Source: Acidobacteriaceae bacterium (GTDB lineage Bacteria > Acidobacteriota > Terriglobia > Terriglobales > Acidobacteriaceae). From it: a stretch of 64,000 nt of DNA. The notes beneath the pieces were generated by a model. The model searched no databases. It saw only the letters and a list, made by a program, of their open reading frames with translations, and had not been told where the DNA came from. Shown here in pieces: positions 1-64,000 of this stretch. Within the stretch, counting starts at the first letter, position 1, and each line of letters starts with the position of its first letter. Location: positions 1 through 64,000 of the forward strand of contig JAJPKO010000055.1 of the NCBI GenBank assembly GCA_021323655.1. The letters run 5' to 3'. The position numbers and the translations under genes are program-made.

Positions 1-121
1 ACGAGGAGTGGAAAAATCTCACGCAATGTGGAAATCTGGGCTGTTTTCGGGTACATTGGCGGTACTGACTCGACACCTGCGTCCGATCAGGAGTCAATCG
101 GATTTTGCTCATTGTTCAGTC

Positions 122-685
122 ATGGCCTCCCCGTCTCCACTAGACCGTTGCTGGGTTTTGAAAGACTCGCCCGCCGCCACGCCGCTCATGCCGGCGATGC
201 GCGCGGCCGTAGAGCAACACTGGCCCGATGTGCAGCGAACTGCTGAGTCAGTGCTCGGAGATGAAGCCTTGGCGGCGGAAATCATGGAAGAGGCGATCGA
301 ACAAGCCGTCGCCTACCTTACCGACCTCCCTCCGGAGAAACACGAAGACGTGAACGGAATTCTCTCGCGGTTCTGGCGGGAGGAAATTGGACGCCGGCGG
401 AAGCAAAACGCACATCTTGTCTTCATCGATTTCTCGGCCGCGGCGGAACCAACTTCTCCCGATACGCCATTTCCGGCTGCGGATGCGGCCATCGACGCCG
501 AGCGGATCCTCCGAGACGCCCCGCCTAAGGTGCGCGAAGCGATCATGATGCGGTACGGCAGTTCGGATTCCTGGATTGACGTGGCCGCGATGACCGCGAC
601 AACGCCAGCCGCGATTCGCATGAGCTGCAAGAGGTTTATCGATCGCATTCGGCGGCAATTGAGGGTTTTGGGCGCGGGGCATTAA
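122..685 (+). CDS. Sigma-70-like (ECF-type) protein, divergent
   Basis: About 187 residues if translation begins at the internal ATG at 122. The ORF track extends it to 8, but that upstream stretch is Arg/Ser-rich and unlike a sigma factor. The C-terminal third has the look of sigma region 4: an alpha-helical run ending in an HTH with the pattern KVREAIMMRYG followed by PAAIRMSCKRFIDRIRR. The N-terminal half resembles a weak region 2. It is followed 39 bases later by a membrane protein with a cytosolic N-terminus, the usual sigma/anti-sigma arrangement. Family assignment comes from pattern only, and no promoter target is visible. Confidence 0.6.
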   Translation: MASPSPLDRCWVLKDSPAATPLMPAMRAAVEQHWPDVQRTAESVLGDEALAAEIMEEAIEQAVAYLTDLPPEKHEDVNGILSRFWREEIGRRRKQNAHLVFIDFSAAAEPTSPDTPFPAADAAIDAERILRDAPPKVREAIMMRYGSSDSWIDVAAMTATTPAAIRMSCKRFIDRIRRQLRVLGAGH

Positions 686-724
686 ACTCCGGCAGAGGCA
701 CTTCACGCGACCGGAAAGGATTCC

Positions 725-1462
725 GTGGACGGACGTCAATCGTTTTTACAGGATGATGACGATGATTCGTTGCTTTTCGAGAAGCTCCAAGAGCACGTCC
801 TCGAAAGGTATCCGAACCCGGAGCGCAAGGGGTGCATCGATCACGCGACCTTGGAAACCTGGGTCTACTCTCCACGAAAACTAGATCTCTCCGATCCCAA
901 GTACCTCCACGTCCTGAAATGCGCCGAATGCACCCGTGAGTTGATCGATCTGCGGAAACAGCGAGATGCGCGAAGGAAGGCGCAAATCGGGAACCAGGCG
1001 GCAAGGGCTGGGAACTGGCTGTGGGCAGGAATCGCTGCGGTCTTGGCGTGCGCCATCGCTATAGGAGGTGTGGCCTATTGGCGCGTGCATTCTCCGAGTT
1101 CATCCGTTGCCACGATCCCAGCAACTCCGATCGCGCTCGCGATCGATTTGAGCCAGGCGGGTACGACGCGTGGCGGCGAGACATCCACCGTCCCCCCGGT
1201 AGCCCTGCCGAGGCGCGTCGTCGCCGCGCACATTCTCCTTCCGTACTTCAGCCCAGGAGGGAAATACGTTGTCTCCGTCACGATGGACAAAGACGGAAGT
1301 CCCGCAAAAGCTGAGACAACGGGGACTGCAAATGTAAACGGCTTCCACGCCGATCTGGCGGTAACCCTCGATCTCCGTAATCTGCCCCAGGGGACGTACT
1401 ACCTCGCGACCACGCACGAAGGGGACAGGGCCTCATACTACTACCCGCTTACAGTGCGATGA
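725..1462 (+). CDS. Putative anti-sigma-like single-pass membrane protein
   Basis: 245 residues from a GTG start. The N-terminal about 95 residues are soluble and contain a Cys pair around KCAECTRELIDL, reminiscent of a zinc-finger anti-sigma domain. One hydrophobic segment (LWAGIAAVLACAIAIGGVAY, about residues 99-118) follows, then a periplasmic domain of about 120 residues rich in beta-strand pattern. It lies directly downstream of the sigma-like gene on the same strand, so a role in sequestering that sigma factor is inferred. The HxxxC spacing of canonical ZAS domains is not clearly present, so the function is tentative. Confidence 0.5.
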   Translation: MDGRQSFLQDDDDDSLLFEKLQEHVLERYPNPERKGCIDHATLETWVYSPRKLDLSDPKYLHVLKCAECTRELIDLRKQRDARRKAQIGNQAARAGNWLWAGIAAVLACAIAIGGVAYWRVHSPSSSVATIPATPIALAIDLSQAGTTRGGETSTVPPVALPRRVVAAHILLPYFSPGGKYVVSVTMDKDGSPAKAETTGTANVNGFHADLAVTLDLRNLPQGTYYLATTHEGDRASYYYPLTVR

Positions 1463-1471
1463 TTTGGGTAG

Positions 1472-1714
1472 TTACCTCCGGAATCGACGCCGAAGATAGG
1501 CGCACAAGGGCGCTACCAGTCCCAGGTGTTTAATGACCACCAATAGGACGATCCCGGAAACGAGCGTTGTCGAGAGTGCTAGATGCCGGAAGAAATAGAC
1601 AACCGCTCCGTGTCCGGCCAGAAGAAGAATGATCGCCCCCGACAAAAGTGCGGGATGCGCGGAAATACGCTTCAGAGAGTTCATAGAGAGAAGGGATGGA
1701 TCTCCGGGGATCAT
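1472..1714 (-). CDS. Small two-pass membrane protein
   Basis: 80 residues, or 70 if it starts at the second ATG (1684, MNSLKRISAHP). Two hydrophobic segments (GAIILLLAGHGAVVYFF and TLVSGIVLLVVIKHLGLVAPL) are followed by a basic tail RRRFRR, giving a hairpin with the charged end in the cytoplasm. It lies 8 bases downstream of the methyltransferase on the same strand and is probably cotranscribed. I do not recognise the family. Confidence 0.5.
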   Translation of the reverse strand: MIPGDPSLLSMNSLKRISAHPALLSGAIILLLAGHGAVVYFFRHLALSTTLVSGIVLLVVIKHLGLVAPLCAYLRRRFRR

Positions 1715-1722
1715 GAATTCGG

Positions 1723-2364
1723 CTATCGGGCCGCGGCATATACGTAATTCAAGTTGCTGATACCGACGGCGCCGCTTTCGACGACCTCCATTCCTGCTCT
1801 TTGGACGAGGTCGATCATAGAGGGAAGACTGGCGTGTCCGTGGTGGTGGAAGTGATCGATGATGCTTTTCTGGTGAGCTTCAGGCGGTCCAAAATCAATG
1901 ATCAGCAAGCGTCCGCCTGGCTTCAGCACTCTTCGAACTTCTCGAACACACTCTTCGCGCAGCTTGGCAGGGAGATGATGAAGCATGAGGGTGCTCATCA
2001 CCACATCAAATTGAGAATCAGGGAAAGGCAATGCTTCAACCGCAGCATTCCGGAAATCGATATTCAATCCCGCCTTGTGTCCTTTTTTGATCGCGCGAGC
2101 GAGCATCTGGGGTGAAGCATCAACTCCACACACCATGCCCCTTTCACCAACGTGGCGCTTGGCGGCAATGGCCAGAGTCCCGGTCCCGCAGCCAATATCA
2201 AGAACTTTCTCTCGTTCGGATACACGTGCGAGGCGGAGAGCCTTCTCGCGCATCTTGCATTCGTTCCCGCGCGACAGAAACCAGAGCAGCAGATCATACA
2301 GAAAGGCTCTATGAAGGACCAGACCCTTGGTTGCCGGAACTGATTGTGTTGCCGTTATTCCCAT
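1723..2364 (-). CDS. Class I SAM-dependent methyltransferase (UbiE/ArsM-like fold)
   Basis: 213 residues. Motif I VLDIGCGTGTLAI (about 56-68), an acidic residue after the second strand (GVDASPQML), and motif IV/post-I DVVMSTLMLHHLP followed by RVLKPGGRLLIIDFG identify a soluble class I methyltransferase. The N-terminus carries an FLYDLLLWFLSRG helix that may hug the membrane. The Cys pairs typical of ArsM arsenite methyltransferases are absent, so the substrate is unknown. It is transcribed away from the TetR gene at 2556, which may repress it through the shared 190-bp spacer. Confidence 0.8.
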   Translation of the reverse strand: MGITATQSVPATKGLVLHRAFLYDLLLWFLSRGNECKMREKALRLARVSEREKVLDIGCGTGTLAIAAKRHVGERGMVCGVDASPQMLARAIKKGHKAGLNIDFRNAAVEALPFPDSQFDVVMSTLMLHHLPAKLREECVREVRRVLKPGGRLLIIDFGPPEAHQKSIIDHFHHHGHASLPSMIDLVQRAGMEVVESGAVGISNLNYVYAAAR

Positions 2365-2426
2365 CGATTCACCTCTCGCCCATCCCTATCTGCCCGGGCC
2401 ACGCGTGGGTTCTTCTGGCACGTGGC

Positions 2427-2455
2427 GGACATTTGTTTGAAAGTGGACATCTGTT
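2427..2455. promoter_or_regulatory. Direct repeat GGACATyTGTT in the tetR/methyltransferase spacer
   Basis: GGACATTTGTT (2427-2437) and GGACATCTGTT (2445-2455) are two 11-bp copies with an 18-bp period in the divergent spacer. They are candidate half-sites for the adjacent TetR-family regulator or part of the promoter. A TetR dimer normally binds an inverted repeat, so the assignment is uncertain. Confidence 0.35.
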
Positions 2456-2555
2456 CGATTTAGAGCCTAAGCTTGGAGTGGCCGGCGAGGAAGAATAGCC
2501 GACGGAATTTGTGCGTTAACGAACAACTTTCTGAGACTGTGCGGAAATTCGGCAG

Positions 2556-3155
2556 ATGGGGATTCGGAGCATGCCTGCAGGAAAGAGGACCGATCGGCGC
2601 GTTGCGCGGACCAGGAAGGCGTTACTGGATGCGCTTCACTCTCTGATCTGCGAAAAGGATTACGATTCGATCGTAGTGAAAGAGATCCTTGATCGAGCCG
2701 ATGTGGGACGATCTGCGTTCTATACGCATTTCGTCGATAAAGATGACCTCCTGGCTCACGGCATCCACGACATCGTTGGCGGGCTTCCAGCCCGGCACTC
2801 ACAGAGTGACGAGAGTCGCAATGACGGGCCGTTGTGGTTCAGTCAGACGATCTTCGAGCACGTCGATCGCCAGCGTCGAACGACGATCCACAGACTGGGT
2901 CGAAGGGGGGCGGCGATTCTGCACCAGCGTCTCAACCAGGTCCTCGTCAAAATGATTGCCGAGCAACTTGACACCGAGGCTCGGAAGCAGCACAAACGAG
3001 ATGGCGGCATTCCTTCCGATCTCCTGGCGCAGTACCTCGCTGGGACGTTTGTTCTTGTCCTCAATTGGTGGATTGAGAGCAAGAGCCAAATCTCTCCGAG
3101 TGCTGTGAATGATCTCTTTAGTTCGCTGGTAATGCCGGTGCTCGCTTCGAACTAG
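2556..3155 (+). CDS. TetR/AcrR-family transcriptional regulator
   Basis: 199 residues; a start at the second ATG (2571) is equally possible. The N-terminal HTH has the family signature: RTRKALLDALHSLI, then ILDRADVGRSAFYTHFVDKDDLL (about residues 20-65), with the recognition helix GRSAFYTHF. The C-terminal all-helical domain is the ligand-binding/dimerisation part, and its ligand cannot be predicted. It is divergent from the methyltransferase, which is its most likely target along with itself. Confidence 0.85.
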   Translation: MGIRSMPAGKRTDRRVARTRKALLDALHSLICEKDYDSIVVKEILDRADVGRSAFYTHFVDKDDLLAHGIHDIVGGLPARHSQSDESRNDGPLWFSQTIFEHVDRQRRTTIHRLGRRGAAILHQRLNQVLVKMIAEQLDTEARKQHKRDGGIPSDLLAQYLAGTFVLVLNWWIESKSQISPSAVNDLFSSLVMPVLASN

Positions 3156-3278
3156 CGGGTCAATGAACGTAATGCGTGCTCATCGTCTGCTCTGAGCGCC
3201 CTGTGCCCCCTTCATTGGAGTTTCGTCAGAGGAAGGACTCGACCACTACACCACGTGGCCCAAGAAATTTATTTCAAT

Positions 3279-3317
3279 TGTGAGCTGGATCACGAGCAGT
3301 GGGTGATGTAGGTCACT
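3279..3317. promoter_or_regulatory. Two CRP-like palindromes upstream of the Met-rich lipoprotein gene
   Basis: TGTGAgctggaTCACG (3279-3294) and GGTGAtgtaggTCACT (3302-3317) both fit TGTGA-N6-TCACA with few mismatches, 23 bp centre to centre and about 140 bp before the lipoprotein start. A Crp/Fnr-family protein is encoded at 23833 and a perfect site lies at 12744. Operator function is inferred. Confidence 0.5.
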
Positions 3318-3450
3318 GATTGCCATGTAAAAAACTGCGAGAACAGAGGCAAGAGCAGATGGCATGGCTGACCCCATGGTGAATCTGGGGATCATCTGCA
3401 CGCCGAATCGACCCCAGTCCATGCTTCCCCTGCTTCCCCGAAAGGAAGTC

Positions 3451-4911
3451 ATGGAAATGAAGAGCCTTCATCAATTCCTCTTTACGCGCTGTAAAGCTCC
3501 TGTCGTCACAATGGCCTGTGTTGGATTATTCGGAGTGCTCACTCTCAACGGATGCGGAGGAGGCACCGGCACCTCGAACCCGACTCCAACCCCAACACCG
3601 ACGCCTACAGCCAAAACGGTTGTACAGGTGAATATGGGCGACTCGCCCGCGGACTGGATGCTCGCCTTCACGATGAACATCAGTTCGATGTCGCTCACCG
3701 GAAGCAATGGATCTGCGACCGTCGTTTCGTCATCGACCCCGATGGAGATGATGCACCTGATGGGCATGATGCAGCCCCTTGCAATGGTTAACGCTCCGCA
3801 GGGAACCTACACCGGCGCGTCCATCACGATCTCATCGGCGACCGTCATGTACATGGATCCCACTACGAAGGCACCTGTTCAGGCCACAATCTCAGGTCCT
3901 ATGACCGGTAATATCTCCTTCACCAGCCCAATCACCGTAGGCTCGACTCCGATGGCCATGGGCTTCGATCTTGATCTGGCCAGTTCCGTGACGATGGGTA
4001 CGAACGGCAATCTAACCATGAATCCCGTCTTTCACGTCACATCCGGGACTCAGGGATCAGGAAATGCCATGGATCCGGCAAACGGCGGCATCCAGCAGAT
4101 GATGGGATCGATTTCGAGCGTGTCAGGAAACTCGTTCGTGATGACCTCGATGCAGGCCGCGCAGAACTTCACCTTCATGACGAATTCTTCGACAGTGTTC
4201 AGCGGTACGAGCATGAACTCGATGGCGAACGGGATGCTGGTCGTTGTCGATGCGAGCCTTCAGTCCGATGGTTCGCTGCTGTGCACCAGGGTCCAGTCCA
4301 TGATGAACTCCGGTGGCGTGATGGGCGGAGGAATCATCGCTGCTGTCACCGGGGCGCCAGCCACGTCTCTCACGATAATCATGCAGAATGGTGCCGGCAC
4401 CGGAATGATGTCGTCAGCCTTCGCGGCTGGGGTCACGGTCAGTCTGAGCGGTGGAACGAACTATCAGATTGACCAGGACAACATGGATATGGCCGGGCTC
4501 CCGTTCACGCCGGCTTTCGATCAAAACCACATCTACATCGGGCAGAGCGTGATGCCCATAAGTTCCAGCGGAATGATGAGCGGGGGCATGGGCGGCGGGA
4601 TGATGGGTGGCAGTTCCATGGCCGGTACAATTACGGCTTCGGAAGTGGAGTTGGAACCGCAGGGGCTCAGCGGAACCGCCGGCGCTGCAGTTTCGAGCGG
4701 AGCAACGACCAGCTTTACGCTGAATCTGCCTTCCGGCTGTGCATTCACCACGATGACCGGAGCCACGAGTGTGACAGTCTTCCAACAACCTCAGACGACG
4801 GTTGTCGGTACATCTCCGATCGCCAGTGGATCTTCAATGCATGCCTTCGGCCTGTTGTTCTACGACGGCGGGCAGTGGAAGATGGTGGCGTCGAGAATGG
4901 GAGCGAATTAG
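3451..4911 (+). CDS. Met-rich secreted lipoprotein with DUF4382- and DUF5666-like domains
   Basis: 486 residues from the ATG at 3451, chosen because AAGGAAG lies directly upstream; the longer ORF start has no ribosome site. The signal peptide ends in a lipobox (TLNGC, about residue 33), then a Thr-Pro repeat linker. Residues about 50-165 resemble DUF4382 (DSPADWM ... FTMNISSMSL), and later segments (GSISSVSGNSFVMTSM, TFMTNSSTVF) resemble DUF5666 beta domains. Methionine is exceptionally abundant (MEMMHLMGMMQ, MMSGGMGGGMMGGSSM), consistent with extracytoplasmic Cu(I)/Ag(I) binding, though that is inference. Two CRP-like sites precede it. A fragment of this gene is duplicated at about 58.3-58.7 kb. 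Confidence 0.75.
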   Translation: MEMKSLHQFLFTRCKAPVVTMACVGLFGVLTLNGCGGGTGTSNPTPTPTPTPTAKTVVQVNMGDSPADWMLAFTMNISSMSLTGSNGSATVVSSSTPMEMMHLMGMMQPLAMVNAPQGTYTGASITISSATVMYMDPTTKAPVQATISGPMTGNISFTSPITVGSTPMAMGFDLDLASSVTMGTNGNLTMNPVFHVTSGTQGSGNAMDPANGGIQQMMGSISSVSGNSFVMTSMQAAQNFTFMTNSSTVFSGTSMNSMANGMLVVVDASLQSDGSLLCTRVQSMMNSGGVMGGGIIAAVTGAPATSLTIIMQNGAGTGMMSSAFAAGVTVSLSGGTNYQIDQDNMDMAGLPFTPAFDQNHIYIGQSVMPISSSGMMSGGMGGGMMGGSSMAGTITASEVELEPQGLSGTAGAAVSSGATTSFTLNLPSGCAFTTMTGATSVTVFQQPQTTVVGTSPIASGSSMHAFGLLFYDGGQWKMVASRMGAN

Positions 4912-4940
4912 CCAAAGCAATGACGCGCCGTGTCGCCGGT

Positions 4941-4976
4941 CGGAGTACCCAGTGGTAGAAACTAATGGGTACTCCG
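4941..4976. terminator. Bidirectional hairpin between convergent genes
   Basis: Perfect 11-bp inverted repeat CGGAGTACCCA / TGGGTACTCCG with a 14-base loop, in the 123-bp gap between the lipoprotein gene (+) and the DUF4396 gene (-). There is no clear T-tract, so it may be a transcription barrier rather than a classic intrinsic terminator. Confidence 0.55.
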
Positions 4977-5034
4977 CAACATGGGATCGTTCTAGGCTTG
5001 AAACCGATAACGCTAAGATTCCCTCCGTCGTGGT

Positions 5035-5805
5035 TTAAGCAACATGGTTCAGCTTCGGAGGCGACTGCATGCGACCCATCTCAGCTTCCATTTGGTTCGG
5101 ATCAATCTGAGGCATTTTGTCCTTCCATCCCTTTAGAATCAACCACGCATTCGCAGGAAGCGAAGTCAGGAATCCGGCGATCATCGCAATCTGCATCATG
5201 AACCAAAAGACAGCCATATTCGGCTTCAGGTGTGGAGATGGGAAGAGCCAGTAATACGTGATCGCCATCCAGGCGAACATGCCAACCTCGAAGAGCGCGA
5301 TGGAGATCGTATCGGCGCGGACGGCCGCAACCAGTCCTTTCCCGAACGGCGAACCTCTCATCGGGACGATCGTAAAGTACTGAAAAGCGACTCCAAGAAC
5401 ATAAGCAAAGAGGAAGTCGAAGATCAGTTTTGTCCCGAACTCGCCTGCAAAGGTCAGCGCCAATGCGGGAACCATCAACTCTGCAATGGCGTCTCCGATG
5501 CTGCAGCCCGCTCCGCAGTGGAACACAGCAATGCTGTTCTGGATCCCGGTTGGCGGATCCTCCTTATGCTTCTCCATCATTTTCTTCATGTCTTCAGACA
5601 TCGGTCTCTTCATAGAAACGGGCAGGGATTTTTGATACAGGTACACCGCAAACGGACCCATGTAGAGAGCCGTGATGGGCCAGACGACATCCATGATCCA
5701 CATCTTCTGAGGTTTCCGAAAGGTCTGAATCAGGATGAACAGAGCACTTGCGAAGCAAATCGCAATCCAGAGCCAGGCAACAATTTCAAGCCATTGAGGA
5801 ACCAT
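5035..5805 (-). CDS. DUF4396-type polytopic membrane protein
   Basis: 256 residues from the ATG at 5805 (MVPQWLEIVAWLW); the track start at 5892 adds a non-conserved tail. Several hydrophobic helices (VAWLWIAICFASALFILI, WPITALYMGPFAVYLY, ELMVPALALTFAGEF, FLFAYVLGVAFQYFTIVPM, FWFMMQIAMIAGFLTSLPANAWL) surround a conserved HCGAGCSIGD segment that carries a possible metal-binding Cys-His cluster. This matches the DUF4396 family, often found next to copper genes in soil bacteria. A cytoplasmic segment rich in Met/Lys (MSEDMKKMMEKHKED) precedes it. Molecular function is unknown. Confidence 0.75.
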   Translation of the reverse strand: MVPQWLEIVAWLWIAICFASALFILIQTFRKPQKMWIMDVVWPITALYMGPFAVYLYQKSLPVSMKRPMSEDMKKMMEKHKEDPPTGIQNSIAVFHCGAGCSIGDAIAELMVPALALTFAGEFGTKLIFDFLFAYVLGVAFQYFTIVPMRGSPFGKGLVAAVRADTISIALFEVGMFAWMAITYYWLFPSPHLKPNMAVFWFMMQIAMIAGFLTSLPANAWLILKGWKDKMPQIDPNQMEAEMGRMQSPPKLNHVA

Positions 5806-5935
5806 AACGTTTGTATGGATGCGCGTCACAGATATGGGGTCGTCTGTAATATGCCTGCTTCTGATACCTTCGAGCCCAGGTCTGCATCTCACATCCAGGG
5901 ATGTCGGAAGTTGTAATTCTTACACCAGAGTGATC

Positions 5936-6184
5936 ATGACGCTTGGAGCAATCGTTGAATCCATACGGGCCGCTCTTGAACGGCAAGCCGACGATGTGCA
6001 GGTGCATCGGGAATCCGGCGAGACTTTCATCGAAATGTTCGTCGGCAAGCAATTGTTCGTGGTGAAGTGCTCGGAATCGGCTCCGATAAGGAGTCACTTG
6101 AATTCAGGCCCAAGCCAGTCATCGAGGAGCAGGAAGGATGAGCATTCTTCAACACAAGGCCCCAGTGTGCGGCGTGGAGATTGA
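5936..6184 (+). CDS. Small hypothetical protein upstream of the YHS gene
   Basis: 82 residues if started at the ATG at 5936 (MTLGAIVESIRAAL). The first about 50 residues look like a folded small domain (TFIEMFVGKQLFVVKCSES), while the C-terminal 30 are low-complexity Ser/Arg/His. It overlaps the YHS gene at 6138 by 47 bases in another frame, so either translational coupling or a shorter true product is possible. No family recognised. Confidence 0.35.
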   Translation: MTLGAIVESIRAALERQADDVQVHRESGETFIEMFVGKQLFVVKCSESAPIRSHLNSGPSQSSRSRKDEHSSTQGPSVRRGD

Positions 6185-6305
6185 AGCCGATCAAGCGGCT
6201 GGGGTGTCCGAATACCGCGGCAAGAAAGTGTATTTCTGTTCTCTGGCGTGCAAAGAGAAGTTCGACCGTGCACCCGAGCAATTTTCCAAAGACCTAGAGG
6301 GCTAA
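6138..6305 (+). CDS. Small stand-alone YHS-domain protein (missed by the ORF track)
   Basis: 55 residues, too short for the supplied track. GAGGAGCAGGAAGG precedes the ATG. The product reads APVCGVEIEADQAAG, then EYRGKKVYFCSLACKEKF and RAPEQF, which is the complete YHS fold: a CG pair followed by a YFCSxxCKEKF cluster. YHS domains bind soft metal ions and occur in copper P-type ATPases. The two N-terminal domains of the ATPase at 7201 are close relatives. A role as a cytosolic copper-binding accessory is inferred from the neighbourhood. Confidence 0.8.
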   Translation: MSILQHKAPVCGVEIEADQAAGVSEYRGKKVYFCSLACKEKFDRAPEQFSKDLEG

Positions 6306-6310
6306 TCTGG

Positions 6311-6637
6311 ATGGAAAGATGCTACTTTGCGACGAGACCCGATGGTGTGCTTTCGGTGTGCATGGAGGTGCATTCCCGCCAATTCATTGGGTCCTTTATT
6401 CCGCGGTTGGCCGGTGGAGTGCTCAACGAATCTGGAATTCTCGAAATTGGTCAGTTCCAGAGCGCGGAGGAAGCGCGGAAGGTGCTTATCGACCGCTACG
6501 GCGAGCCTGATAAGTGGGTTGAAGGTCACCCCGAAGCGCTCACATGCGGTCGCACGGTCCGGAATTCCTCTAGACTAAGTACATGCACGCGCCGCAGCGG
6601 AAGGAGTCCGCAAATCCTGAACTCGTTGAACGAGTGA
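6311..6637 (+). CDS. Hypothetical protein
   Basis: Up to 108 residues starting 5 bases after the YHS stop (MERCYFATRPDGVLS). The first about 70 residues look protein-like (GILEIGQFQSAEEARKVLIDRYGEP), but the last 20 overlap the sigma factor gene in another frame and are Ser/Arg-rich. The authentic gene may therefore be truncated or end through a lost stop. Family not recognised. Confidence 0.35.
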   Translation: MERCYFATRPDGVLSVCMEVHSRQFIGSFIPRLAGGVLNESGILEIGQFQSAEEARKVLIDRYGEPDKWVEGHPEALTCGRTVRNSSRLSTCTRRSGRSPQILNSLNE

Positions 6638-7149
6638 CTGCACAGCGCGAGAAGTTTCTGCGCTTCCTTTCCGCACGCGTCGAGGACCGAGCAGCGGCCG
6701 AGGACATCCTCCAGGTTGCATATCTGAAAGCCATTGAGCGGGGATCAGAGATTCGGGATGAGGAAAGCGCCGTTGCGTGGTTTTATCGCATTCTTCGCAA
6801 TGCGGTTACGGATCACTACCGCCGCCGGGCGTCGAGAGCTAAAGCGCTTGAAGCTGTCGCCATGGAATTGCCCAAAGCCTACGAGCCCGAGATCAAGGCG
6901 ACGGTTTGCGAGTGCATCGGCGATGTTATCGGCGACCTGAAGCCCGAGTACCGAACCGTGATCGAGCAGGTGGACTTAGCAGAAACCCCGGTCGAAGAGT
7001 TTGCCCAGGCGGAAAGCATCTCTCAAAACAACGCTTCCGTGCGTTTACACCGAGCCAGGAAAGCGGTTGCCAGGCATCTGAAGACCGTATGTGGCGCCTG
7101 CGCGGAGCACAAATGCCTTGATTGCACTTGCCGGCGGGCGAGGGTGTAA
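6583..7149 (+). CDS. CorE-like (ECF44-type) metal-sensing sigma factor
   Basis: 188 residues. Region 2 (AAEDILQVAYLKAIERG, VAWFYRILRNAVTDHYRRR) and region 4 (LKPEYRTVIEQVDLAETPVEEFA, SISQNNASVRLHRARKAVARHL) are clear. Two extra Cys features stand out: a CxC motif (VCECIG) in the region 2-4 linker, and a C-terminal Cys-rich tail VCGACAEHKCLDCTCRR. That combination is the hallmark of the CorE/ECF44 family of Myxococcus xanthus, whose Cys-rich domain senses copper or Cd/Zn directly with no anti-sigma factor. The gene sits 51 bases upstream of a copper ATPase, as expected for its target. Metal specificity is inferred. Confidence 0.8.
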   Translation: MHAPQRKESANPELVERVTAQREKFLRFLSARVEDRAAAEDILQVAYLKAIERGSEIRDEESAVAWFYRILRNAVTDHYRRRASRAKALEAVAMELPKAYEPEIKATVCECIGDVIGDLKPEYRTVIEQVDLAETPVEEFAQAESISQNNASVRLHRARKAVARHLKTVCGACAEHKCLDCTCRRARV

Positions 7150-7200
7150 GACAGCTTTGGCTCGTGCGTCAGCAGCTATGGAAGTCATTGGAGGCAAACA

Positions 7201-9813
7201 ATGGGCTGCTGCGGAAATCAGCAAACTCTCACAAACGTCGGCGACAAGGATCCTGTCTGCGGAATGACCGTGGATCCGGCGAAAGCTGCCGGTCAGTCCG
7301 AATACCGGGGGACTACTTATTTCTTCTGTTCGACTCGGTGCAAGCAGAAATTCGATGACGCGCCGGAGCGGTTCATTGGTCCTTCGGCGGCATCGCGATC
7401 AGAAAAGGTTGAAATCGATCCCGTTTGCGGAATGCAGGTCAATCCGTCCAAGGCGACTGCGACTGCCGTTCACGATGGACAAACGTTCTATTTCTGCAGC
7501 CAGGGATGCGCGGCAAAGTTCAATGTAGATCCTCGGAAGTATCTGAATTCAAGCGAGGAACCGCAGGAAAAGCGGGCGCGAGGTAACTCATCAGCCGAGT
7601 ACACCTGTCCAATGCACCCGGAGGTGAGACAAGCCGGTCCCGGCAGTTGCCCCAAATGCGGGATGGCCCTGGAACCGACGACAATTTCAGCTCCGAAAGC
7701 CGGAACCGAATATACCTGCCCGATGCATCCGGAGATCGTCCGCTCCGAGCCGGGCTCCTGTCCTATCTGCGGAATGGCGCTCGAGCCCCGGGAGATCTCA
7801 GGTACAGAGTCCAATCCGGAGCTAGCTGACATGTCCAGGCGGTTCTGGATTAGTGTGGTTCTATCTCTTCCCGTGCTGGCTCTGATGGTGTCGGAATTGA
7901 TCCCGGGCATGCCGCTTCAGCACATGCTTCCGTGGCGAAGTTGGGCATGGATCGAACTTGCCTTGGCAAGCCCGGTCGTTCTTTGGTGCGGATGGCCGTT
8001 TTTCGAGCGGGCTTGGCAATCATTCGTTCATCGCAGCCCGAATATGTTCACTCTGATTGCACTCGGAACAGGCTCGGCGTATCTCTACAGTCTCGTTGCG
8101 GCCTTTGCGCCGCAGAGCTTTCCGGCTTCCTTCCGCAACGAAGGTGGCGAGATCGGACTCTATTTCGAGCCCGCGATGGTGATTACCGCTCTTGTGCTTC
8201 TTGGCCAGGTGATGGAGTTGCGGGCGCGTAGCCAGACCAGCAGCGCCATTCGTGCGTTGCTCGGACTCGCGCCGAAGATGGCCCGGCGGATCGATCAGCA
8301 GGGTGCGGAATCGGATATCCCGCTCGAGCAAGTGCAGGTGGGAGACAGGCTTCGAGTCCGCCCAGGTGAAAAGGTCCCAGTGGACGGAAGGGTATTGGAA
8401 GGACACAGTTCAGTCGATGAGTCCATGATCACCGGAGAACCGATTCCGATTGAGAAGGAGAAGAACTCCCGAGTGACAGCGGGAACCCTGAACGGTACCG
8501 GAGGGTTCGTGATGGGAGCCGAACGCGTGGGCTCTGATACGCTGCTCTCCCAAATCGTCAAGATGGTGAGCGAGGCTCAACGTTCCCGCGCACCGATTCA
8601 GCGGCTCGCAGACAAGGTCTCTTCCTACTTCGTTCCCGCCGTCATTCTGATTGCGATCATCACCTTCATTGTCTGGTATCTGGCTGGGCCGCAACCCAGA
8701 TTTGCGCATGCTCTGGTCAACGCAGTCGCAGTACTGATCGTGGCATGTCCGTGTGCTCTGGGCCTTGCTACTCCCATGGCTGTGATGGTCGGTACCGGAC
8801 GCGGCGCTCACGCAGGAATCCTCATTCGTAATGCCGAAGCGCTGGAAGTATTCGGCACGGTCAATACGCTCATCGTGGACAAAACGGGAACCCTTACGGA
8901 AGGCAAGCCCCGGCTGAGTTCCGTGTTCAGTGTTTCGACCTATGGTGAATCGGAGTTGTTGCAGATTGTGGCCAGCCTGGAACGGGCAAGCGAACATCCG
9001 CTGGCGCGATCGATCGCTGATGCGGCCGAAGAAAGGAAGCTAGAGTTTCTTTCTATCGACAACTTCAGTTCGCTCACAGGAAGGGGCGTACGGGGCACAG
9101 TCGCGGGGAAAGAAACAGCGGTCGGCAATCTCGATCTATTCCGCGAACTGAAAATCGATTCCTCCCCATTGAGCACAAAAGCCGAGGAACTGCGCGCGCA
9201 AGGCCATACCGTGATTCTCGCCGCTGTCGAGGGAAAATCGGCCGGTCTGGTCGCAGTCTCTGATCCCATCAAGGAGACAACGCCCGAAGCCATTCGCGGA
9301 CTAAAACGAGCCGGTATCAATGTCGTGATGGTGACCGGCGACCATGCGACCACAGCCAAGGCAGTCGCCGAGCAATTGGAAATCGAATTTGAGGCCGGAG
9401 TGCTGCCGGAGCGGAAAGCCGAAGTCGTAAAGGCCCATCAATCGTCTGGAGCAATCGTTGCGATGGCCGGCGATGGCGTGAACGATGCGCCAGCACTTGC
9501 GCAAGCCAATGTCGGTATAGCGATGGGAACTGGAACAGATGTTGCGATGGAGGCAGGCGGAATTACCCTGATTAAGGGAGACTTGCGTGGAATCGTGCGA
9601 GCACGGCACCTAAGTATTGCGACGATGCAAAACATCCGCCAAAACCTGTTCTTTGCGTTCGTCTACAACGCAATTGGTGTACCGGTTGCGGCTGGTGCCC
9701 TATTCCCCACGCTTGGACTGCTTCTGAATCCGATGATTGCCGCGGCGGCGATGAGTTTTAGTTCCGTTTCAGTGATCGCCAATGCGTTAAGGCTGCGAGC
9801 TATAGAGCTTTAA
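7201..9813 (+). CDS. copA: Cu(I)/Ag(I)-exporting P1B-type ATPase with two YHS and two HMBD domains
   Basis: 870 residues, started by a strong TTGGAGG site. Two YHS domains come first ([15 protein letters not shown] ... [25 protein letters not shown] ... [12 protein letters not shown], about 18-118). Two heavy-metal-binding domains with YTCPMHPE ... CPxCGMALEP follow (about 134-197), in place of classical CxxC MBDs. The core has a TGEP actuator loop, [10 protein letters not shown] (about 516), phosphorylated Asp in DKTGTLTEG (about 560), [10 protein letters not shown], and P1B-1 residues YN and MSFSS in the last membrane helices, specifying Cu+/Ag+. It moves copper from cytosol to periplasm. 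Probable control by the CorE-like sigma upstream. Confidence 0.92.
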
Positions 9814-9865
9814 GCGGCGGAGGGATAGAACAACGCGGGCTGCGGGTGTCGGAAGCGAATACGAA

Positions 9866-10500
9866 CTAGTGGACTATCGCGGTGAATTCGTTATTAGATG
9901 AGCGGCGAGAAGGGTTCGAGTATTTCCAGCGGATGGGTGGTGCGTCGGCGGAGTAAGCGCTGACGTAGCGGCGGAGCAAGCGAGCCAGGTCCGTGACGGA
10001 AGTAAAGATACTGCGGGCAATGACCTCGCGCTCGATTTTGGCGAACCACAACTCGACTTGGTTGAGCCACGGGGAATGGTCGGGGTGAAGTGAAACTGCA
10101 CGCGCGAATGCCGTTGCAGGAAATCGCGAACTAATTGCGTTTTGTGGGCGGAGAAGATTGTCGAAGATGATATGAATCCGCTGCCGGAGCGGGCACAAAG
10201 ACGCGACTTCTTCCAGGAAGGCCACGAAGTCGCGGCTGGTGTGACGCCGCAGTCTTTCCATGGACGCGACCGGTTTTGGTATTTAACGCAGCGTACAGCG
10301 AAAGCGTGCCATGCCGGTAGTACACAAAGCCGTGGGTTTGGCGCGTCCCGGCGATAGCGGCAGAACGAGATCGAGGCGATCCAGAGCCTGAATCGCGGTT
10401 TTTTCATCGACCGAGAACACGGCCGTATGCTGTGGCGGATTCAGGTATAAGGCGAGAATGTCGGCCGCTTTGCTCTCAAATTCCGGATCCGCGCAATCTG
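9866..10500 (-). pseudogene. IS630-family transposase remnant with several frameshifts
   Basis: On the minus strand, pieces of one DDE transposase alternate between frames. ALYLNPPQHTAVFSVDEKTAIQALDR lies in the 10283-10693 frame and YYRHGTLSLYAALN in the 10131-10325 frame. RDFVAFLEEVASLCP and IHIIFDNL lie in the 9866-10261 frame, AHKTQLVRDFLQRH in a third frame, then PWLNQVELWFAKIERE back in the second. At least three frameshifts break it and the N-terminal HTH half is missing. No terminal inverted repeats were located. It is an old insertion between the copper ATPase and the periplasmic gene cluster. Confidence 0.75.
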
Positions 10501-10807
10501 CCGCGCTCTTCGGAGAGTACGATCGGCTCGCGGATGCGGCAGCTGCAAAGTAGGCCAAACGAAAGGGGCAAAGAAACGCGTGAAATCCCGCGATTCCTAG
10601 TTTGGGCATTTTTTTGGAAACCACAATCCGAAGGAGACCGAGTACGAGATGCGCGCTCACTCGTTTCTTCCGACAGCATAGTGGAACAATCAACTCACAT
10701 GGAGTGGAGGGCCCGCCCCCGGCTGTCCAAGAAAATCAGTGAAAAAGCGCGAAACACGAAGGTTCAGCGCAAAGTGCGAAGATCGACCATGCTGGCACGC
10801 CGAACGG

Positions 10808-11242
10808 TTATTTCGTCTCAGTGACGCTTGTGGTGATTCGTGCGCGATAGATAGCGACACGAGCTGAGCACTCTTGCGACTGCACCCCATAGCGCTTTAT
10901 AAGTTCGCGAGTTATATCGACCTGTGTTGCATAAGATCGTGCACGATAAGGGAGGGCGACCAATCGTTGCAGTTCTTTCAGTTGCTGTTCGGATTTCTGT
11001 TCAAACTCCATGGCTCGAAAGTCGAAGTAATCAGCGAGCCTTCCGATGTCATCCGGAGTCTTTGCAGCGTGAATCATGTTCCTGACTTCGGAACGGCTGT
11101 ATCGAGGCGGCAGGTCGGGCGCACGAGCATCAAGGAACATCCTGCGCATTTCATTTTTGCTTGCCATTTGTGCGACCGACTGTGAACAGGCTCCGATTGT
11201 GAGAGCCGCGGTAAGTATCGTGCTTTTGATCGAGGGTTTCAT
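10808..11242 (-). CDS. Secreted protein of the TPEDHRR-like small periplasmic family (divergent member)
   Basis: 144 residues from the ATG at 11242, which lies 26 bases after the predicted sigma-54 start point. The signal peptide is ILTAALTIGACSQSVAQM. The mature part has two related helical modules with an AARxPxD/AAKTPDDIGRLADYFDFRAMEFE pattern, then a long amphipathic helix (EQKSEQQLKELQRLV). It shares the Ala-Thr-Pro-acidic then DYF/HYR signature with the products at 11616, 26421 and 35960. Function unknown; periplasmic location and stress-linked expression are inferred from the signal peptide and promoter. Confidence 0.6.
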   Translation of the reverse strand: MKPSIKSTILTAALTIGACSQSVAQMASKNEMRRMFLDARAPDLPPRYSRSEVRNMIHAAKTPDDIGRLADYFDFRAMEFEQKSEQQLKELQRLVALPYRARSYATQVDITRELIKRYGVQSQECSARVAIYRARITTSVTETK

Positions 11243-11278
11243 CTCGGTCCGATGGTTCCGGCTGCCTAGCATGCTGAA

Positions 11279-11294
11279 AGCACAGCGCATGCCA
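11279..11294 (-). promoter_or_regulatory. Sigma-54 promoter driving 10808-11242
   Basis: Minus-strand TGGCATGCGCTGTGCT: GG-N10-GC with a TGGCAtG -24 box and GTGCT -12 box. The strong palindrome at 11390 lies 96 bp upstream. Leader of about 26 bases to the ATG. Confidence 0.75.
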
Positions 11295-11389
11295 AACGGA
11301 ACATCGGCGTCCCGTCACTACAAGCTCCTCATTTGAGAGAGAATTCTCTGTCCTCCCAATTGAGAAGCGAGAGGGCGCCTTTTTCCGGG

Positions 11390-11426
11390 TGTCCCATTTG
11401 AGGCAGTCGGTGGCTGAACTGATCCA
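11390..11426. promoter_or_regulatory. Shared enhancer pair for two divergent sigma-54 promoters
   Basis: TGTCCCATTTGAGGCA (11390-11405), one mismatch in the conserved left arm of TGCCnnAWWTnnGGCA, with a weaker second site TGGCTGAACTGATCCA (11411-11426) exactly 21 bp on. It is 96 bp from both the leftward promoter (11294) and the rightward one (11501). A still weaker half-site lies at 11325-11340. Confidence 0.7.
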
Positions 11427-11500
11427 GGAAGCCTGATACCGTCCATGGTTTGAAGGCTCGAATGGTTCTGATTCTGCCCGATTTGTTCACGCCGGCAGTT

Positions 11501-11516
11501 TGGTACACGTCGTGCA
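11501..11516 (+). promoter_or_regulatory. Sigma-54 promoter facing the decayed gene at 11616
   Basis: TGGTACACGTCGTGCA has GG-N10-GC spacing and a good GTGCA -12 box, but two changes in the -24 box. The strong palindrome ends 96 bp upstream. The predicted transcript leads into a pseudogene. Confidence 0.6.
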
Positions 11517-11615
11517 TATCAGACGGCCAGAAGGCGAGACGCCCTGTGCAGATCACAGTTAGTTGTCGCTCGGAGTAATCCCAGCGAAGGGTGTCGCGCA
11601 GACTGTGGCCACACA

Positions 11616-11921
11616 ATGACCCAGAGTCTGACGAAGAAGGAACTGAAAGTACTGATTGCCAATGCGCGCACTCCCGAGGATCACAGGAGAATTGCGGCAC
11701 ATTACCGGGCCGAGGGGGAACAGCTGAAGGCTAAGCAACGGGAAAATGAAGCGGAACTGGGCCGAATACCTCAAAAACCCTTCGAGCCACCCTGTGCCGA
11801 AGTGGCCGACCATGGATTAGCACTGCCGCCAGTTCATCTCTACCATGAAAAGGCAGCTGAAAAGGCTTTCGCGATGGCCGCGCAGCACGAATAGATGGCC
11901 GAAGAAGCAGGACGGAAGTAA
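11616..11921 (+). pseudogene. Decayed TPEDHRR-family periplasmic protein gene
   Basis: The track shows a 92-residue ORF beginning MTQSLTKKELKVLIANA and ARTPEDHRRIAAHYRAEGEQL. After EAEL the sense continues in another frame (AEYLKNPSSHPVPKWPTMD, an in-frame TAG, HCRQFIST). It then returns to the first frame (EKAAEKAFAMAAQHE, TAG, MAEEAGRK, TAA at 11919-11921). Two compensating frameshifts and two internal stops therefore break a gene clearly related to 26421 and 35960. No signal peptide is seen, so the 5-prime end is also gone. Its sigma-54 promoter and enhancer are still recognisable. Confidence 0.7.
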
Positions 11922-11950
11922 GAGTTCGATTTCGGCGAGGAGATTGAAGG

Positions 11951-12748
11951 ATGCTTACGAAGAGATTGATACAAATAGCGGTTGGGATGATGGCATTGAC
12001 GGGGGCGGCATACAGCGCCCCGCAGCTATCGGCTCAAGCGATCGAGCACGCCACAGAAGCACAGGCGTCCAATTCCGCGAGTGCTACATTCCAATGGAAA
12101 TCACCGGCGCAGTTGCACCGGCTGTTTCCGCTCTCGAAGGTACGCGGCACACTCTTTCTCGACGTCAGCGGCGTCGAATTCGTTTCGGATAGCGGGCAAA
12201 GGCAGAAGTGGACGGCTCTTGACTTCGAGACGTTTACGATCAAGCCGCACAAACTTGTGCTCCACACCTATCACGACCGCGGTCTGGGTCGGCTCGGAGA
12301 AGATTCGAAAGAGTTCAACTTGGCGGAATCGGTGCCCCCATCCGTTGCGGCATGGCTCGCAGGATACGCTGGCCGGCCATCGCGCAATGCTGTCCCCGCT
12401 GCGGTTTCGACCAGCAGCACGGATATTGGCCCCGATCAGCACCTGGTTGCCGTTCATCATCGCGCCGTATTCGGGGGCACGAGCGGAGTTCTACGATTCC
12501 GGCAGGGGGGAATCGACTACATCACGAACGTGCCAGGGGGCAGCCGGAGTTGGCGGTGGGAAGATATTCAGACTCTGTCCGAGCCGAACCCTTACCTTTT
12601 GTATGTCTTCGGATACAAGGATACGTTCACTTTCGATCTGAAAGAGCCGCTTGACCGTACCCTCTACGAGCACGCGACGGCGGCAGTCAGTGCCTATCAA
12701 GAGAATGGGCCTTCAAATGCGGCGCGACTCGAAGCGCCCAAAATGTGA
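11951..12748 (+). CDS. Secreted hypothetical protein with two related beta modules
   Basis: 265 residues with a signal peptide (MLTKRLIQIAVGMMALTGAA). Two internal segments share a pattern like a PH/GRAM-type beta sandwich: GTLFLDVSGVEFVSDSG with a KWTALDFETFTI strand, and GVLRFRQGGIDYITNVPGG with a SWRWEDIQTL strand followed by DTFTFDLKEPLD. This kind of double short-strand module is common in Acidobacterial secreted proteins of unknown role. It precedes the Cus block, and its stop codon overlaps the CRP-like site at 12744. Confidence 0.6.
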   Translation: MLTKRLIQIAVGMMALTGAAYSAPQLSAQAIEHATEAQASNSASATFQWKSPAQLHRLFPLSKVRGTLFLDVSGVEFVSDSGQRQKWTALDFETFTIKPHKLVLHTYHDRGLGRLGEDSKEFNLAESVPPSVAAWLAGYAGRPSRNAVPAAVSTSSTDIGPDQHLVAVHHRAVFGGTSGVLRFRQGGIDYITNVPGGSRSWRWEDIQTLSEPNPYLLYVFGYKDTFTFDLKEPLDRTLYEHATAAVSAYQENGPSNAARLEAPKM

Positions 12749-12759
12749 TTTGAATCACA
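12744..12759. promoter_or_regulatory. Perfect CRP-type palindrome before the Cus block
   Basis: TGTGATTTGAATCACA is an exact TGTGA-N6-TCACA inverted repeat, 26 bp before the Cys-rich gene and about 0.5 kb before cusC. The Crp/Fnr regulator closing the block (23833) is the natural candidate to bind it, giving an autoregulatory loop; that link is inferred. Confidence 0.6.
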
Positions 12760-12784
12760 GACGAATTCACGAACTGGGCAGAGG

Positions 12785-13198
12785 ATGAGATTAACTGGTA
12801 TGATGCGGCGGACAAAACTCGTGGCAAGCCTACTGGCGTTCGCGCTTGCGGCTTCTCCTGTTCTTGCCGCAATCCCGTGCCAGCAGGCCGCGCAGTTCAA
12901 AATGCAGTGCGGGTCCAGCTGCCCCATGATGGCCAAAGCATCGAGCGGCAAAGCCATCAGTACGTCAGGAACAGGACCCACCAGCGCGACGCCTTCCTGC
13001 TGCCAAAAGTCCTCCCAACCTGCAGCCCCTTCTACCACGCAGGCAGGCCCTGAGCGGCCTTTGTACCTGGGGCTCCATGCGAGCGATGCAGCGATAGTTG
13101 CAGATGATCCGGCTCCGTATCAAGTATCAGTTCCGGCCCTGACGACGCTGTGTGTTGCTCCGCGTTCGCAAGCATCGTTGTGCACATTTCTGATCTGA
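12785..13198 (+). CDS. Secreted Cys-rich small protein preceding the Cus operon
   Basis: 137 residues with a signal peptide (LVASLLAFALAASPVLA). The mature protein has clustered soft-metal ligands, QCGSSCPMMA and SCCQKSS, separated by a Ser/Thr/Pro/Gly linker, and a hydrophobic C-terminus without a clear membrane helix. It shares the CPMM core with the product at 57657 and general design with 49384, all first in a copper cluster. Periplasmic Cu(I)/Ag(I) binding is inferred from composition. The start may be one of the downstream ATGs at 12800 or 12803. Confidence 0.55.
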   Translation: MRLTGMMRRTKLVASLLAFALAASPVLAAIPCQQAAQFKMQCGSSCPMMAKASSGKAISTSGTGPTSATPSCCQKSSQPAAPSTTQAGPERPLYLGLHASDAAIVADDPAPYQVSVPALTTLCVAPRSQASLCTFLI

Positions 13199-13277
13199 CC
13201 GTATTTCCGCGGTGAACGCAGGCGGACCTCGGCAGGTCCGATCCGATATCGTCTTCAAACACATTCGAGGGGATTTC

Positions 13278-14642
13278 ATGAAAGCCATACGGCACCTCGC
13301 GGCGCTGTTGTTGCTGCCTTCCTCCATTCACCTGGGAGGTATGGGCACAGCGGCCGCACAGGAAACAGAGAAGAGCATCCCGGCGGACTCGCCGTCGAGC
13401 CAGCAGTCTCTCCGGATCGATGACGTGATTCGGGAGGCGCTCGAGAAGAACCCCGAGGCGCAAAGCGCGTTGCACACAGTGAACGCGCTGGAACGGCGCG
13501 TGCCCCAGGCAAGAGCCCTGCCCGATCCCGTAGCTTCGGTTGGGTGGGCCGGCAATATCGCTCCGTTCAGCATCATGTCGGGCGACGCGTCGAGCTACCG
13601 CGGCGTCACAGTTGCGGAACAATTCCCGTATCCGGGCAAGCTGAAGCTGCAAGGGCAAATTGCAAGCAAGGAAGCCGAAGCTGCGCGGGCCGATTACGAG
13701 TCGGTGCGCCGCAGAATCACAGCCGACGTCAAGGCCGCATATTTCGACTACTTCTACTACGACAAGGCGATCCAGACGACCACCAAGAACAAGGAACTTC
13801 TCGAGAAACTCTCGCAGATTGCCGAGGCCCAATACCGCGTCGGCAAGGGCATGCAGCAGGATGTGCTGCGGTCGCAAGTGGAGATCTCGCTGCTCGTCGA
13901 GAAGCTAACGGTCCTCGAGCAACAGCGGGCGACAGCACAGGCTCGAATCAACACGTTCCTCCTTCGCTCTCCCGAATCTCCTTTGCCGCCAGCCGCCGAT
14001 GTGGTGCCCTCGACGCTTCGTTATTCGCTCGACGATCTGTATGCTCTGGCCGCCGACAACGACACTGGTGTCCTGCGCAACCGGAGGATGGTGGAACGTG
14101 GCCGTCTGAGCATGGCCTTGGCCGAAAAGCAATATAAGCCCGATTTCGGCGTGGGATACATGTACCAGCAGCGCGCGGCGCAGCCGGATATGAATGGCGT
14201 GACTTTCAGTGTGAACATTCCTGTGTTCTACCGGAGCAAGCAGCGCCAGGGCGTGGCCGAAGCCGCGGAGGGTCTGCTAAGCGCGGAGAAGATGCGCGAC
14301 AACCGCTTGAACGAGGTCCGATTCGAGTTGAAACAGCAATACCTGGCGGCGCAAGCTTCGCAGAAGCTGGTGAGTCTCTATGCGAAGGGCGTCGTCCCGC
14401 AGTCGTCGCTGGCTCTTGAGTCGGCGATGTCGTCCTACCAGGTGGGCAAGGTCGATTTTCTTTCGCTGATCGCGAACTTCACCACGCTGCTCGATTACGA
14501 AACGGACTACTATCGTCAACTGGCCGATTATCAAACCGCTCTCGCCCGCATCGAAAGCCTGACCGGCGTTGCTGTTGGAGATGATTCGAATACAAATCCT
14601 GGCGCATCTGTTCCGCGGCCGGCAAATGAGGTGCAGCAATGA
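13278..14642 (+). CDS. cusC: CusC/TolC-type outer-membrane efflux protein
   Basis: 454 residues from the ATG at 13278, preceded by GAGGGG; the track start at 13212 adds a non-signal tail. Signal peptide HLAALLLLPSSIHLGG. Two OEP repeats of long coiled-coil helices (IREALEKNPEAQSAL ... RVPQARALPDP; EAEAARADYESVRRRITADVKAAYF; MRDNRLNEVRFELKQQYLAAQ) flank beta-barrel strands, the TolC pattern. It forms the outer-membrane channel of the tripartite pump with 14985 and 16933. The stop overlaps the next ATG (ATGA). Confidence 0.85.
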   Translation: MKAIRHLAALLLLPSSIHLGGMGTAAAQETEKSIPADSPSSQQSLRIDDVIREALEKNPEAQSALHTVNALERRVPQARALPDPVASVGWAGNIAPFSIMSGDASSYRGVTVAEQFPYPGKLKLQGQIASKEAEAARADYESVRRRITADVKAAYFDYFYYDKAIQTTTKNKELLEKLSQIAEAQYRVGKGMQQDVLRSQVEISLLVEKLTVLEQQRATAQARINTFLLRSPESPLPPAADVVPSTLRYSLDDLYALAADNDTGVLRNRRMVERGRLSMALAEKQYKPDFGVGYMYQQRAAQPDMNGVTFSVNIPVFYRSKQRQGVAEAAEGLLSAEKMRDNRLNEVRFELKQQYLAAQASQKLVSLYAKGVVPQSSLALESAMSSYQVGKVDFLSLIANFTTLLDYETDYYRQLADYQTALARIESLTGVAVGDDSNTNPGASVPRPANEVQQ

Positions 14643-14992
14643 ACACGCAGGCATTCATGGAAACCGAGACCAGGAGAGAGACGTGCACGCGCTCGGAACT
14701 GGTTTTCGCAACACTCGTTCATGTTCCCAACCGCTATCGTCTTTGCCAGTTGACGGCCAAAGGAGCACGTAAACTCCACAAGCCGAATGAGCGGATGCAG
14801 GATACGGTGAACGAAGTCCTGATGATTTTCGACGGTTCGAGCACGGCAGTTTCGGTTCCGAGCGCGCCTCAGCTGATCCCGGAGTCATCATTGCATCCTG
14901 TGTTCCAAGCCAGTCACCTCCCAGATGCAACACCCCTTGTTCTGAGCCAGACAACATTCATGCGGGAAGAGAGGAATTACAGCCATGTTTAG
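14639..14992 (+). CDS. RpoZ (RNA polymerase omega)-like small protein inside the Cus operon
   Basis: 117 residues, overlapping cusC upstream by 4 bases and the MFP gene downstream by 8. The core SELVFATLVHVPNRYRLCQL ... AKGARKLHKPNERMQDTVNEVL aligns with the omega-subunit signature (NRYxL, AKxARxL) in the form seen in Acidobacteria. A variable 50-residue tail follows. If real it would be a paralogue of the housekeeping omega subunit co-expressed with a metal pump, possibly biasing sigma use. It could also be a decayed or repurposed homologue. Confidence 0.45.
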   Translation: MNTQAFMETETRRETCTRSELVFATLVHVPNRYRLCQLTAKGARKLHKPNERMQDTVNEVLMIFDGSSTAVSVPSAPQLIPESSLHPVFQASHLPDATPLVLSQTTFMREERNYSHV

Positions 14993-16430
14993 GTCTCCGA
15001 AGAAAATCGTCGCACTCGTTCTACTCATCGCGGCGCTGGTGGTTGTCTATATGGGAGCCACTCATCGGTGGTTCGGTTTCGCATCCACTCAGGACGCCGG
15101 CGGACAGAAGGTCCTCTACTGGTATGACGCAATGAATCCGCAGCACCACTACAACAAGCCGGGCAAAGCCCCCGATGGCATGGACCTTCTGCCGCAATAC
15201 GCGGAGCAGACGGCGTCACCCGCGGCCCCCCCGTCGACCTTGCCGCTTACGGACATGGCCAACATGCCGGGCATGTCGACGAAGGGCGGTGAGCGGAAGG
15301 TCCTCTATTGGTACGACCCGATGCATCCCGCTTACAAATCAGACAAGCCGGGGACTGCTCCCGACTGCGGGATGACACTGGTTCCGAAGTATGCCGACGA
15401 CGAAAACATGGCCAAGATGCCCATGGGGACTGTGACGATATCAGCCGAAAAGCAGGTAATGGCGGGCGTGCGCACTGCGATTGTCGATCGCAAGCCGCTG
15501 GTTCGGGACATTCGCACCACGGCACAAATCGTTGCGGACGAGACGAAAATCGCCCATGTCCATGTGAAAGTATCTGGCTACGTCGAGAAGGTTTATGTGG
15601 ACTACGTTGGGCAACTGGTCAAGAAAGGGGAGCCGCTCTTCAGTCTTTATAGCCCCGACCTGGTTTCAACCGAAGAGGAATATCTCATCGCCAAGCGGGG
15701 CAACGCTACACTCGGAAGCGCTCCTTTCCAGGACGTCAGTGCGGGCGCAAAATCTCTGCTCGCATCTACGTTGCAACGCTTGAGCCTGTGGGACATTTCA
15801 GACGAGCAGATACGCCAGATCGATCTTTCGGGGAAGGTCAGCAGAGATCTCACCTTTTATTCGCCGGTAACCGGTTTTGTAACGGACCGCAAGGCGTTTC
15901 CTCAGGCCTCCGTAACTCCCGACACCGAACTCTACACGGTTTCGGACCTGTCTACCGTTTGGGCGAACGCGGATATCTACGAATACGAAGTTCCCTACGT
16001 GCATCTTGGCCAACGTGTTTCCTTCTCTTTGAGTTACTACCCTGGGAAGACCTACACGGGGAAGATTTCGTACATCTATCCGACAGTCGATTCACAGTCT
16101 CGAACCGTCAAAGTCCGCATCGAAATCCCCAACCCCGGCTTCGAATTAAAACCGCAGATGTTCGCCGACGCGCAACTCCGGATCGATTACGGCACGAAGA
16201 TCCTGATTCCGCAAGAGGCGGTACTCGACTCGGGCACGGAACAGCAGGTTTTTGTGGTGCACCCCGGTGGCATGTTTGAACCTCGAAAGGTCACCCTTGG
16301 CCCGGTCGTCGATGGAAATGTTGCGGTACTCACTGGGCTGAAGGTCGGCGAAACCGTAGTTGTGTCCGGAAACTTCCTTATCGACTCCGAGAGCAGGCTC
16401 AAGAACGCGATGAGCGGAATGCAACACTGA
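14985..16430 (+). CDS. cusB: CusB-type periplasmic adaptor with two N-terminal heavy-metal-binding domains
   Basis: 481 residues. Membrane anchor IVALVLLIAALVVVYMG, then two HMBD repeats (VLYWYDAMNPQHHYNKPG; VLYWYDPMHPAYKSDKPG ... CGMTLVPKY, about residues 40-135); the first lacks the Cys of the CGM motif. The rest is a standard membrane-fusion protein: barrel-sandwich strand VHVKVSGYVEKVYVDYVGQ, helical hairpin around LYSPDLVSTEEEYLIAK, and beta-barrel/MP domains ending QEAVLDSGTEQQVFVVHPGG. It links the RND pump to the outer-membrane channel and probably funnels Cu+/Ag+. Confidence 0.88.
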   Translation: MFRSPKKIVALVLLIAALVVVYMGATHRWFGFASTQDAGGQKVLYWYDAMNPQHHYNKPGKAPDGMDLLPQYAEQTASPAAPPSTLPLTDMANMPGMSTKGGERKVLYWYDPMHPAYKSDKPGTAPDCGMTLVPKYADDENMAKMPMGTVTISAEKQVMAGVRTAIVDRKPLVRDIRTTAQIVADETKIAHVHVKVSGYVEKVYVDYVGQLVKKGEPLFSLYSPDLVSTEEEYLIAKRGNATLGSAPFQDVSAGAKSLLASTLQRLSLWDISDEQIRQIDLSGKVSRDLTFYSPVTGFVTDRKAFPQASVTPDTELYTVSDLSTVWANADIYEYEVPYVHLGQRVSFSLSYYPGKTYTGKISYIYPTVDSQSRTVKVRIEIPNPGFELKPQMFADAQLRIDYGTKILIPQEAVLDSGTEQQVFVVHPGGMFEPRKVTLGPVVDGNVAVLTGLKVGETVVVSGNFLIDSESRLKNAMSGMQH

Positions 16431-16441
16431 GGAGAATGATT

Positions 16442-16936
16442 ATGAACGCTCGACGCATCGCCATAATAGGCATTCTGATCCTTGTAGCCGGCGCCGCGGG
16501 CTACGGCTGGTTCAGGTTTGTCGCGCACCCTAAACAAGTCGCATGCGGCTATTGCCTGCGGCCGCTGCATGCCAACTTGATGGTGACAGCCGAGATTGAC
16601 GGCAAGAGCGCACAGGTCTGCTGCCCTCGCTGCGCCATCACGGAAGCAAATCAGCAGCGGAAGTCTCTTCGATTGATCACGGTGCACGACTATCGCACCG
16701 GCAAGGCCATATCCCCGGAAACTGCCTGGTTCGTGGAAGGCAGCCGGGCTATGGCCTGCGATCACGATGCGATGCGCATGAATGAAATGAAAGGAACTGA
16801 GGAGCTTGCATTTGATCGATGCTCACCGGGGATCTTCACGTTCGGCGACAAGCAAGAAGCGGTTGCATTCACTCAAGCGAATGGTGGAGCCGTTATTTCC
16901 TTCGGGCAGTTGATGAGTGAGGCGAAATTCCAATGA
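16442..16936 (+). CDS. NosL/TRASH-like copper-binding membrane-anchored protein
   Basis: 164 residues from the ATG at 16442, the one correctly spaced from GAGGAGA. One N-terminal membrane helix (IAIIGILILVAGAAGYGWF) is followed by a Cys cluster VACGYCLRPLH ... GKSAQVCCPRCA. A second domain includes an AMACDHDAMRMNEM metal-ligand-rich segment and DRCSPGIFTF. This resembles NosL/TRASH proteins that deliver Cu(I) outside the cytoplasmic membrane. It overlaps cusA by 4 bases (ATGA), so it probably feeds or scavenges copper for the pump. Confidence 0.65.
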   Translation: MNARRIAIIGILILVAGAAGYGWFRFVAHPKQVACGYCLRPLHANLMVTAEIDGKSAQVCCPRCAITEANQQRKSLRLITVHDYRTGKAISPETAWFVEGSRAMACDHDAMRMNEMKGTEELAFDRCSPGIFTFGDKQEAVAFTQANGGAVISFGQLMSEAKFQ

Positions 16937-19900
16937 TGAACAAGATTATCGACTTCAGTGATAAAAACCGGTTCCTGATCTTCCTCTTCGTTGCGGTGGC
17001 CATCGTGCTCGGATGGACCGCGATGAGGAACACGAAGCTCGACGCAATTCCCGATCTCTCGGACACCCAGGTGATCGTCTATGCGAAGTGGGACCGCAGC
17101 CCCGACATCATGGAGGATCAGGTTTCCTATCCGATCGCCTCCGCACTGCTCGGATTGCCAAAGGTCAAGGATATTCGCGCCTTCTCCGATTTCGGCTACT
17201 CGTATATCTACATCATCTTCGACGAAGGTACGGACATTTATTGGGCACGTTCCCGGACGCTTGAATACCTGAATTCCGTCACTCCACGGTTGCCCAAAGG
17301 AGTCAATGTCGAATTGGCGAAGGACGTGACCTCCGTCGGTTGGGTCTATCAGTACGCCCTTGTCGATACGACAGGGCAGCACAGTATCGAGGAACTGCGC
17401 TCCTACCAGGACTGGTATCTCCGCTACGCATTGCAGACCGTGCCCGGCGTCGCCGAAGTCGCGCCAATCGGCGGCTTCGTGCGCCAGTACCAAGTCAATG
17501 TCGATCCGAACAAGCTTCTTGCCTACAAGGTCCCGATCAACGCGGTCAGCGACGCCGTACAGAAGTCCAACAACGACGTCGGGGGGCGATTGGTTGAATT
17601 TACCGGCCGCGAGTACATGGTCCGTGGGCGCGGATATATCCGTTCCCTCGAAGATATCGGCAAGACAGTGATCATGTATAACGCGCAAACCGGAACTCCG
17701 GTGCTGGTCCGCGATGTGGCCACAGTAACCTTTGGCCCGGAAATACGGAGAGGCGCAGGTGAACTGGACGGTAAGGGAGAAGCTGTTGGCGGTGTCGTCA
17801 TCATGCGCTACGGAGAAAACGCGCAGAAGGTGATCGAACGCACCAAGGAGAAACTGAACGACCTGAAGTCCACTCTGCCTCCTGGCGTCAAACTTGTCAC
17901 TACTTACGACCGCTCCGAATTGATTGACCGGGCAGTCGAAAACCTCCGGCATACCTTGATCGAAGAACTGGTCATTGTAAGCGTAGTGATCATGATCTTC
18001 CTGTGGGATCTTCGTAGCGCCATTGTTCCGATTATTACCATCCCTGTCACCGTGATTCTGGCCTTCATGCCCATGCAATGGATGGGGATGACCGCGAACA
18101 TTATGTCGCTGGGTGGCATTGCCGTCGCTATCGGCGCACTGGTGGATGCATCCGTAGTCATGGTCGAACAGACCCACAAGAAGCTCGAACACTGGGAAGC
18201 GGAAGGCCGGCCTGGTCCATCGCATGCCGTTGTGATTGCGGCAGTGAAGGAGGTCGGAGGGCCGAGCTTCTTCGCACTGTTGGTGATCGCGGTCGGCTTC
18301 CTCCCCGTCTTCACCCTGGAGGGACAGGAAGGCCGCCTTTTCAAACCATTGGCGTTCACCAAGAACTTCTCCATGGCGATTGCAGCATTGCTGGCGATCA
18401 CGTTGGCGCCGGCGGCCATGCGCTTCATCTTCTCGCGGATGGACGGGTTCAACTTCCGTCCTAAATGGCTTGCAAACATCGTCAACGCGCTCTTTGTTGG
18501 AAAGATCCACAGCGAGGAAAACCATCCGATCAGCAAGCCAATGATGAAGGTCTATCATCCGGTGGTCGAGTTTGTTCTCGATCACAAATGGCTGACCATC
18601 GGATTCGCTCTTCTCGTGATGGCGTTGAGCGTTCCCGTTTACTTCAAACTCGGATCGGAGTTCATGCCGCCTCTCGATGAAGGCACTCTTCTTTACATGC
18701 CATCGACATTGCCTGGCATCTCTGTAACGGAAGCAACTCGTGTGCTCGAAATGCAGGACAAGATGATTCGCGCCTTCCCAGAGGTCGACCGGGTTTGGGG
18801 AAAAGCAGGCCGTGCTGAGAGTTCAACCGATCCAGCTCCCTATTCCATGATGGAAACCACGATCGTTCTGAAGCCACAGGATCAATGGCCGAAAATCGAC
18901 CGCTGGTACTCGAAGTCAATGCCACAGTGGTCTCAGTCGGTTCTACGAAGATTCTGGCCGGATCACCTAACCACGCAGGAATTGATCTATGGTCCCGGAG
19001 GGTTGAATGAGGCTCTCCAGTTGCCTGGGATCTCAAATGCCTGGACCATGCCCATCAAGGCTCGCACCGACATGCTCACCACTGGCATTCGTACGCCGCT
19101 CGGCATCAAGGTGCTCGGCGCCGATCTCGGGCAGATTCAGCAGGTCGGAGAGCAGATCGAGACGGCACTGAAGGACGTTCCCGGAACCACGAGCGTCTTT
19201 GCGGAAAGAACGAGCGGCGGCTACTTCCTCGACTTCGACCTGAAGCGGGATGAACTGGCTCGTTATGGGTTGACCATCGACGACGCGGAAAACGTGCTGA
19301 TGTCGGCCGTGGGGGGCGAGCCTGTCTCTACGACCGTCGAGGGCCGCGAGCGGTATCCGGTTAACGTGCGTTATCTGCGGGATTACCGCAGCGATGTCGA
19401 TGCACTTCAACGCGTGCTGGTGGCAACGCCCTCCGGTGCGCAGATTCCGCTCGGCCAGATTGCCGATATACGCATGAAGACCGGCCCTGGCATGATCCGC
19501 GACGAAAACGGAAGGCTCAGCGGCTACGTTTACGTCGATGTATCGGGGCGTGATATTGGCGGCTATGTGCGCGACGCGAAGAAGGCGGTTGCGGATAAGG
19601 TCAAAATACCTGCCGGTTACGAGCTTGTGTGGAGCGGGCAGTACGAGTTCATGGAGCGCGTAGCGCAACGTCTGAAATTCGTCGTTCCCATTACGCTCTT
19701 CATCGTCTTCCTGCTGCTCTATTTCAACACCGGCTCGGCGATCAAAACCATGATCATTCTGCTGGCGGTGCCCTTCTCAGCCATCGGCGCGATCTGGTTC
19801 CTATACCTGCTGCATTACAACATGAGTATCGCTGTGTGGGTGGGCCTCATCGCGCTGCTCGGAGTCGATGCCGAGACGGCTGTCTTTATGCTTCTCTACC

Positions 19901-20241
19901 TGGATCTTGCTTACCACGACGCGCTAAAGACGGGCGGCATACACTCATGGGACGATCTGCGCGAAGCGATCGTTCACGGAGCGGTCAAGCGACTTCGCCC
20001 CAAAGTGATGACCGTTTCGTGCATGCTCTTTGGACTGCTGCCCATCATGTGGTCTGCCGGAACCGGGGCCGATGTGATGAAGCGCATCGCAGCTCCAATG
20101 CTTGGCGGCATCATCACTTCGTTCTTCATGGAACTGGTCGTTTACCCTCCGATCTTTGGGATCTGGAAGTGGAACTGGGAGGTGAAGCCCGCGCTGAAGC
20201 GTGAAGCGGCCGCCCAGACCGCCGAGGCCACCCATGCATAG
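16933..20241 (+). CDS. cusA: CusA/CzcA heavy-metal RND efflux pump
   Basis: 1102 residues, the full HME-RND length (a little longer than E. coli CusA). N-terminal [20 protein letters not shown] and [14 protein letters not shown] are signature segments. TM4 carries the HME-type acidic motif [24 protein letters not shown]. The second half repeats the 6-helix unit, ending [21 protein letters not shown] and [12 protein letters not shown]. Met-rich loops (MSMAIA, MDGFNF, MMKVYHP) fit a Cu+/Ag+ pump. The proton-driven trimer acts with 14985 and 13278. The stop overlaps the transglycosylase start by 8 bases. Confidence 0.92.
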
Positions 20242-21037
20242 AATCACGAGACAAGGAGTGAGGCTCATCTGCCAGATGAGCCTCACTGCAGCGGTTGCGT
20301 GGCTGTCTCCGGGGTTGGCGCCTGCGCAGACAGCGCCTGCGGTGCAACAACAGTTTGCGGGCATCGACGAATCGTTGATGCATCGGGCCGATGCTCTTCT
20401 TGCCGCTCCGGCAGTTGAAGATAAATCCGTGACAGGTACGCCGGCGAAAGAGGGAAGACCTCCAAGCCAAAGCGCCGCCAGCGCCGCAAATCCGCAAAAG
20501 GCGGATGGCCGTAAGGGGAGTACCGCAGCCCCTCGGCTAGAGCAGTGGCGGCCACTGGTCACGCCTATCCTCCAGGACGAAGGTGTCCCTCCTGAACTCG
20601 CCGCAGTAGTCCTTGTAGAGAGCGGCGGTAATCCGGCAGCGCTTTCCTCGAAGGGCGCCCGCGGCCTCTGGCAACTGATGCCCGACACCGCACGCCGATA
20701 CGGGCTGTCCGTCGATGGCATAGTTGACGACCGGCTGAACGCAGAGAAGTCGACCCATGCGGCCGCCCGCTATTTGAGGGATCTCTATGTTCAGTTCGGA
20801 TCATGGCCTCTCGCACTTGCCGCCTACAACACCGGCGAGCAGAACCTCCAGCGGGCCATCGATCGAAGCCGAAGCAACGAGTTCTCCGTTTTGAGCGCTC
20901 TGGGCCTCGTGCCGCTCGAAACCCGAAACTACGTTCCGGCGGTCTTGACCGCCATGCAATTCACCGGCCGGCCCTTGGTTCCCGACGGCCGCCGCTCACC
21001 GATAACGAACATAGTCTTTGCTCTTGATGGCAATTGA
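20234..21037 (+). CDS. Lytic transglycosylase (SLT domain) within the Cus operon
   Basis: 267 residues from the ATG at 20234 (MHRITRQGV); the track start adds a Pro-rich tail from within cusA. Signal peptide [18 protein letters not shown], a low-complexity linker to about residue 100, then an SLT domain: catalytic Glu in [49 protein letters not shown] and [12 protein letters not shown]. It cleaves peptidoglycan glycan strands. Next to a trans-envelope pump it may open the wall for assembly of the complex, as secretion-system transglycosylases do; this is inferred from context. Confidence 0.82.
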
Positions 21038-21045
21038 GGGGATTT

Positions 21046-21585
21046 ATGGGACATTCCCGCATCAAATCGAAACATGCCGTTGCCCGGCAACACCATTGGT
21101 ACTCCCACTGGCCCCTATGGGTATTGTTTGGAGTCTTCGCGGCATTGATAAGTATCAGCTTCATACAGATGTACCGCAGCTACGGACCGCAGAAGAGCGA
21201 TACTCCGTCCGTTGTCCTTGCAGCCGGGCAGGATCTTCACATCGATCCTGCGAAGTTGAAACCTGCAGAACTGCATCTGTTCGAAGGAAGCGCTTCAGGG
21301 CAAAAGGTGAAGTTCATCGTGCGGCGGACTCAGGACAATGTTGTTCACGTCTCGCTAGGCACCTGCCGTGTTTGCTACAAGTCGAAGAACCCTCATTATG
21401 TCCAGAAGAACGAGATGATGTGCGGCGAATGCAATATGCCGATGAGATCCGAATCGGAGAAGGGAGCGCCGGGTGACACTCGCTGCACGCTCCCCGAGAT
21501 TCCACACACGGAAACGGGTCACGACATCACTGTGTTGATCCGCGATGTCCTGGCTCAGGCAGCAAAAGTCTCCGGCAAAGGATGA
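21046..21585 (+). CDS. DUF2318-like membrane-anchored metal/Fe-S protein
   Basis: 179 residues from the ATG at 21046; the listed start is a TTG four codons earlier. One membrane helix (WPLWVLFGVFAALISISFI), then a periplasmic domain with the DUF2318 signature: VSLGTCRVCYKSKNPHYVQKN followed by MMCGECNMPM. Paired CxxC motifs separated by about 15 residues are predicted metal or cluster ligands. DUF2318 proteins accompany cation-transport and iron/copper acquisition genes. Here it lies between a transglycosylase and a PCYCGC-type protein in the copper operon. Confidence 0.65.
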   Translation: MGHSRIKSKHAVARQHHWYSHWPLWVLFGVFAALISISFIQMYRSYGPQKSDTPSVVLAAGQDLHIDPAKLKPAELHLFEGSASGQKVKFIVRRTQDNVVHVSLGTCRVCYKSKNPHYVQKNEMMCGECNMPMRSESEKGAPGDTRCTLPEIPHTETGHDITVLIRDVLAQAAKVSGKG

Positions 21586-21648
21586 AGGATGTCAGTGTGT
21601 CCGGAACGTTTGAGGAAACTCTCAATGGATGTCGAGGAGGGTATGTCT

Positions 21649-22080
21649 ATGATCGTTGAGGCACAAAGCAAAGGCCCTGGCATCAGCGGACTGTATGTAG
21701 GCGCGGCGAACGTGCGGCGGCATTTCCCTCGGAGCGTATCGGCAATCGAACTGCAGTTAGATCACCTCCGAATTCAATGCGGTCTCAAGCCCGAGTTCTG
21801 GCAGGGCCGCCCCGAGATTTACGACTCTCGGCTCTGCGCCTGGCTCGAAGTCAGGCACATGAACAAGGACCGTCATCGGACCAAAGTTCGGTTGGCCATG
21901 ATTCCCGAAGGGGGAAACTCCTTCCGCCTTGAAACGATTTCGATCGCGCGACGCGATCGCGCTCGCAACACGTATGGCTCTTCCGAGCGCGACCTGATTC
22001 GATTCGATGGCGGCGACCACGAGCAGCCGACTACGGGCATTGTCGACGGAATTCTGAACCTTTCTACTCAACGTGAATAA
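21649..22080 (+). CDS. Hypothetical cytosolic protein
   Basis: About 143 residues if started at the ATG at 21649, chosen because GAGGAGGG sits 8 bases upstream; the track start (21589) gives 163. No signal peptide or membrane helix. Basic and mixed alpha/beta pattern ([55 protein letters not shown]). Its place between membrane-anchored copper proteins suggests co-regulation. Family not recognised. Confidence 0.5.
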
Positions 22081-22091
22081 GGGAGATTCTT

Positions 22092-22547
22092 ATGAAAAAC
22101 AATCTTACGCGCCGTAGCATTCTGGCAGGGTTGGCTGCCTTTACGGCCACTGCGGCCAGCTATGCGCAATGGTCCAACCCGCAGGACGATGTGCCCGCCT
22201 ACCATCCCAATGCTCCGTTCAAGGTCGGCGCGCTCCCGCCCATCAAGTCGGGCAACGATCTCACCGGACCGAATTTCCGCTATCCTTGGCAGGTCCATGT
22301 TTACCAGCAGGCGGCCAAAGTCGGAAATGTGCTCTACCAGCTTCCCTGCAACTGCCGCTGTGACCGTTCTGTCGGCCATACCAGCTTGCGCAGTTGTTTT
22401 GAGACTTTGCACGGAACGGCGTGCGACATCTGCGCGAAGTCGGCGTTCTTCGCGTATCAGCAGACCAGACTAGGGAAGAGCCCGGCGCAGATTCGCGCGG
22501 CAATTGCACGGCACGAGTACGAGAGCATCGATCTGGAGAACCAGTAA
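22092..22547 (+). CDS. PCYCGC-motif-type secreted copper-cluster protein
   Basis: 151 residues. The N-terminus RRSILAGLAAFTATAASYA is a twin-arginine-style export signal. The mature domain has the family core LPCNCRCDRSVGHTSLRSCF, then HGTACDICAKSAFFAYQQ and GKSPAQIRAAIARHEYES. Six Cys and a His form a compact, potentially metal-binding or disulfide-bonded module, as in PCYCGC-motif proteins. Family knowledge points to a periplasmic metal-related role; the ligand is unknown. Confidence 0.65.
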   Translation: MKNNLTRRSILAGLAAFTATAASYAQWSNPQDDVPAYHPNAPFKVGALPPIKSGNDLTGPNFRYPWQVHVYQQAAKVGNVLYQLPCNCRCDRSVGHTSLRSCFETLHGTACDICAKSAFFAYQQTRLGKSPAQIRAAIARHEYESIDLENQ

Positions 22548-22552
22548 GTTCC

Positions 22553-23836
22553 ATGACCTCTGTCGAATCCATTTTGCGTGTAACGACTGCAAGTATCCTG
22601 CTTTCGGCTGCGGTACTCCACGCCAGTGAGATCTCCGGTTTGGTGACGAACCGGACCGCCGGCAAACCTGCCGCGGGGGATATGGTAACGCTGGTCGATC
22701 CGCAGGCCGGAATGCGCGAATTGGATCGTGCAACCACAGACGCCAAGGGCAGATATACGCTGAATCTTCCCTCCGTCGGTCAGTTCCTGATCCGCGTGAC
22801 GCACCAAGGAGCAAGTTACTTTATTGCCGCTCCCCAGGGCGGCGCTCCCGGCGACATCTCTGTGTTCGACGTAGCTGCGAAACTGGACCGCGTTTCGATC
22901 GAGGCGGACATCCTGGAAGTCGAGGCCGAAAACGGCCAACTCCACGTTGTCGAGAGATACTTTGTTCACAACACCACCTCTCCGCCCCGTACCCATTGGA
23001 GTCCACGGAGCTTCGAAGTCATCCTGCCGCCGGAGGCAGTGATCGCAAGCGCGGCGGCGCAGCGGCCCAACGGCGTGTCCACCAGCATTGAACTCGACCG
23101 CAACGGGACAAAGGGCCACTATAGCTTCAACTTTCCCATTCAACCGGATGAGGGCGACAAGGACACGCTCTTCCAAATCGAATACTTGCTGCCTTACACC
23201 GCCAGTTCGTACACCTTTCATACTGATGTCTCGCTGCCTGCCCAGAGCGTTGGCGTGCTCCTGCCGAAGAGCATGAAGTTTCAGGCGCTGTCCGGGACGG
23301 CCTTCCAGTCAGTGCCCGCAGATCCAGCCGTCCAGACGTTTGTGGCTCGCAACGCTGTTCCTGCCAAGGCGCTGGCATTCACCGTATCGGGTTCCGGGTC
23401 GATGCCGCAGGAGACACAGGCCGACAATGGAGGACAAGTCAACTCGGCTTCCAGCAACCAGCCCGGCGGCGGTATCGGCGAACCTATCGGCACACCCGAT
23501 CCTCTGACCAAATACAAAGGGTGGTTTCTTGGCGGGCTGTTTTTGCTGCTGGCCGCTGCCGCAGCCTTCCTGCTGCGCAGATCTTCACGCGAAGCGTTTA
23601 GCGCTGAGACTGGCGCCACACAACGTACTGCTGTGATGTCGCCCAATTTGGCCTCATTCGAAGCTTCGCTGGCCAGAAAAGCGGCTCTCCTCCGCGATCT
23701 GAAGGAGAAGATGTTCGTACTCGAAAGCCGAAAACTGTCCAGCACGATCAGCCCTGAGGAGTACGTAGAAAAGAAAGCTGCGATAGAAACGGCCATGAGA
23801 CAGACGTGGAACACGACAGAGGAATTGTTCCGATGA
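22553..23836 (+). CDS. Secreted carboxypeptidase-regulatory-like domain protein with C-terminal membrane anchor
   Basis: 427 residues from the ATG at 22553, five bases after the previous stop. Signal peptide TTASILLSAAVLHASE; a CarboxypepD_reg-type beta sandwich (EISGLVTNRTAGKPAAGDMVTLV ... GRYTLNLPSVGQFLIRV). Then a larger beta domain and a membrane helix near residue 330 (WFLGGLFLLLAAAAAFLL), followed by a cytosolic tail with a coiled-coil (KAALLRDLKEKMFVLESRKLS). Architectures like this occur beside cytochrome and copper genes in Acidobacteria. The role is unknown, possibly an envelope scaffold. It overlaps the regulator downstream (ATGA). Confidence 0.6.
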   Translation: MTSVESILRVTTASILLSAAVLHASEISGLVTNRTAGKPAAGDMVTLVDPQAGMRELDRATTDAKGRYTLNLPSVGQFLIRVTHQGASYFIAAPQGGAPGDISVFDVAAKLDRVSIEADILEVEAENGQLHVVERYFVHNTTSPPRTHWSPRSFEVILPPEAVIASAAAQRPNGVSTSIELDRNGTKGHYSFNFPIQPDEGDKDTLFQIEYLLPYTASSYTFHTDVSLPAQSVGVLLPKSMKFQALSGTAFQSVPADPAVQTFVARNAVPAKALAFTVSGSGSMPQETQADNGGQVNSASSNQPGGGIGEPIGTPDPLTKYKGWFLGGLFLLLAAAAAFLLRRSSREAFSAETGATQRTAVMSPNLASFEASLARKAALLRDLKEKMFVLESRKLSSTISPEEYVEKKAAIETAMRQTWNTTEELFR

Positions 23837-24540
23837 ACGAAACTGGCTTTTCGATGATCAAGGCCGGCGAATCATGGCGGACCTGCGAATTCTTTGAATC
23901 CTTGCCGAGCGCGGTGTTGAACGACTTTGAGTCGATTGCCTCGTTCTCTTCCTGTCCTCCGAGCACGCAACTATTTGTCGAAAGCCAGAAAGCGTCGAAC
24001 ATCTACATTGCGTACGATTGCCAGGTGAAGCTCTTCACCCGCTCAAGCGACAGCAGGCGCTTCATTCTGCGCATCGCCAAGCCGGGCGAGCTACTGGGGT
24101 TGTCCTCCGTGTTCACCGGTGACCCATATCAGATGACAGCCGAGACGTTGTATGCATGCACTGTGGCATCGGTTCGACGCTCGGATTTTCTGGACTTCTT
24201 GAATCGTTTTCCTGAGGCCTACAAGGGCGTGGCGCGTGAGTTGAGCCTGGGTCAACAGCGAGCCTGCGACCGTCTGCGGATGATCGGACTCGCCCATGGC
24301 ACTTCGGCGAAGATCGGTCGGTTACTGTTGGAGTGGTGCGCCACTGGACGAAAGACGGACCATGGCGCCCGCATCCATCTCGCGCTTACCCATGGGGAGA
24401 TTGCCGAGTGTATCGGCGCGTCCCGCGAGACGGTGACCCGCGTGTTGAGCGACTTCCGGCGGCGGCGAATTGTGGACGTGCACGGCGCGATCCTGACCGT
24501 CATGGACCGTGGGGCGCTCGAGAGCTGTTCCGATGTTTAG
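23833..24540 (+). CDS. Crp/Fnr-family transcriptional regulator closing the Cus block
   Basis: 235 residues from the ATG at 23833 (4-base overlap with the previous gene). The N-terminal cyclic-nucleotide-type beta roll includes FVESQKASNIYIAYDCQVKLF and LRIAKPGELLGLSSVF; the dimer helix follows; the C-terminal winged HTH reads LTHGEIAECIGASRETVTRVLSDFRRRRIV. The N-terminal Cys array of Fnr is not present, so oxygen sensing by a 4Fe-4S cluster is unlikely. Perfect and near-perfect TGTGA-N6-TCACA sites at 12744 and 3279-3317 are candidate operators. Confidence 0.85.
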   Translation: MNETGFSMIKAGESWRTCEFFESLPSAVLNDFESIASFSSCPPSTQLFVESQKASNIYIAYDCQVKLFTRSSDSRRFILRIAKPGELLGLSSVFTGDPYQMTAETLYACTVASVRRSDFLDFLNRFPEAYKGVARELSLGQQRACDRLRMIGLAHGTSAKIGRLLLEWCATGRKTDHGARIHLALTHGEIAECIGASRETVTRVLSDFRRRRIVDVHGAILTVMDRGALESCSDV

Positions 24541-24550
24541 CGCGGAAGTC

Positions 24551-24570
24551 AAATGCAGAAACCTGCATTT
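24551..24570 (+). terminator. Hairpin terminator after the Crp/Fnr gene
   Basis: AAATGCAG-AAAC-CTGCATTT: perfect 8-bp stem, 4-base loop, ending in TTT and located 10 bases after the stop codon. It plausibly ends the 12-kb Cus transcript. Confidence 0.6.
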
Positions 24571-24592
24571 CATTGTGGCCCCAGAGGAATCT

Positions 24593-24629
24593 CGCCCCAA
24601 ATGGGGCAGGATGTGCCGGATTTGCGGCA
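24593..24629. promoter_or_regulatory. Tandem enhancer palindromes for the 24840 promoter
   Basis: Proximal TGCCGGATTTGCGGCA (24614-24629; GTGCCG/CGGCAC arms) and distal CGCCCCAAATGGGGCA (24593-24608), 21 bp centre to centre. 86 bp separate the proximal site from the -24 box. Confidence 0.75.
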
Positions 24630-24714
24630 CTGCGAATGGCGCCCACCAGAGATCTCGTGCCGGATTTCCCTGCGATAGGTGCGATTTATCTGCTTGATAC
24701 TTCCAAAAACCGTT

Positions 24715-24730
24715 TGGCATCGGACGTGCT
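24715..24730 (+). promoter_or_regulatory. Sigma-54 promoter for 24840-25202
   Basis: TGGCATCGGACGTGCT: GG-N10-GC, TGGCA -24 box, GTGCT -12 box. The leader to the GTG start is about 100 bases, longer than for the other sites. Confidence 0.7.
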
Positions 24731-24839
24731 GTTAGAAGGGGCAGGAAACGAGCGACCAGCACAGAGATCGCGTTCTTGATGGCCTGGTCTGCTTTGACGA
24801 CTTGTCTGATTTTTCATCTCAAGATCAACGGAGAATACT

Positions 24840-25202
24840 GTGAGAAAAACGCCCCTCTTCGTCCTCGCCCTCACCGCTGTCATGATTCCGGCAATCCAGC
24901 AGGTTCATGCCGCTTCCCACCCCCTTGAGGGAGTCATCAGCGACACCATGTGCGGCAAAAAGCACATGCTCCCAGGCAAGACCGATGCCGAATGCATTCA
25001 GGAGTGCGTGAAGGGAAAGACCAGCTATGCGCTCGTAGTCGGCAGCAAGGTCTACACGCTGGACGGCAAACCCGAAACCATCGCTCCCTTCGCCGGTAAG
25101 CACGTGCAGGTTGAGGGTAGCGTCAAGGGGAACACCATCACCGTCACAGCGGTACATGAGGCCAAGGCCGCCATGCCCAAAATGCCCGGCATGCCCATGT
25201 AG
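24840..25202 (+). CDS. Small secreted OB-like protein with a MCGKKH motif
   Basis: 120 residues from a GTG start. Signal peptide LFVLALTAVMIPAIQQVHA. The mature domain has the pattern GVISDTMCGKKHMLPGKTDAECIQECVKGKTSYALVVG (shown here in outline): SDTMCGKKH, then AECIQECVKG, then YALVVGSKVYTLDG and VQVEGSVKGNTITV strands. It is a small beta barrel with two to three Cys plus Met/His, and a Met-rich end (MPKMPGMPM). Acidobacterial genomes carry many such proteins. Soft-metal binding in the periplasm is inferred. It has its own sigma-54 promoter and a strong terminator. Confidence 0.65.
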   Translation: MRKTPLFVLALTAVMIPAIQQVHAASHPLEGVISDTMCGKKHMLPGKTDAECIQECVKGKTSYALVVGSKVYTLDGKPETIAPFAGKHVQVEGSVKGNTITVTAVHEAKAAMPKMPGMPM

Positions 25203-25211
25203 TCGTGTTTC

Positions 25212-25243
25212 GCACTGCCCGCCGTTCCAACGGCGGGCAGTGC
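25212..25243. terminator. Strong intrinsic-type hairpin after 24840-25202
   Basis: GCACTGCCCGCCGTT and its exact complement AACGGCGGGCAGTGC separated by CC: a 15-bp GC-rich inverted repeat starting 10 bases after the stop. No long T-tract follows. Confidence 0.7.
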
Positions 25244-25653
25244 GGCATCGATGCTTTCAGGGAATTGATTGAGCACGGCTATGAGGACGACAAACCGGGA
25301 TTCCAGGTGGAAGAAGGCGGAACCGTTTCGAGGATGTCTACGGCGAATCGCTTGACGAGGAACTACTCATCATGCCGTGGGAGTCTCAACGGCGCCTTCT
25401 CGGGAAGCGGCAGAGAGAACAAACTCCGGTGCCTTCCTTTCCTGTTCTTCGGCCCACGACTGTCGCCCTGGTTCATGCGGCAGGGCGATGGTTGGCCGGG
25501 TTCGTGTGTGCAGTCTTTTCTGCAGGCTGAAAGAGAGGTTGGGGTTCCACGCCCCCAAAAGATGCGGGAGCGTTCATCTGCTCGGCACAACGGTTGGTTC
25601 AGACTTTACAAGTCGCCGACGCAGATGAGCCAGGATCAACAGCCGGGCAGTAA
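25244..25653. other. Stretch without a supportable gene
   Basis: 410 bases between the terminator and the LVIVD-like ORF. The track ORFs here are Ser/Arg-rich shadows. A brief protein-like run (DAFRELIEHGYEDDKPGFQV) just after 25244 could be a gene relic, but no start or ribosome site supports it. Confidence 0.4.
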
Positions 25654-26205
25654 ATGGAATGCGCTCAACAGGAGAGTGACGATCTTCTGCTACGTTCCGA
25701 CAATGGCGGGAACACATACCTATACCTGGAGCAGCAAAATGGAGCAAGGTTGGTAGTTCTCGATGTAACTAACCCCGCTCATATCAAGCTGGCTGCGACC
25801 GTTGAGACGGAACTGTCCCATCCCTACGACTTTGTTCAGGCTGTGGGCGGCACCTTCGAGTTGATTCGCTTCCGCGACGGCACCGGGATTGCATTTCTCG
25901 ACTTCCGTTACGCCAAAACGCCTCGTGTAGAGAACAACAGGAACGTTGCTTCTGAGCCCATCGAGAGGCTGGGCGCTTCAGGTTATCTTGCCGTTGCACG
26001 GCTCGGCGGGATCGAAGCGGTCAATTTGCACGGCCGTGATGTGCAGGTAATCGACACCGCGGTAGCACCGCAGCTCCTTGCAACTGTTGCTCATGTGCCC
26101 CGGGAGGCTTCGCGCGAGGAAACGGGTACGACGTTTCTTCTTGGCGACGAGGGTTTCACTGTGATCCGTCGCAAGGACGTCGAAGAACAGCATGCCCCAA
26201 CATGA
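25654..26205 (+). CDS. LVIVD-repeat-like hypothetical protein, probably missing its N-terminus
   Basis: 183 residues. The sequence has beta-propeller-like repeats (DLLLRSDNGGNTYLYLEQQNGARLVVLDVTNPAHIK, outlined here as LVVLDVTNPAHIK; VQVIDTAVAPQLLATVAHV; TTFLLGDEGFTVIRR), as in secreted LVIVD proteins. There is no signal peptide, and a stop codon (TAA, 25651) abuts the ATG, so a 5-prime truncation or frameshift is likely and the gene may be inactive. It is followed by a hairpin terminator at 26294. Confidence 0.5.
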   Translation: MECAQQESDDLLLRSDNGGNTYLYLEQQNGARLVVLDVTNPAHIKLAATVETELSHPYDFVQAVGGTFELIRFRDGTGIAFLDFRYAKTPRVENNRNVASEPIERLGASGYLAVARLGGIEAVNLHGRDVQVIDTAVAPQLLATVAHVPREASREETGTTFLLGDEGFTVIRRKDVEEQHAPT

Positions 26206-26293
26206 GTTGAGCATGAGGGGGAGCTAGGATAACCTTGAAGCACCTGCAAAGGCAAGCTGAATGCAATGCGGGGCACAACGGACGGGCGCCTAT

Positions 26294-26320
26294 CTGGACT
26301 CCGGTTGGACGTCCAGTTTT
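26294..26320 (+). terminator. Intrinsic-type terminator between convergent genes
   Basis: CTGGAC-TCC-GGTT-GGA-C-GTCCAG followed by TTTT: 6-bp outer stem plus 3-bp inner stem with one bulge and a T-run, in the gap before the convergent gene at 26421. Confidence 0.55.
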
Positions 26321-26420
26321 CCGTTGTTTTTCCATTCAACAGGCCGGCGCCTATCCGAATGCGGCCCGAGCCCTGAGGCCGGACTTTATCCGCGCAAATG
26401 ATTTGCTCGGCGCTTGACGG

Positions 26421-26810
26421 TCACATTGCTCCAGCGTCCTTGGCCATCTGCTCGTGCATATCGGCGAGTTCCTGCATCTTGGTAGCCATGTACTTGAAGG
26501 ACTGCGCGAAATACTCACAATGATTTACCGTGCCCGTAGCGAACTTCGATGAACTGGTCATGGGGTTTTTCTTATACGCCTTAGCCATCTCCTGATGCTC
26601 CTTGGCTTGAGCCAGGTAATCCTGCGCCGTCGCATGGTAATACTCCGCAACACGTCGGTGTTCCGCCGGCGTCTTCGCGGAGGCGATCGGGGAGAGAAGC
26701 TGCTGTTTGCTGAGCTTTTCCGGTTTGTGCTTTTGGGCAGTCGAAACCTGCCAAACAGCAGAGAGCATAACCACGAAAACAATTGCAAGAATTCCTAACG
26801 AACGTTTCAT
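26421..26810 (-). CDS. TPAEHRR-family secreted helical protein
   Basis: 129 residues from the ATG at 26810 (MKRSLGILAIVFVV). Signal peptide, a basic linker, then the family signature AKTPAEHRRVAEYYHATAQDYL, AQAKEHQEMAKAY, a single Cys in NHCEYFAQSFKYMA and a terminal ELADMHEQMAKDAG helix. All helical and rich in Met/His/Glu, with a close paralogue at 35960 and more distant ones at 10808 and 11616. Periplasmic, possibly a metal-buffering or chaperone-like protein; function unproven. No convincing sigma-54 element was found upstream. Confidence 0.65.
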   Translation of the reverse strand: MKRSLGILAIVFVVMLSAVWQVSTAQKHKPEKLSKQQLLSPIASAKTPAEHRRVAEYYHATAQDYLAQAKEHQEMAKAYKKNPMTSSSKFATGTVNHCEYFAQSFKYMATKMQELADMHEQMAKDAGAM

Positions 26811-26822
26811 CTGGTCCTCCAC

Positions 26823-27105
26823 TGATCACTGAGATTGGAATTGCAGGGATGCTCTAAGTAATGCCCTTGGCCCCTCTGGATCTGATGTGAGCAAACACTC
26901 GCCGGAAGCAAGAGCATACATCAGCCGCAATTGATCGCCGCTGTGTCCTTCAGAGGTGGTTCAACCCTATTTCTGATTCCAAGTATTGTCACAAAAGCGA
27001 TATATTCTCAAAATTTCTGCTTCCATAACCGTGAGTTAAGAAATTCGCCATTTGAATCTTGAAGGGCGAGCAGAATGTAGCTTCAAACTACTGTCTTCCA
27101 AATGT
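26823..27105. other. Intergenic spacer upstream of 26421
   Basis: About 280 bases that should hold the promoter of the minus-strand gene at 26421 and the end of the HtrA operon. Only a half palindrome (AGCCGCAATT, 26932) and an off-spaced -24/-12-like element were seen. No gene. Confidence 0.4.
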
Positions 27106-28179
27106 TTAGAATTGCATCTGCATCTTTTCGAGCGGCAATTCGACATCGAGTGTCCGCCCCTGCCGATAGACGCTAAGCCTCAGTTCTTGACCTGGCCGTG
27201 AACGCAGTAGGGTTTGGGCGAGTTGGGCAGCGGACGTGAACGGTTCTCCATTCACAGCAACGATGATGTCGCCACCCAACACATATGGCTTGTCGGAGAT
27301 TGTCACCATGCGCGACCCCGCTCTGAGGCCCGCCGCCTGCGCCGGCGAACCGGGAAGCACTTCCTCGACGAGAAAGCCATGCTTCACCGGAAGGCCGAAC
27401 AGTTCTGCAGTTGTCGAAGTCACCTCGCTTCCCGTGAAGCCGAGCATCGGCCTGTAGGGATGGCCCATCTCGATCAGATCGGGAAGGACGGTTTTTGCGA
27501 GATCGATAGGAATGGCGAAACCCATATTCTGCGTGTTCTTGAGGATGGCGTCATTAATCCCGATGACCTGGCCGGTCGAGTTGAGCAGTGGTCCGCCACT
27601 ATTGCCTGGATTGATGGCGGCGTCAGTCTGAATGAAGGAGTCCTGCAGTTCCATCGCGGCGCCGTCGAGGCTACGTTTGACTGCGCTGACAACGCCCACT
27701 GTGAGGCTTTTGTCCAGCCCAGCGGGGTTCCCAATTGCCATGACTTTTTGACCCACCTCAAGGTCCTGCGAGGAGCCGAGCAGCACGGGAAAGAGCTCGT
27801 CCTTCGGCACATCGACCTGCAGCAAGGCGATGTCGAGCTGGGGCGCGGTGCCGACTACGTGTGCGGGCACCTGCCTTGTACCCGCTGTAGCGGTGATGAC
27901 GTCCCGATTCTCGATGATGTGATAGGCAGTGAGAACTCGTCCTTCCCGGTCGATCACGAAGCCGGTCCCTGTGCTCGTTTCAACAGTGTCATTCGCATGC
28001 TGATCGAGTGGAGATTTCACGGTGGTCCTGGCGACAATGTACACAACGCCGCGGCTAGCCTGGCGGAACACCGCGATTGTGTTCTGCTCGTCCGGCGTCA
28101 ACTTCACGCTCTGTGCGTGGACAGCATCTACGCTCGATAGAACCAGAATTCCGGCCTGAATCCAACCTGCAATCCGCAT
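27106..28179 (-). CDS. HtrA/DegP-type periplasmic serine protease with one PDZ domain
   Basis: 357 residues. Signal peptide (AGWIQAGILVLSSVDAVHA). Trypsin-like triad: His in RVLTAYHIIENRD, Asp in QLDIALLQVD, Ser in NPGNSGGPLLN (the invariant GNSGG). One C-terminal PDZ domain (GFLVEEVLPGSPAQAAGLRAGS ... DIIVAVNGEPF). It degrades or refolds damaged envelope proteins, consistent with a metal-stress cluster. GGAGGACGAGGG precedes the ATG. It lies 22 bases downstream of the 28202 gene and is likely cotranscribed with it. Confidence 0.88.
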   Translation of the reverse strand: MRIAGWIQAGILVLSSVDAVHAQSVKLTPDEQNTIAVFRQASRGVVYIVARTTVKSPLDQHANDTVETSTGTGFVIDREGRVLTAYHIIENRDVITATAGTRQVPAHVVGTAPQLDIALLQVDVPKDELFPVLLGSSQDLEVGQKVMAIGNPAGLDKSLTVGVVSAVKRSLDGAAMELQDSFIQTDAAINPGNSGGPLLNSTGQVIGINDAILKNTQNMGFAIPIDLAKTVLPDLIEMGHPYRPMLGFTGSEVTSTTAELFGLPVKHGFLVEEVLPGSPAQAAGLRAGSRMVTISDKPYVLGGDIIVAVNGEPFTSAAQLAQTLLRSRPGQELRLSVYRQGRTLDVELPLEKMQMQF

Positions 28180-28201
28180 TGTCCCTCGTCCTCCAAACCT
28201 G

Positions 28202-28759
28202 TCAAGCTATCAATCGTGACGTGCCCTCAGCCGCATCGCCACCGACCGCACCACTTCGAAGTTGCCTGCGTCGCGCTGCGGGGAAAGGGGGTCTGCAACC
28301 CACGGGCTCCGCGGGCGCAAGATTCCGACATCCCAGGTTCGCAAGGGCAACACGAACACTCTGCGCGAAGTTCCATGTCCCGCCTGCAGATTCCGCCGCA
28401 TCCAAGGACTTGAACACCATCTTCAGACCAAAGATAACTTCGTGCCCGGGTCCGCAGACCGAGGCATAGTGCGCGTGTCTTTCGCAGGCACATCCCGTTC
28501 GCGCCACCGCTTCGCGTTCGATGGGACGAAGGGTGTCGACGATTTCAAACATCGTCTGTAACACTTGAATGCATGCCGGGCACGAGGCGCCGTCAAACTT
28601 ATCGTGACCATTGTGACGCCCGCTCAACCGCAAACGGTAAGTCATTTGTGCAGTTCGTCCCGATACAACCGCAGCCTCGCCGGGCTGAATGCGGAAACCA
28701 ACGTGAAACTTGGGGACTAACTCACAGAGTGTGAGGGAGTTCTTTTGTCGCGACTTCAA
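28202..28759 (-). CDS. Conserved-looking hypothetical protein upstream of htrA
   Basis: Up to 185 residues from a TTG preceded by GGGAGGAG; an ATG at 28645 is an alternative start. The central part looks genuine: DGASCPACIQVLQTMFEIVDTL, then CACERHAHYASV, HEVIFGLKMVFKS and SVRVALANLGCRN, in the style of cytosolic Cys-containing proteins with a C-terminal helix-strand unit. The last 40 residues are Arg/Ala/Gly-rich. No signal peptide. Family not named; several plus-strand ORFs over it are shadows. Confidence 0.45.
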   Translation of the reverse strand: MKSRQKNSLTLCELVPKFHVGFRIQPGEAAVVSGRTAQMTYRLRLSGRHNGHDKFDGASCPACIQVLQTMFEIVDTLRPIEREAVARTGCACERHAHYASVCGPGHEVIFGLKMVFKSLDAAESAGGTWNFAQSVRVALANLGCRNLAPAEPVGCRPPFPAARRRQLRSGAVGGDAAEGTSRLIA

Positions 28760-28804
28760 ATTCTCCTCCCGGCTATTGCAAAATCTTCCCGGCCGAACAA
28801 CCCG

Positions 28805-29386
28805 CTACTGCTGGATGCTTATCTCTTTCGCGATCTTCCGATGCTCGGACCGCCACTTGCCAGCCGCTCGTTTAATTGAGTTGACATCCCAAGAAACGTT
28901 CGGTGAAGCGGGTCCCGGTCTTGCGACAGTCAGGTCGTGATCGAGTTGGGAAGCGCCAGAATTCAGTTGGGCCTGCAGATGCTCCAGTTTGCTTAGGCGC
29001 CGCTCCAATTCCCTTCGCTGCGCGTCGGTCAGCCCTTTCCTGAACTCCTGGTGAGTCGCCGTCAGATCGGTGAGAGCCGTCTCCAGTTGTTCTCTGAGAT
29101 CCGATAGAGCATCTAAGTCGTTCGACGAGTAACTCACACGGCTGCGGCTCCACGGGCTGCCAATCCGCGGCATCTGGTTAACCGTCCCCTTAAGCCGTTC
29201 TATCGCGTCCATGCACCTGGCGAAAGTCATCCGCTGGGCGGGCGTCGCGATCATGCGTACGGCCTGATCGTAAGCCTCGGTCGACCGGTGATGTCCGATG
29301 TGCATAGTTCCTCCGCGTTGGGCAAGCGCCAGAGACACGGAAGCCAGCAGCAGAATCATTAGGAGTGATTTCACGGTTGTCTTCAC
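28805..29386 (-). CDS. Secreted helical protein, paralogue of 34223 (Spy/ZraP-like design)
   Basis: 193 residues from a GTG at 29386, set by AAAGGAG seven bases upstream; the track start at 29698 runs through the previous gene. Signal peptide KSLLMILLLASVSLALAQ, His/Met-rich mature end (GGTMHIGHHR), then long helices: IATPAQRMTFARCMDAIERL, GSPWSRSRVSYSSND, LTDAQRRELERRLSKLEHLQ, and an end KWRSEHRKIAKEI. LTxxQ-like turns recall CpxP/Spy/ZraP chaperones, but homology is not shown. Second gene of the sigma-54 unit from 29783. Confidence 0.6.
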   Translation of the reverse strand: MKTTVKSLLMILLLASVSLALAQRGGTMHIGHHRSTEAYDQAVRMIATPAQRMTFARCMDAIERLKGTVNQMPRIGSPWSRSRVSYSSNDLDALSDLREQLETALTDLTATHQEFRKGLTDAQRRELERRLSKLEHLQAQLNSGASQLDHDLTVARPGPASPNVSWDVNSIKRAAGKWRSEHRKIAKEISIQQ

Positions 29387-29450
29387 TGTGAACTCCTTTC
29401 GCGCGAAGGTCGGAAAAACCGATCTCGCGCTCTTCAAATGCTCCTCGCAC

Positions 29451-29732
29451 TCAGCGGTTCTCGGCAGCGAGATGAAACTGTTCGAGAGGCGATAGACGCC
29501 GGAACTTCTCCCTGTACCACTGTTCAAGCCGGGTGTCGTGCTGGTACCACCAGGCGTCGAATGTTGCCGTCGATACGCGATCTCGCGCATCGCAGGCGTC
29601 CTTACTCCCAAACGTGTCTGTGTGCCGGCGTTCAGCCCGCGTGTTACTTGTCTGCGCAGCGATGAGTGCGAGAGCGCTGATCGCCAGGATGCCGCCAAGA
29701 AGAATGCTTTTGCGTCTCAATGAAAGTCTCAT
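29451..29732 (-). CDS. Small secreted protein with a C-terminal WYREKFRRLSP motif
   Basis: 93 residues from the ATG at 29732 (GAGGAAA upstream). Signal peptide ILLGGILAISALALIA. The C-terminus LEQWYREKFRRLSPLEQFHLAAE matches the 35490 product (FENWYRDKYARPSPQEEARLKA), defining a small family. The sigma-54 promoter at 29767-29783 gives a leader of about 25 bases, which supports this start over the track start. Role unknown. Confidence 0.6.
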   Translation of the reverse strand: MRLSLRRKSILLGGILAISALALIAAQTSNTRAERRHTDTFGSKDACDARDRVSTATFDAWWYQHDTRLEQWYREKFRRLSPLEQFHLAAENR

Positions 29733-29766
29733 GGCGGTTTCCTCAAACTGATCGCACATTTCTTGA

Positions 29767-29783
29767 ATGCACTCTGCGTGCCA
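29767..29783 (-). promoter_or_regulatory. Sigma-54 promoter for the 29732-28805 unit
   Basis: Minus-strand TTTGGCACGCAGAGTGCAT: perfect TGGCACG -24 box, GG-N10-GC, GTGCA -12 box. Enhancer 107 bp upstream. Confidence 0.85.
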
Positions 29784-29889
29784 AATGAAACTCCTTGCGG
29801 ATGTCGGAATTTCGGACCGCAAGTGGCTCGTCAGAAGAGAGATATGCGCAGCGGCACATACTTCAGAGAGGGCGGCTCAACTTCGGCGT

Positions 29890-29926
29890 TGCCTCATCTG
29901 AGGCAGCGCTGGCTGGAAACGGTCAA
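29890..29926. promoter_or_regulatory. Tandem enhancer palindromes for the 29783 promoter
   Basis: TGCCTCATCTGAGGCA (29890-29905) is a perfect inverted repeat with 7-bp arms. The weaker distal GGCTGGAAACGGTCAA (29911-29926) lies 21 bp away and resembles the distal site at 36544. Confidence 0.8.
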
Positions 29927-30194
29927 ACGATCAGAATCATGTCAGCGAACTGAACCGTTGACAAAAAGATCGACGTCGCAGTCCACCGGAACACGACGGC
30001 GAATTCGTTGGGTTGAACACTTTTAGATGGTCAATTGAAGGAACAGGGTCGGAGGCTGGGCCGGCCAGAATTCCCCGATCTGCGGTTCTCATCGAAACAA
30101 GTACCTGGACTTCGATCAGGTAGTGCTGCATCGGCTTTGAATTGCGGCAAATGCCAGGAATTCCGGAGCAATTCGAGCCGCCAGAAACAGGAGA

Positions 30195-30261
30195 TTGGCA
30201 GGATTCACTTGCCCCTGTATTGAATACGGAGGCAAGGCTGGAATGTCGACTCTCGACATCG
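30195..30261 (+). repeat. 67-bp direct repeat, left copy
   Basis: 62 of 67 bases identical to 34142-34208 in the same orientation. It contains an inverted repeat CTTGCC-c-CTGTAT / ATACgG-a-GGCAAG. The two copies bracket the TonB receptor gene. Confidence 0.8.
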
Positions 30262-30470
30262 CACCAGACATTTTGGGAGAAGGTCGACGAAGCCCAAATG
30301 AATAGTTTGGACCGGCGGCTTCGAAAACTCGCGCCATCTGGAAGCTGACCTGAATTCCAGTACTCTGCTCATGAGCCAGATCCTGATGGATGCCAAACCA
30401 GGGCTCGGATCTCCCAAGCTGCTTGACGTAACTGGGGCCGAGTGACCCATGCAGGGCATCCATTCAAGTA
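30262..30470. pseudogene. Scrambled duplicate of the 34223 gene
   Basis: Bases 30262-30424 read on the plus strand give FWEKVDEAQMNSLDRRLRKL, then after a frame change HLEADLNSSTLLMSQILMDA and GLGSPKL, closely matching the C-terminal half of the 34223 product. Bases 30425-30470 instead match the minus-strand N-terminal part (MPCMGHSAPV). The copy was therefore duplicated and internally inverted; it is not expressible. Divergence is low enough to suggest a fairly recent event. Confidence 0.7.
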
Positions 30471-30496
30471 GCCAGAGCGCCAACTCCGCACAATGT

Positions 30497-33400
30497 CTAG
30501 TAAATCAGTTTCAGCGAGAACTGGACCTGCCGCGATGTACCTGCCGTCTGACTGATCTTGCCAAAGCCGGAGCCGTTGAGAATGTTCGAAGGCAGGCCCA
30601 TGTTGACGATGTTAAACAGATTGAAGAACTCGGCGCGGATCTGCACGTCCATACGCTCCGCTCCGCGCCGCTGCCCGACCGGTGTGTCTTTGATGAGCGC
30701 GAAATCATAGTCGTAGTAGGCCGGCCCGCGGAAAGAGTTGCGGCCCAGCGTGCCAAGACGTCCCTGGTTCGGTCCGGTGCCGTTGGGCACGCGTATGGGA
30801 ATGAAGAAGAAATCGGCGGCGTTGTTGGCGCCCTCCCCGAAGTAGTCCTCGCGTACTTTTCGTGCCGTGGAGAGATGCGGTTTGGCTATCTCGTCGGGAC
30901 GGTCCACCCCTTCGGAGCCGTAGCCGGTCTGTTGAATCCCGGAGAACACCGTGAACGGAACGCCCGAACGCATGCTGGAGATGCTCAGCAGTTCCCACCC
31001 ATAGGTGAACTTGCGGTTCAGCGATTGTAGCCACCGCGCGCTCTCGATGTGCAGGTCTTGGGCCACGCTTAGGCTGAAGTTGTGCGTTGCGTCAAAGTTT
31101 GACGGACCCTTCTCCGGATGGGTATCGAACGGGTTTTGCGAGAGACCGGAAGCGACCGCGCCGGTGGAACCGGTTCCGCCGACCACCATGCTCGAATCGT
31201 CGATTGATTTGCTCCAGGTGTGGCTGGCCTGGATTTCGGGGCCGCCATGTCCTATCGGCCCGGAGAGTGAAGTTTGCAGTGCGTGATAGGTGGAGTGAGC
31301 GTCGGAAGTGATCACGTTCTCCACGCCGAAGCCGCCGATGACATTGCCCGCGCTGTCGAACCGGGTGTAAGGCGCGAAGCCGGGCGAGGCTCCCGGATAG
31401 GCATTGGGAAAACTGGAGCGGGGCAGCTTCTCCGCCGTTGTGCCTACATATGCGGCATGGCCGACCAGATTGCCGAACTTTCGCTCCAGGCCCAGCGTCC
31501 AAGTATACAGCGTGGCGTTGTCAAAACGCGAGTCGATTCCGCTCAGGTTGAGCGCACTGACCACGCGTCCCGGCGTAAGGGCCGCCACGTCTTGTTCGTA
31601 GCGATCCACATCCATCACCGTGTTTGCCGGGACTTCTTTGGGAGCCCATGTCGCAAAGATGTTCTGCCCAGCCGTGGTGTATGTTGGCGGCAACTGCGAA
31701 GGCGTGATCTGGAATCCGTACGGGATCGGAGCAGCCGCATTGGCCACTGCGCGCGGATAGACCACGAAAGGCGTTGAGCCGGTCAAGAGGTTGTCCTGCC
31801 AAATGTTGGGCGGAATGGCCATGATACTGCCGCCCACGTTCGCCGTAAGGTTTGGCGTCACCTGCCAGACCGCCTGTAAGCGCGGCTCGAATGCCAGATA
31901 GTTGGTCTGGTATGCGGGCTGTGGATTGATCACGAATTGTTGCGTTCCGTTGATGGTGCGGAAGCTCGAAGTGCGATGTGCACGCTCGCTGATGGGGGTG
32001 TAGAGGTCCCAGCGCACGCCGTAATTCAGGGTTAGGCGATCTGTCAACTTCCATGTGTCCTGCACGTAGGCGGCGAAGTTGCTGCGGTTGATGGCTGCCG
32101 GCCCAATGTGCTGCCCGCTGGAGAAATAGACCGGCGCAACGGCGATGGTGTAGTCAAACCCGCTGCCGGAGAGGAACGCCGAAACGGTATCCGGCAGCGG
32201 ATCGCCGGGACGAATATCGTGCCTGCCGCTTTGGGAAGGAATGGCCTCCGTTGCGTATGCCGTACCGCCGCCGAAGTCATAGTGGCCGTTGGGGCAGCTG
32301 CCGAGGTAGGTGGTATCGCGGTTGAGCCGGATGTCCACACCGGCTTTCAAGGCGTGCCGGCCTGTTGTGACGATGATGTCCTCGCGCCCCTGAAAAAGGT
32401 TGCCGTGGGCCTGCATGACTGATCCGCCCGCGGAGTTGAACGCCTCGTAGGTTCCGTCATTGAAATTCACCGCCGGATCCGTTGTGTCTGAAGTTGGAAA
32501 TCCCGGCGTGGAGCGAGTAATGTTCATCGAGGATTCGAAGCTGAGCCGAGGCGAGGCCGTGCGCGTCCAGGTACCCACGACGTTGCGCTGGCGGTCGAGG
32601 AACTGGTGACCGAAGGTTGGATCGATCGCGGTCTGATCCGGATTGGTTGTCGGCCCGGTCAGGTTATCCATGGTGAAGCGCGCGAAGAACTGGTCCTTGT
32701 CGGTGATCTTCTGGTCAATCCGCAGCGAAAACTGGTCTGCATCCGTCGCCACGACCGAGGGTGTCGCATAGGTGCGCGCTCCGTACGGCCCGCTGGGATC
32801 GTTGGGTATCGGATACCGCGCGAGGATGGCCGCAATTTTCGGATTGACCGGCACCTTCAGCGTGTCGGTAGAGCCATCGGGGTAGGTTACAACGTCTGTC
32901 CCCGCGCGCTCGGCCGCGCTAGGCACCGGAAACACCTGTGTCGTACCCAGCGCCTGCCGGAACCCCTGGTACTCGATAAAGTAGAAGGTTCGCTTGCGCC
33001 CATCGTAGACATGCGGGAGAACCACGGGCCCGCCGTCGGTGAATCCAAATTCATTGCGCCGGAAGGGCGGAATCCGTCCCGGGTAGACCGGGGTAGGGTG
33101 GTCAAAGTAATTGCGCGCGTCGAATGCCGAATTACGCACAAATTCGAAGAACGAGCCGTGAAAGTCGCTCGCGCCGGATCGAGTAACGATGTTGGTGAAT
33201 CCTGAAGCGCCTCGCCCGACTTCCGCCGGCATCCAGCCGGAACTTGAATGTAGTTCCTGAATCGCGTCGACGTTAAAGTTCTTGAACGTGCTTCCACCCA
33301 TCTCCGGGTCACTGATGTCGGCGCCGTCCATGGCAAAGGTGGCCTCCACGCCGCGCTGCCCGTTGATGGCAAACTGCTGGGTGAAGTTCGTGGCCCCATT

Positions 33401-33949
33401 CACGTCTGTCATGGTTCCGGCCGCCAGCAGGAGCAGGGTGCTGAAGTCACGCCCATTCAAGGGCAGGGAACTTACTGCCTGGCTCGAAAGGGCCTCGCCG
33501 CCGGTGGCACCGGCCTGGTCGTTCAGAATCCTCAGGGTGATCTCCCCGCGGTCGGAGACCTCAATGTCAACCGGCTCGGCGCCCGTTTGCAGGTCAATGA
33601 ACTGCGGGTACTCGGTCTTGCGCCCGCCGGACTCAATGATCAGCCGGTAATGCCCCGGCGCGAGCGAGCCGATGCGAAATGCCCCATTTCCACTGGCCGA
33701 GGTCTGCGTGCTGCTTCCTTCGCCCCTGAGCCTGATCTCCGCACCTGCGAAAGGCGCGCCGCCGGTGTTGTGAATCCTCCCCTGCCACGTGATCGCCACT
33801 GCCGGTGCCTGCGCGCACAGCGTGGCCACGTTCAGCAGCAGCATCAGCAGCAGCGCAAAATGCAGTGCGCTTCCGTGCGCACTTGAGGATTGTGATTTGA
33901 GGATCGTTTTCTTCCTAAATGCGACTGTGTAACTGGCTCTGGCTTTCAT
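30497..33949 (-). CDS. Oar-like TonB-dependent outer-membrane receptor
   Basis: 1150 residues from the ATG at 33949 (MKARASYTVAFRKK); the 1212-residue track start has no signal-compatible N-terminus. Signal peptide LHFALLLMLLLNVATLCAQ, a carboxypeptidase-regulatory beta domain (WQGRIHNTGGAPFAGAEIRL ... YRLIIESGGRKTEY), a plug domain (VSSLPLNGRDFSTLLLLAAG, EVGRGASGFTNIVTRSG) and a large barrel ending in KLIY. This architecture is typical of the many Acidobacteriota receptors implicated in glycan or large-substrate uptake. Substrate unknown. It sits between the 67-bp direct repeats. Confidence 0.88.
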   Translation of the reverse strand: MKARASYTVAFRKKTILKSQSSSAHGSALHFALLLMLLLNVATLCAQAPAVAITWQGRIHNTGGAPFAGAEIRLRGEGSSTQTSASGNGAFRIGSLAPGHYRLIIESGGRKTEYPQFIDLQTGAEPVDIEVSDRGEITLRILNDQAGATGGEALSSQAVSSLPLNGRDFSTLLLLAAGTMTDVNGATNFTQQFAINGQRGVEATFAMDGADISDPEMGGSTFKNFNVDAIQELHSSSGWMPAEVGRGASGFTNIVTRSGASDFHGSFFEFVRNSAFDARNYFDHPTPVYPGRIPPFRRNEFGFTDGGPVVLPHVYDGRKRTFYFIEYQGFRQALGTTQVFPVPSAAERAGTDVVTYPDGSTDTLKVPVNPKIAAILARYPIPNDPSGPYGARTYATPSVVATDADQFSLRIDQKITDKDQFFARFTMDNLTGPTTNPDQTAIDPTFGHQFLDRQRNVVGTWTRTASPRLSFESSMNITRSTPGFPTSDTTDPAVNFNDGTYEAFNSAGGSVMQAHGNLFQGREDIIVTTGRHALKAGVDIRLNRDTTYLGSCPNGHYDFGGGTAYATEAIPSQSGRHDIRPGDPLPDTVSAFLSGSGFDYTIAVAPVYFSSGQHIGPAAINRSNFAAYVQDTWKLTDRLTLNYGVRWDLYTPISERAHRTSSFRTINGTQQFVINPQPAYQTNYLAFEPRLQAVWQVTPNLTANVGGSIMAIPPNIWQDNLLTGSTPFVVYPRAVANAAAPIPYGFQITPSQLPPTYTTAGQNIFATWAPKEVPANTVMDVDRYEQDVAALTPGRVVSALNLSGIDSRFDNATLYTWTLGLERKFGNLVGHAAYVGTTAEKLPRSSFPNAYPGASPGFAPYTRFDSAGNVIGGFGVENVITSDAHSTYHALQTSLSGPIGHGGPEIQASHTWSKSIDDSSMVVGGTGSTGAVASGLSQNPFDTHPEKGPSNFDATHNFSLSVAQDLHIESARWLQSLNRKFTYGWELLSISSMRSGVPFTVFSGIQQTGYGSEGVDRPDEIAKPHLSTARKVREDYFGEGANNAADFFFIPIRVPNGTGPNQGRLGTLGRNSFRGPAYYDYDFALIKDTPVGQRRGAERMDVQIRAEFFNLFNIVNMGLPSNILNGSGFGKISQTAGTSRQVQFSLKLIY

Positions 33950-34141
33950 GCAATGTAAGAGTTCCCGGATTCGATTTCTGTTAGAGGGTGTTGTTGACTT
34001 CCGGCCGGTAGGCGGAAGAGGTTGGTGAGCATGACTGAGTCGAAGGCTCGGAAATGAAATGCGGCCATGGTCTTTGCCAGCCGTCCAAAGTCTCTGACCG
34101 GTCGGTGGAAGCGCGCGGTCCTGGCGAAGCTGCACTCGACG

Positions 34142-34208
34142 TTGGCGAGATTCACTTGCCCCTGTATCGAATACAGAGGCAAGGCTGGAACGTCGACTCT
34201 CGACATCG
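34142..34208 (+). repeat. 67-bp direct repeat, right copy
   Basis: Matches 30195-30261 at 62 of 67 positions. Here the inner inverted repeat is near perfect (CTTGCC-c-CTGTAT-cga-ATACAG-a-GGCAAG). On the minus strand the surrounding ORF (VNLANVECSFARTARFHRPVRDF ...) looks like the tail of a mobile-element protein, but I cannot name the family. Confidence 0.75.
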
Positions 34209-34222
34209 AACTCTTGTCGCCA

Positions 34223-34810
34223 CTACAGCGGGATACTCATTGTCTTTGCGATCTTTGTGTGCTCGGAGCGCCACTCGCCAAGGTCCTTGGTGATAGCATT
34301 CACATCCCATCGGAGCTTGGGCGATCCTGGCCCTGGTTTGGCATCCATCAAGATCTGGCTCATGAGCAGAGAACTGGAATTCAGGTCAGCTTCCAGATGG
34401 TTGAGCTTTCTAAGCTGCCGGTCCAAACCATTTTTTTGGGCTTCGTTCAGCTCCCCCCAAAATGCCTGATGTGCGGCGGTCATGGCGCTAAGCGCCGACT
34501 CGAACTTCTCTTGCTGTTCCGTAAGCTTCCGAAGGTCTTGCGGATCATAGCTTGCACGTCCTCGGCTCCAGGGGCTCCCGGTGCGCTTCATCTGTTCGAT
34601 TGCTGCGCTAACTCGCTGTGTGGCATCCATGCACTCGGCGAATGCAGTGCGTTGCTTGTCCGTGGCCATCATGAGGAATGTTCGTGCGGATTCGTCGCTT
34701 GACCCAACCGGGGCCGAGTGGCCCATGCCGGGCATCCCTTCATGTTGTGCGTGCACCAATGCCGGAATGGCCAGCATGACAGCTGCGAGTAGCCTCATTG
34801 TCAATTTCAT
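34223..34810 (-). CDS. Secreted His/Met-rich helical protein, paralogue of 28805
   Basis: 195 residues from the ATG at 34810, nine bases after GGAG. Signal peptide MRLLAAVMLAIPALVHA, then a metal-ligand-rich mature N-terminus (QHEGMPGMGHSAPVGSSD). A helical core follows: RTAFAECMDATQRVSAAIEQM, GSPWSRGRASYDPQDL, LNEAQKNGLDRQLRKLNHLE, and a conserved end LRWDVNAI ... WRSEHTKIAKTM. It closely parallels 28805. Periplasmic copper/silver buffering or chaperone function is suggested by composition and context only. Confidence 0.65.
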   Translation of the reverse strand: MKLTMRLLAAVMLAIPALVHAQHEGMPGMGHSAPVGSSDESARTFLMMATDKQRTAFAECMDATQRVSAAIEQMKRTGSPWSRGRASYDPQDLRKLTEQQEKFESALSAMTAAHQAFWGELNEAQKNGLDRQLRKLNHLEADLNSSSLLMSQILMDAKPGPGSPKLRWDVNAITKDLGEWRSEHTKIAKTMSIPL

Positions 34811-34882
34811 CGAAAGAATCTCCATGCGTGTTTATTCAGGATCACTTCAGCTCGGGAACTCCCAATCTCCCCCCATAATGCG

Positions 34883-35335
34883 TCAAACCGCATTCGCGAC
34901 CCCGTTTTGCGGTACCAGTTCCGAAAACACATTACGAATTCTGTGCGTCTGATCCCGGGCCAGCGTCTGCGCGCCCAGAGATGCGGTTACCTTGACCACG
35001 CCAGCGGGGTTGTCCGCAAGAATGAAAGTTGCGTCCTTCCCTTCAGCAATGCAGATCTTGAAAGGGACGAGTAGCCCGCCGTCGTGACCGCTTAACAGAG
35101 CCGGACATGCATCCGATGGGCTCCACACCAGCAAGACGGTGTAATGCTTCCAGTTCATCCCGAGCTGTGCCCAAGGCAGCCCGGCTCTGCGCTCCATTTC
35201 GCGAAGGAGCGGGAATTCAAAAAGGACTTCAAGCCCGTGACGCGCCAGGGCCGCACGCAAATGCTGAATTGTTTCCCGGTAGCTGGCCGTCGTTCGCATC
35301 GAAATGGAGAATCCGTGTGCCATCGTGCTGATCAT
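34883..35335 (-). CDS. DUF302-domain protein
   Basis: 150 residues (GAGGATCG upstream). DUF302 signature: HGFSISMRTTASYRETIQHL with RAALARHGLEVLFEF, then LGMNWKHYTVLLVWSPSDACPALL and DGGLLVPFKICIAEG. It is cytosolic, with no signal peptide. A paralogue at 43083 has its own sigma-54 promoter. DUF302 proteins are common in stress and metal islands but have no established activity. It precedes 34223 by 72 bases on the same strand. Confidence 0.75.
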   Translation of the reverse strand: MISTMAHGFSISMRTTASYRETIQHLRAALARHGLEVLFEFPLLREMERRAGLPWAQLGMNWKHYTVLLVWSPSDACPALLSGHDGGLLVPFKICIAEGKDATFILADNPAGVVKVTASLGAQTLARDQTHRIRNVFSELVPQNGVANAV

Positions 35336-35489
35336 CGATCCTCAAAAACACTCGCGTTTGCCTAATGGGCCAGCGCAACCTGGTCTATCGGGCCACCAAC
35401 TGTCTTGTCCCTGTTCAGAGTTATTGCGTCGTGCCAACCACTTGGGCTCAGTCAACATGCAGATGCCGGTTATTTTCGCGTCCAAACCA

Positions 35490-35774
35490 TCAGCGGGATT
35501 GGGCTTTCAAACGGGCCTCTTCCTGAGGAGACGGACGTGCGTACTTGTCCCGATACCAGTTTTCAAACCGGGTGTTGGCTGGCGCTGTGACCTGACGGGG
35601 TGCTGCCTCGCGATAAGCTGTATTCGCCTGTTCCGCCTTGATCCTTGCTTCTTCAGTCGGAGATGGGCGGCCGTATCCCTCGAACCAAGGATTGCTGGTC
35701 TGTGCAACCAGGACCGTGTTGGCGCTCATCGCCAGAATGCTGGTAAAAAGAATGCCGTTAAGAGTGAATTTCAT
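35490..35774 (-). CDS. Small secreted protein, paralogue of 29451
   Basis: 94 residues; GGGAGACC before the ATG. Signal peptide LNGILFTSILAMSANTVLVAQ. Two internal repeats are visible: WFEGYGRPSPTEEARIKAE and WYRDKYARPSPQEEARLKA, so the protein is essentially a duplicated W-Y/F-G/K-Y-x-RPSPxEEARxKA unit. The 29451 product retains one recognisable unit. It may be expressed from the 36417 promoter downstream of 35960 (185-base gap). Function unknown. Confidence 0.6.
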   Translation of the reverse strand: MKFTLNGILFTSILAMSANTVLVAQTSNPWFEGYGRPSPTEEARIKAEQANTAYREAAPRQVTAPANTRFENWYRDKYARPSPQEEARLKAQSR

Positions 35775-35959
35775 GATTGGTCTCCCATGAATAGTTGTCT
35801 ACTCATCGGTTGGTTTGGCCTGTTTTCAGGAGGCCAGAACGAGGTTGGGGCAGTTCTCGAACACCCAGTTGTTTTTGAGGGTGTGGTAGATGACTCCCAG
35901 GAATTTGCGCGCCAGTGCGATGTTTCAGATCCTGGCCCAGCAAGTGAACGATTCTGGCA

Positions 35960-36361
35960 TTACACGCCGGTCGGAGCCAATTTCTCGGGCGCCTCTTTAG
36001 CCATCCGCTCGTGCAGTGTTGCAAGTCCCTGTGACTTGACGGCCATGTCCTTGAAATACTGAGAGTAAGACTCGCAATGATCAATGAAAACTGCTCGGGA
36101 TTTGCCGCCTCTGCTCGGGTTCGCGTTGTACGCCGCAAGCATCTGCTCGTGTTCTTTCGATTGAGTCAGATAATCCTGTGCCTTGGCCCTGTAATACTGG
36201 GCGATGCGCCGGTGTTCCGCTGGCGTTGATGCAATGGCGATCAAGGTGTTGAGTTGATGCTTGCTGAGATGCTCGGGCTTGGTAGGCGCTTGTCCAAGGG
36301 CAGCAACAGTCATGATAAGGGCGAGTGAAAGGACGGAAAAAATGCTAACGGTGCGTTTCAT
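35960..36361 (-). CDS. TPAEHRR-family secreted helical protein, paralogue of 26421
   Basis: 133 residues (GGAGATTCCT before the ATG). Signal peptide SIFSVLSLALIMTVAALGQ, the signature ASTPAEHRRIAQYYRAKAQDYL, QSKEHEQMLAAYN, one Cys in DHCESYSQYFKDMAVK, and a final HERMAKEAPEK helix. Nearly collinear with 26421. Sigma-54 promoter 40 bases upstream, enhancer 106 bp beyond that. Periplasmic; function unknown. Confidence 0.7.
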   Translation of the reverse strand: MKRTVSIFSVLSLALIMTVAALGQAPTKPEHLSKHQLNTLIAIASTPAEHRRIAQYYRAKAQDYLTQSKEHEQMLAAYNANPSRGGKSRAVFIDHCESYSQYFKDMAVKSQGLATLHERMAKEAPEKLAPTGV

Positions 36362-36400
36362 AGGAATCTCCTTACTTCAAATTGACTTCGCCCTTCTTCA

Positions 36401-36417
36401 GTGCACTCATCGTGCCA
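36401..36417 (-). promoter_or_regulatory. Sigma-54 promoter for 35960
   Basis: Minus-strand TGGCACGATGAGTGCAC: perfect -24 TGGCACG, GG-N10-GC and GTGCA. Predicted leader of about 30 bases. Confidence 0.85.
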
Positions 36418-36522
36418 AATCTTGGTTGGGTTCGGTTTAAGAGGTAAGTTCGTAAGTGGCTCATATCAAGGGGCATACATAGCGCGACGAAAGGGGCGGA
36501 GGTTTTCAAGATTGCCGCTCGT

Positions 36523-36559
36523 TGCCTTAATTCAGGCAGCAGTGGCCGGAAAGGGCCAA
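36523..36559. promoter_or_regulatory. Tandem enhancer palindromes for the 36417 promoter
   Basis: TGCCTTAATTCAGGCA (36523-36538) with distal GGCCGGAAAGGGCCAA (36544-36559) 21 bp away. 106 bp from the strong site to the -24 box. Confidence 0.75.
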
Positions 36560-36669
36560 AGACGTGAGAGAGACTGCGACTGTCTACGCATATCAGTCTG
36601 CCCGATCATGGTTGGAAGGAATGTTTTTCCAGCAGGTTCAGGGAAAAGGGAGAAGAACCCAATTCCGAA

Positions 36670-37034
36670 TTACCGGGGGACAGTAGATTGGATGGGCATG
36701 AGGTTCAGCCGGCCGGCGTGATCGGGAAGTTCCAGATCGAGCGAAATCACCTGCCAGCTTCGGTCCAGCCGGACCGCGTCCGCAAAGAGTCTTCCCTTGC
36801 CGCGAGGTCCGTAGACTGCGAGGGATACACTTGCCTCGCCTTTCGAACCGTGGGTTTCAACTTGGCCGAAGGCAAGATGGCTGCGACGAGTGGTTCCTCA
36901 AGTGTGCGGGTGGCGATGGCGCAGGCCTGGGCCTGAATGAAGGCCCACTTTGCGGGATCGGAGTTGGCCGTCCGAAGGAAAGCCAAAGTGAATCCGGCAA
37001 TGCACGCGGCAAGTCAGAGCAGGATGACGGGCAT
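36670..37034 (-). pseudogene. Broken membrane-anchored protein (Coa1-like) with stop and frameshift
   Basis: From an ATG at 37034 the minus strand reads MPVILL, an in-frame TGA, then LAACIAGFTLAFLRT and AKWAFIQAQACAIATRTLEE. Sense then shifts frame to QVETHGSKGEASVSLAVYGPRG, LFADAVRLDRSWQVISLDLEL and QSTVPR ending at TAA. A membrane helix followed by this beta-strand layout resembles the cytochrome-oxidase-assembly (Coa1/TIM21-like) proteins of soil bacteria. The lesions make it a relic; family is tentative. Confidence 0.5.
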
Positions 37035-37119
37035 GCGATTTCGGCGAAGCAGGGCAAGTTGACCGCGGTGAAACTTCAGTGCAGCAGGAAGCAGTGCCGT
37101 GGCGGGATGTTCGATCTCC

Positions 37120-37353
37120 CTACCTTCCTGCCCACCACAAGACGGCGCCCGCAATTAGCAAAATCCAAAACACCGTGCTGACAAGGAGCCTTGGTAGATC
37201 GCCGGGAGCATCCGTGGACACGTCGCGGTCCTCAGCCCCTTCGCGGCTCTTCGGTGCTATATCGGCTATGTCACCGCAGTAATGACGACCGGGCCGGTCA
37301 TAGCCCCAATTTTCGCCCCAGGCGGGCTGGTCTCCGGCGAGTGTTCCCATCAT
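37120..37353 (-). CDS. Small tail-anchored membrane protein, relative of 41842
   Basis: 77 residues after AAGGAGG. A short soluble part (ENWGYDRPGRHYCGDIADIAPK) leads to a single C-terminal helix (LLVSTVFWILLIAGAVLWWAGR). The 41842 product shares RGWGYDRSGRWHRGIAEVVP and a terminal FWLPIGATLFLWW, so these two define a small family. Orientation and role unknown. Confidence 0.6.
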   Translation of the reverse strand: MMGTLAGDQPAWGENWGYDRPGRHYCGDIADIAPKSREGAEDRDVSTDAPGDLPRLLVSTVFWILLIAGAVLWWAGR

Positions 37354-37431
37354 GTCCTCCTTCCCGTTGCGAGTGATTACTCAACCTCGCCGCATCTCAC
37401 GTCTGACTGTGGCCCGCCCAGGGCAAGCGTC

Positions 37432-38094
37432 CTACCTCGCTTCAGGCGGGGGTAATAGGACAGAACTGGACGGCGGCAACTCCGGGATCGATTCGTCGTC
37501 TTGGGTCATCATCTGAGAGATCGCGCCCTCATGATCCTTGATGACTTCGGAGAATTCGTTCAAGGCATCGCGGTGCGCATCGAGCGCGTCCTGGATTTTG
37601 TTCGGTCCGCCTTCAATGCTGTGATTGTCCTCCGTGATGTACCTATCAAGCGTGTCGGAAAGATCGAACAGGAGCCTCTTCATGCGCTGCTGGTGCTCGG
37701 CCATGGCATTTTGCTTCACCTCGGGACCGCACCAGTGCTCGTAATCCGTGCTGAATGATTGACTGCACCAGCGCTCATAATCGGCCGCGAACTGCTTATG
37801 CTGGCTCGTGATGACGCGTAACGCCGCGAGATCTCCCTTGTAGGTTTTGACCGCGGCTTTATCATGGACAGCACCATTGCCGTCTTTGGAACTAACCACT
37901 GCCTGAAAGTCCGCCTGAAGTCTGGCGAGGACAATATCCATCGCCCGCTGATGGCTCATCATCTCCGTTCCGATAGCCGGTCGCTCCTGCTGTCCGGCGC
38001 CGGGTTGCGGTGTCGCCTGCGCCCGCCCTACGGAGAGAAGAACTATCGCCAAGGACGTTGAAATTACTGCCGAGAAAAACGACTTGTATTTCAT
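37432..38094 (-). CDS. Secreted alpha-helical hypothetical protein
   Basis: 220 residues from the ATG at 38094; GGAGGAATTGCAA precedes it, and the track start is a TTG two codons earlier. Signal peptide FFSAVISTSLAIVLLSVGRAQA. The mature protein is mostly helical with His/Met/Trp (MMSHQRAMDIVLARLQADFQ, YERWCSQSF, YEHWCGPEVKQN, EHQQRMKRLLFDLSDTLDRYI) and a Pro/Ser-rich end. Two Cys lie in a repeated YExWC unit. No family recognised and no sigma-54 site upstream. Confidence 0.6.
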   Translation of the reverse strand: MKYKSFFSAVISTSLAIVLLSVGRAQATPQPGAGQQERPAIGTEMMSHQRAMDIVLARLQADFQAVVSSKDGNGAVHDKAAVKTYKGDLAALRVITSQHKQFAADYERWCSQSFSTDYEHWCGPEVKQNAMAEHQQRMKRLLFDLSDTLDRYITEDNHSIEGGPNKIQDALDAHRDALNEFSEVIKDHEGAISQMMTQDDESIPELPPSSSVLLPPPEAR

Positions 38095-38297
38095 TTGCAA
38101 TTCCTCCCTCTGTGGAGTGATTCCAGTGCGTCGGGATCCGGTCTTCGGTGACGCGATGGGCGCAATAGTCGGTTGGGGCCCCGGTCGTCCTCCCTTCCTC
38201 CAGATCCCGAACTTTGATGAGACAGGCCGGCTCGTTCAATGAGTCATGCGAACCACGTTCAAGTTTCGACGGAACGGACTGTCTCAATCTGCTGTTG

Positions 38298-38567
38298 TCA
38301 ATATCCTCCCCGTCTCGACTCCGCAAGTCGGTGGCGAGAATGCTCGATCTTGGCCTGTACCCGCTGCACTGTGAAGTGCTTGTTGTTCACAGCCAGGGGT
38401 AGCGTCGTACCCGTCATCGGATCGTTGAACAGAACAAGATTCGGGTTTCCGGTCCGGGGCACTCCACGTTGAACGCCCACAAACTGCCCGCCTGGCTTGC
38501 AAATGGCCGCCTTCGCCAACTGCAGAATCAGCATCGTTGTTTCCCGGTAGCTGTGGAGATTGGGCAT
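38298..38567 (-). CDS. Small hypothetical protein under sigma-54 control
   Basis: 89 residues if started at the ATG at 38567, selected because the predicted sigma-54 transcript begins near 38583; the track start at 38651 lies upstream of it. Reads MPNLHSYRETTMLILQLAKA, then FVGVQRGVPRTGNPNLVLFN and LAVNNKHFTVQRVQAKIEHSRH. Cytosolic, with one Cys; no family recognised. It is transcribed divergently from the sensor kinase gene. Confidence 0.55.
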   Translation of the reverse strand: MPNLHSYRETTMLILQLAKAAICKPGGQFVGVQRGVPRTGNPNLVLFNDPMTGTTLPLAVNNKHFTVQRVQAKIEHSRHRLAESRRGGY

Positions 38568-38592
38568 TGGTTCTGTTCCTGCCGGTACAGAC

Positions 38593-38608
38593 TGCACGTC
38601 CTGTGCCA
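38593..38608 (-). promoter_or_regulatory. Sigma-54 promoter for 38298
   Basis: Minus-strand TGGCACAGGACGTGCA: GG-N10-GC with TGGCAC and GTGCA boxes. 84 bp from the strong palindrome. Confidence 0.8.
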
Positions 38609-38691
38609 AAGGGTTGCGGTAGGATTTGGGTTGATAAGGCTTGAAAATCAATGAGTCAGCTCATTCTTCAGCAGCCGAAGATCGTTTGCAC

Positions 38692-38729
38692 TGCCGCAAA
38701 TCCGCCATTCCTCTGGCGCATTTGGAGCA
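38692..38729. promoter_or_regulatory. Tandem enhancer palindromes for the 38608 promoter
   Basis: TGCCGCAAATCCGCCA (38692-38707, one mismatch) and distal TGGCGCATTTGGAGCA (38714-38729), 22 bp centre to centre. This lies in the spacer shared with the kinase gene, so it could also autoregulate the two-component pair. Confidence 0.7.
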
Positions 38730-38845
38730 AACAGCAGTGGCTGTAGGGGGACCACTATCGCGAGGTGCGGGAATCGGCAGGAATCTGCTTCTACCGCTCT
38801 CGAGGTCCTGAATGGCATCCCGCGTGCAGTGCTAAAATCGCGCTC

Positions 38846-39955
38846 GTGAGGACATCGGCAAAAGACTGGCAGCGCGCGGCAATTCTGGCAGCGGCAATCG
38901 CGGCCGTGGCGTTGCTGCACTACCACACACCGGTAAGCCACGTATGGATCCACCCACTGTTACAGCGGGCATATTACATTCCGGTTTTGCTTGCAGCCTT
39001 ATGGTTTGGCTGGAAGGGTGGCTTAGCAGCGGCAACTCTGGCGGGAGCCTCCTATATTCCGCACATTATGATGGCGTGGAATTTCGAGCCTCAATACAAA
39101 GCCGCCCAATACATTGAGATCGGAATGTTTTTTGCGATTGCGGCTCTCACCGGCGTGCTGGCAGATCACGAGCGCGCTCAGCGGCATAGGGTCGAGGAGA
39201 CTGCTCGCCGGCTGAGCGAGGTGTATACGCAATTGCAAAAGTCATTCGAGCAACTCCGTCGCGCAGACCGCATGTCCGCGTTAGGGGAGCTGTCGGCAGG
39301 ACTCGCACACGAGGTTAGGAACCCGCTCGGGTCCATCGAGGGCGCAGTCCAAATCTTGGGACGCCGCGATCTGGAAGAGAATACGCGTCAGGAATTCACG
39401 GAGATGGCCTCGCGAGAGGTCGTGCGGCTAAAGGGGCTGCTTACTCACTTCCTCGAATTCGCGCGGCCACAACAGCCGCGCGTCGTCGCGTCGGACATGG
39501 AGTTGTTGCTTCACTCGGTGGCAAAGCTGGCAAGTGAAACAGCAAAGATGGCACAGGTCGAGATCCTGGTTGAGTCAGAGTCAACTTTGCCCCAAGTACC
39601 GATTGACCCGGAACAGATCAGGCAAGTGCTCCTGAACCTTGTCATCAATGCGGTGCAGGCTATGCCGAATGCCGGCCAGATCCGATTGCGTGCAACTCAT
39701 GAGGGAGAGAATATTCGCATCGAGATTGAGGACCAAGGTGTTGGCATCCCTGCGGATGACGTGGAAAGGATCTTCGACCCGTTCTTTACGACTCGCGACA
39801 ACGGAACAGGACTTGGCCTTTCGATTGCTTACCAAATTGTGAGCCAGCACGGCGGGCATATCGCCGCAAAGAGGAACCCGGAACGCGGCATGACGTTCAC
39901 AGTGACACTGCCATTGGCGGCGAGCGCTGCTGAGCCGACTCTCGCAAGGAGCTAA
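38846..39955 (+). CDS. NtrB/ZraS-type membrane sensor histidine kinase
   Basis: 369 residues from a GTG at 38846; the longer GTG start at 38765 is possible. The N-terminus has three to four membrane helices (AAILAAAIAAVALLHY, YIPVLLAALWFGWKGGLAAATL, IEIGMFFAIAALTGVLA) with short loops. A coiled coil (RLSEVYTQLQKSFEQLRRADRM) then leads to HisKA with phospho-acceptor His in LAHEVRNPLGS (about residue 156), and HATPase_c motifs NLVINAVQAMP, DQGVGIPAD and GTGLGLSIAY. It senses a signal in or at the membrane and phosphorylates the adjacent NtrC-type regulator. The ligand is unknown. Confidence 0.88.
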   Translation: MRTSAKDWQRAAILAAAIAAVALLHYHTPVSHVWIHPLLQRAYYIPVLLAALWFGWKGGLAAATLAGASYIPHIMMAWNFEPQYKAAQYIEIGMFFAIAALTGVLADHERAQRHRVEETARRLSEVYTQLQKSFEQLRRADRMSALGELSAGLAHEVRNPLGSIEGAVQILGRRDLEENTRQEFTEMASREVVRLKGLLTHFLEFARPQQPRVVASDMELLLHSVAKLASETAKMAQVEILVESESTLPQVPIDPEQIRQVLLNLVINAVQAMPNAGQIRLRATHEGENIRIEIEDQGVGIPADDVERIFDPFFTTRDNGTGLGLSIAYQIVSQHGGHIAAKRNPERGMTFTVTLPLAASAAEPTLARS

Positions 39956-41368
39956 ATGGCGAACGAATTGATTCTCGTGGTCGACGATGACGCCAGCCAG
40001 CGGCGGCTGGTTGAGTTCTGGCTGAAGGAAGCGGGGTACACCGTCGTCACGGCACCGGATGGCCGGGCCGGTCTCCTGACGTTTACGGAAAAAAACCCCG
40101 CACTCGTGATTGCTGACATCCGCATGCCTGGGCTCAGCGGCCTCGATTTGCTTGGCCGCATCAAGGCCCTGAACGCGGATACGCCCGTCATTCTGATCAC
40201 CGCCTTCGGCACCGTCGGTGATGCCGTGGATGCAATGAAACTGGGTGCGGCCGACTACGTCCTCAAACCGCTCAATGCGGACGAACTCAAAGTCAACGTT
40301 CAGCGCGCCCTGGAACACCGGCAGTTGGTGGACGAGAACCGCTATCTTCGCGATTTCAGCGATACGGCGTTCCGGTTTGAAAACCTGGTGGCCGGCTCAA
40401 AAAGGATGCGCGACGTCTTCAATCTCGCGGCACATGTCGCGCGCCGCGATTCCACGGTTCTCGTTACCGGAGAATCCGGCACAGGCAAGGAACTGATCGC
40501 GAAGGCCATTCACCAGAACAGCCTTCGTGTTTCGAAGCCGTTCATCACGGTGAACTGCGGGGCCATTCCCGAGAGCTTGATTGAATCGGAGCTGTTCGGC
40601 CACCGCAAGGGATCGTTCACTGGCGCCGTCGCCGATCGCGTGGGTAAATTCGAAGCCGCAAACGAAGGCACGGTTTTTCTCGATGAGGTGGGAGAGCTTC
40701 CTATCAATCTTCAGGTGCGCCTGCTGCGCGTGATTCAAGAGCGCGAGATCGATAAGATTGGCTTTCCGAAGCCGATAGCCGTAAATGTGCGCATCATTGC
40801 GGCGACGAACCGGGACTTGCGCACGCAGATTGAGGACGGCCAATTCCGAGAGGACCTCTTTTATCGTTTGAGTGTGGTGACCGTGGAACTGCCGCCCTTA
40901 CGCGAGCGGCGGGATGATGTTCCCCTGCTGCTGACTCACTTTCTGAAGAAGCACTGTTCTCGGTATCAGCTGCCTTTACCATCGATCAGCGACGGCGCGC
41001 TGGAAATCTTGACTCGCTATGACTGGCCGGGAAACGTCCGGGAGTTGGAGAATGTCGTCGAGCATGCGGTTGTGCTTGGCGCTTCAGAAACGATCCGAAC
41101 CGAAGATTTGCCGGCCCACATGCGAAATGCAACATCCCGGATCAGCTCCATCAGCCTCAAGTTGCCCGACGAGGGGATCGACCTTGAGGGAGTGGAGAAG
41201 GAGATCCTGTTGCAGGCTCTTGAGAAGAACCAGTGGAATCAGACACGGACTGCGCGGTATCTGAACATCAGCAGGAAGACGCTTATTTATAGGATGGAGA
41301 AGTTCTCTCTCATACCGACGGCATCCTCCAAACCGCAGGTCGACGAAGAGGGTGAGCACGTCTCCTGA
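39956..41368 (+). CDS. NtrC-family sigma-54-dependent response regulator
   Basis: 470 residues, starting directly after the kinase stop. Receiver domain with acidic DDD, phospho-acceptor Asp in IADIRMPG (about residue 54) and conserved Thr/Lys. AAA+ domain: Walker A GESGTGKE, sigma-54 contact loop GSFTGA (about 219-224; the usual sequence is GAFTGA, so Ala is Ser here), and FLDEVGEL Walker B. C-terminal Fis-type HTH NQTRTARYLNISRKTLIYRMEKF. It activates sigma-54 promoters from upstream sites and is the best candidate to bind the TGCCnnAWWTnnGGCA palindromes. Confidence 0.92.
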   Translation: MANELILVVDDDASQRRLVEFWLKEAGYTVVTAPDGRAGLLTFTEKNPALVIADIRMPGLSGLDLLGRIKALNADTPVILITAFGTVGDAVDAMKLGAADYVLKPLNADELKVNVQRALEHRQLVDENRYLRDFSDTAFRFENLVAGSKRMRDVFNLAAHVARRDSTVLVTGESGTGKELIAKAIHQNSLRVSKPFITVNCGAIPESLIESELFGHRKGSFTGAVADRVGKFEAANEGTVFLDEVGELPINLQVRLLRVIQEREIDKIGFPKPIAVNVRIIAATNRDLRTQIEDGQFREDLFYRLSVVTVELPPLRERRDDVPLLLTHFLKKHCSRYQLPLPSISDGALEILTRYDWPGNVRELENVVEHAVVLGASETIRTEDLPAHMRNATSRISSISLKLPDEGIDLEGVEKEILLQALEKNQWNQTRTARYLNISRKTLIYRMEKFSLIPTASSKPQVDEEGEHVS

Positions 41369-41653
41369 AGGAGATCCCGAGTCGCTCGAAATTGTTCTCG
41401 CCGTCAATTACTGAATAGAAGAATTTTGCGCGCGTCTTTAGACGGAGGCCAAGAATGCCCTGTCCGAGCATACGGCGCCGCGAAGCCCCTATATGTCCAG
41501 CGCGTTGTTCTCAAGTGTGGCTGGAATGATCCCACCCGTACTGACGCTCGGGTAGCCAATCGAAGGCATTGAATCGAGCCCTGGTTCGCAGTTCACTTTA
41601 TCCAGACGCCACCCCGAGATCCCGAGACATCGCATCGGTCTGATGCGAACCCC

Positions 41654-41690
41654 TGGTTGAAATGCGCCAACCGGTGCCGGATTTGCGGCA
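41654..41690. promoter_or_regulatory. Tandem enhancer palindromes for the 41774 promoter
   Basis: TGCCGGATTTGCGGCA (41675-41690, identical to the proximal site at 24614) and distal TGGTTGAAATGCGCCA (41654-41669), 21 bp apart. 84 bp to the -24 box. The rest of the 380-base spacer after the regulator gene (41369-41751) shows no gene. Confidence 0.8.
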
Positions 41691-41773
41691 ATTCAAGCGG
41701 CTTCCAAGCTATCCGAGCGTGGCCTATCCTGACTTTTCGTAGGAAAGCGCCATGTGGAGAAGCGGTGGAGATA

Positions 41774-41789
41774 TGGCACGTTCCGTGCT
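41774..41789 (+). promoter_or_regulatory. Sigma-54 promoter inside the annotated 5-prime end of the 41752 ORF
   Basis: TGGCACGTTCCGTGCT: perfect TGGCACG, GG-N10-GC, GTGCT. It lies within the track ORF that begins at 41752, implying the true start is further downstream. Confidence 0.8.
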
Positions 41790-41841
41790 TATGGACATAG
41801 CGGGAAAAGTACAGATGCTCGCGCGCGAACGATCGATCGGG

Positions 41842-42051
41842 ATGGTTGAGGAGATCCGGCGCGGCTGGGGCTATGACCGCTCAGGTCGCTGGCATCGAGG
41901 CATTGCCGAGGTAGTGCCGATCCGAAAAGAAGCCGGGACGGGTGAGGATGATCCGTTAGCTCCCGCTCGTGGCGTCGTCTGGGGTCTTTTGTTGTCGGTC
42001 GTCTTCTGGCTTCCGATTGGCGCGACTCTCTTTCTGTGGTGGAGGCGATAG
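41842..42051 (+). CDS. Small tail-anchored membrane protein, relative of 37120
   Basis: 69 residues from the ATG at 41842 (MVEEIRRGWGYDRSGRWHR). The ATG at 41815 is an alternative, but the track start (41752) lies upstream of the sigma-54 promoter and would not be transcribed from it. Soluble N-terminal segment with a WGYDRxGR motif, then one C-terminal helix (VVWGLLLSVVFWLPIGATLFLWW). Matches 37120 in layout and motif. Function unknown. Confidence 0.6.
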   Translation: MVEEIRRGWGYDRSGRWHRGIAEVVPIRKEAGTGEDDPLAPARGVVWGLLLSVVFWLPIGATLFLWWRR

Positions 42052-42255
42052 AAGAGGGCGTTCCTGCGAACCGGTCAGTCAAAGGAAATCTCCGCTGCCG
42101 GCCCGCAGTAGGGCGCGGGCGCTGGATGCGCCGCGGCGCCAAGGGCGTTTCCAGGGACGGTACAACTCGGAGCCACCAAGATGAGGGCGATGTGGCCCTG
42201 AAGAAGCCGGGCGGATACAGGTTCCCTGGAAACGCCAAAGAAAGCTGGCAATACC

Positions 42256-42702
42256 ATGCGTTCTGTTCTCACAGTGATTGGCATCATGCTCCTGTCCGAG
42301 ACCATGGTTTTCCCCGCGACGGAGAAAATACCAAACACGCAAGACCTTGCCAGAATGGAAGCGAGGGCTGCACAGGCCAGCGCCGAGAATAGGCTCTTTG
42401 CCTATGCAGAACTGATTCATATCTCGACCGATCTGGTTGTCACCCAAATGCAGGCGGGCGACGAGGAGCAAGCGTCCGTTACGCTCGAATGCGTGCGGAC
42501 CTACGCCTCCAAGGCCGATGTACAGGCCGCGAAGAACACGCGGAAGCTAAAGAACATGGAGAAACTCCTCGAACACAGCGAATTCCGGCTCCGGGAACTG
42601 CAGATGGGCGCCCCGCTTGACATCCGCCCTCTTCTCGAAAAGGCGCTCAAGCAAGTGACAGAGGTCCAGTCCGCGTTGTTGCTGCGCATCTTTGAACGCT
42701 AA
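42256..42702 (+). CDS. Secreted helical hypothetical protein
   Basis: 148 residues. Signal peptide VLTVIGIMLLSETMVFPA. The mature protein is almost entirely helical with a coiled-coil look (ARMEARAAQASAENRLFAYAELIHIST, KNTRKLKNMEKLLEHSEFRLRELQ, LLEKALKQVTEVQSALLLRIFER) and a single Cys (LECVRTY). It is likely cotranscribed from the 41774 sigma-54 promoter, 204 bases after the small membrane gene. No family assigned. Confidence 0.6.
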   Translation: MRSVLTVIGIMLLSETMVFPATEKIPNTQDLARMEARAAQASAENRLFAYAELIHISTDLVVTQMQAGDEEQASVTLECVRTYASKADVQAAKNTRKLKNMEKLLEHSEFRLRELQMGAPLDIRPLLEKALKQVTEVQSALLLRIFER

Positions 42703-42903
42703 CCAGAAAACCTCCAGCGAAAGGTGCCTCCTCGGAAGTTGGTGATCCCCCGGAACCGGAGGCGCTGTGCGCATCACGTTCGTGGCTGCCTTGCATTCTC
42801 TTCTGATTGTTTGGGCTGCTAGCTCGTTGCCTTCTTCTGCCCTCGGCAGATCCACCTTTAACCGTCAAGAGTGGGTCCAAGGCTGGTCCAACTAGGCAGC
42901 CTA

Positions 42904-42940
42904 TGGATGCTTTCGACCACCGCTTGCCGCAAATCAGGCA
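42904..42940. promoter_or_regulatory. Enhancer palindrome(s) for the 43036 promoter
   Basis: TGCCGCAAATCAGGCA (42925-42940; flanked by T and A to give TTGCC/GGCAA arms), with a poor distal copy TGGATGCTTTCGACCA (42904-42919) 21 bp away. 96 bp to the -24 box. No gene is seen in 42703-43035. Confidence 0.7.
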
Positions 42941-43035
42941 AGAACACCGAAACTCCAGAAACCAGATCCAGTGCCGAAAAACTGGAACTATCGCAAAATG
43001 AACCAGCTAGGCTCACGAAAAGGTTACCGCGCAAA

Positions 43036-43051
43036 TGGCACGCCGCCTGCA
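43036..43051 (+). promoter_or_regulatory. Sigma-54 promoter for the DUF302 gene at 43083
   Basis: TGGCACGCCGCCTGCA: perfect TGGCACG, GG-N10-GC, CTGCA -12 box. Leader of about 22 bases to the ATG. Confidence 0.85.
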
Positions 43052-43082
43052 TCATGCAGGCGTGAGGTGATTCAGGAACGGC

Positions 43083-43565
43083 ATGACTCCGATGGTGAAA
43101 GGCTTCTCCATTTCGGCTCAAAGAGCAGCCAGTTATCAAGAGGCCTTTCCCTACCTGTGCAGCGGACTCAAGCGGCGTGGTTTTGAAATCCTCAGTGAGC
43201 TGCGGGTAGGTCCGGCATTGGAACACGAGCTGGGATTGAGTTGGACGCATCTTGGATTGCCATGGCGCAGCTATACCGTCCTGGTGGTGTGGAGTCCGCC
43301 GGATGTCTGCCAAGCTGTATTGAGCGACCGCGACGGCGGGTTGCTGGCGCCCTTCAACATCTGCGTTGCCGGCGATGGGAGTTCGACGGTCGCATCGGTA
43401 ATCAATTACTACGGCGCCTTGATCCCGCGGGATGGTCCCGTCGGTATTCGGCTTGTCATTCGAAACCTGACACGCAAGATCTACGAGGTTTTGGAGGAGT
43501 TCGCGAATCAGGAAGAACCGGTAGTACGTAGCGACGTGGAGGTGGCTGAGGTTCACACGATCTGA
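43083..43565 (+). CDS. DUF302-domain protein under sigma-54 control
   Basis: 160 residues; a start at the ATG at 43095 (MVKGFSISAQRA) is possible. DUF302 signature as in 34883: KGFSISAQRAASYQEAFPYL, RRGFEILSELRV, LGLPWRSYTVLVVWSPPDVCQAVL, DGGLLAPFNICVAG, then a helical end LTRKIYEVLEEFANQEE. No signal peptide. About half the positions agree with the 34883 paralogue across the core. Function unknown; regulation is among the best supported in the set. Confidence 0.8.
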   Translation: MTPMVKGFSISAQRAASYQEAFPYLCSGLKRRGFEILSELRVGPALEHELGLSWTHLGLPWRSYTVLVVWSPPDVCQAVLSDRDGGLLAPFNICVAGDGSSTVASVINYYGALIPRDGPVGIRLVIRNLTRKIYEVLEEFANQEEPVVRSDVEVAEVHTI

Positions 43566-43600
43566 ACGGGCTGAGCGAAACGTTTTTTGTCGCGACCCTT

Positions 43601-43683
43601 GCAGGAACCCGGCGTCTGCGGTAGATGGCACCAACAACGGCCAGTCCTACCGAAGTTGTGGAAGGCGCAGACGCCGGGAACTG
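43601..43683. repeat. Large imperfect inverted repeat / structured element
   Basis: CCCGGCGTCTGCG (43608-43620) pairs perfectly with CGCAGACGCCGGG (43666-43678), extended outward by GCAG/CTGC after a small internal loop. The enclosed 45 bases can form a second stem (GGTAG/CTACC). It sits between the DUF302 and DUF2934 genes. Could be a terminator, a REP-like element or a structured leader; no ORF is supported. Confidence 0.6.
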
Positions 43684-43843
43684 CGGGTAAGTGACATCTC
43701 AGTCCGCACCAGGTCAGCAGCGAGGTTGCTTGATTGCGCGGGTTGCAAGGGGAAGAGATTCCACCCGCGTCACCACAACGGAAGAGGGTTGTAGACATCA
43801 GGGACAAAGATCCATTTCAGTTTCATTTGGAAAGGGGAAGGTT

Positions 43844-44026
43844 ATGGCAAAGGGTTCGGTTTTGAAAGCGGAAGCACCCGAAACGGCAATTGCTGCCACT
43901 CCGTCGGAAGAACTCGAGGCACGCATTCGGCAGCGAGCCCATGAATTGTACGAGGCCCGCGGCGGGGAAGACGGTCACGATATCGAGGACTGGCTTCAAG
44001 CTGAGGCAGAAATCAACGCCGGCTAG
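43844..44026 (+). CDS. DUF2934-family small protein
   Basis: 60 residues from the ATG at 43844 (GGAAAGGGGAAGG upstream); the 111-residue track ORF extends into the structured spacer. The core ELEARIRQRAHELYEARGG ... HDIEDWLQAEAEI is the DUF2934 signature (IRxRAYELYExRG, then DWLxAExEI). It is a soluble helical hairpin of unknown role, frequent in Acidobacteria and Proteobacteria stress loci. Confidence 0.8.
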   Translation: MAKGSVLKAEAPETAIAATPSEELEARIRQRAHELYEARGGEDGHDIEDWLQAEAEINAG

Positions 44027-44173
44027 ACCCGCGCGCCGGCTGTAAATTGGGCGATTGAAAAACCGGTGTGCATACGATGCGCGGGTTACATGCACGTCAA
44101 GGAGGGAGTTGTCCTTCATGTCGGTTGCTAAGGGCGCCAATACCAATATAGGACCTGATCGGATGGGATCGAG

Positions 44174-45154
44174 ATGAGGGTCATAAAACGGATTGCAGTT
44201 CTCACTTCCGGCGGGGATGCGCCGGGCATGAACTCGGCCATCCGCGCGGTAACACGCTGCGCGCTGGCTCAGGAATGGGATGTTCTTGGGGTGCGGCGTG
44301 GTTACGCAGGTCTGGTCGAAGACGAAGTCGAGCCCCTCACCGGCCGCTCGGTCAGCAACATCATGCAGTGCGGCGGGACCGTGCTCGGCAGCGCGCGATG
44401 CCCGGAGTTCGAGGCAGAACCTACCCGCCGCCAGGCGCTCCGTAACCTCCAACAAAATCGGATCGACGCGCTGGTTGTGATTGGTGGCAACGGATCGCAG
44501 ACTGGCGCTTTGGCTCTTGCCGAGATGGGCCTGCCAGTCGTGGGTGTGGCTTCGACGATCGACAATGATTTGGCCGGAAGCGAGGTCACGATCGGTGTAG
44601 ATACCGCGTTGAACATTGCTCTCGAAGCAATTGATCGTCTTAAGACCACTGCATCATCGCATCAACGCGCGTTTTTGGTTGAAGTGATGGGCCGCAAGTG
44701 CGGTTACCTGGCTTTAATGGCGGGACTCGCCGGAGGCGCCGAGATCGTCGTGATTCCGGAAAGAGAAACTTCACCGGCAGAAGTGGCCCGTCAACTGCGC
44801 GCGGCGTACGAGCGAGGCAAGCGGCACGCATTGGCTGTTGTTGCCGAAGGTGCGCTTTATGATGCCGCCAAACTCGATGCGTGGTTCCGCGAACATGCCG
44901 GGCAGGTGGGCTTCGATACGCGCACCACCACGCTGGGGCACGTGCAGCGCGGCGGCACGCCCACGGCCTTCGACAGGCTGCTGGGCGCTCGCCTCGGTGC
45001 GGGAGCGGTGGCGGCGCTGACGCGAGGGGAGCAGGGAGTTCTTGTGGGCCTCAACGAGGGCAAGGTCACGACAACGCCCTTAACCGAGGTAGTCGGCGTT
45101 CCGAAGATTGTCGATCCGGAGCTATTCCGGCTGGCTTCCGTTCTGGAGAAGTGA
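44174..45154 (+). CDS. pfkA: 6-phosphofructokinase (ATP-PFK family)
   Basis: 326 residues, the standard bacterial length. IAVLTSGGDAPGMNSAIRAV binds the nucleotide. GGNGSQTGA replaces the canonical GGDGS, an Asn where ATP-PFKs usually have Asp. IDNDLAGSE corresponds to the catalytic PGTIDND loop, and EVMGRKCGYLALMAGLAGGAE with LGHVQRGGTPTAFDR are further family motifs. It phosphorylates fructose-6-phosphate. The Asn change and the missing Thr in SDTIDND-type loops make phosphoryl-donor choice uncertain. Overlaps the phosphorylase gene by one base. Confidence 0.88.
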   Translation: MRVIKRIAVLTSGGDAPGMNSAIRAVTRCALAQEWDVLGVRRGYAGLVEDEVEPLTGRSVSNIMQCGGTVLGSARCPEFEAEPTRRQALRNLQQNRIDALVVIGGNGSQTGALALAEMGLPVVGVASTIDNDLAGSEVTIGVDTALNIALEAIDRLKTTASSHQRAFLVEVMGRKCGYLALMAGLAGGAEIVVIPERETSPAEVARQLRAAYERGKRHALAVVAEGALYDAAKLDAWFREHAGQVGFDTRTTTLGHVQRGGTPTAFDRLLGARLGAGAVAALTRGEQGVLVGLNEGKVTTTPLTEVVGVPKIVDPELFRLASVLEK

Positions 45155-47022
45155 TGAGCAGCCCAGGCGGGCAAGAAAGGCTTGATATGAGCAGCGTGCA
45201 AAAAGATCCCGTTTGCGGCATGGTGGCATCGCCTGAAACAGGATTGTCGCTGGTTTATGAGGGGCAAACGATCGGCTTCTGTTCCGAGTATTGCAGGGAG
45301 AAATTCCAGCAGAACCCGCGTCGCTACCTGGCCAGCGTCATTCACGTGGATGACGACGCAAAAGAAGGCCGGCGCATTGCGTATTTCACAATGGAGGTTG
45401 CTCTCGATCGGGATATTCCAACGTACTCTGGCGGCCTCGGCGTTCTGGCAGGAGACATGCTCCGGGCGTGCGCGGACCTTCATGTGCCCGTGGTCGGAGT
45501 CAGCATGTTGTGGCGCAAGGGATACTTCGAGCAAGTCCTTGATTCCACCGGGCGGCAGCGGGAGCTGCCGGTCAACTTCAAACCGGGATTGCCTTTACGG
45601 CCTCTCGCTCCGCACGTGGAGGTTTCGATTGAGGGACGCCCGGTCTGGGTTCGTGCCTGGCAGTACGCTCTCGGAGATGCGGACTTCACGCTTCCCGTCA
45701 TTCTTCTGGACACCGACGTAGAGCAGAACAGCGAATACGACCGGAGCCTTACGGATCACCTCTACGGGGGTGACCAGCGATACCGGCTGGCGCAGGAGGC
45801 GATCCTTGGCATCGGCGGTGTGCGAATGCTCCAGACATTGGGTTACTGCGGAATCCAGCGCTACCACATGAACGAGGGTCATGCCAGTCTGCTGGTTCTG
45901 GAATTGCTGAACTGGCAGGGGGGAACAGAGCCTGTTGATTGGGACTTCGAAGATGTCCGGCAACGATGCATCTTTACAACGCACACTCCCGTTCCCGCGG
46001 GCCATGACCAGTTCGATTGGCAGTCTGTGCAACGAGTTGCCGGACCGATGGTTTCAGCGGACGTGCTCCGCATGCTGGGCGGGCAGGAGAAGCTCAACAT
46101 GACACTGCTCGGACTCAACCTCAGCCGGTATGTGAATGGCGTCGCCCAGCGGCACGAAGAGGTATCGCGAGAAATGTTTCCCGGCTATCCCATTCACCAC
46201 ATCACCAACGGCGTGCATTCTGCAACGTGGACTTGTGAAAGCTTCCAGCGGCTCTATGACGAATACATACCCGACTGGCGCAGGGATCCGGCCATGCTCC
46301 GGAAGGCGCTGAATATTCCAAACGAAAAGATAGCGGCCGCCCACGCGGAGGCTAAGGCAAGGATGTTCACTTTCGTGAAGGAGAGAACGGGCCGCACCCT
46401 GTCCGACGAAGCGCTAACCCTAGGATTCGCACGTAGAGCAACGGCATACAAACACGCCGGCCTAGTCTTTACGGATCCAGCGCGTCTCGTTCAGATTGCA
46501 AAAACCGCCGGTCCGTTGCAGTTTGTTTTTGCGGGAAAGGCGCACCCGCAGGACGAGGGAGGCAAACGGGAAATCGAGCATATCGTTAGGTTCGCGCGAG
46601 AGATCGGAGAGGACATTCCAGTTGTGTACCTCGAAAACTACGACCTCGCGATGGCAAAGCTGTTGGTATCAGGAACTGATTTGTGGCTCAATACACCGCA
46701 GCGTCCCATGGAAGCTTCCGGGACTTCGGGCATGAAGGCGGCGCACAATGGAGTTCCCAGCTTCAGTACTCTGGACGGCTGGTGGATAGAAGGCCACATT
46801 GAAGACGTGACCGGCTGGTCGATCGGTTCCTCCGCCTCATCTGACCCGGAGAGAGATGCCGAGGCTCTGCTGAACAAACTCGAAGAGGTCATTCTGCCAG
46901 CGTTTCATCACAATCGTGAGCATTGGATGGACGTCATGCGCCACGCGATTGCGCTGAACGCGTCATACTTCAATACGCACCGAATGGTGCAGCAATACGT
47001 TACCAACGCCTATCTCGGATAG
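45154..47022 (+). CDS. Alpha-glucan phosphorylase (GT35) with an N-terminal YHS metal-binding domain
   Basis: 622 residues from the ATG at 45154 overlapping the pfkA stop; the ATG at 45187 after AGAAAGG is an alternative. Residues about 14-57 form a YHS domain (QKDPVCGMVASPETGL ... GFCSEYCREKFQQNPRRY). A short-form glycogen/maltodextrin phosphorylase follows (RIAYFTMEVALDRDIPTYSGGLGVLAGD ... YHMNEGHASLL ... EASGTSGMKAAHNG with the PLP lysine in GMK). It releases glucose-1-phosphate from stored glucan. Fusion of a soft-metal domain to this enzyme is unusual and hints at metal-linked control. Confidence 0.85.
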   Translation: MSSPGGQERLDMSSVQKDPVCGMVASPETGLSLVYEGQTIGFCSEYCREKFQQNPRRYLASVIHVDDDAKEGRRIAYFTMEVALDRDIPTYSGGLGVLAGDMLRACADLHVPVVGVSMLWRKGYFEQVLDSTGRQRELPVNFKPGLPLRPLAPHVEVSIEGRPVWVRAWQYALGDADFTLPVILLDTDVEQNSEYDRSLTDHLYGGDQRYRLAQEAILGIGGVRMLQTLGYCGIQRYHMNEGHASLLVLELLNWQGGTEPVDWDFEDVRQRCIFTTHTPVPAGHDQFDWQSVQRVAGPMVSADVLRMLGGQEKLNMTLLGLNLSRYVNGVAQRHEEVSREMFPGYPIHHITNGVHSATWTCESFQRLYDEYIPDWRRDPAMLRKALNIPNEKIAAAHAEAKARMFTFVKERTGRTLSDEALTLGFARRATAYKHAGLVFTDPARLVQIAKTAGPLQFVFAGKAHPQDEGGKREIEHIVRFAREIGEDIPVVYLENYDLAMAKLLVSGTDLWLNTPQRPMEASGTSGMKAAHNGVPSFSTLDGWWIEGHIEDVTGWSIGSSASSDPERDAEALLNKLEEVILPAFHHNREHWMDVMRHAIALNASYFNTHRMVQQYVTNAYLG

Positions 47023-47151
47023 CGGACCTCTCGTTCGTCGTCCGACAAACACGAAAGGAATCGAGGCTGCTTGGTACGCAATGACAGTTTTTCATTTCAT
47101 GAATTAGGTTCAGGTTCTCAAAGTGAGTGATCCTGTTACCGAGAGGTCTAA

Positions 47152-49200
47152 ATGCACGACTGGTTTGCGCTCGAAGGATCTCCATCTCCACTCGGGGTTA
47201 CATGGATCGAGGACGAGGCAGCATACAACTTTGCCCTTTATTCAAGGCATGCAACCGCAGTCACGCTGTTGCTCTATTCCGAGATCGACCTCGCGACGCC
47301 AACTTATGAACACCGGCTCAATCCTCTCCTCAATAAGTCGGGCCGAATCTGGCATTGCCGGCTGCGGAAAAGTTCAATTCCAGACGCTCGGTACTACGCA
47401 TATCAAGTCGCCGGGCCCAAGACAGTAGAAGAGGGGCACCGTTTCGACGCACGCAAGGTCTTGCTCGATCCTTACGCGCGCTGTGTGTGCTTCCCAACGC
47501 GGTTCAGCCGTGCGGCTGCATCGAGCCCCGGTTCGAACGCCGGCAGGGCCCCTCTTGGACTCATAACGAGCGGACCGCGCGGTAAATGGGCCGAAGATCG
47601 AGGTCATGCGCATACCTCCGATCTCGTCATCTACGAGTTGCATGTGCGCGGCTTCACCAAAAGGGAGAACTCGGGCGTTCCGATGCCTCACCGCGGCACC
47701 TTCCTTGGAGTGGTCGAAAAGATTCCTTATTTGAAGGAACTGGGTATCACGGCGGTGGAGCTGCTTCCGGTCATGCAGCAGGACCCGCAGGAAGGAAGCT
47801 ACTGGGGCTACATGCCCTTGAACTTCTTTTCCCCCCATCATGAATACGCCAGCGCCGGCAAGCCCTTCGATGCACTGAACGAATTCCGAATGATGGTACG
47901 AGCCCTGCATGAGGCTGGAATTGAAGTGTTACTGGATGTGGTGTACAACCACACCGCTGAAGGGAATGAAGAAGGCCCGACTTACAGCTATCGCGGCATC
48001 GACAACACGACCTATTACCTTCTCGAACCGGATCGGTGCCGTTATCGGAATGACAGCGGCACGGGCAATACTCTCAACTGCGCCAACCCCTATGTGCGCA
48101 AGATGATCCTGGACAGCATGCGGTTCTGGAGGGAACAAATGCGCGTGGATGGTTTTCGCTTCGACCTAGCCTCCATCTTCACGCGGAACGAGGACGGGAC
48201 CATCAACCTCTCTGACCCGCCTGTGATCGCGGAAATAGGCGCCAGCCCGGAACTGGAGAATCTGCGCTTAATTGCGGAGGCGTGGGATCCAGCCACCTAC
48301 CAGTTGGGCCAAGGTTTTCCCGGGATTTCGTGGCTGCAATGGAACGGCCAGTTCCGCGACGATGTGCGCGCCTTTTTGCGCGGCGACGCGGATATGGTTC
48401 CGAAGCTGATGTCGCGTATCTACGGAAGCTGCGACATCTTTCCCGACGATCTCGCGAACTCCTATCGGCCCTACCAGAGCGTAAATTTCGTGACCTGTCA
48501 TGATGGGTTCTGCCTGTATGATCTTGTTTCCTACGGCCGGAAACACAATGAGGCCAACGGTCACGGCAACACAGACGGAACCGATTGCAACCTAAGCTGG
48601 AACTGTGGCTGGGAGGGTGATGTTGGAGCGCCAGCCTCTGTGCTCGAGGTGCGCAGACAACAAGTGAAGAATTTCTGCACACTGCTGTTCCTGTCGAATG
48701 GCACGCCAATGTTCTGTGCCGGGGATGAATTTATGAATACCCAGCGAGGGAACAACAATCCCTACAACCAGGACAACGAGACCACCTGGCTGAACTGGGA
48801 TCTGCTTGACCAAAACCGGGACATATTCCGCTTCTTCAGTAGCATGATCGCTTTCCGCAAAAGCCATCCCTCCATCTCCCGCAGCCGGTACTGGCGCGAT
48901 GACATCCGCTGGTATGGAACTTCAGGTGGTCCTGATCTTGGCCAGGATTCACGTTGCTTGGCATACTTTCTCGATGGCGCGGTCCTCAACGACGCGGACA
49001 TTTATGTCATGATCAACGGCTCTCCGGACCCAGTTGCATTTATCGTGCAGGAGGGCCATCCGGGGGAATGGCGCCGCGTGATCGACACCAGCCTGCCGTC
49101 GCCAAATGACATCTGCGATCCCGGAACCGAGTTCCGTTTATCGGACTCCGGATACGTCCTAAAATCCAGGTCTATTGTCGTTCTTATTCGTCGACAATGA
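47152..49200 (+). CDS. glgX: Glycogen debranching enzyme / isoamylase (GH13)
   Basis: 682 residues. N-terminal CBM48-like beta domain (GSPSPLGVTWIEDEAAYNFALYS), then the GH13 barrel: VIYELHVRGFT, VLLDVVYNHTAEG (region I), VDGFRFDLAS with the nucleophile Asp (region II), LIAEAWD with the acid Glu (region III) and VTCHDGFCLYD (region IV). It hydrolyses alpha-1,6 branches left by the phosphorylase encoded upstream. Genes are 129 bases apart, so the pair plus pfkA forms a storage-glucan mobilisation unit. Confidence 0.88.
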   Translation: MHDWFALEGSPSPLGVTWIEDEAAYNFALYSRHATAVTLLLYSEIDLATPTYEHRLNPLLNKSGRIWHCRLRKSSIPDARYYAYQVAGPKTVEEGHRFDARKVLLDPYARCVCFPTRFSRAAASSPGSNAGRAPLGLITSGPRGKWAEDRGHAHTSDLVIYELHVRGFTKRENSGVPMPHRGTFLGVVEKIPYLKELGITAVELLPVMQQDPQEGSYWGYMPLNFFSPHHEYASAGKPFDALNEFRMMVRALHEAGIEVLLDVVYNHTAEGNEEGPTYSYRGIDNTTYYLLEPDRCRYRNDSGTGNTLNCANPYVRKMILDSMRFWREQMRVDGFRFDLASIFTRNEDGTINLSDPPVIAEIGASPELENLRLIAEAWDPATYQLGQGFPGISWLQWNGQFRDDVRAFLRGDADMVPKLMSRIYGSCDIFPDDLANSYRPYQSVNFVTCHDGFCLYDLVSYGRKHNEANGHGNTDGTDCNLSWNCGWEGDVGAPASVLEVRRQQVKNFCTLLFLSNGTPMFCAGDEFMNTQRGNNNPYNQDNETTWLNWDLLDQNRDIFRFFSSMIAFRKSHPSISRSRYWRDDIRWYGTSGGPDLGQDSRCLAYFLDGAVLNDADIYVMINGSPDPVAFIVQEGHPGEWRRVIDTSLPSPNDICDPGTEFRLSDSGYVLKSRSIVVLIRRQ

Positions 49201-49383
49201 GCCGTAAAGCACGGACAGGCCTGCCTGCTCGCGATCCGAAACAGCACATTCTTGGTCGAGGGAGGAGCGGGTCTATCATGCATGTGCTCCTTGTTGCGTT
49301 TGTGTGAGGAGTGCTATACATAGGGCAGGTCGATCCGGCACTTCCCCAAGGTTGCACCCAAGTTGCCGCGGCCCCGCAACCCG

Positions 49384-49830
49384 ATGCTTCGGAAAACCAT
49401 TCTCGTTGTGGCTCTGTTCGCGCTGACGGTCACCCAGGCGCTGGCGGTGAATTGTGATTTGCGCTGCGCGCTGATGGATGAATCGCCGGGAAACGACAGT
49501 TGCAATCCACATGCGTCGATGGCAATGGGACACGAACAGATGGAACATTGTCACGGAATGTCCATGCAAGCAGGTAGTGAATCGACTGCCGAACTGATTG
49601 GACATGATGGCTGTGGAGCTGCGATCTGCAACGTAGGGTTGGTCGCGCTGATGAAGAGCCCCGCTACGGGCGATTCGCTAGCCTCCACGTCGTCCGCGAC
49701 ACATCCAGTGCTCGTGACTCTCCCTGCACCGGCTGGCGGAAGTCTCCGGAGCATGGCGTTACGGCGCTCGTCGCGACAAGCGGGGAATACCCCACTCGAG
49801 TTGCGCCCAGGCTCTTCTCTCCGTATCTAG
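49384..49830 (+). CDS. Secreted Cys/Met/His-rich protein heading the copper-oxidase operon
   Basis: 148 residues from the ATG at 49384 (MLRKTILVVALFALTVTQALA signal). The mature part is full of soft-metal ligands: NCDLRCALMDE, SCNPHASMAMGHEQMEHCHGMSMQ and DGCGAAICNVG. The C-terminal third is Ser/Arg-rich. Related in style to 12785 and 57657, each placed ahead of a copper cluster. Likely periplasmic copper binder; inferred from composition. Confidence 0.55.
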   Translation: MLRKTILVVALFALTVTQALAVNCDLRCALMDESPGNDSCNPHASMAMGHEQMEHCHGMSMQAGSESTAELIGHDGCGAAICNVGLVALMKSPATGDSLASTSSATHPVLVTLPAPAGGSLRSMALRRSSRQAGNTPLELRPGSSLRI

Positions 49831-49926
49831 CTCAATCTCCTCACTTCGCATTTCACCGGGTTGTCAGGCGTATTTCGCCTCGGCACTTTCCATGTCCACC
49901 CTTTCACCCGATGGGGAGTTGTTCTC

Positions 49927-51411
49927 ATGAGCAGTCGACGAACCTTCATTCAAAAGGCGCTGGGGCTTGGCGCCAGCGTGTTTGCTACTTCAAAGCTATC
50001 GGCCGAAACGTCGGGCCGGCCAGCCTCGCGCATCGCTCGGAGCAACAACCGAAATCGAGACGCGGCCTTCAATATGCCTGTCGTGACCACCGATATTGGC
50101 GATCTGCCGTTCACGATGGACGGAAACGTCAAAGTTTTTCGGCTCGTCGCGGAGGTCGTAAGGCAGCAGATCAATCCGATGAAGTCCATCGATGTTTGGG
50201 GCTTCAATGGCAGCGCGCCGGGACCGACCATTCAAGTGAACCAGGGCGATCGAGTCCGCGTGGTCTTCGAGAACCATTTGCCCGAGCCAACCTCGCTTCA
50301 TTGGCACGGCTTCGAAGACACGATCCCAAACGACGGAATGCCGGGCATCAGCCAGCCGCCGGTCAAGCCCGGTGGCCGCTTTGTCTATGAATTCGACATC
50401 CATCAGGAGGGCACCTACTTCTACCACTCGCACATGGCAATGCAAGAGATGGCGGGCATGCTCGGCGGTTTCATCATGCACCCCAAGGAGCCGTATCGCC
50501 CGCATTGCGACAAGGACTTCCTGATTCATTTACAGGAATACGCGGTCCTGCCCAGCAACACCGTTCCCAACACCATGAACATGGAGTTCAACTGGTTGTT
50601 GTTTAACGGTAAAGCCGGCCCGGCCACCACGCCTCTGATTGTGAGGTTGGGTGATCGCGTGCGCGTTCGCTTCGTAAACCTGGGTATGGATCACCATCCA
50701 ATGCACCTGCATGGGCACACGTTCTATGTGACGGGAACGGAGGGCGGGCGTATTCCGGAAGGCGCCTGGTGGCCTGGCAACACCGTGCTTGTCGGCGTGG
50801 CGCAAGCCCGGGCAGTCGAGTTTGTGGCCAACAATCCCGGCGACTGGATGCTGCACTGCCACCTGCCGCACCACATGATGAACCAGATGTCTTCGGTTGC
50901 CGGAAAGATGACGCGTTCGATGGGTATGCCCGCGGGAGGCGATATGAACACCGGCATGGGGATGCTGCAGGGCGAACCTGGCGCTCCTCTCGGTGAGGAC
51001 TATGGCCCCACGCTCGGCCGCGGTCTTGGCGGGGTCGGGAACACGACGGATACCTCAACCACGAATGGCCCTCTCTCGCAACAGAAGGCGATGGACGCAA
51101 TGCCTGGCATGCAGCACGACATGGGCAACATGCAGATGGACCAGATGTCGCCGGACGACATCGCAAAGAATGCGAACGACGTCCCAAACTTTCCGCAGGA
51201 CGCTTACATGGAAGGGCCAATGATGGCAATGGATGGCGCCGTTGAACGGCCCGAGAATTATGGCCTGAATGCGGGCTGGAGCGGGTTCATGCAGGGAATG
51301 ATGACCTTTGTCCGCGTGCTGCCGCCCGACAAATACGACGAAGTGATTTCGCGCATGAAGAAAGCCAACCGTCCGCATGATCCCTATACTGCCATTCTGG
51401 AGCGTGCCTAA
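49927..51411 (+). CDS. Tat-exported multicopper oxidase (CopA/PcoA-like)
   Basis: 494 residues from the ATG at 49927; the twin-arginine signal SRRTFIQKALGLGASVFA then sits at the N-terminus. All four copper motifs are present: LHWHGFED (about 125), YFYHSHMAMQ, HHPMHLHGHTF and the T1/T3 motif HCHLPHHMMNQM with an axial Met. The C-terminal extension is Met-rich (MGMPAGGDMNTGMGM; MPGMQHDMGNMQMDQM), as in copper-resistance oxidases that convert Cu(I) to Cu(II). Overlaps the efflux gene by one base. Confidence 0.9.
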   Translation: MSSRRTFIQKALGLGASVFATSKLSAETSGRPASRIARSNNRNRDAAFNMPVVTTDIGDLPFTMDGNVKVFRLVAEVVRQQINPMKSIDVWGFNGSAPGPTIQVNQGDRVRVVFENHLPEPTSLHWHGFEDTIPNDGMPGISQPPVKPGGRFVYEFDIHQEGTYFYHSHMAMQEMAGMLGGFIMHPKEPYRPHCDKDFLIHLQEYAVLPSNTVPNTMNMEFNWLLFNGKAGPATTPLIVRLGDRVRVRFVNLGMDHHPMHLHGHTFYVTGTEGGRIPEGAWWPGNTVLVGVAQARAVEFVANNPGDWMLHCHLPHHMMNQMSSVAGKMTRSMGMPAGGDMNTGMGMLQGEPGAPLGEDYGPTLGRGLGGVGNTTDTSTTNGPLSQQKAMDAMPGMQHDMGNMQMDQMSPDDIAKNANDVPNFPQDAYMEGPMMAMDGAVERPENYGLNAGWSGFMQGMMTFVRVLPPDKYDEVISRMKKANRPHDPYTAILERA

Positions 51412-53021
51412 TGCCCAGACAGAGAACGACAATTCCGATATTCACACTTGCGATTGTGATCGCTTTCGGCACGCCAGTGTTGGCGCAGAACCCCGGATCT
51501 TCACCCTCGCCGCAGAGCAAGTGCATGGAGGGCATGGTCATGCCGGGATGCCCTCAGCCAACCAAGAAAGAGCAACCAAATACGAAGCAGAATATGCCCG
51601 GCATGCAGCACGAACGGCACGACATGGGAAATATGCAGACGACCGTGCCTCAGCTGCCGCAGGGTCCGGATACTCATGCCACGATGACGTTGCAGGAACC
51701 CGAAGAGACGGAGCACAAGACGGGATCCAACCTGCCTGCTCCGGAACTTCTAAAGGACGTCGCGTCGCGGCCGGCGATGTCTCTCGCGAACTTTCTCGAA
51801 CTCGCCGATCAAAACAACCCCACGCTTAAAGAAGCGAATGCCCTTGTCCGCCGCTCACAGCAGAAGGCGCGCCAGGCTGGCCTGTATCCGAATCCCTCCA
51901 TTGGATATCAGGGTGAGCAGATCCGTGGTGGTTCTTATGGGGGCGGCGAGCAAGGCGCCTTTGTGCAGCAGACCATAGTACTGGGCGGAAAGCTGGGACT
52001 CCGGCGCAACATTCACGAGCAGGAGATGCGATCGGAACAGGTCGGCGTCGAAGAACAAACCTATCGGGTCCATGCCGACGTGCAACAGGCATTTTACGAT
52101 GCGCTGGCCGCTCTAACCACGGTACATCTACGCCAGCAGTTACTTGGCCTTGCGCTCGACGCAGTAGAAACTGTCCATCAACTGGCCAATGTTGGACAGG
52201 CAGATGCGCCGGACATCCTGCAGACAGAGGTCGAGGCTGAGCAGGCCAAGGTTGATTACAGCTCCGCGCAGCGGGAGTATCTCAAGACCTTCCACGTTCT
52301 GGCTGCACTTGCAGGAAATAGTGATCTCGCCGTCCGCTCACTTGATGGCGATCTGGAGAAGACACCCGATCTCAATACAGAGCAGATGCTGGAATCGGTC
52401 GTTACTCAAAGCCCTACCGTGAAACGGGCGCGCCAAGAGATCGTCGTTGCTCAAGCGCGCCTGAAGGACGCGAAACGCGAACCCATTCCCGACCTGCAAC
52501 TTCGTGCCGGCGAGCAGTACAACGGAGAACATGTGAGCGAAAACCCGCTCAAGCCAACAGGAGCGCAGAGTTTTGCAAGCGCTAGCATCAATCTTCCTCT
52601 CTGGAACCGCAACCAGGGCAATGTGCAGGCCGCCAGAGCTGAAATCGAACGCGCGGAACAGGATCTCGCTCGCGAACAGCTATCGCTTCAACAACAAGCG
52701 GCGCCGATGGCCCAATCGTATGAATCCGCGAAGTTCGAGGCGGACCGCTACAAGACGCAGCTCATTCCACGCGCGACACGGGCATATGAACTGTATCTGA
52801 AGAAGTACCAGAGTATGGCTCAAGCTTATCCTCAGGTGCTCGTCTCCCAGCGGACGCTCTTCCAATTGCGGGTCAGCTATGTGATGGCTCTCCATGAGGA
52901 ATGGCGCAATGCGATAGCGCTCCAGAACTACATGCTGAACGGCGGGCTGCACGCTCCAGTATCGAGCGACACTCCGAGCACAACCATCAATCTTCCCAAT
53001 GCCAGTGGGGCACAGGAGTGA
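51411..53021 (+). CDS. TolC/CusC-like outer-membrane efflux protein with Met/His-rich N-terminus
   Basis: 536 residues. Signal peptide IPIFTLAIVIAFGTPVLAQ, then a metal-ligand-rich linker (CMEGMVMPGCPQ, NMPGMQHERHDMGNMQ) before the OEP domain (LANFLELADQNNPTLKEANALVR; RARQEIVVAQARLKDAKREPIPDL; NVQAARAEIERAEQDLAREQ). No cognate inner-membrane pump is adjacent, so it may serve with the multicopper oxidase as PcoB-type outer-membrane partner or borrow a Cus pump. Cotranscribed with 49927. Confidence 0.8.
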   Translation: MPRQRTTIPIFTLAIVIAFGTPVLAQNPGSSPSPQSKCMEGMVMPGCPQPTKKEQPNTKQNMPGMQHERHDMGNMQTTVPQLPQGPDTHATMTLQEPEETEHKTGSNLPAPELLKDVASRPAMSLANFLELADQNNPTLKEANALVRRSQQKARQAGLYPNPSIGYQGEQIRGGSYGGGEQGAFVQQTIVLGGKLGLRRNIHEQEMRSEQVGVEEQTYRVHADVQQAFYDALAALTTVHLRQQLLGLALDAVETVHQLANVGQADAPDILQTEVEAEQAKVDYSSAQREYLKTFHVLAALAGNSDLAVRSLDGDLEKTPDLNTEQMLESVVTQSPTVKRARQEIVVAQARLKDAKREPIPDLQLRAGEQYNGEHVSENPLKPTGAQSFASASINLPLWNRNQGNVQAARAEIERAEQDLAREQLSLQQQAAPMAQSYESAKFEADRYKTQLIPRATRAYELYLKKYQSMAQAYPQVLVSQRTLFQLRVSYVMALHEEWRNAIALQNYMLNGGLHAPVSSDTPSTTINLPNASGAQE

Positions 53022-53026
53022 GCAAG

Positions 53027-53656
53027 ATGCAGCGAAAGATCATGATTTCACTTGCTGCTATCGTCCTGCTCGCGGTGTTCGCCTGCATTTTTCTTGTTGG
53101 CCAGATGATCCATCGGGGATTTAGCACGAGAGAACAGCCGGGAGTCGTGGAGTCCTCGCTTGCAACCGCCATGCGGGACGCAGCCATCTCTGCGCGCTAT
53201 AAGACCATGAAAAACCCCGTCGCAGTCACCCCCGAGGCCATCCAGGAAGGGATGGATCATTGGGCGGATCACTGTGCCACCTGTCACGCGAACAATGGCA
53301 GCGGCGACACCATGTATGGGAGGACCATGTACCCTCGTCCGCCGGACATGCGCCAGAACGACACTCAACGGAAGTCCGATGGTGAACTCTACTGGACCAT
53401 CAAGAATGGCGTGAGACTGAGCGGAATGCCTGCATTCGGCGCTCCCGGCGATGACGATATGGACAGCTGGAAGCTGGTCGCCTTCATTCGCCATCTTCCT
53501 TCGCTTTCCCAAAGCGAGGAGCAGGGGATGGAAAAGATGAACCCGAAGTCACCGCAGGAAATGGAAGAGGAGCAAGAGGAAGAGAACTTCCTGAACGGGA
53601 GTGCAACTCGTTCGCAATCACAACCTACACATCACCACGGAAAGGAAACGCCATGA
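53027..53656 (+). CDS. Membrane-anchored mono-heme cytochrome c
   Basis: 209 residues from the ATG at 53027, nine bases after GGAG. One N-terminal helix (ISLAAIVLLAVFACIFLV), heme-binding CATCH (in WADHCATCHANNGSG) and the distal Met region around SGMPAFG, as in class I cytochromes. The acidic tail (EMEEEQEEENF) is followed by a His-rich end (PTHHHGKE). It can accept electrons from the multicopper oxidase or a respiratory partner. The stop overlaps the next ATG. Confidence 0.82.
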   Translation: MQRKIMISLAAIVLLAVFACIFLVGQMIHRGFSTREQPGVVESSLATAMRDAAISARYKTMKNPVAVTPEAIQEGMDHWADHCATCHANNGSGDTMYGRTMYPRPPDMRQNDTQRKSDGELYWTIKNGVRLSGMPAFGAPGDDDMDSWKLVAFIRHLPSLSQSEEQGMEKMNPKSPQEMEEEQEEENFLNGSATRSQSQPTHHHGKETP

Positions 53657-53967
53657 ATCGCCGAGTTCTGATTGTAGCTCTGCTGCTGTCTACGGTGTCC
53701 CTGCTGGCGCATGCACATGAAGGCATGATCCATGTCATGGGGACTGTGACCGCCTTGACGGACAAATCCGTTACGGTCCAGACCGCGGACAGGAAGACTG
53801 TCGAGGTTGTCTTGACCTCCGCCACGACTTACGAAAAAGGAACGCAACCCTCGAACTGGAAACAGTTGAAAGTTGGCGACCGGGTTGTCATTCATGCGAT
53901 GAAGGTCAAGGATTCTCTACAGGCGCATAGCGTGCGATTCACCGAATCGACAATGCCAAGTCATTGA
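53653..53967 (+). CDS. Small periplasmic DUF5666-like protein
   Basis: 104 residues. Signal peptide VLIVALLLSTVSLLAHA, mature His-Glu start (HEGMIHVMGTVTALT), then a six-strand beta pattern with KSVTVQTADRKTVEVVL, KQLKVGDRVVIHAMKV and LQAHSVRF, the layout of DUF5666/OB-type small barrels. Last gene of the oxidase operon. Periplasmic metal role inferred from the neighbourhood. Confidence 0.65.
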   Translation: MNRRVLIVALLLSTVSLLAHAHEGMIHVMGTVTALTDKSVTVQTADRKTVEVVLTSATTYEKGTQPSNWKQLKVGDRVVIHAMKVKDSLQAHSVRFTESTMPSH

Positions 53968-54196
53968 CCGCCAGGTCGGACAAAACGGTTCCACCAACAG
54001 CTCGCGGGACTGCCCAACGATGGACATGCGTGCAATGCAAAAGTGGGCGATCGGCGTGAAGCAACAGTCGCAATCTACCACGAGGATGGTCACGGGCTCG
54101 TGCTGGCGATGACGAGCCCGGTCAATCTACCGACACACACTGCGCTCACCGTTTCACGGCGCGAAGCGATGGCCTATGATGCTTCGGCCATGTTTG
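53968..54196. other. Spacer with a possible gene relic
   Basis: The plus-strand ORF at 54043-54228 encodes a protein-like stretch (EATVAIYHEDGHGLVLAM, LTVSRREAMAYDASA) without start, ribosome site or recognisable family, and it runs into the convergent gene. Probably a relic. Confidence 0.3.
54093..54120. terminator. Hairpin between convergent transcription units
   Basis: CGGGCTCGT / ACGAGCCCG, a 9-bp perfect stem with a 10-base loop, between the copper-oxidase operon and the convergent barrel gene. No T-tract. Confidence 0.4.
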
Positions 54197-55086
54197 TCAT
54201 TTGCCCCTTATTTTGGCAATCACTCTAGCGGGATTTAGCTTTGGCAGATTGATGTCCAGTTGCGTACTCAACCTCCAACTTCCATTCAGGTCCTTGTCAT
54301 TAAAAAAGGTGGGACCGACCAGAAGACTAATGTCGCTGGTGAAATAGTAGTAGAGACCGCCCCCGGCCGCGCCCAGGGCATTTTTGCCCGACTGGTAGTC
54401 TGCTGCGAAGACAACCTTGCTGTATTCTACTGAGCCATCCTTGCCCGTCACCGGGACAAATGAGTGGTCGAATGCCGTCATAAAGCCGACGTTCTGGTAC
54501 TTGCCGTCGCTCGAGATGAGTGCTGCATGATTACCCATGTATGGCCCAGCCGACACCCGCCCAACCTTTGGGATTGTCTTACCGATTACCGCGTAGGCAA
54601 CGTCGTAATCCAAGCGCGATTCGCCTGGCTTGAGGTCGAATTTCTTGCCCGCACAGAATACGCCAATTTCGAGAGCAGGCTGATACTTGGAGTATGAGCC
54701 TTCTGGGGTGCCGAACTTTGCGTTAAAGAGCCACGGGTGAGGAGTGTTTGCGAAATAGTCGATACCGGTTTCCATTTGGAATTTCCTGAAAGGAAGTACA
54801 CCGATGGTTGGCGAGGTCATGTCTGTTGGGAATGCCGCATTCGAATTTGTGACCGGCGTACTTAGTCGGAAATAGTTGTCAATTCCCAGGTGAAGGACTC
54901 CATAAGGCTGAATATCTTGGGTCATTAGAGTCCAGAACGTTGTCGAAGGGTAGCAAAAGCGACGCGCCCCGCAGCCAGCGAAATGGCGACGATCGCAGTC
55001 AGTGTTCCTCGCATCATCACCCGCCTCGTCAATTGACGATTAGCGATCCTTGTCAATACTGAAAGAGTCCGGAATAAACGAGCCAT
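54197..55086 (-). pseudogene. Outer-membrane beta-barrel-like protein gene split by a frameshift
   Basis: The ATG at 55086 (AAAGGA upstream) opens a frame with a signal peptide (RGTLTAIVAISLAAGRVAFA) that ends at a TAA. In another frame the sense continues YPSTTFWTLMTQDIQPYG and runs to 54197 as 242 residues of alternating strands (LHLGIDNYFRL, LNAKFGTPEGSY, LDYDVAYAVIGKTI, VVFAADYQSGKNALGAAGGG). One frameshift near 54955 therefore separates signal and barrel. It may be a pseudogene, a sequencing error or programmed. Function of the intact family is unknown. Confidence 0.55.
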
Positions 55087-55513
55087 CTGGTTGTCCTTTC
55101 CTGGAAAAGTATTTGAGCTGCAACGACACGTTTTCACCGCATGAGTGGTTTGTCTCCACGGATGCAGGGACTCGTTTTGAAACAACACGACGCCTAAGGG
55201 CGGATCAGGCTAATCACCGCGCATGCGTGCCGCATTGTCTTTTCGAGGAAGTGTGGCGAGGAGCTCTAACACCACTGTTGCAAAAGGAACATCAGGATGA
55301 TATGAGGATCATGGAAGAAAGTTGCTCATTATAAATGATTTAGTGAACATGCGCGTGTGATAATCACAAGATACAAAAACAACTCCACTCGGTCGGGGAC
55401 AGACCGTCGCTTGCGACATCCAGATAGATTCAAGAGGCTCCGTAGGCACTGCACCGGAGTCCTTGGAAGCGGATGGAATCACACGATTCGCGTCCGCCCC
55501 AAGCTATCGATGG
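55087..55513. other. Intergenic region with one palindrome
   Basis: About 430 bases with no supported gene. It holds TGTGATAATCACA (55356-55368), a perfect 13-bp palindrome whose half-site spacing does not fit a CRP operator. Confidence 0.4.
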
Positions 55514-56128
55514 CTACTTCAGTGTGAGCAAATACGTCACGAGGGTGTCGAGATCTTTCGCCGGAACATCCATTGGCGGCATCGTGCTCCCGGAAGGTGG
55601 CGACACGATGAGTTTCTTCAGTTCTTCGACAGTCCTCTTGCTTCCAATCCCGTCAAGCGCGGAAGCGGTATTGCCGGCGCCTGCCACCGAGTGGCATGAC
55701 GAGCAACCGTAAGACTCGAACAACTGCTTCCCGGCAGCGACAGGTGAAGAACCTGAAGTTGCGCCAATGGCTTCACGTGCAGCCGCTTTACGATGGATTT
55801 CGTCATACGCGAGGAACTTCGCGATCTGGTCCGCTTCTCGGCTGTTGAAATGAGAGCTCGCCATTGCCTGCATTTGTTTGACAACAGCCGTCCACTGCGC
55901 GGCAGACAGGCTGGGTTTCAGACTGGTGTCAAGGGTATGGCACATACCGCATTTCGCCTTAAAGGTTCTGTATGCCTGGTGTATTTCCGGCGGGAGGTCG
56001 GACTGGTTGATCTGGATGGTTTCTCGGTTCTGCGTGAATTGAGCGTTCGCTGGTCGCGCACCGGCCAGCCAGAGCAATCCGACCGCTGCGAATCCTAAGA
56101 AAGCAGACTGAATTGAATACCTGTTCAT
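55514..56128 (-). CDS. Secreted diheme cytochrome c
   Basis: 204 residues. Signal peptide FLGFAAVGLLWLAGARPANAQ. Two heme c sites: CGMCH (about residue 60, in FKAKCGMCHTLD) and CSSCH (about 141, in YGCSSCHSVAGAG), each followed by a helical segment and possible axial Met (SGSTMPPMDVP). Gene order puts it 18 bases after the cytochrome-porin gene, so the two form an operon and probably an electron path: the periplasmic diheme protein would accept electrons from the fused porin. Confidence 0.85.
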   Translation of the reverse strand: MNRYSIQSAFLGFAAVGLLWLAGARPANAQFTQNRETIQINQSDLPPEIHQAYRTFKAKCGMCHTLDTSLKPSLSAAQWTAVVKQMQAMASSHFNSREADQIAKFLAYDEIHRKAAAREAIGATSGSSPVAAGKQLFESYGCSSCHSVAGAGNTASALDGIGSKRTVEELKKLIVSPPSGSTMPPMDVPAKDLDTLVTYLLTLK

Positions 56129-56146
56129 GGTCTTATCGCTCCTTTG

Positions 56147-57454
56147 TCAAAAGTTGAATGAAATGTCCGCTTGAAACAGCTTGTCGGTGCCCTTGACCGC
56201 CCCAACCGGATCGCTGCCCGCCTGGCTACTGTAAGCAATTCGCCCGATGATGTTGCCCGATTCGGTCAGAGTCTTATTCATGCCAATTGTCCAGTCATGA
56301 AGATTCTGCTTGCCGACCCCTCCGACCCCAGTTATTTGCTGGTTCAGTCGGTCAAAGCGACCTGAAAAAGCAAATCCTTGCCAGACGTAATAGTCAGTAG
56401 CGACGTAATAGTCGTTTCCAACGAAGTTTCCGAACGGCCCTGTTGCTGCGAACGCCCACCCGTCGTGACTGTGCAAATAGCCTGCCAAAACGTCGACCTT
56501 CGACTTGAACATGTAATTTCCGAAAACGCCTTGCCGTCGAATGACTGGGTGGAATGTGAACTGAGCGCCAGTCGGATCAGTATTGACGTTGTCTTTTTTC
56601 CCGTAGTAGCCCAAGTACGTGATACCGCTCTCTGGCGCGTACCAAAAATCCACATCGGCCCAAACGTCCTTAGAGTTCCGATTCGATGAGGTCAGAATCT
56701 CACTTCCATCTGCGTTAACTCCATTGGTCACTTTTGCTGTAGCAGCGAATACTCTCTTGTAACCGCTCGACGCCCACGTGTAGCCGGCGTCAACTCCAAC
56801 CGGAGACTGATCAACGACAAAGTTGGTTGCACTAGGATTTTCAAGCAGTAGGGGAGAGTTCGGAAGCAGGCTGTACACTTGAGCGGCGCGAGTCCCTTCT
56901 CCGATTTGCAAGTGCTCGCGACCTCCGGCGAGATACCAACTGCTATCGGCCCGGCCCCCGCTATACCCAAAATATGCATTGGAGAGGTCGGGATTGGTTG
57001 ATCCTCCTGTCACAATGTCGAACTCGCTGTAGTAGAAGAAATTGGTATCCGGAATCCAGCCGCCGAAATACGCGTTCCATGAGCCTACCTGAAATGATGA
57101 GGTCGAGCTCGGTGGCGTACCCTCACTAGTAGTTCGCTCTGCAGTGTAGCTGAAATCGGTGACCGCCAAAGAAGCGTTATTTGTCAGTGACCATTCCCGT
57201 TCTTTCTGAACCAGCTGGGAGATTCTGTCGGCCGCTTTGCCTTGCTCCAGAGCTGGAGGCAGATGGAAACCGAGCCTCTTGAACATGTATCCCTGCTCGT
57301 TCAGCACCGGAACAATCGTGTGGCACGCGGAGCATTTGAGATTGTAGCGGCGGGCAAACTGAGGGACGGCGGACGCCTGGCGTGGCATGAAAACAGCCAG
57401 CAGCGATACGGCGGCGCAAAATAGAGAGACGACACGGCTTCGCGAAATCACCAT
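56147..57454 (-). CDS. Cyc2-like fused cytochrome c-porin
   Basis: 435 residues. Signal peptide VSLFCAAVSLLAVFMPRQASA. Directly after it comes FARRYNLKCSACHTIVPVLN with a single CxxCH heme site, then EQGYMFKRLGFHLPP. This order (P-x-FARxY, CxxCH, P-x-LNxxGxxFKxxG) is that of Cyc2-type fused outer-membrane cytochromes. The rest alternates about 14-18 amphipathic strands (WNAYFGGWIPDTNFFYYSEFD; FNF end). In iron oxidisers Cyc2 transfers electrons from extracellular Fe(II). Here the donor or acceptor is unknown. Sigma-54 promoter 56 bases upstream. Confidence 0.7.
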   Translation of the reverse strand: MVISRSRVVSLFCAAVSLLAVFMPRQASAVPQFARRYNLKCSACHTIVPVLNEQGYMFKRLGFHLPPALEQGKAADRISQLVQKEREWSLTNNASLAVTDFSYTAERTTSEGTPPSSTSSFQVGSWNAYFGGWIPDTNFFYYSEFDIVTGGSTNPDLSNAYFGYSGGRADSSWYLAGGREHLQIGEGTRAAQVYSLLPNSPLLLENPSATNFVVDQSPVGVDAGYTWASSGYKRVFAATAKVTNGVNADGSEILTSSNRNSKDVWADVDFWYAPESGITYLGYYGKKDNVNTDPTGAQFTFHPVIRRQGVFGNYMFKSKVDVLAGYLHSHDGWAFAATGPFGNFVGNDYYVATDYYVWQGFAFSGRFDRLNQQITGVGGVGKQNLHDWTIGMNKTLTESGNIIGRIAYSSQAGSDPVGAVKGTDKLFQADISFNF

Positions 57455-57509
57455 GAACTCCTTGTCTGCACTCCCGCAGGAGTGTTTAGTTCATTCTTGA
57501 CTTACGTCG

Positions 57510-57525
57510 GGCACGTCAGAGGCCA
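57510..57525 (-). promoter_or_regulatory. Sigma-54 promoter for the cytochrome-porin operon
   Basis: Minus-strand TGGCCTCTGACGTGCC: GG-N10-GC with TTTGGC and GTGC. 73 bp from the strong palindrome and about 45 bases of leader. Confidence 0.7.
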
Positions 57526-57597
57526 AACGGCAGTTCGAGGACCGATGCGGATAAGTCGTGCATATCCATCAAATGCAGCTTCTGCACCTACTCGGGC

Positions 57598-57634
57598 TGC
57601 CTCAAATCCGGCACCTGTTGCCTCATTTCGGGCC
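57598..57634. promoter_or_regulatory. Tandem enhancer palindromes for the cytochrome-porin operon
   Basis: TGCCTCAAATCCGGCA (57598-57613) and TGCCTCATTTCGGGCC (57619-57634), 21 bp centre to centre. Both match the consensus closely, the best tandem pair in the window with 24593-24629. Confidence 0.8.
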
Positions 57635-57656
57635 AGAGCGGAATATGGGTAGGAAT

Positions 57657-58013
57657 CTAGATGTGGAGAATACAAAGCGAGAGTCGCACGCGCTCAAGCG
57701 CACGTTCACCTCGCAATACCGCATGGGCGTTTCTGGCTAAAGTCACGCGAGGCTGCGGATCGACCATGACATCGGCGCGCGTGTCCAGACTTAGTGAGTT
57801 CGGCGATTTTCCCGGACTAGCAGGAGACATGGGCGAGGGGAGACTCACCTTGCATGTGTTCGCCGCGCCGAAATGACCGCCATCAGCGCGGTGAACCCCT
57901 CCTGCTTTCGACATCGCCATCATTGGGCAGTCCGGCCTGCAACACCCGCCCACGATTGCTCCGTGAGCACAAGGTGCTGAGTAGAACAAGGGAACCACCC
58001 CGATCAGGAGCAC
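57657..58013 (-). CDS. Secreted Cys-rich small protein (12785-like)
   Basis: 118 residues from a GTG; the hydrophobic run continues upstream in frame (VKCWSKFVASLVV), so the true start is unclear. Signal-like LLIGVVPLFYSAPCAHG, then GCCRPDCPMMAMSKAGG, sharing the CPMM core of 12785. One further Cys (NTCKVSL) and a long Pro/Ser tail. Periplasmic soft-metal binding is inferred. Its 3-prime end is 23 bases from the enhancer pair. Confidence 0.45.
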   Translation of the reverse strand: MLLIGVVPLFYSAPCAHGAIVGGCCRPDCPMMAMSKAGGVHRADGGHFGAANTCKVSLPSPMSPASPGKSPNSLSLDTRADVMVDPQPRVTLARNAHAVLRGERALERVRLSLCILHI

Positions 58014-58089
58014 AACGAGGGAGGCGACGAATTTGGACCAACATTTGACGAGAACTAGCCCATGATGCCCAAGATGGCCCGGCTCGGGA

Positions 58090-58105
58090 TGTGATTCACA
58101 TCACC
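58090..58105. promoter_or_regulatory. CRP-like site upstream of the Cys-rich gene
   Basis: TGTGAttcacaTCACC fits TGTGA-N6-TCACA with one mismatch, about 77 bases before the 58013 start, recalling the same arrangement at 12744 ahead of the paralogue. Confidence 0.45.
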
Positions 58106-58319
58106 GGCGCTTCGCCCCTTGTATCTAGACGGTTTCTGCGATTAGGCGCTGTAAATCCGGGATGCACAAGAATGTCCCGCGCAAAATGCTCGGCAGCAGG
58201 CAAAGGCCGGGCTCGTCTGACTTGCCGATCGCAGCGACCTCCAAAGCCATCGTGTCTTACTGGGATCTGTGCGATTGCAGTTTTCTTTCGAAGATATAGA
58301 GGTTGTCGACGCAAATTTG

Positions 58320-58675
58320 GAATTCATCATGGATTGCACTCTCGTCGCCATCAAGGAGCCATCGGACTGGAGGCCGGCATCCACGATCACGAGTATCCCA
58401 TTCGCCATCGCGCTCATGCTCGTGCCATCGAAAACCGTGGAAGAGTTGGTCATGAACGTGAAGGTCTGGGCCGCCAGCATCGAGGTCATCGTGAAGGAAC
58501 TGCCTGACACGCTGGCGACTGATCCCATCATCTGTTGGATTCCGCCGTTTGCCGGATCCATGGCATTTCCTGATCCCTGAGTCCCGGATGTGACGTGAAA
58601 GACGGGATTCATGGTTAGATTGCCGTTCGTACCCATCGTTACTGAACTGGCTAGATTGAGATCGAAGTCCATGGC
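58320..58675 (-). pseudogene. Duplicated fragment of the Met-rich lipoprotein gene
   Basis: From DFDLNLASSVTMGTNGNL to TRVQSMMNS the minus-strand product is nearly identical to residues about 170-285 of the 3451 lipoprotein (HVTSGTQGSGNAMDPANGG is exact). The copy lacks the signal peptide, N-terminal domain and C-terminal 200 residues, and then runs into unrelated sequence within the 58142-58765 ORF. It is a truncated second copy, probably not functional. Confidence 0.75.
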
Positions 58676-58804
58676 GATATTGCCCGAAGGGTTGTAAAGG
58701 TTGCCCAACGAACGACAAAGGAATCGAACGAATAGACTGCCGCTTTTAAAGGGCCAGTAAAGCAACGGGAGCGAGGAATTTGATCTGCATGTGAACGGAC
58801 TCCT

Positions 58805-61800
58805 TTACAGTGACGTGTGGACAGCGGAATCATTGTGGGTTGGGTTTGAGTTCTCATCGCGAGGAGCCAGTGTCCCTCGTTTTATCGCCCGCTCTTTCAT
58901 CATCACGAAGAAAACGGGCACAAGGATGAGAACGTGGATAGTCGAAGTGATCATGCCTCCAACGATGGGAGCGGCAATTGGCTTCATGACGTCTGAACCG
59001 ATCCCCGATTCCCAGAGGATCGGGACAAGGCTCGCCAAGACGGCACTAACGGTCATCAGCTTGGGCCGCAAACGTTGCACGGCGCCTTCGATCGCTGCGG
59101 CCTCTACGTCGGCATTGGTCAAAGTCGCTCCGGAATGCAGCTTATGATCCAACGCCTCATGGAGATACACCACCATAACCACGCCGGTCTCCACTGCAAT
59201 CCCAAACAGAGCAATATAGCCGACCGCCACGGCGACGCTGAAGTTGTACTTCAGCAGCCACTGCAGGAGCAGCCCTCCGCTCATCGCATAGATGGTAGGA
59301 AAGATAAGAACGAGCGCCTCCGTGACCGAATGAAAGACCAGATAAAGCAGCAGGAAGATCACAAAAAAAACAACCGGAAGGATCAGGCGAAGCCGTTGCT
59401 TGGCGCGCAGCTCAAGTTCATACTCACCTGACCAATGAAACGAGTAGTTTGCAGGCAGCTCAATCTTTTCATGAAGGAGCTTGTCCGCTTGGGCAACGAA
59501 ACCCCCATAGTCCGTGTTTTTGAGATCGATGTAGATATAACCCGTGAGTGCGCCGTCCTCGTCACGAATCATGGCGGGGCCGTGGGTGAACGATGCTTTC
59601 GCCACCTGTCCGAGCGGAATCTGCGCTCCCGAGGGAGTTCCAATGAGAACGCTTCGCATTCGCTCTGCATTGTCACGGAAATCTCTCTGGTAGCGGACAT
59701 TGATGGGATAGCGTTCGCGGCCCTCGATGTTTTCAGCGATGTTCTGTCCACCGATACCGGACTCCACAGCGGTCTGCACATCGGCGATCGTCAGGCCATA
59801 GCGAGCGGTTTCGTCCCGGTTGACATCAACGTTCACGTAAAAGCCCTGCGCCACTTTCTCTGAAAAAACAGAACGTACCTGCGGAAGTCCCGAGAGCGCG
59901 TTCTGAATCTGCGAGGCAAGCTGCTGAATGCCGTCGACGTTCGCGCCCTGTACCTTCAGCCCAAGGGGCGTTTTGATGCCGGTCAGTTCCATATCCAGGC
60001 GGTTCTCAACCGGCATCGTCCAAGTGTTCGAGAGTCCGGGAAACTGCAGCTTCTCATCCATTTGCTGAATGAGAGTGTCGTATGTCATCCCTGCGGGCCA
60101 CTGCTCCCGCGGCTTCAGCATGACGGTGGTGTCGTACATATCGAGTGGCGCGTTGTCGGTCGCACTGTCGGAACGGCCCACGGCGCCAAAGACACTCGCC
60201 ACCTCGGGAAAAGAGCGAAGGATCCGGTCCTGTTCCTGCAGAAGCACCTTGGCCTGTTCGATGGAGATCCCGGGAAGCGCCGTTGGCATGTACAGCGAGG
60301 AACCCTCGAATAGCGGCGGCATGAACTGACTTCCCAGTCGCAGTGCGAGTGGAAACGTCACGATCAGGAAGATCACGTTGACAGCGATGGTCAGCCAGCG
60401 AAAGCGCAGACAGAACTTCAAAATCGGCAAATAGATGGCTTGCGTTATCCGTGAGATTGGGTTCCGCTGCTCCGGTCGCAATCTGCCACGGATCAGTATC
60501 ACCATCAGTACCGGGACCAGCGTGATGGCAAGAATCGAAGAGGACCCGACCGCTAACGTCTTGGTCCACGCAAGCGGCCGGAACATGCGTCCTTCCTGCG
60601 CTTCAAGAAGAAACACCGGAAGGAAGGACACAACAATGATCAACAACGAAAAGAAGAGCGCAGGACCGACCTGTTTCGCTGCGCCAATGAGAATTCGTCG
60701 ACGTTCTGGCTCCGAGACTGGCCCCTGACCATGTTCCTGGCGCTCGGAGAGATGACGATACCCGTTCTCGACCATCACAATCGACGCATCCACAAGTACG
60801 CCGATTGCAAGTGCAAGGCCGCCAAGCGACATGATGTTCGACGTCACGCCCAGCCAGTACATGGGGATGAAGGAGACGAGCACCGCGATCGGGAGAGCGA
60901 GAATGGCTATCAGCGCGGATCGGAAATGGAACAGGAAGACGATGATCACCAGGCTCACGATGATCGCCTCTTCCAGCAAATCGCGCTGCAGCGTTTTGAT
61001 CGAGGCTTCAATCAGCTCTGAGCGGTCGTATCCGGGCATGATCTGAACGCCCGGAGGAAGCGAAGGCGCGACCTCATGGAGCTTCCGTTTGACGGCGTTA
61101 ATCACTTCAAGAGCGTTCATGCCCTGACGCATGACAATGATGCCGCCAACGGTCTCACCCTCACCGTTCCATTCGGCAACACCTTCGCGAATGTCCGGAC
61201 CGAAGCTCACTGTGCCAAGGTCGCGCAGCATGACCGGTGTGCCGTTCTTGCTGCCGACCGCAACTTTGCCGAGATCGTCGAGAGAGCGTAGATAGCCAAG
61301 TCCGCGAATCATGTACTCTGCGCCGCTCAGGTCGAGGAGGCGCCCGCCGACTTCGTTGGTGCTCATCTTTACTTTGTCGATGACCGTGGAGAGCGGAATG
61401 TCATAAGCCAACAACTTATTCGGATCGAGCTGCACTTGGTATTGCCGAACAAAGCCCCCAATGGTCGCAACCTCGGCCACTCCGGGAACAGTTTCGAGGG
61501 CGTAGCGGAGATGCCAGTCCTGCAAGCTGCGCAAGTCGGCAAGACTTTGCTTCCCGCTCTTGTCCACAATTGCGTACTCGTAGACCCAGCCGGCCCCGGT
61601 TGCGTCGGGGCCAATGACCGGATGGACGTTTGTCGGCAATTTTCCGCTGATCTGCTGTAGGTACTCGATCACCCGCGAGCGCGCCCAGTAGAGGTCCGTG
61701 CCATCTTCGAATACGACGTAGACGTAGGAGTCCCCGAACATTGTCTGGGCACGGACCGCTTTCACATGCGGCGCGGCCAGTAGACTGGTAACAATTGGAT

Positions 61801-61999
61801 ACGTGACCTGATCTTCGATCACATCCGGCGGCTCGCCTTCCCAGCTGGTGTGGACGATCACCTGCACGTCCGAAATATCCGGCAGGGCATCAAGCGGCAC
61901 GTGCTGCAGTGACCAGATCCCGGCGAGCGTCAACAACAGAACAGCGGTGAACACAAGAAATCGATTGTGCGCGCAAGCTTCAATGACTCTTGAGAGCAT
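58805..61999 (-). CDS. cusA: Second CusA-type heavy-metal RND pump
   Basis: 1064 residues, typical HME-RND length. N-terminal PLDALPDISDVQVIVHTSW and EDQVTYPIVTSLL; TM4 motif GGLALAIGVLVDASIVMVENGY; second half ending AVETGVVMVVYLHEAL and RLRPKLMTVSAV. It is only distantly similar to the 16933 pump, and the RND/adaptor/channel order differs, so this is a separate acquisition rather than a local duplication. Forms an operon with 61999 (one-base contact) and 63585. Confidence 0.92.
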   Translation of the reverse strand: MLSRVIEACAHNRFLVFTAVLLLTLAGIWSLQHVPLDALPDISDVQVIVHTSWEGEPPDVIEDQVTYPIVTSLLAAPHVKAVRAQTMFGDSYVYVVFEDGTDLYWARSRVIEYLQQISGKLPTNVHPVIGPDATGAGWVYEYAIVDKSGKQSLADLRSLQDWHLRYALETVPGVAEVATIGGFVRQYQVQLDPNKLLAYDIPLSTVIDKVKMSTNEVGGRLLDLSGAEYMIRGLGYLRSLDDLGKVAVGSKNGTPVMLRDLGTVSFGPDIREGVAEWNGEGETVGGIIVMRQGMNALEVINAVKRKLHEVAPSLPPGVQIMPGYDRSELIEASIKTLQRDLLEEAIIVSLVIIVFLFHFRSALIAILALPIAVLVSFIPMYWLGVTSNIMSLGGLALAIGVLVDASIVMVENGYRHLSERQEHGQGPVSEPERRRILIGAAKQVGPALFFSLLIIVVSFLPVFLLEAQEGRMFRPLAWTKTLAVGSSSILAITLVPVLMVILIRGRLRPEQRNPISRITQAIYLPILKFCLRFRWLTIAVNVIFLIVTFPLALRLGSQFMPPLFEGSSLYMPTALPGISIEQAKVLLQEQDRILRSFPEVASVFGAVGRSDSATDNAPLDMYDTTVMLKPREQWPAGMTYDTLIQQMDEKLQFPGLSNTWTMPVENRLDMELTGIKTPLGLKVQGANVDGIQQLASQIQNALSGLPQVRSVFSEKVAQGFYVNVDVNRDETARYGLTIADVQTAVESGIGGQNIAENIEGRERYPINVRYQRDFRDNAERMRSVLIGTPSGAQIPLGQVAKASFTHGPAMIRDEDGALTGYIYIDLKNTDYGGFVAQADKLLHEKIELPANYSFHWSGEYELELRAKQRLRLILPVVFFVIFLLLYLVFHSVTEALVLIFPTIYAMSGGLLLQWLLKYNFSVAVAVGYIALFGIAVETGVVMVVYLHEALDHKLHSGATLTNADVEAAAIEGAVQRLRPKLMTVSAVLASLVPILWESGIGSDVMKPIAAPIVGGMITSTIHVLILVPVFFVMMKERAIKRGTLAPRDENSNPTHNDSAVHTSL

Positions 62000-63588
62000 T
62001 ACATCCCTCCTGTCGCGTTTACGCGCAGTTGTCTCGTCGCGAGGGTTTGACCATTCTTCTGGACCGTAATTGTGACCTGCCAGGTTCCACCAGAATCTAA
62101 CCGTCCGTTGCCCTCATACAGACCGTTGCCTTTGTCGGCGAGTTTGGCAGTCGTGTTCATTGCTGCCATTCCCATGGCCGGCATCGCAGCCATGTAGAAC
62201 GTGACCGTCACCTCAGCTCCAGCGACGGGAGTTCCATCCGCCCCCGAAAGCTTTACGTGAAACACATTGTTTCCTTTCTGCGGCGGATTGGGATCCGTCG
62301 TGAACTCGATGGCCGCTTTTGCCGCCGCAGGGGCATTGGGTTGGGGTGCATTGGCCCCGGCGCCGGGTGGAGGCGGCGCAAACGAGCCCGCTGCCGACTG
62401 CAGTTGGCTCTCTGAGTCGATCAGGAAATTCGCAGACGTGACGATGGACTGATGCGGTTTGAGTCCCTTTAGCACGACAAACTGATCGCCAACTCGAGGT
62501 CCAACGCCAACCTCCTTCGGCTCCAGATTGCCGTTTCCCTGGTTCAGGAATATGAGTTGCCGCGTACCGGACTGGAAGACGGCTGATGCCGGCACGACCA
62601 ACTGGCGCCCCAGATTGGTCTTGAGGTCCACATTGATGAACATGCCGGGTTTCAGCTTGAGACCTGCGTTTGCGATCGCCAGCCGCACACGAACGGTGCG
62701 TGTCGCCATGTCCACTTGCGGGAGAATGTCTTCGATTCGTCCAGAAAAGGTCTGGCCGGGGTAGGAATCGACAGTAATGGCCGCAACGTCGCCCGGCTTT
62801 AACCGGCCGATGTCATCCTGGAAGATCTGGGCGTAAACCCAGACACGCGAGAGATCGGCAACCGTATAAAGTCGGGTTGACGGCTCCACGTACATGTTGG
62901 GCAGAGCATTCCGTTCCGTGATATATCCGCTCACAGGCGAGTTGATGGTGAGATCGGTAATTGGCTTGCCGTTCTCCTTCAGTTTCGCGATTTCGCTCTG
63001 CGGGATTTCCCATTGTTCGAGGCGCTGCTCGGCTGCCGATGACAAGGTTGCCGCTCCGGATGAAACCCCATCGACGCTGCTTGACTGCAGCAGCTTTTGA
63101 TTCTGCTGAGCCAGCAGATATTCCTGCTGAGTCGCAACCAGTTCGGGACTGTAGACCGTGAAGAGCGGTTGCCCCTTGCGCACAAATTGGTAGGTGGCGT
63201 TGGCGAAGACGTTACGGATATAGCCAGGGAACCGCACCTGCACATACGAGACAAGACGCTCGTCGATATCTACCGTGCCTGTCGCGCGAATGTCATCACT
63301 CAGCGTTTTGTACTCAGCCGTGCCCGTCGTCACGCCGATGCTTTGCATCCTCTCGGGTGTGAGCTGAACCGGCATAAGCTGCGTCTCAGCCTTTTGCTCC
63401 GACATGCTCGAAGTGGGCTTCTGGGCGTCAGCGGGTGGACCGCTTGCCGCTGGTTGCACATCCCCACCCATCGGTAAATTCGAATGTCCCCCGTGCTTCC
63501 CGGAGTACGAACGATAAGCGAGCGCGCCCGCAATCACAGCAATGACTGCGAGCCAAACGAGTGAAGTTCTGATGACGTATTTGTTCAT
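61999..63588 (-). CDS. cusB: CusB-type adaptor with a C-terminal FixH/YtkA-like domain
   Basis: 529 residues. Membrane anchor LVWLAVIAVIAGALAY and a His/Met-rich linker, then MFP domains (VSYVQVRFPGYIRNVFAN, hairpin LVATQQEYLLAQQNQ, barrel VYAQIFQDDIGRLKPGD, QLVVPASAVFQSGTRQLIFL). The last about 110 residues form an extra beta sandwich (VFHVKLSGADGTPVAGAEVTVTF ... MPAMGMAAMNTTAKL ... TWQVTITVQKNG) like FixH/YtkA copper-linked domains. It lacks the HMBD repeats of the 14985 adaptor. Links pump and outer-membrane channel. Confidence 0.88.
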   Translation of the reverse strand: MNKYVIRTSLVWLAVIAVIAGALAYRSYSGKHGGHSNLPMGGDVQPAASGPPADAQKPTSSMSEQKAETQLMPVQLTPERMQSIGVTTGTAEYKTLSDDIRATGTVDIDERLVSYVQVRFPGYIRNVFANATYQFVRKGQPLFTVYSPELVATQQEYLLAQQNQKLLQSSSVDGVSSGAATLSSAAEQRLEQWEIPQSEIAKLKENGKPITDLTINSPVSGYITERNALPNMYVEPSTRLYTVADLSRVWVYAQIFQDDIGRLKPGDVAAITVDSYPGQTFSGRIEDILPQVDMATRTVRVRLAIANAGLKLKPGMFINVDLKTNLGRQLVVPASAVFQSGTRQLIFLNQGNGNLEPKEVGVGPRVGDQFVVLKGLKPHQSIVTSANFLIDSESQLQSAAGSFAPPPPGAGANAPQPNAPAAAKAAIEFTTDPNPPQKGNNVFHVKLSGADGTPVAGAEVTVTFYMAAMPAMGMAAMNTTAKLADKGNGLYEGNGRLDSGGTWQVTITVQKNGQTLATRQLRVNATGGM

Positions 63589-64000
63589 CGCAGTGTCGCT
63601 CCTGTCAGCGATTCGAGATGAGCCAGTGCTACCTCGTGGTCCTCAAGGGTCTGAGCGTATTCGAGCTTCAAATTCAGAACGTCTGTAAAGTAGTTGACGA
63701 TGTGAACGAATTCCTCGCGATTAGACCCGTAGGCGCTCAAGGCGGCCCTGTACGCCGCGTCGGATTGCGGAATCAGGCCCTCACGGTAGTCCTTCAGCAG
63801 TTCCTCGTCGCTCGTTGCCTGCACATAGTCCTGCTGAACCTGAGCAAGCTGTTGCTGGAGATGCGCGTCGAGGGTGCGCTGTGATGCTGAGAGATGTTCC
63901 TGGGCTTCAGCGATCTCGGCGTTCACGCGCTTCTTTCGCGGGAAACGGACATCGAACGTGAACATGTAGTAGTCCCGGTACTTACGGTCGGTGTTCTGGT
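63585..64000 (-). CDS. Outer-membrane efflux protein (CusC-like), partial
   Basis: C-terminal about 138 residues; the gene continues beyond the right edge. Helical coiled-coil repeat typical of OEP/TolC: RVNAEIAEAQEHLSASQRTLDAHLQ, then ELLKDYREGLIPQSDAAYRAAL, FVHIVNYFTDVLNLKLEYAQ and EVALAHLESLTGA, a normal end for a Cus-type channel. ATGA overlap with the adaptor gene. First gene of the second Cus operon. Confidence 0.82.
   Translation of the reverse strand, partial: QNTDRKYRDYYMFTFDVRFPRKKRVNAEIAEAQEHLSASQRTLDAHLQQQLAQVQQDYVQATSDEELLKDYREGLIPQSDAAYRAALSAYGSNREEFVHIVNYFTDVLNLKLEYAQTLEDHEVALAHLESLTGATLR

Follow-up and report, generated by a model that had tools for sequence, protein, structure and literature searches.

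A Cyc2-like fused cytochrome-porin and its diheme partner in an acidobacterial copper island: a putative outer-membrane electron conduit linked to sigma-54

A gene pair encoding a Cyc2-like fused monoheme cytochrome-porin (56147..57454(-)) and a periplasmic diheme c-type cytochrome (55514..56128(-)) is well supported as an outer-membrane electron conduit under sigma-54 control, and probably serves as a wire through which electrons pass between the surface of the cell and its interior. The pair was found in the first 64 kb of contig C26 (64,000 nucleotides, referred to here as the window) of a 4.59 Mb acidobacterial genome. The best explanation of the whole, which we consider rather probable, combines a Cyc2-like conduit, a diheme relay, a sigma-54 switch and the oxidation of a metal at the surface, set in a copper island.

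The fused porin, its partner and the predicted fold

The porin ORF (435 aa) began with an ATG preceded by an AAGGAG ribosome site and was present as a single copy in its genome. The original prediction had described a signal peptide and a single N-terminal CxxCH in a P-x-FARxY...LNxxGxxFK context, and all of these were found in this frame. The signal peptide, as read from the sequence, covers aa 1-29 (57368..57454(-)) and ends in RQASA|V. It is followed by VPQFARRYNLKCSACHTIVPVLNEQGYMFKRLGFHLPPALE and then by about 340 barrel-like residues with NF at the end. The heme segment, aa 30-66 (VPQFARRYNLKCSACHTIVPVLNEQGYMFKRLGFHLP, 57257..57367(-)), holds the sole CxxCH of the protein, CSACH at aa 41-45 (57320-57334), in the context AVPQFARRY-NLK-CSACH-TIV-PVL with P31-QFARRY upstream. 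LNEQGYMFK was also present. Sequence searches of the porin against Pfam, NCBIfam and the PDB returned no significant match, and no library model covers it.

Reading of the ORFs confirmed that the diheme cytochrome (204 aa) starts 18 bases after the porin stop, and the ribosome sites of both genes are good. The two CxxCH motifs of the partner, CGMCH and CSSCH, occupy 55937-55951 and 55691-55705, and its second domain matched Cytochrome_CBB3 (E 4.9e-14).

AlphaFold2, run on 16 sequences, gave a low-confidence model (mean pLDDT 48, pTM 0.44) in which residues 94-433 form exactly 16 strands. The predicted 16-stranded beta barrel (aa 94-435, strands assigned by DSSP) corresponds to 56150..57175(-). 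The Foldseek matches of this model were 16-strand porins (OmpT/OmpU, E 2e-5; OprO, E 1.5e-3), and VIA-align over residues 82-435 gave Z 15.4 to Campylobacter MOMP and 13.7 to OprO, the structure put forward for Cyc2-PV1 by Keffer et al. (PMC8406198). The barrel of porin length that had been claimed is supported by this low-confidence model, in its predicted strands and in its matches to solved porins. The heme segment had a pLDDT below 40, too uncertain to place the heme inside or outside the barrel, and a rerun on mature sequences was poorer (pLDDT 39).

When 84,980 species genomes were scanned, 19 loci with relatives of the porin (51-79% identity) were recovered, all in acidobacterial MAGs; these and more distant loci are cited below by L numbers. 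In all 17 loci whose sequence extended far enough downstream, the diheme gene lay directly behind the porin. The arrangement is not a product of chance: the 19 relatives share the layout, and the diheme gene is there in every locus where it could be seen. Invariant residues of the porin included P31, A34-R35-R36, CxACHTI, P49, L51-N52 and G55, the invariance of P49 and L51 being read from 16 sequences. His64 (in HLPP) was near-invariant in the clade, with R in L016, and is missing from the outgroup (RMPP); our guess is that it may be a heme ligand or a metal site. All sequence relatives of the porin retained the heme motif, and the grouping with non-redox porins that had been named as grounds for abandoning the idea did not occur.

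The nearest full-length relative, L002 (79%), has a single 694-aa frame (9230-11311(+)) that joins the diheme homologue to further cytochrome c domains and to a NapC/NirT domain (E 3.5e-11), a quinone-linked cytochrome. This fusion is the clade's strongest single clue to a role as an electron conduit.

Relation to Cyc2 and to other conduits

Keffer et al. 2021 (PMC8406198) described Cyc2 by the motif AXPXFAR[Q/K][T/Y] closely preceding a CXXCH heme site, PXL four residues beyond that site, a porin of 16 strands and a length of more than 365 residues. The porin of the window has a signal peptide with a single CXXCH (CSACH), PXL four residues past it (P49 and L51, after TIV) and, in the low-confidence AF2 model, a fused porin of 16 strands within its 435 aa. 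These features are common to Cyc2 of clusters 1-2 (Acidithiobacillus, Mariprofundus PV-1), as are the upstream P-x-FAR and a periplasmic cytochrome downstream. The protein differs from them in having ARRY for AR[Q/K][T/Y], in a barrel lacking detectable sequence similarity, in its distant place in the tree, in a partner that is not cytochrome c4, and in its copper island and sigma-54 control. In AVPQFARRY it is an R that replaces Q/K, and most members of the clade have Y instead of F in the motif, whereas the nearest outgroup, L064/L068 (AIPAFARKY, ALPAFARKY), does conform to AXPXFAR[Q/K][T/Y].

Neither homology over the whole protein nor grouping in the tree united the porin with Cyc2. An hhalign comparison of the porin family with a Cyc2 profile gave E 7.5e-11, in an alignment of only 56 columns that comprised the signal peptide and the heme segment, and this profile-profile comparison found no match in the barrel part. 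The comparison set consisted of proteins with the published motif or close to it, from plasmids of Caballeronia, Ideonella and Methylocystis; the Caballeronia and Ideonella genes have a two-heme cytochrome gene directly behind them. Related proteins on plasmids of Paraburkholderia, Acidithiobacillus ferrooxidans and Polymorphobacter, two of them with a FAAQT variant, were also compared. A tree built from 69 fused porins showed the window's clade as monophyletic (100/100) and nested among acidobacterial FARKY proteins. FARQT-type Cyc2 was set apart in the same tree by a branch of 2.35, with barrel alignments that are unsure. Strict membership of Cyc2 is ruled out by the broken motif and the tree position, and we call the porin Cyc2-like, not Cyc2, because it departs from the published motif and because the FARQT group sits on a very long branch. 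Of the Cyc2 assignment in the original prediction, the layout stands, on the motif context, the profile match and the 16-strand prediction, but strict membership fails on the defining motif. Judged by its sequence, the porin is a member of a branch that a search with the published Cyc2 motif would miss.

Cyc2 cluster 3, the divergent part of the family, is likely to be kin of this clade, since a published study (PMC10654088) reports a connection between Cyt572 of Leptospirillum and homologues in acidobacteria; the likeness is drawn from that description. MtrCAB, MtoAB and PioAB have in common with the present pair an electron conduit through an outer-membrane barrel, here a predicted one. Their cytochromes are separate multiheme proteins and their barrel has 26 strands, whereas we found one fused heme and 16 predicted strands, and so no multiheme cytochrome inside a 26-strand barrel of the MtrCAB type. 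The nearest relatives outside the copper clade are acidobacterial FAR(K)Y fused porins beside Rieske and cytochrome b genes (e.g. L064, L065, L068), and full-length homologues in this wider clade were 28-41% identical. They are paired with a one-heme cytochrome that is a homologue of the diheme cytochrome's first domain, and bc genes adjoin them where the window's clade has copper genes.

Respiratory, copper and regulatory neighbours

Of 396 Acidobacteriota genomes, 112 contained a match to the porin family profile, in most cases via the heme segment within frames of 360-560 residues. Rieske and cytochrome b genes were found within the flank in 32 of the 60 fused-porin neighbourhoods that were fetched, against an expectation of about 1% each. 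At L065 the order was porin, monoheme cytochrome, Rieske and cytochrome b, the last two confirmed by Pfam, and ActB and bc complexes stood beside some of the porin relatives. The genome with the window has one NapC-type gene and two cytochrome b genes. The bc complexes, the NapC fusion and the periplasmic cytochromes in conserved neighbourhoods support the electron-conduit role first proposed for the pair. One of the clusters of fused cytochrome-porin, Rieske and cytochrome b genes that occur Acidobacteriota-wide, L081:9737-17994, also contained a GltD-like FAD/4Fe-4S protein (Pyr_redox_2, Fer4_20) and an 8-heme cytochrome. Similar loci were L084, L087, L088, L091, L092, L095, L102, L105 and L110.

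In the window the pair lies among copper genes. A CusA/CzcA heavy-metal RND pump (58805..61999(-); TIGR00914, 1097 bits) and a CusB/CzcB adaptor (61999..63588(-)) are on one side, and a multicopper oxidase (49861..51411(+)) and a TolC/CusC-type outer-membrane factor (51411..53021(+)) are on the other. A Cu ATPase, read by eye, is more distant (7201-9813). Closer to the porin are a small Cys-rich secreted protein (CC-x-P-D-CPMM; 57657..58013(-)), which had no Pfam match and has counterparts beside the porin in L002, L012 and L020, and a decayed copy (58142..58765(-)) of the DUF5666 lipoprotein gene 3364-4911; L005, L006 and L020 hold an intact one at this place, upstream of their porin. Homologues of CusA or the Cu ATPase were found in L002, L003, L004, L008, L012 and L016, and a CopA-type multicopper oxidase, read by eye, in L005 and L006. 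By hand tally, copper genes accompanied 9 of 10 well-flanked clade members and 7-9 of 50 distant fused porins (Fisher p 3e-5); as clade members share ancestry, this means that the cassette was kept, not that it has often arisen.

An outer-membrane barrel gene at 54197-55188(-) looks frameshifted, since its homologues in L005 and L006 (77-81% identical) each form one frame of about 300 aa. An FtrD-like iron-sulfur membrane protein (21034-21585(+)) belongs to a CusBA-lysozyme-FtrD cassette; such a cassette adjoins the porin in L003 and L012, and in L011 only the FtrD homologue does. Enrichment of Met, His or Cys, sought in the barrel as a sign of copper binding, was absent, and a copper-binding barrel was dropped as an argument. 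A literature search for a Cyc2-like protein with copper oxidation found nothing specific.

The proposed sigma-54 control draws its support from the relatives. At 11 loci (L064, L068, L070, L071, L078, L079, L080, L088, L096, L098 and L116), most of them with a kinase, a sigma-54 activator gene lay immediately upstream of the fused porin on the same strand; given how densely PF00158 genes occur, 0.12 would be expected. Of 72 upstream regions, 10 had a near-consensus sigma-54 site (p at most 0.005 each) at -65 to -111, where chance would give 0.4; L006 and L073 are one genome. Some loci are close relatives, so the neighbourhood p-values are overstated; the effect is still large. Near-perfect sites occurred within the clade itself in L005, L006 and L019, and L064, L070, L071 and L098 had both near-consensus sites and linked activators. 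The weak part of the claim is the window's own -24/-12 site, TTGGCCTCTGACGTGCC (57510..57526(-)), at -72 from the porin ATG. It is borderline by itself (p about 0.05 per upstream region) and was rejected as sole proof of control; its position is that of the near-consensus sites of the relatives.

The genome with the window has rpoN and 12 sigma-54 activators, and so has all the parts of a sigma-54 two-component system: an NtrC-family activator, a kinase and rpoN. The candidate regulators are a histidine kinase (38765..39955(+)), with an N-terminal membrane domain weakly resembling DUF4118/MASE1 and a 59% homologue in L004, and an NtrC-family activator (39956..41368(+)). In L004 the porin-diheme pair has a kinase and an activator about 2 kb behind it, and the best match of that activator in the genome with the window was 39956-41368 at 66%, the next being 55%. 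The window's own kinase-activator pair is 15 kb from the porin. Three near-consensus sites, TTGGCAC-N5-GTGCA, were noted near it, at 29768-29784(-), 36402-36418(-) and 38593-38609(-), and are possibly its regulon. The literature searched held nothing specific on a link between sigma-54 and Cyc2.

Direction of electron flow and substrate

We infer heme attachment and position, outer-membrane location and electron transfer. The single-heme segment, held by or near the 16-stranded outer-membrane porin, would exchange electrons with a metal ion at the surface, and the periplasmic diheme cytochrome would shuttle them to or from the inner membrane. The partner there would be a quinone-linked enzyme, which in relatives may be a bc complex or the NapC/NirT domain fused to the diheme cytochrome. 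The histidine kinase and the sigma-54 activator would switch the unit on. Since the clade's unit sits in a copper-efflux island, its likeliest job is the oxidation of a reduced metal at the surface, either Cu(I) exported by CusABC or Fe(II), with the electrons fed inward. The copper context and the Cyc2 precedent favour surface oxidation; the substrate and the inward direction are a guess with about even chances, and it counts against the inward reading that NapC and bc partners could equally send electrons outward. A more specific version, which we put forward tentatively, is a porin-type surface Cu(I) oxidase. A Cyc2-like conduit from respiratory bc operons would have been recruited to copper islands and placed under a sigma-54 switch, where it would detoxify exported Cu(I) and pass the electrons into the periplasm.

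Electrons might instead run from quinol through a NapC or bc-type enzyme, the diheme cytochrome and the fused porin to external Fe(III), Mn(IV) or humics. RuBisCO was looked for in the genome with the window and none was found, so Calvin-cycle lithoautotrophy is unlikely and was discarded as the context of the porin. The genome thus not being that of a Calvin-cycle autotroph, its one NapC-type and two cytochrome b genes, the L002 fusion, and the bc and ActB complexes adjoining relatives all allow electron export. We nevertheless regard this direction as somewhat unlikely, as those Cyc2-type proteins that have been examined biochemically oxidise Fe(II) (PMC8406198) and reduction of external Cu(II) would give the more toxic Cu(I), contrary to a copper-resistance island. 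The Cyc2 precedent suits a plain Fe(II) oxidase, whose copper neighbours would be adjacent only because metal-rich acidic habitats select both. Distant relatives that mostly lack copper genes yet have bc complexes, a barrel that is not Met/His-rich and the FtrD-like iron protein of some cassettes agree with such an oxidase. Copper genes beside nearly all well-flanked clade members, which are not independent, and their rarity beside others make it doubtful, to about the same degree as electron export. That the pair is no conduit, the heme being a redox-sensitive plug or periplasmic sensor that gates a metal or solute, accords with the short heme segment, the model's uncertainty about heme placement and closest folds that are general porins, but is improbable given the constant pairing with periplasmic cytochromes and the frequent quinone-linked complexes.

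The role of the divergent Cyc2-like porins (cluster 3) is the field's stated open question. Gene neighbourhoods now tie a whole clade that a strict motif filter would discard to copper efflux, quinone-linked enzymes and one class of regulator. These ties offer direct tests: induction by copper or iron, the metal oxidised and the direction of the electrons. The link between fused cytochrome-porins, Rieske/cytochrome b genes and sigma-54 kinase-activator pairs across the Acidobacteriota, which we did not find in the literature searched, suggests that electrons are commonly exchanged at the surface of these bacteria, which are abundant in soil.
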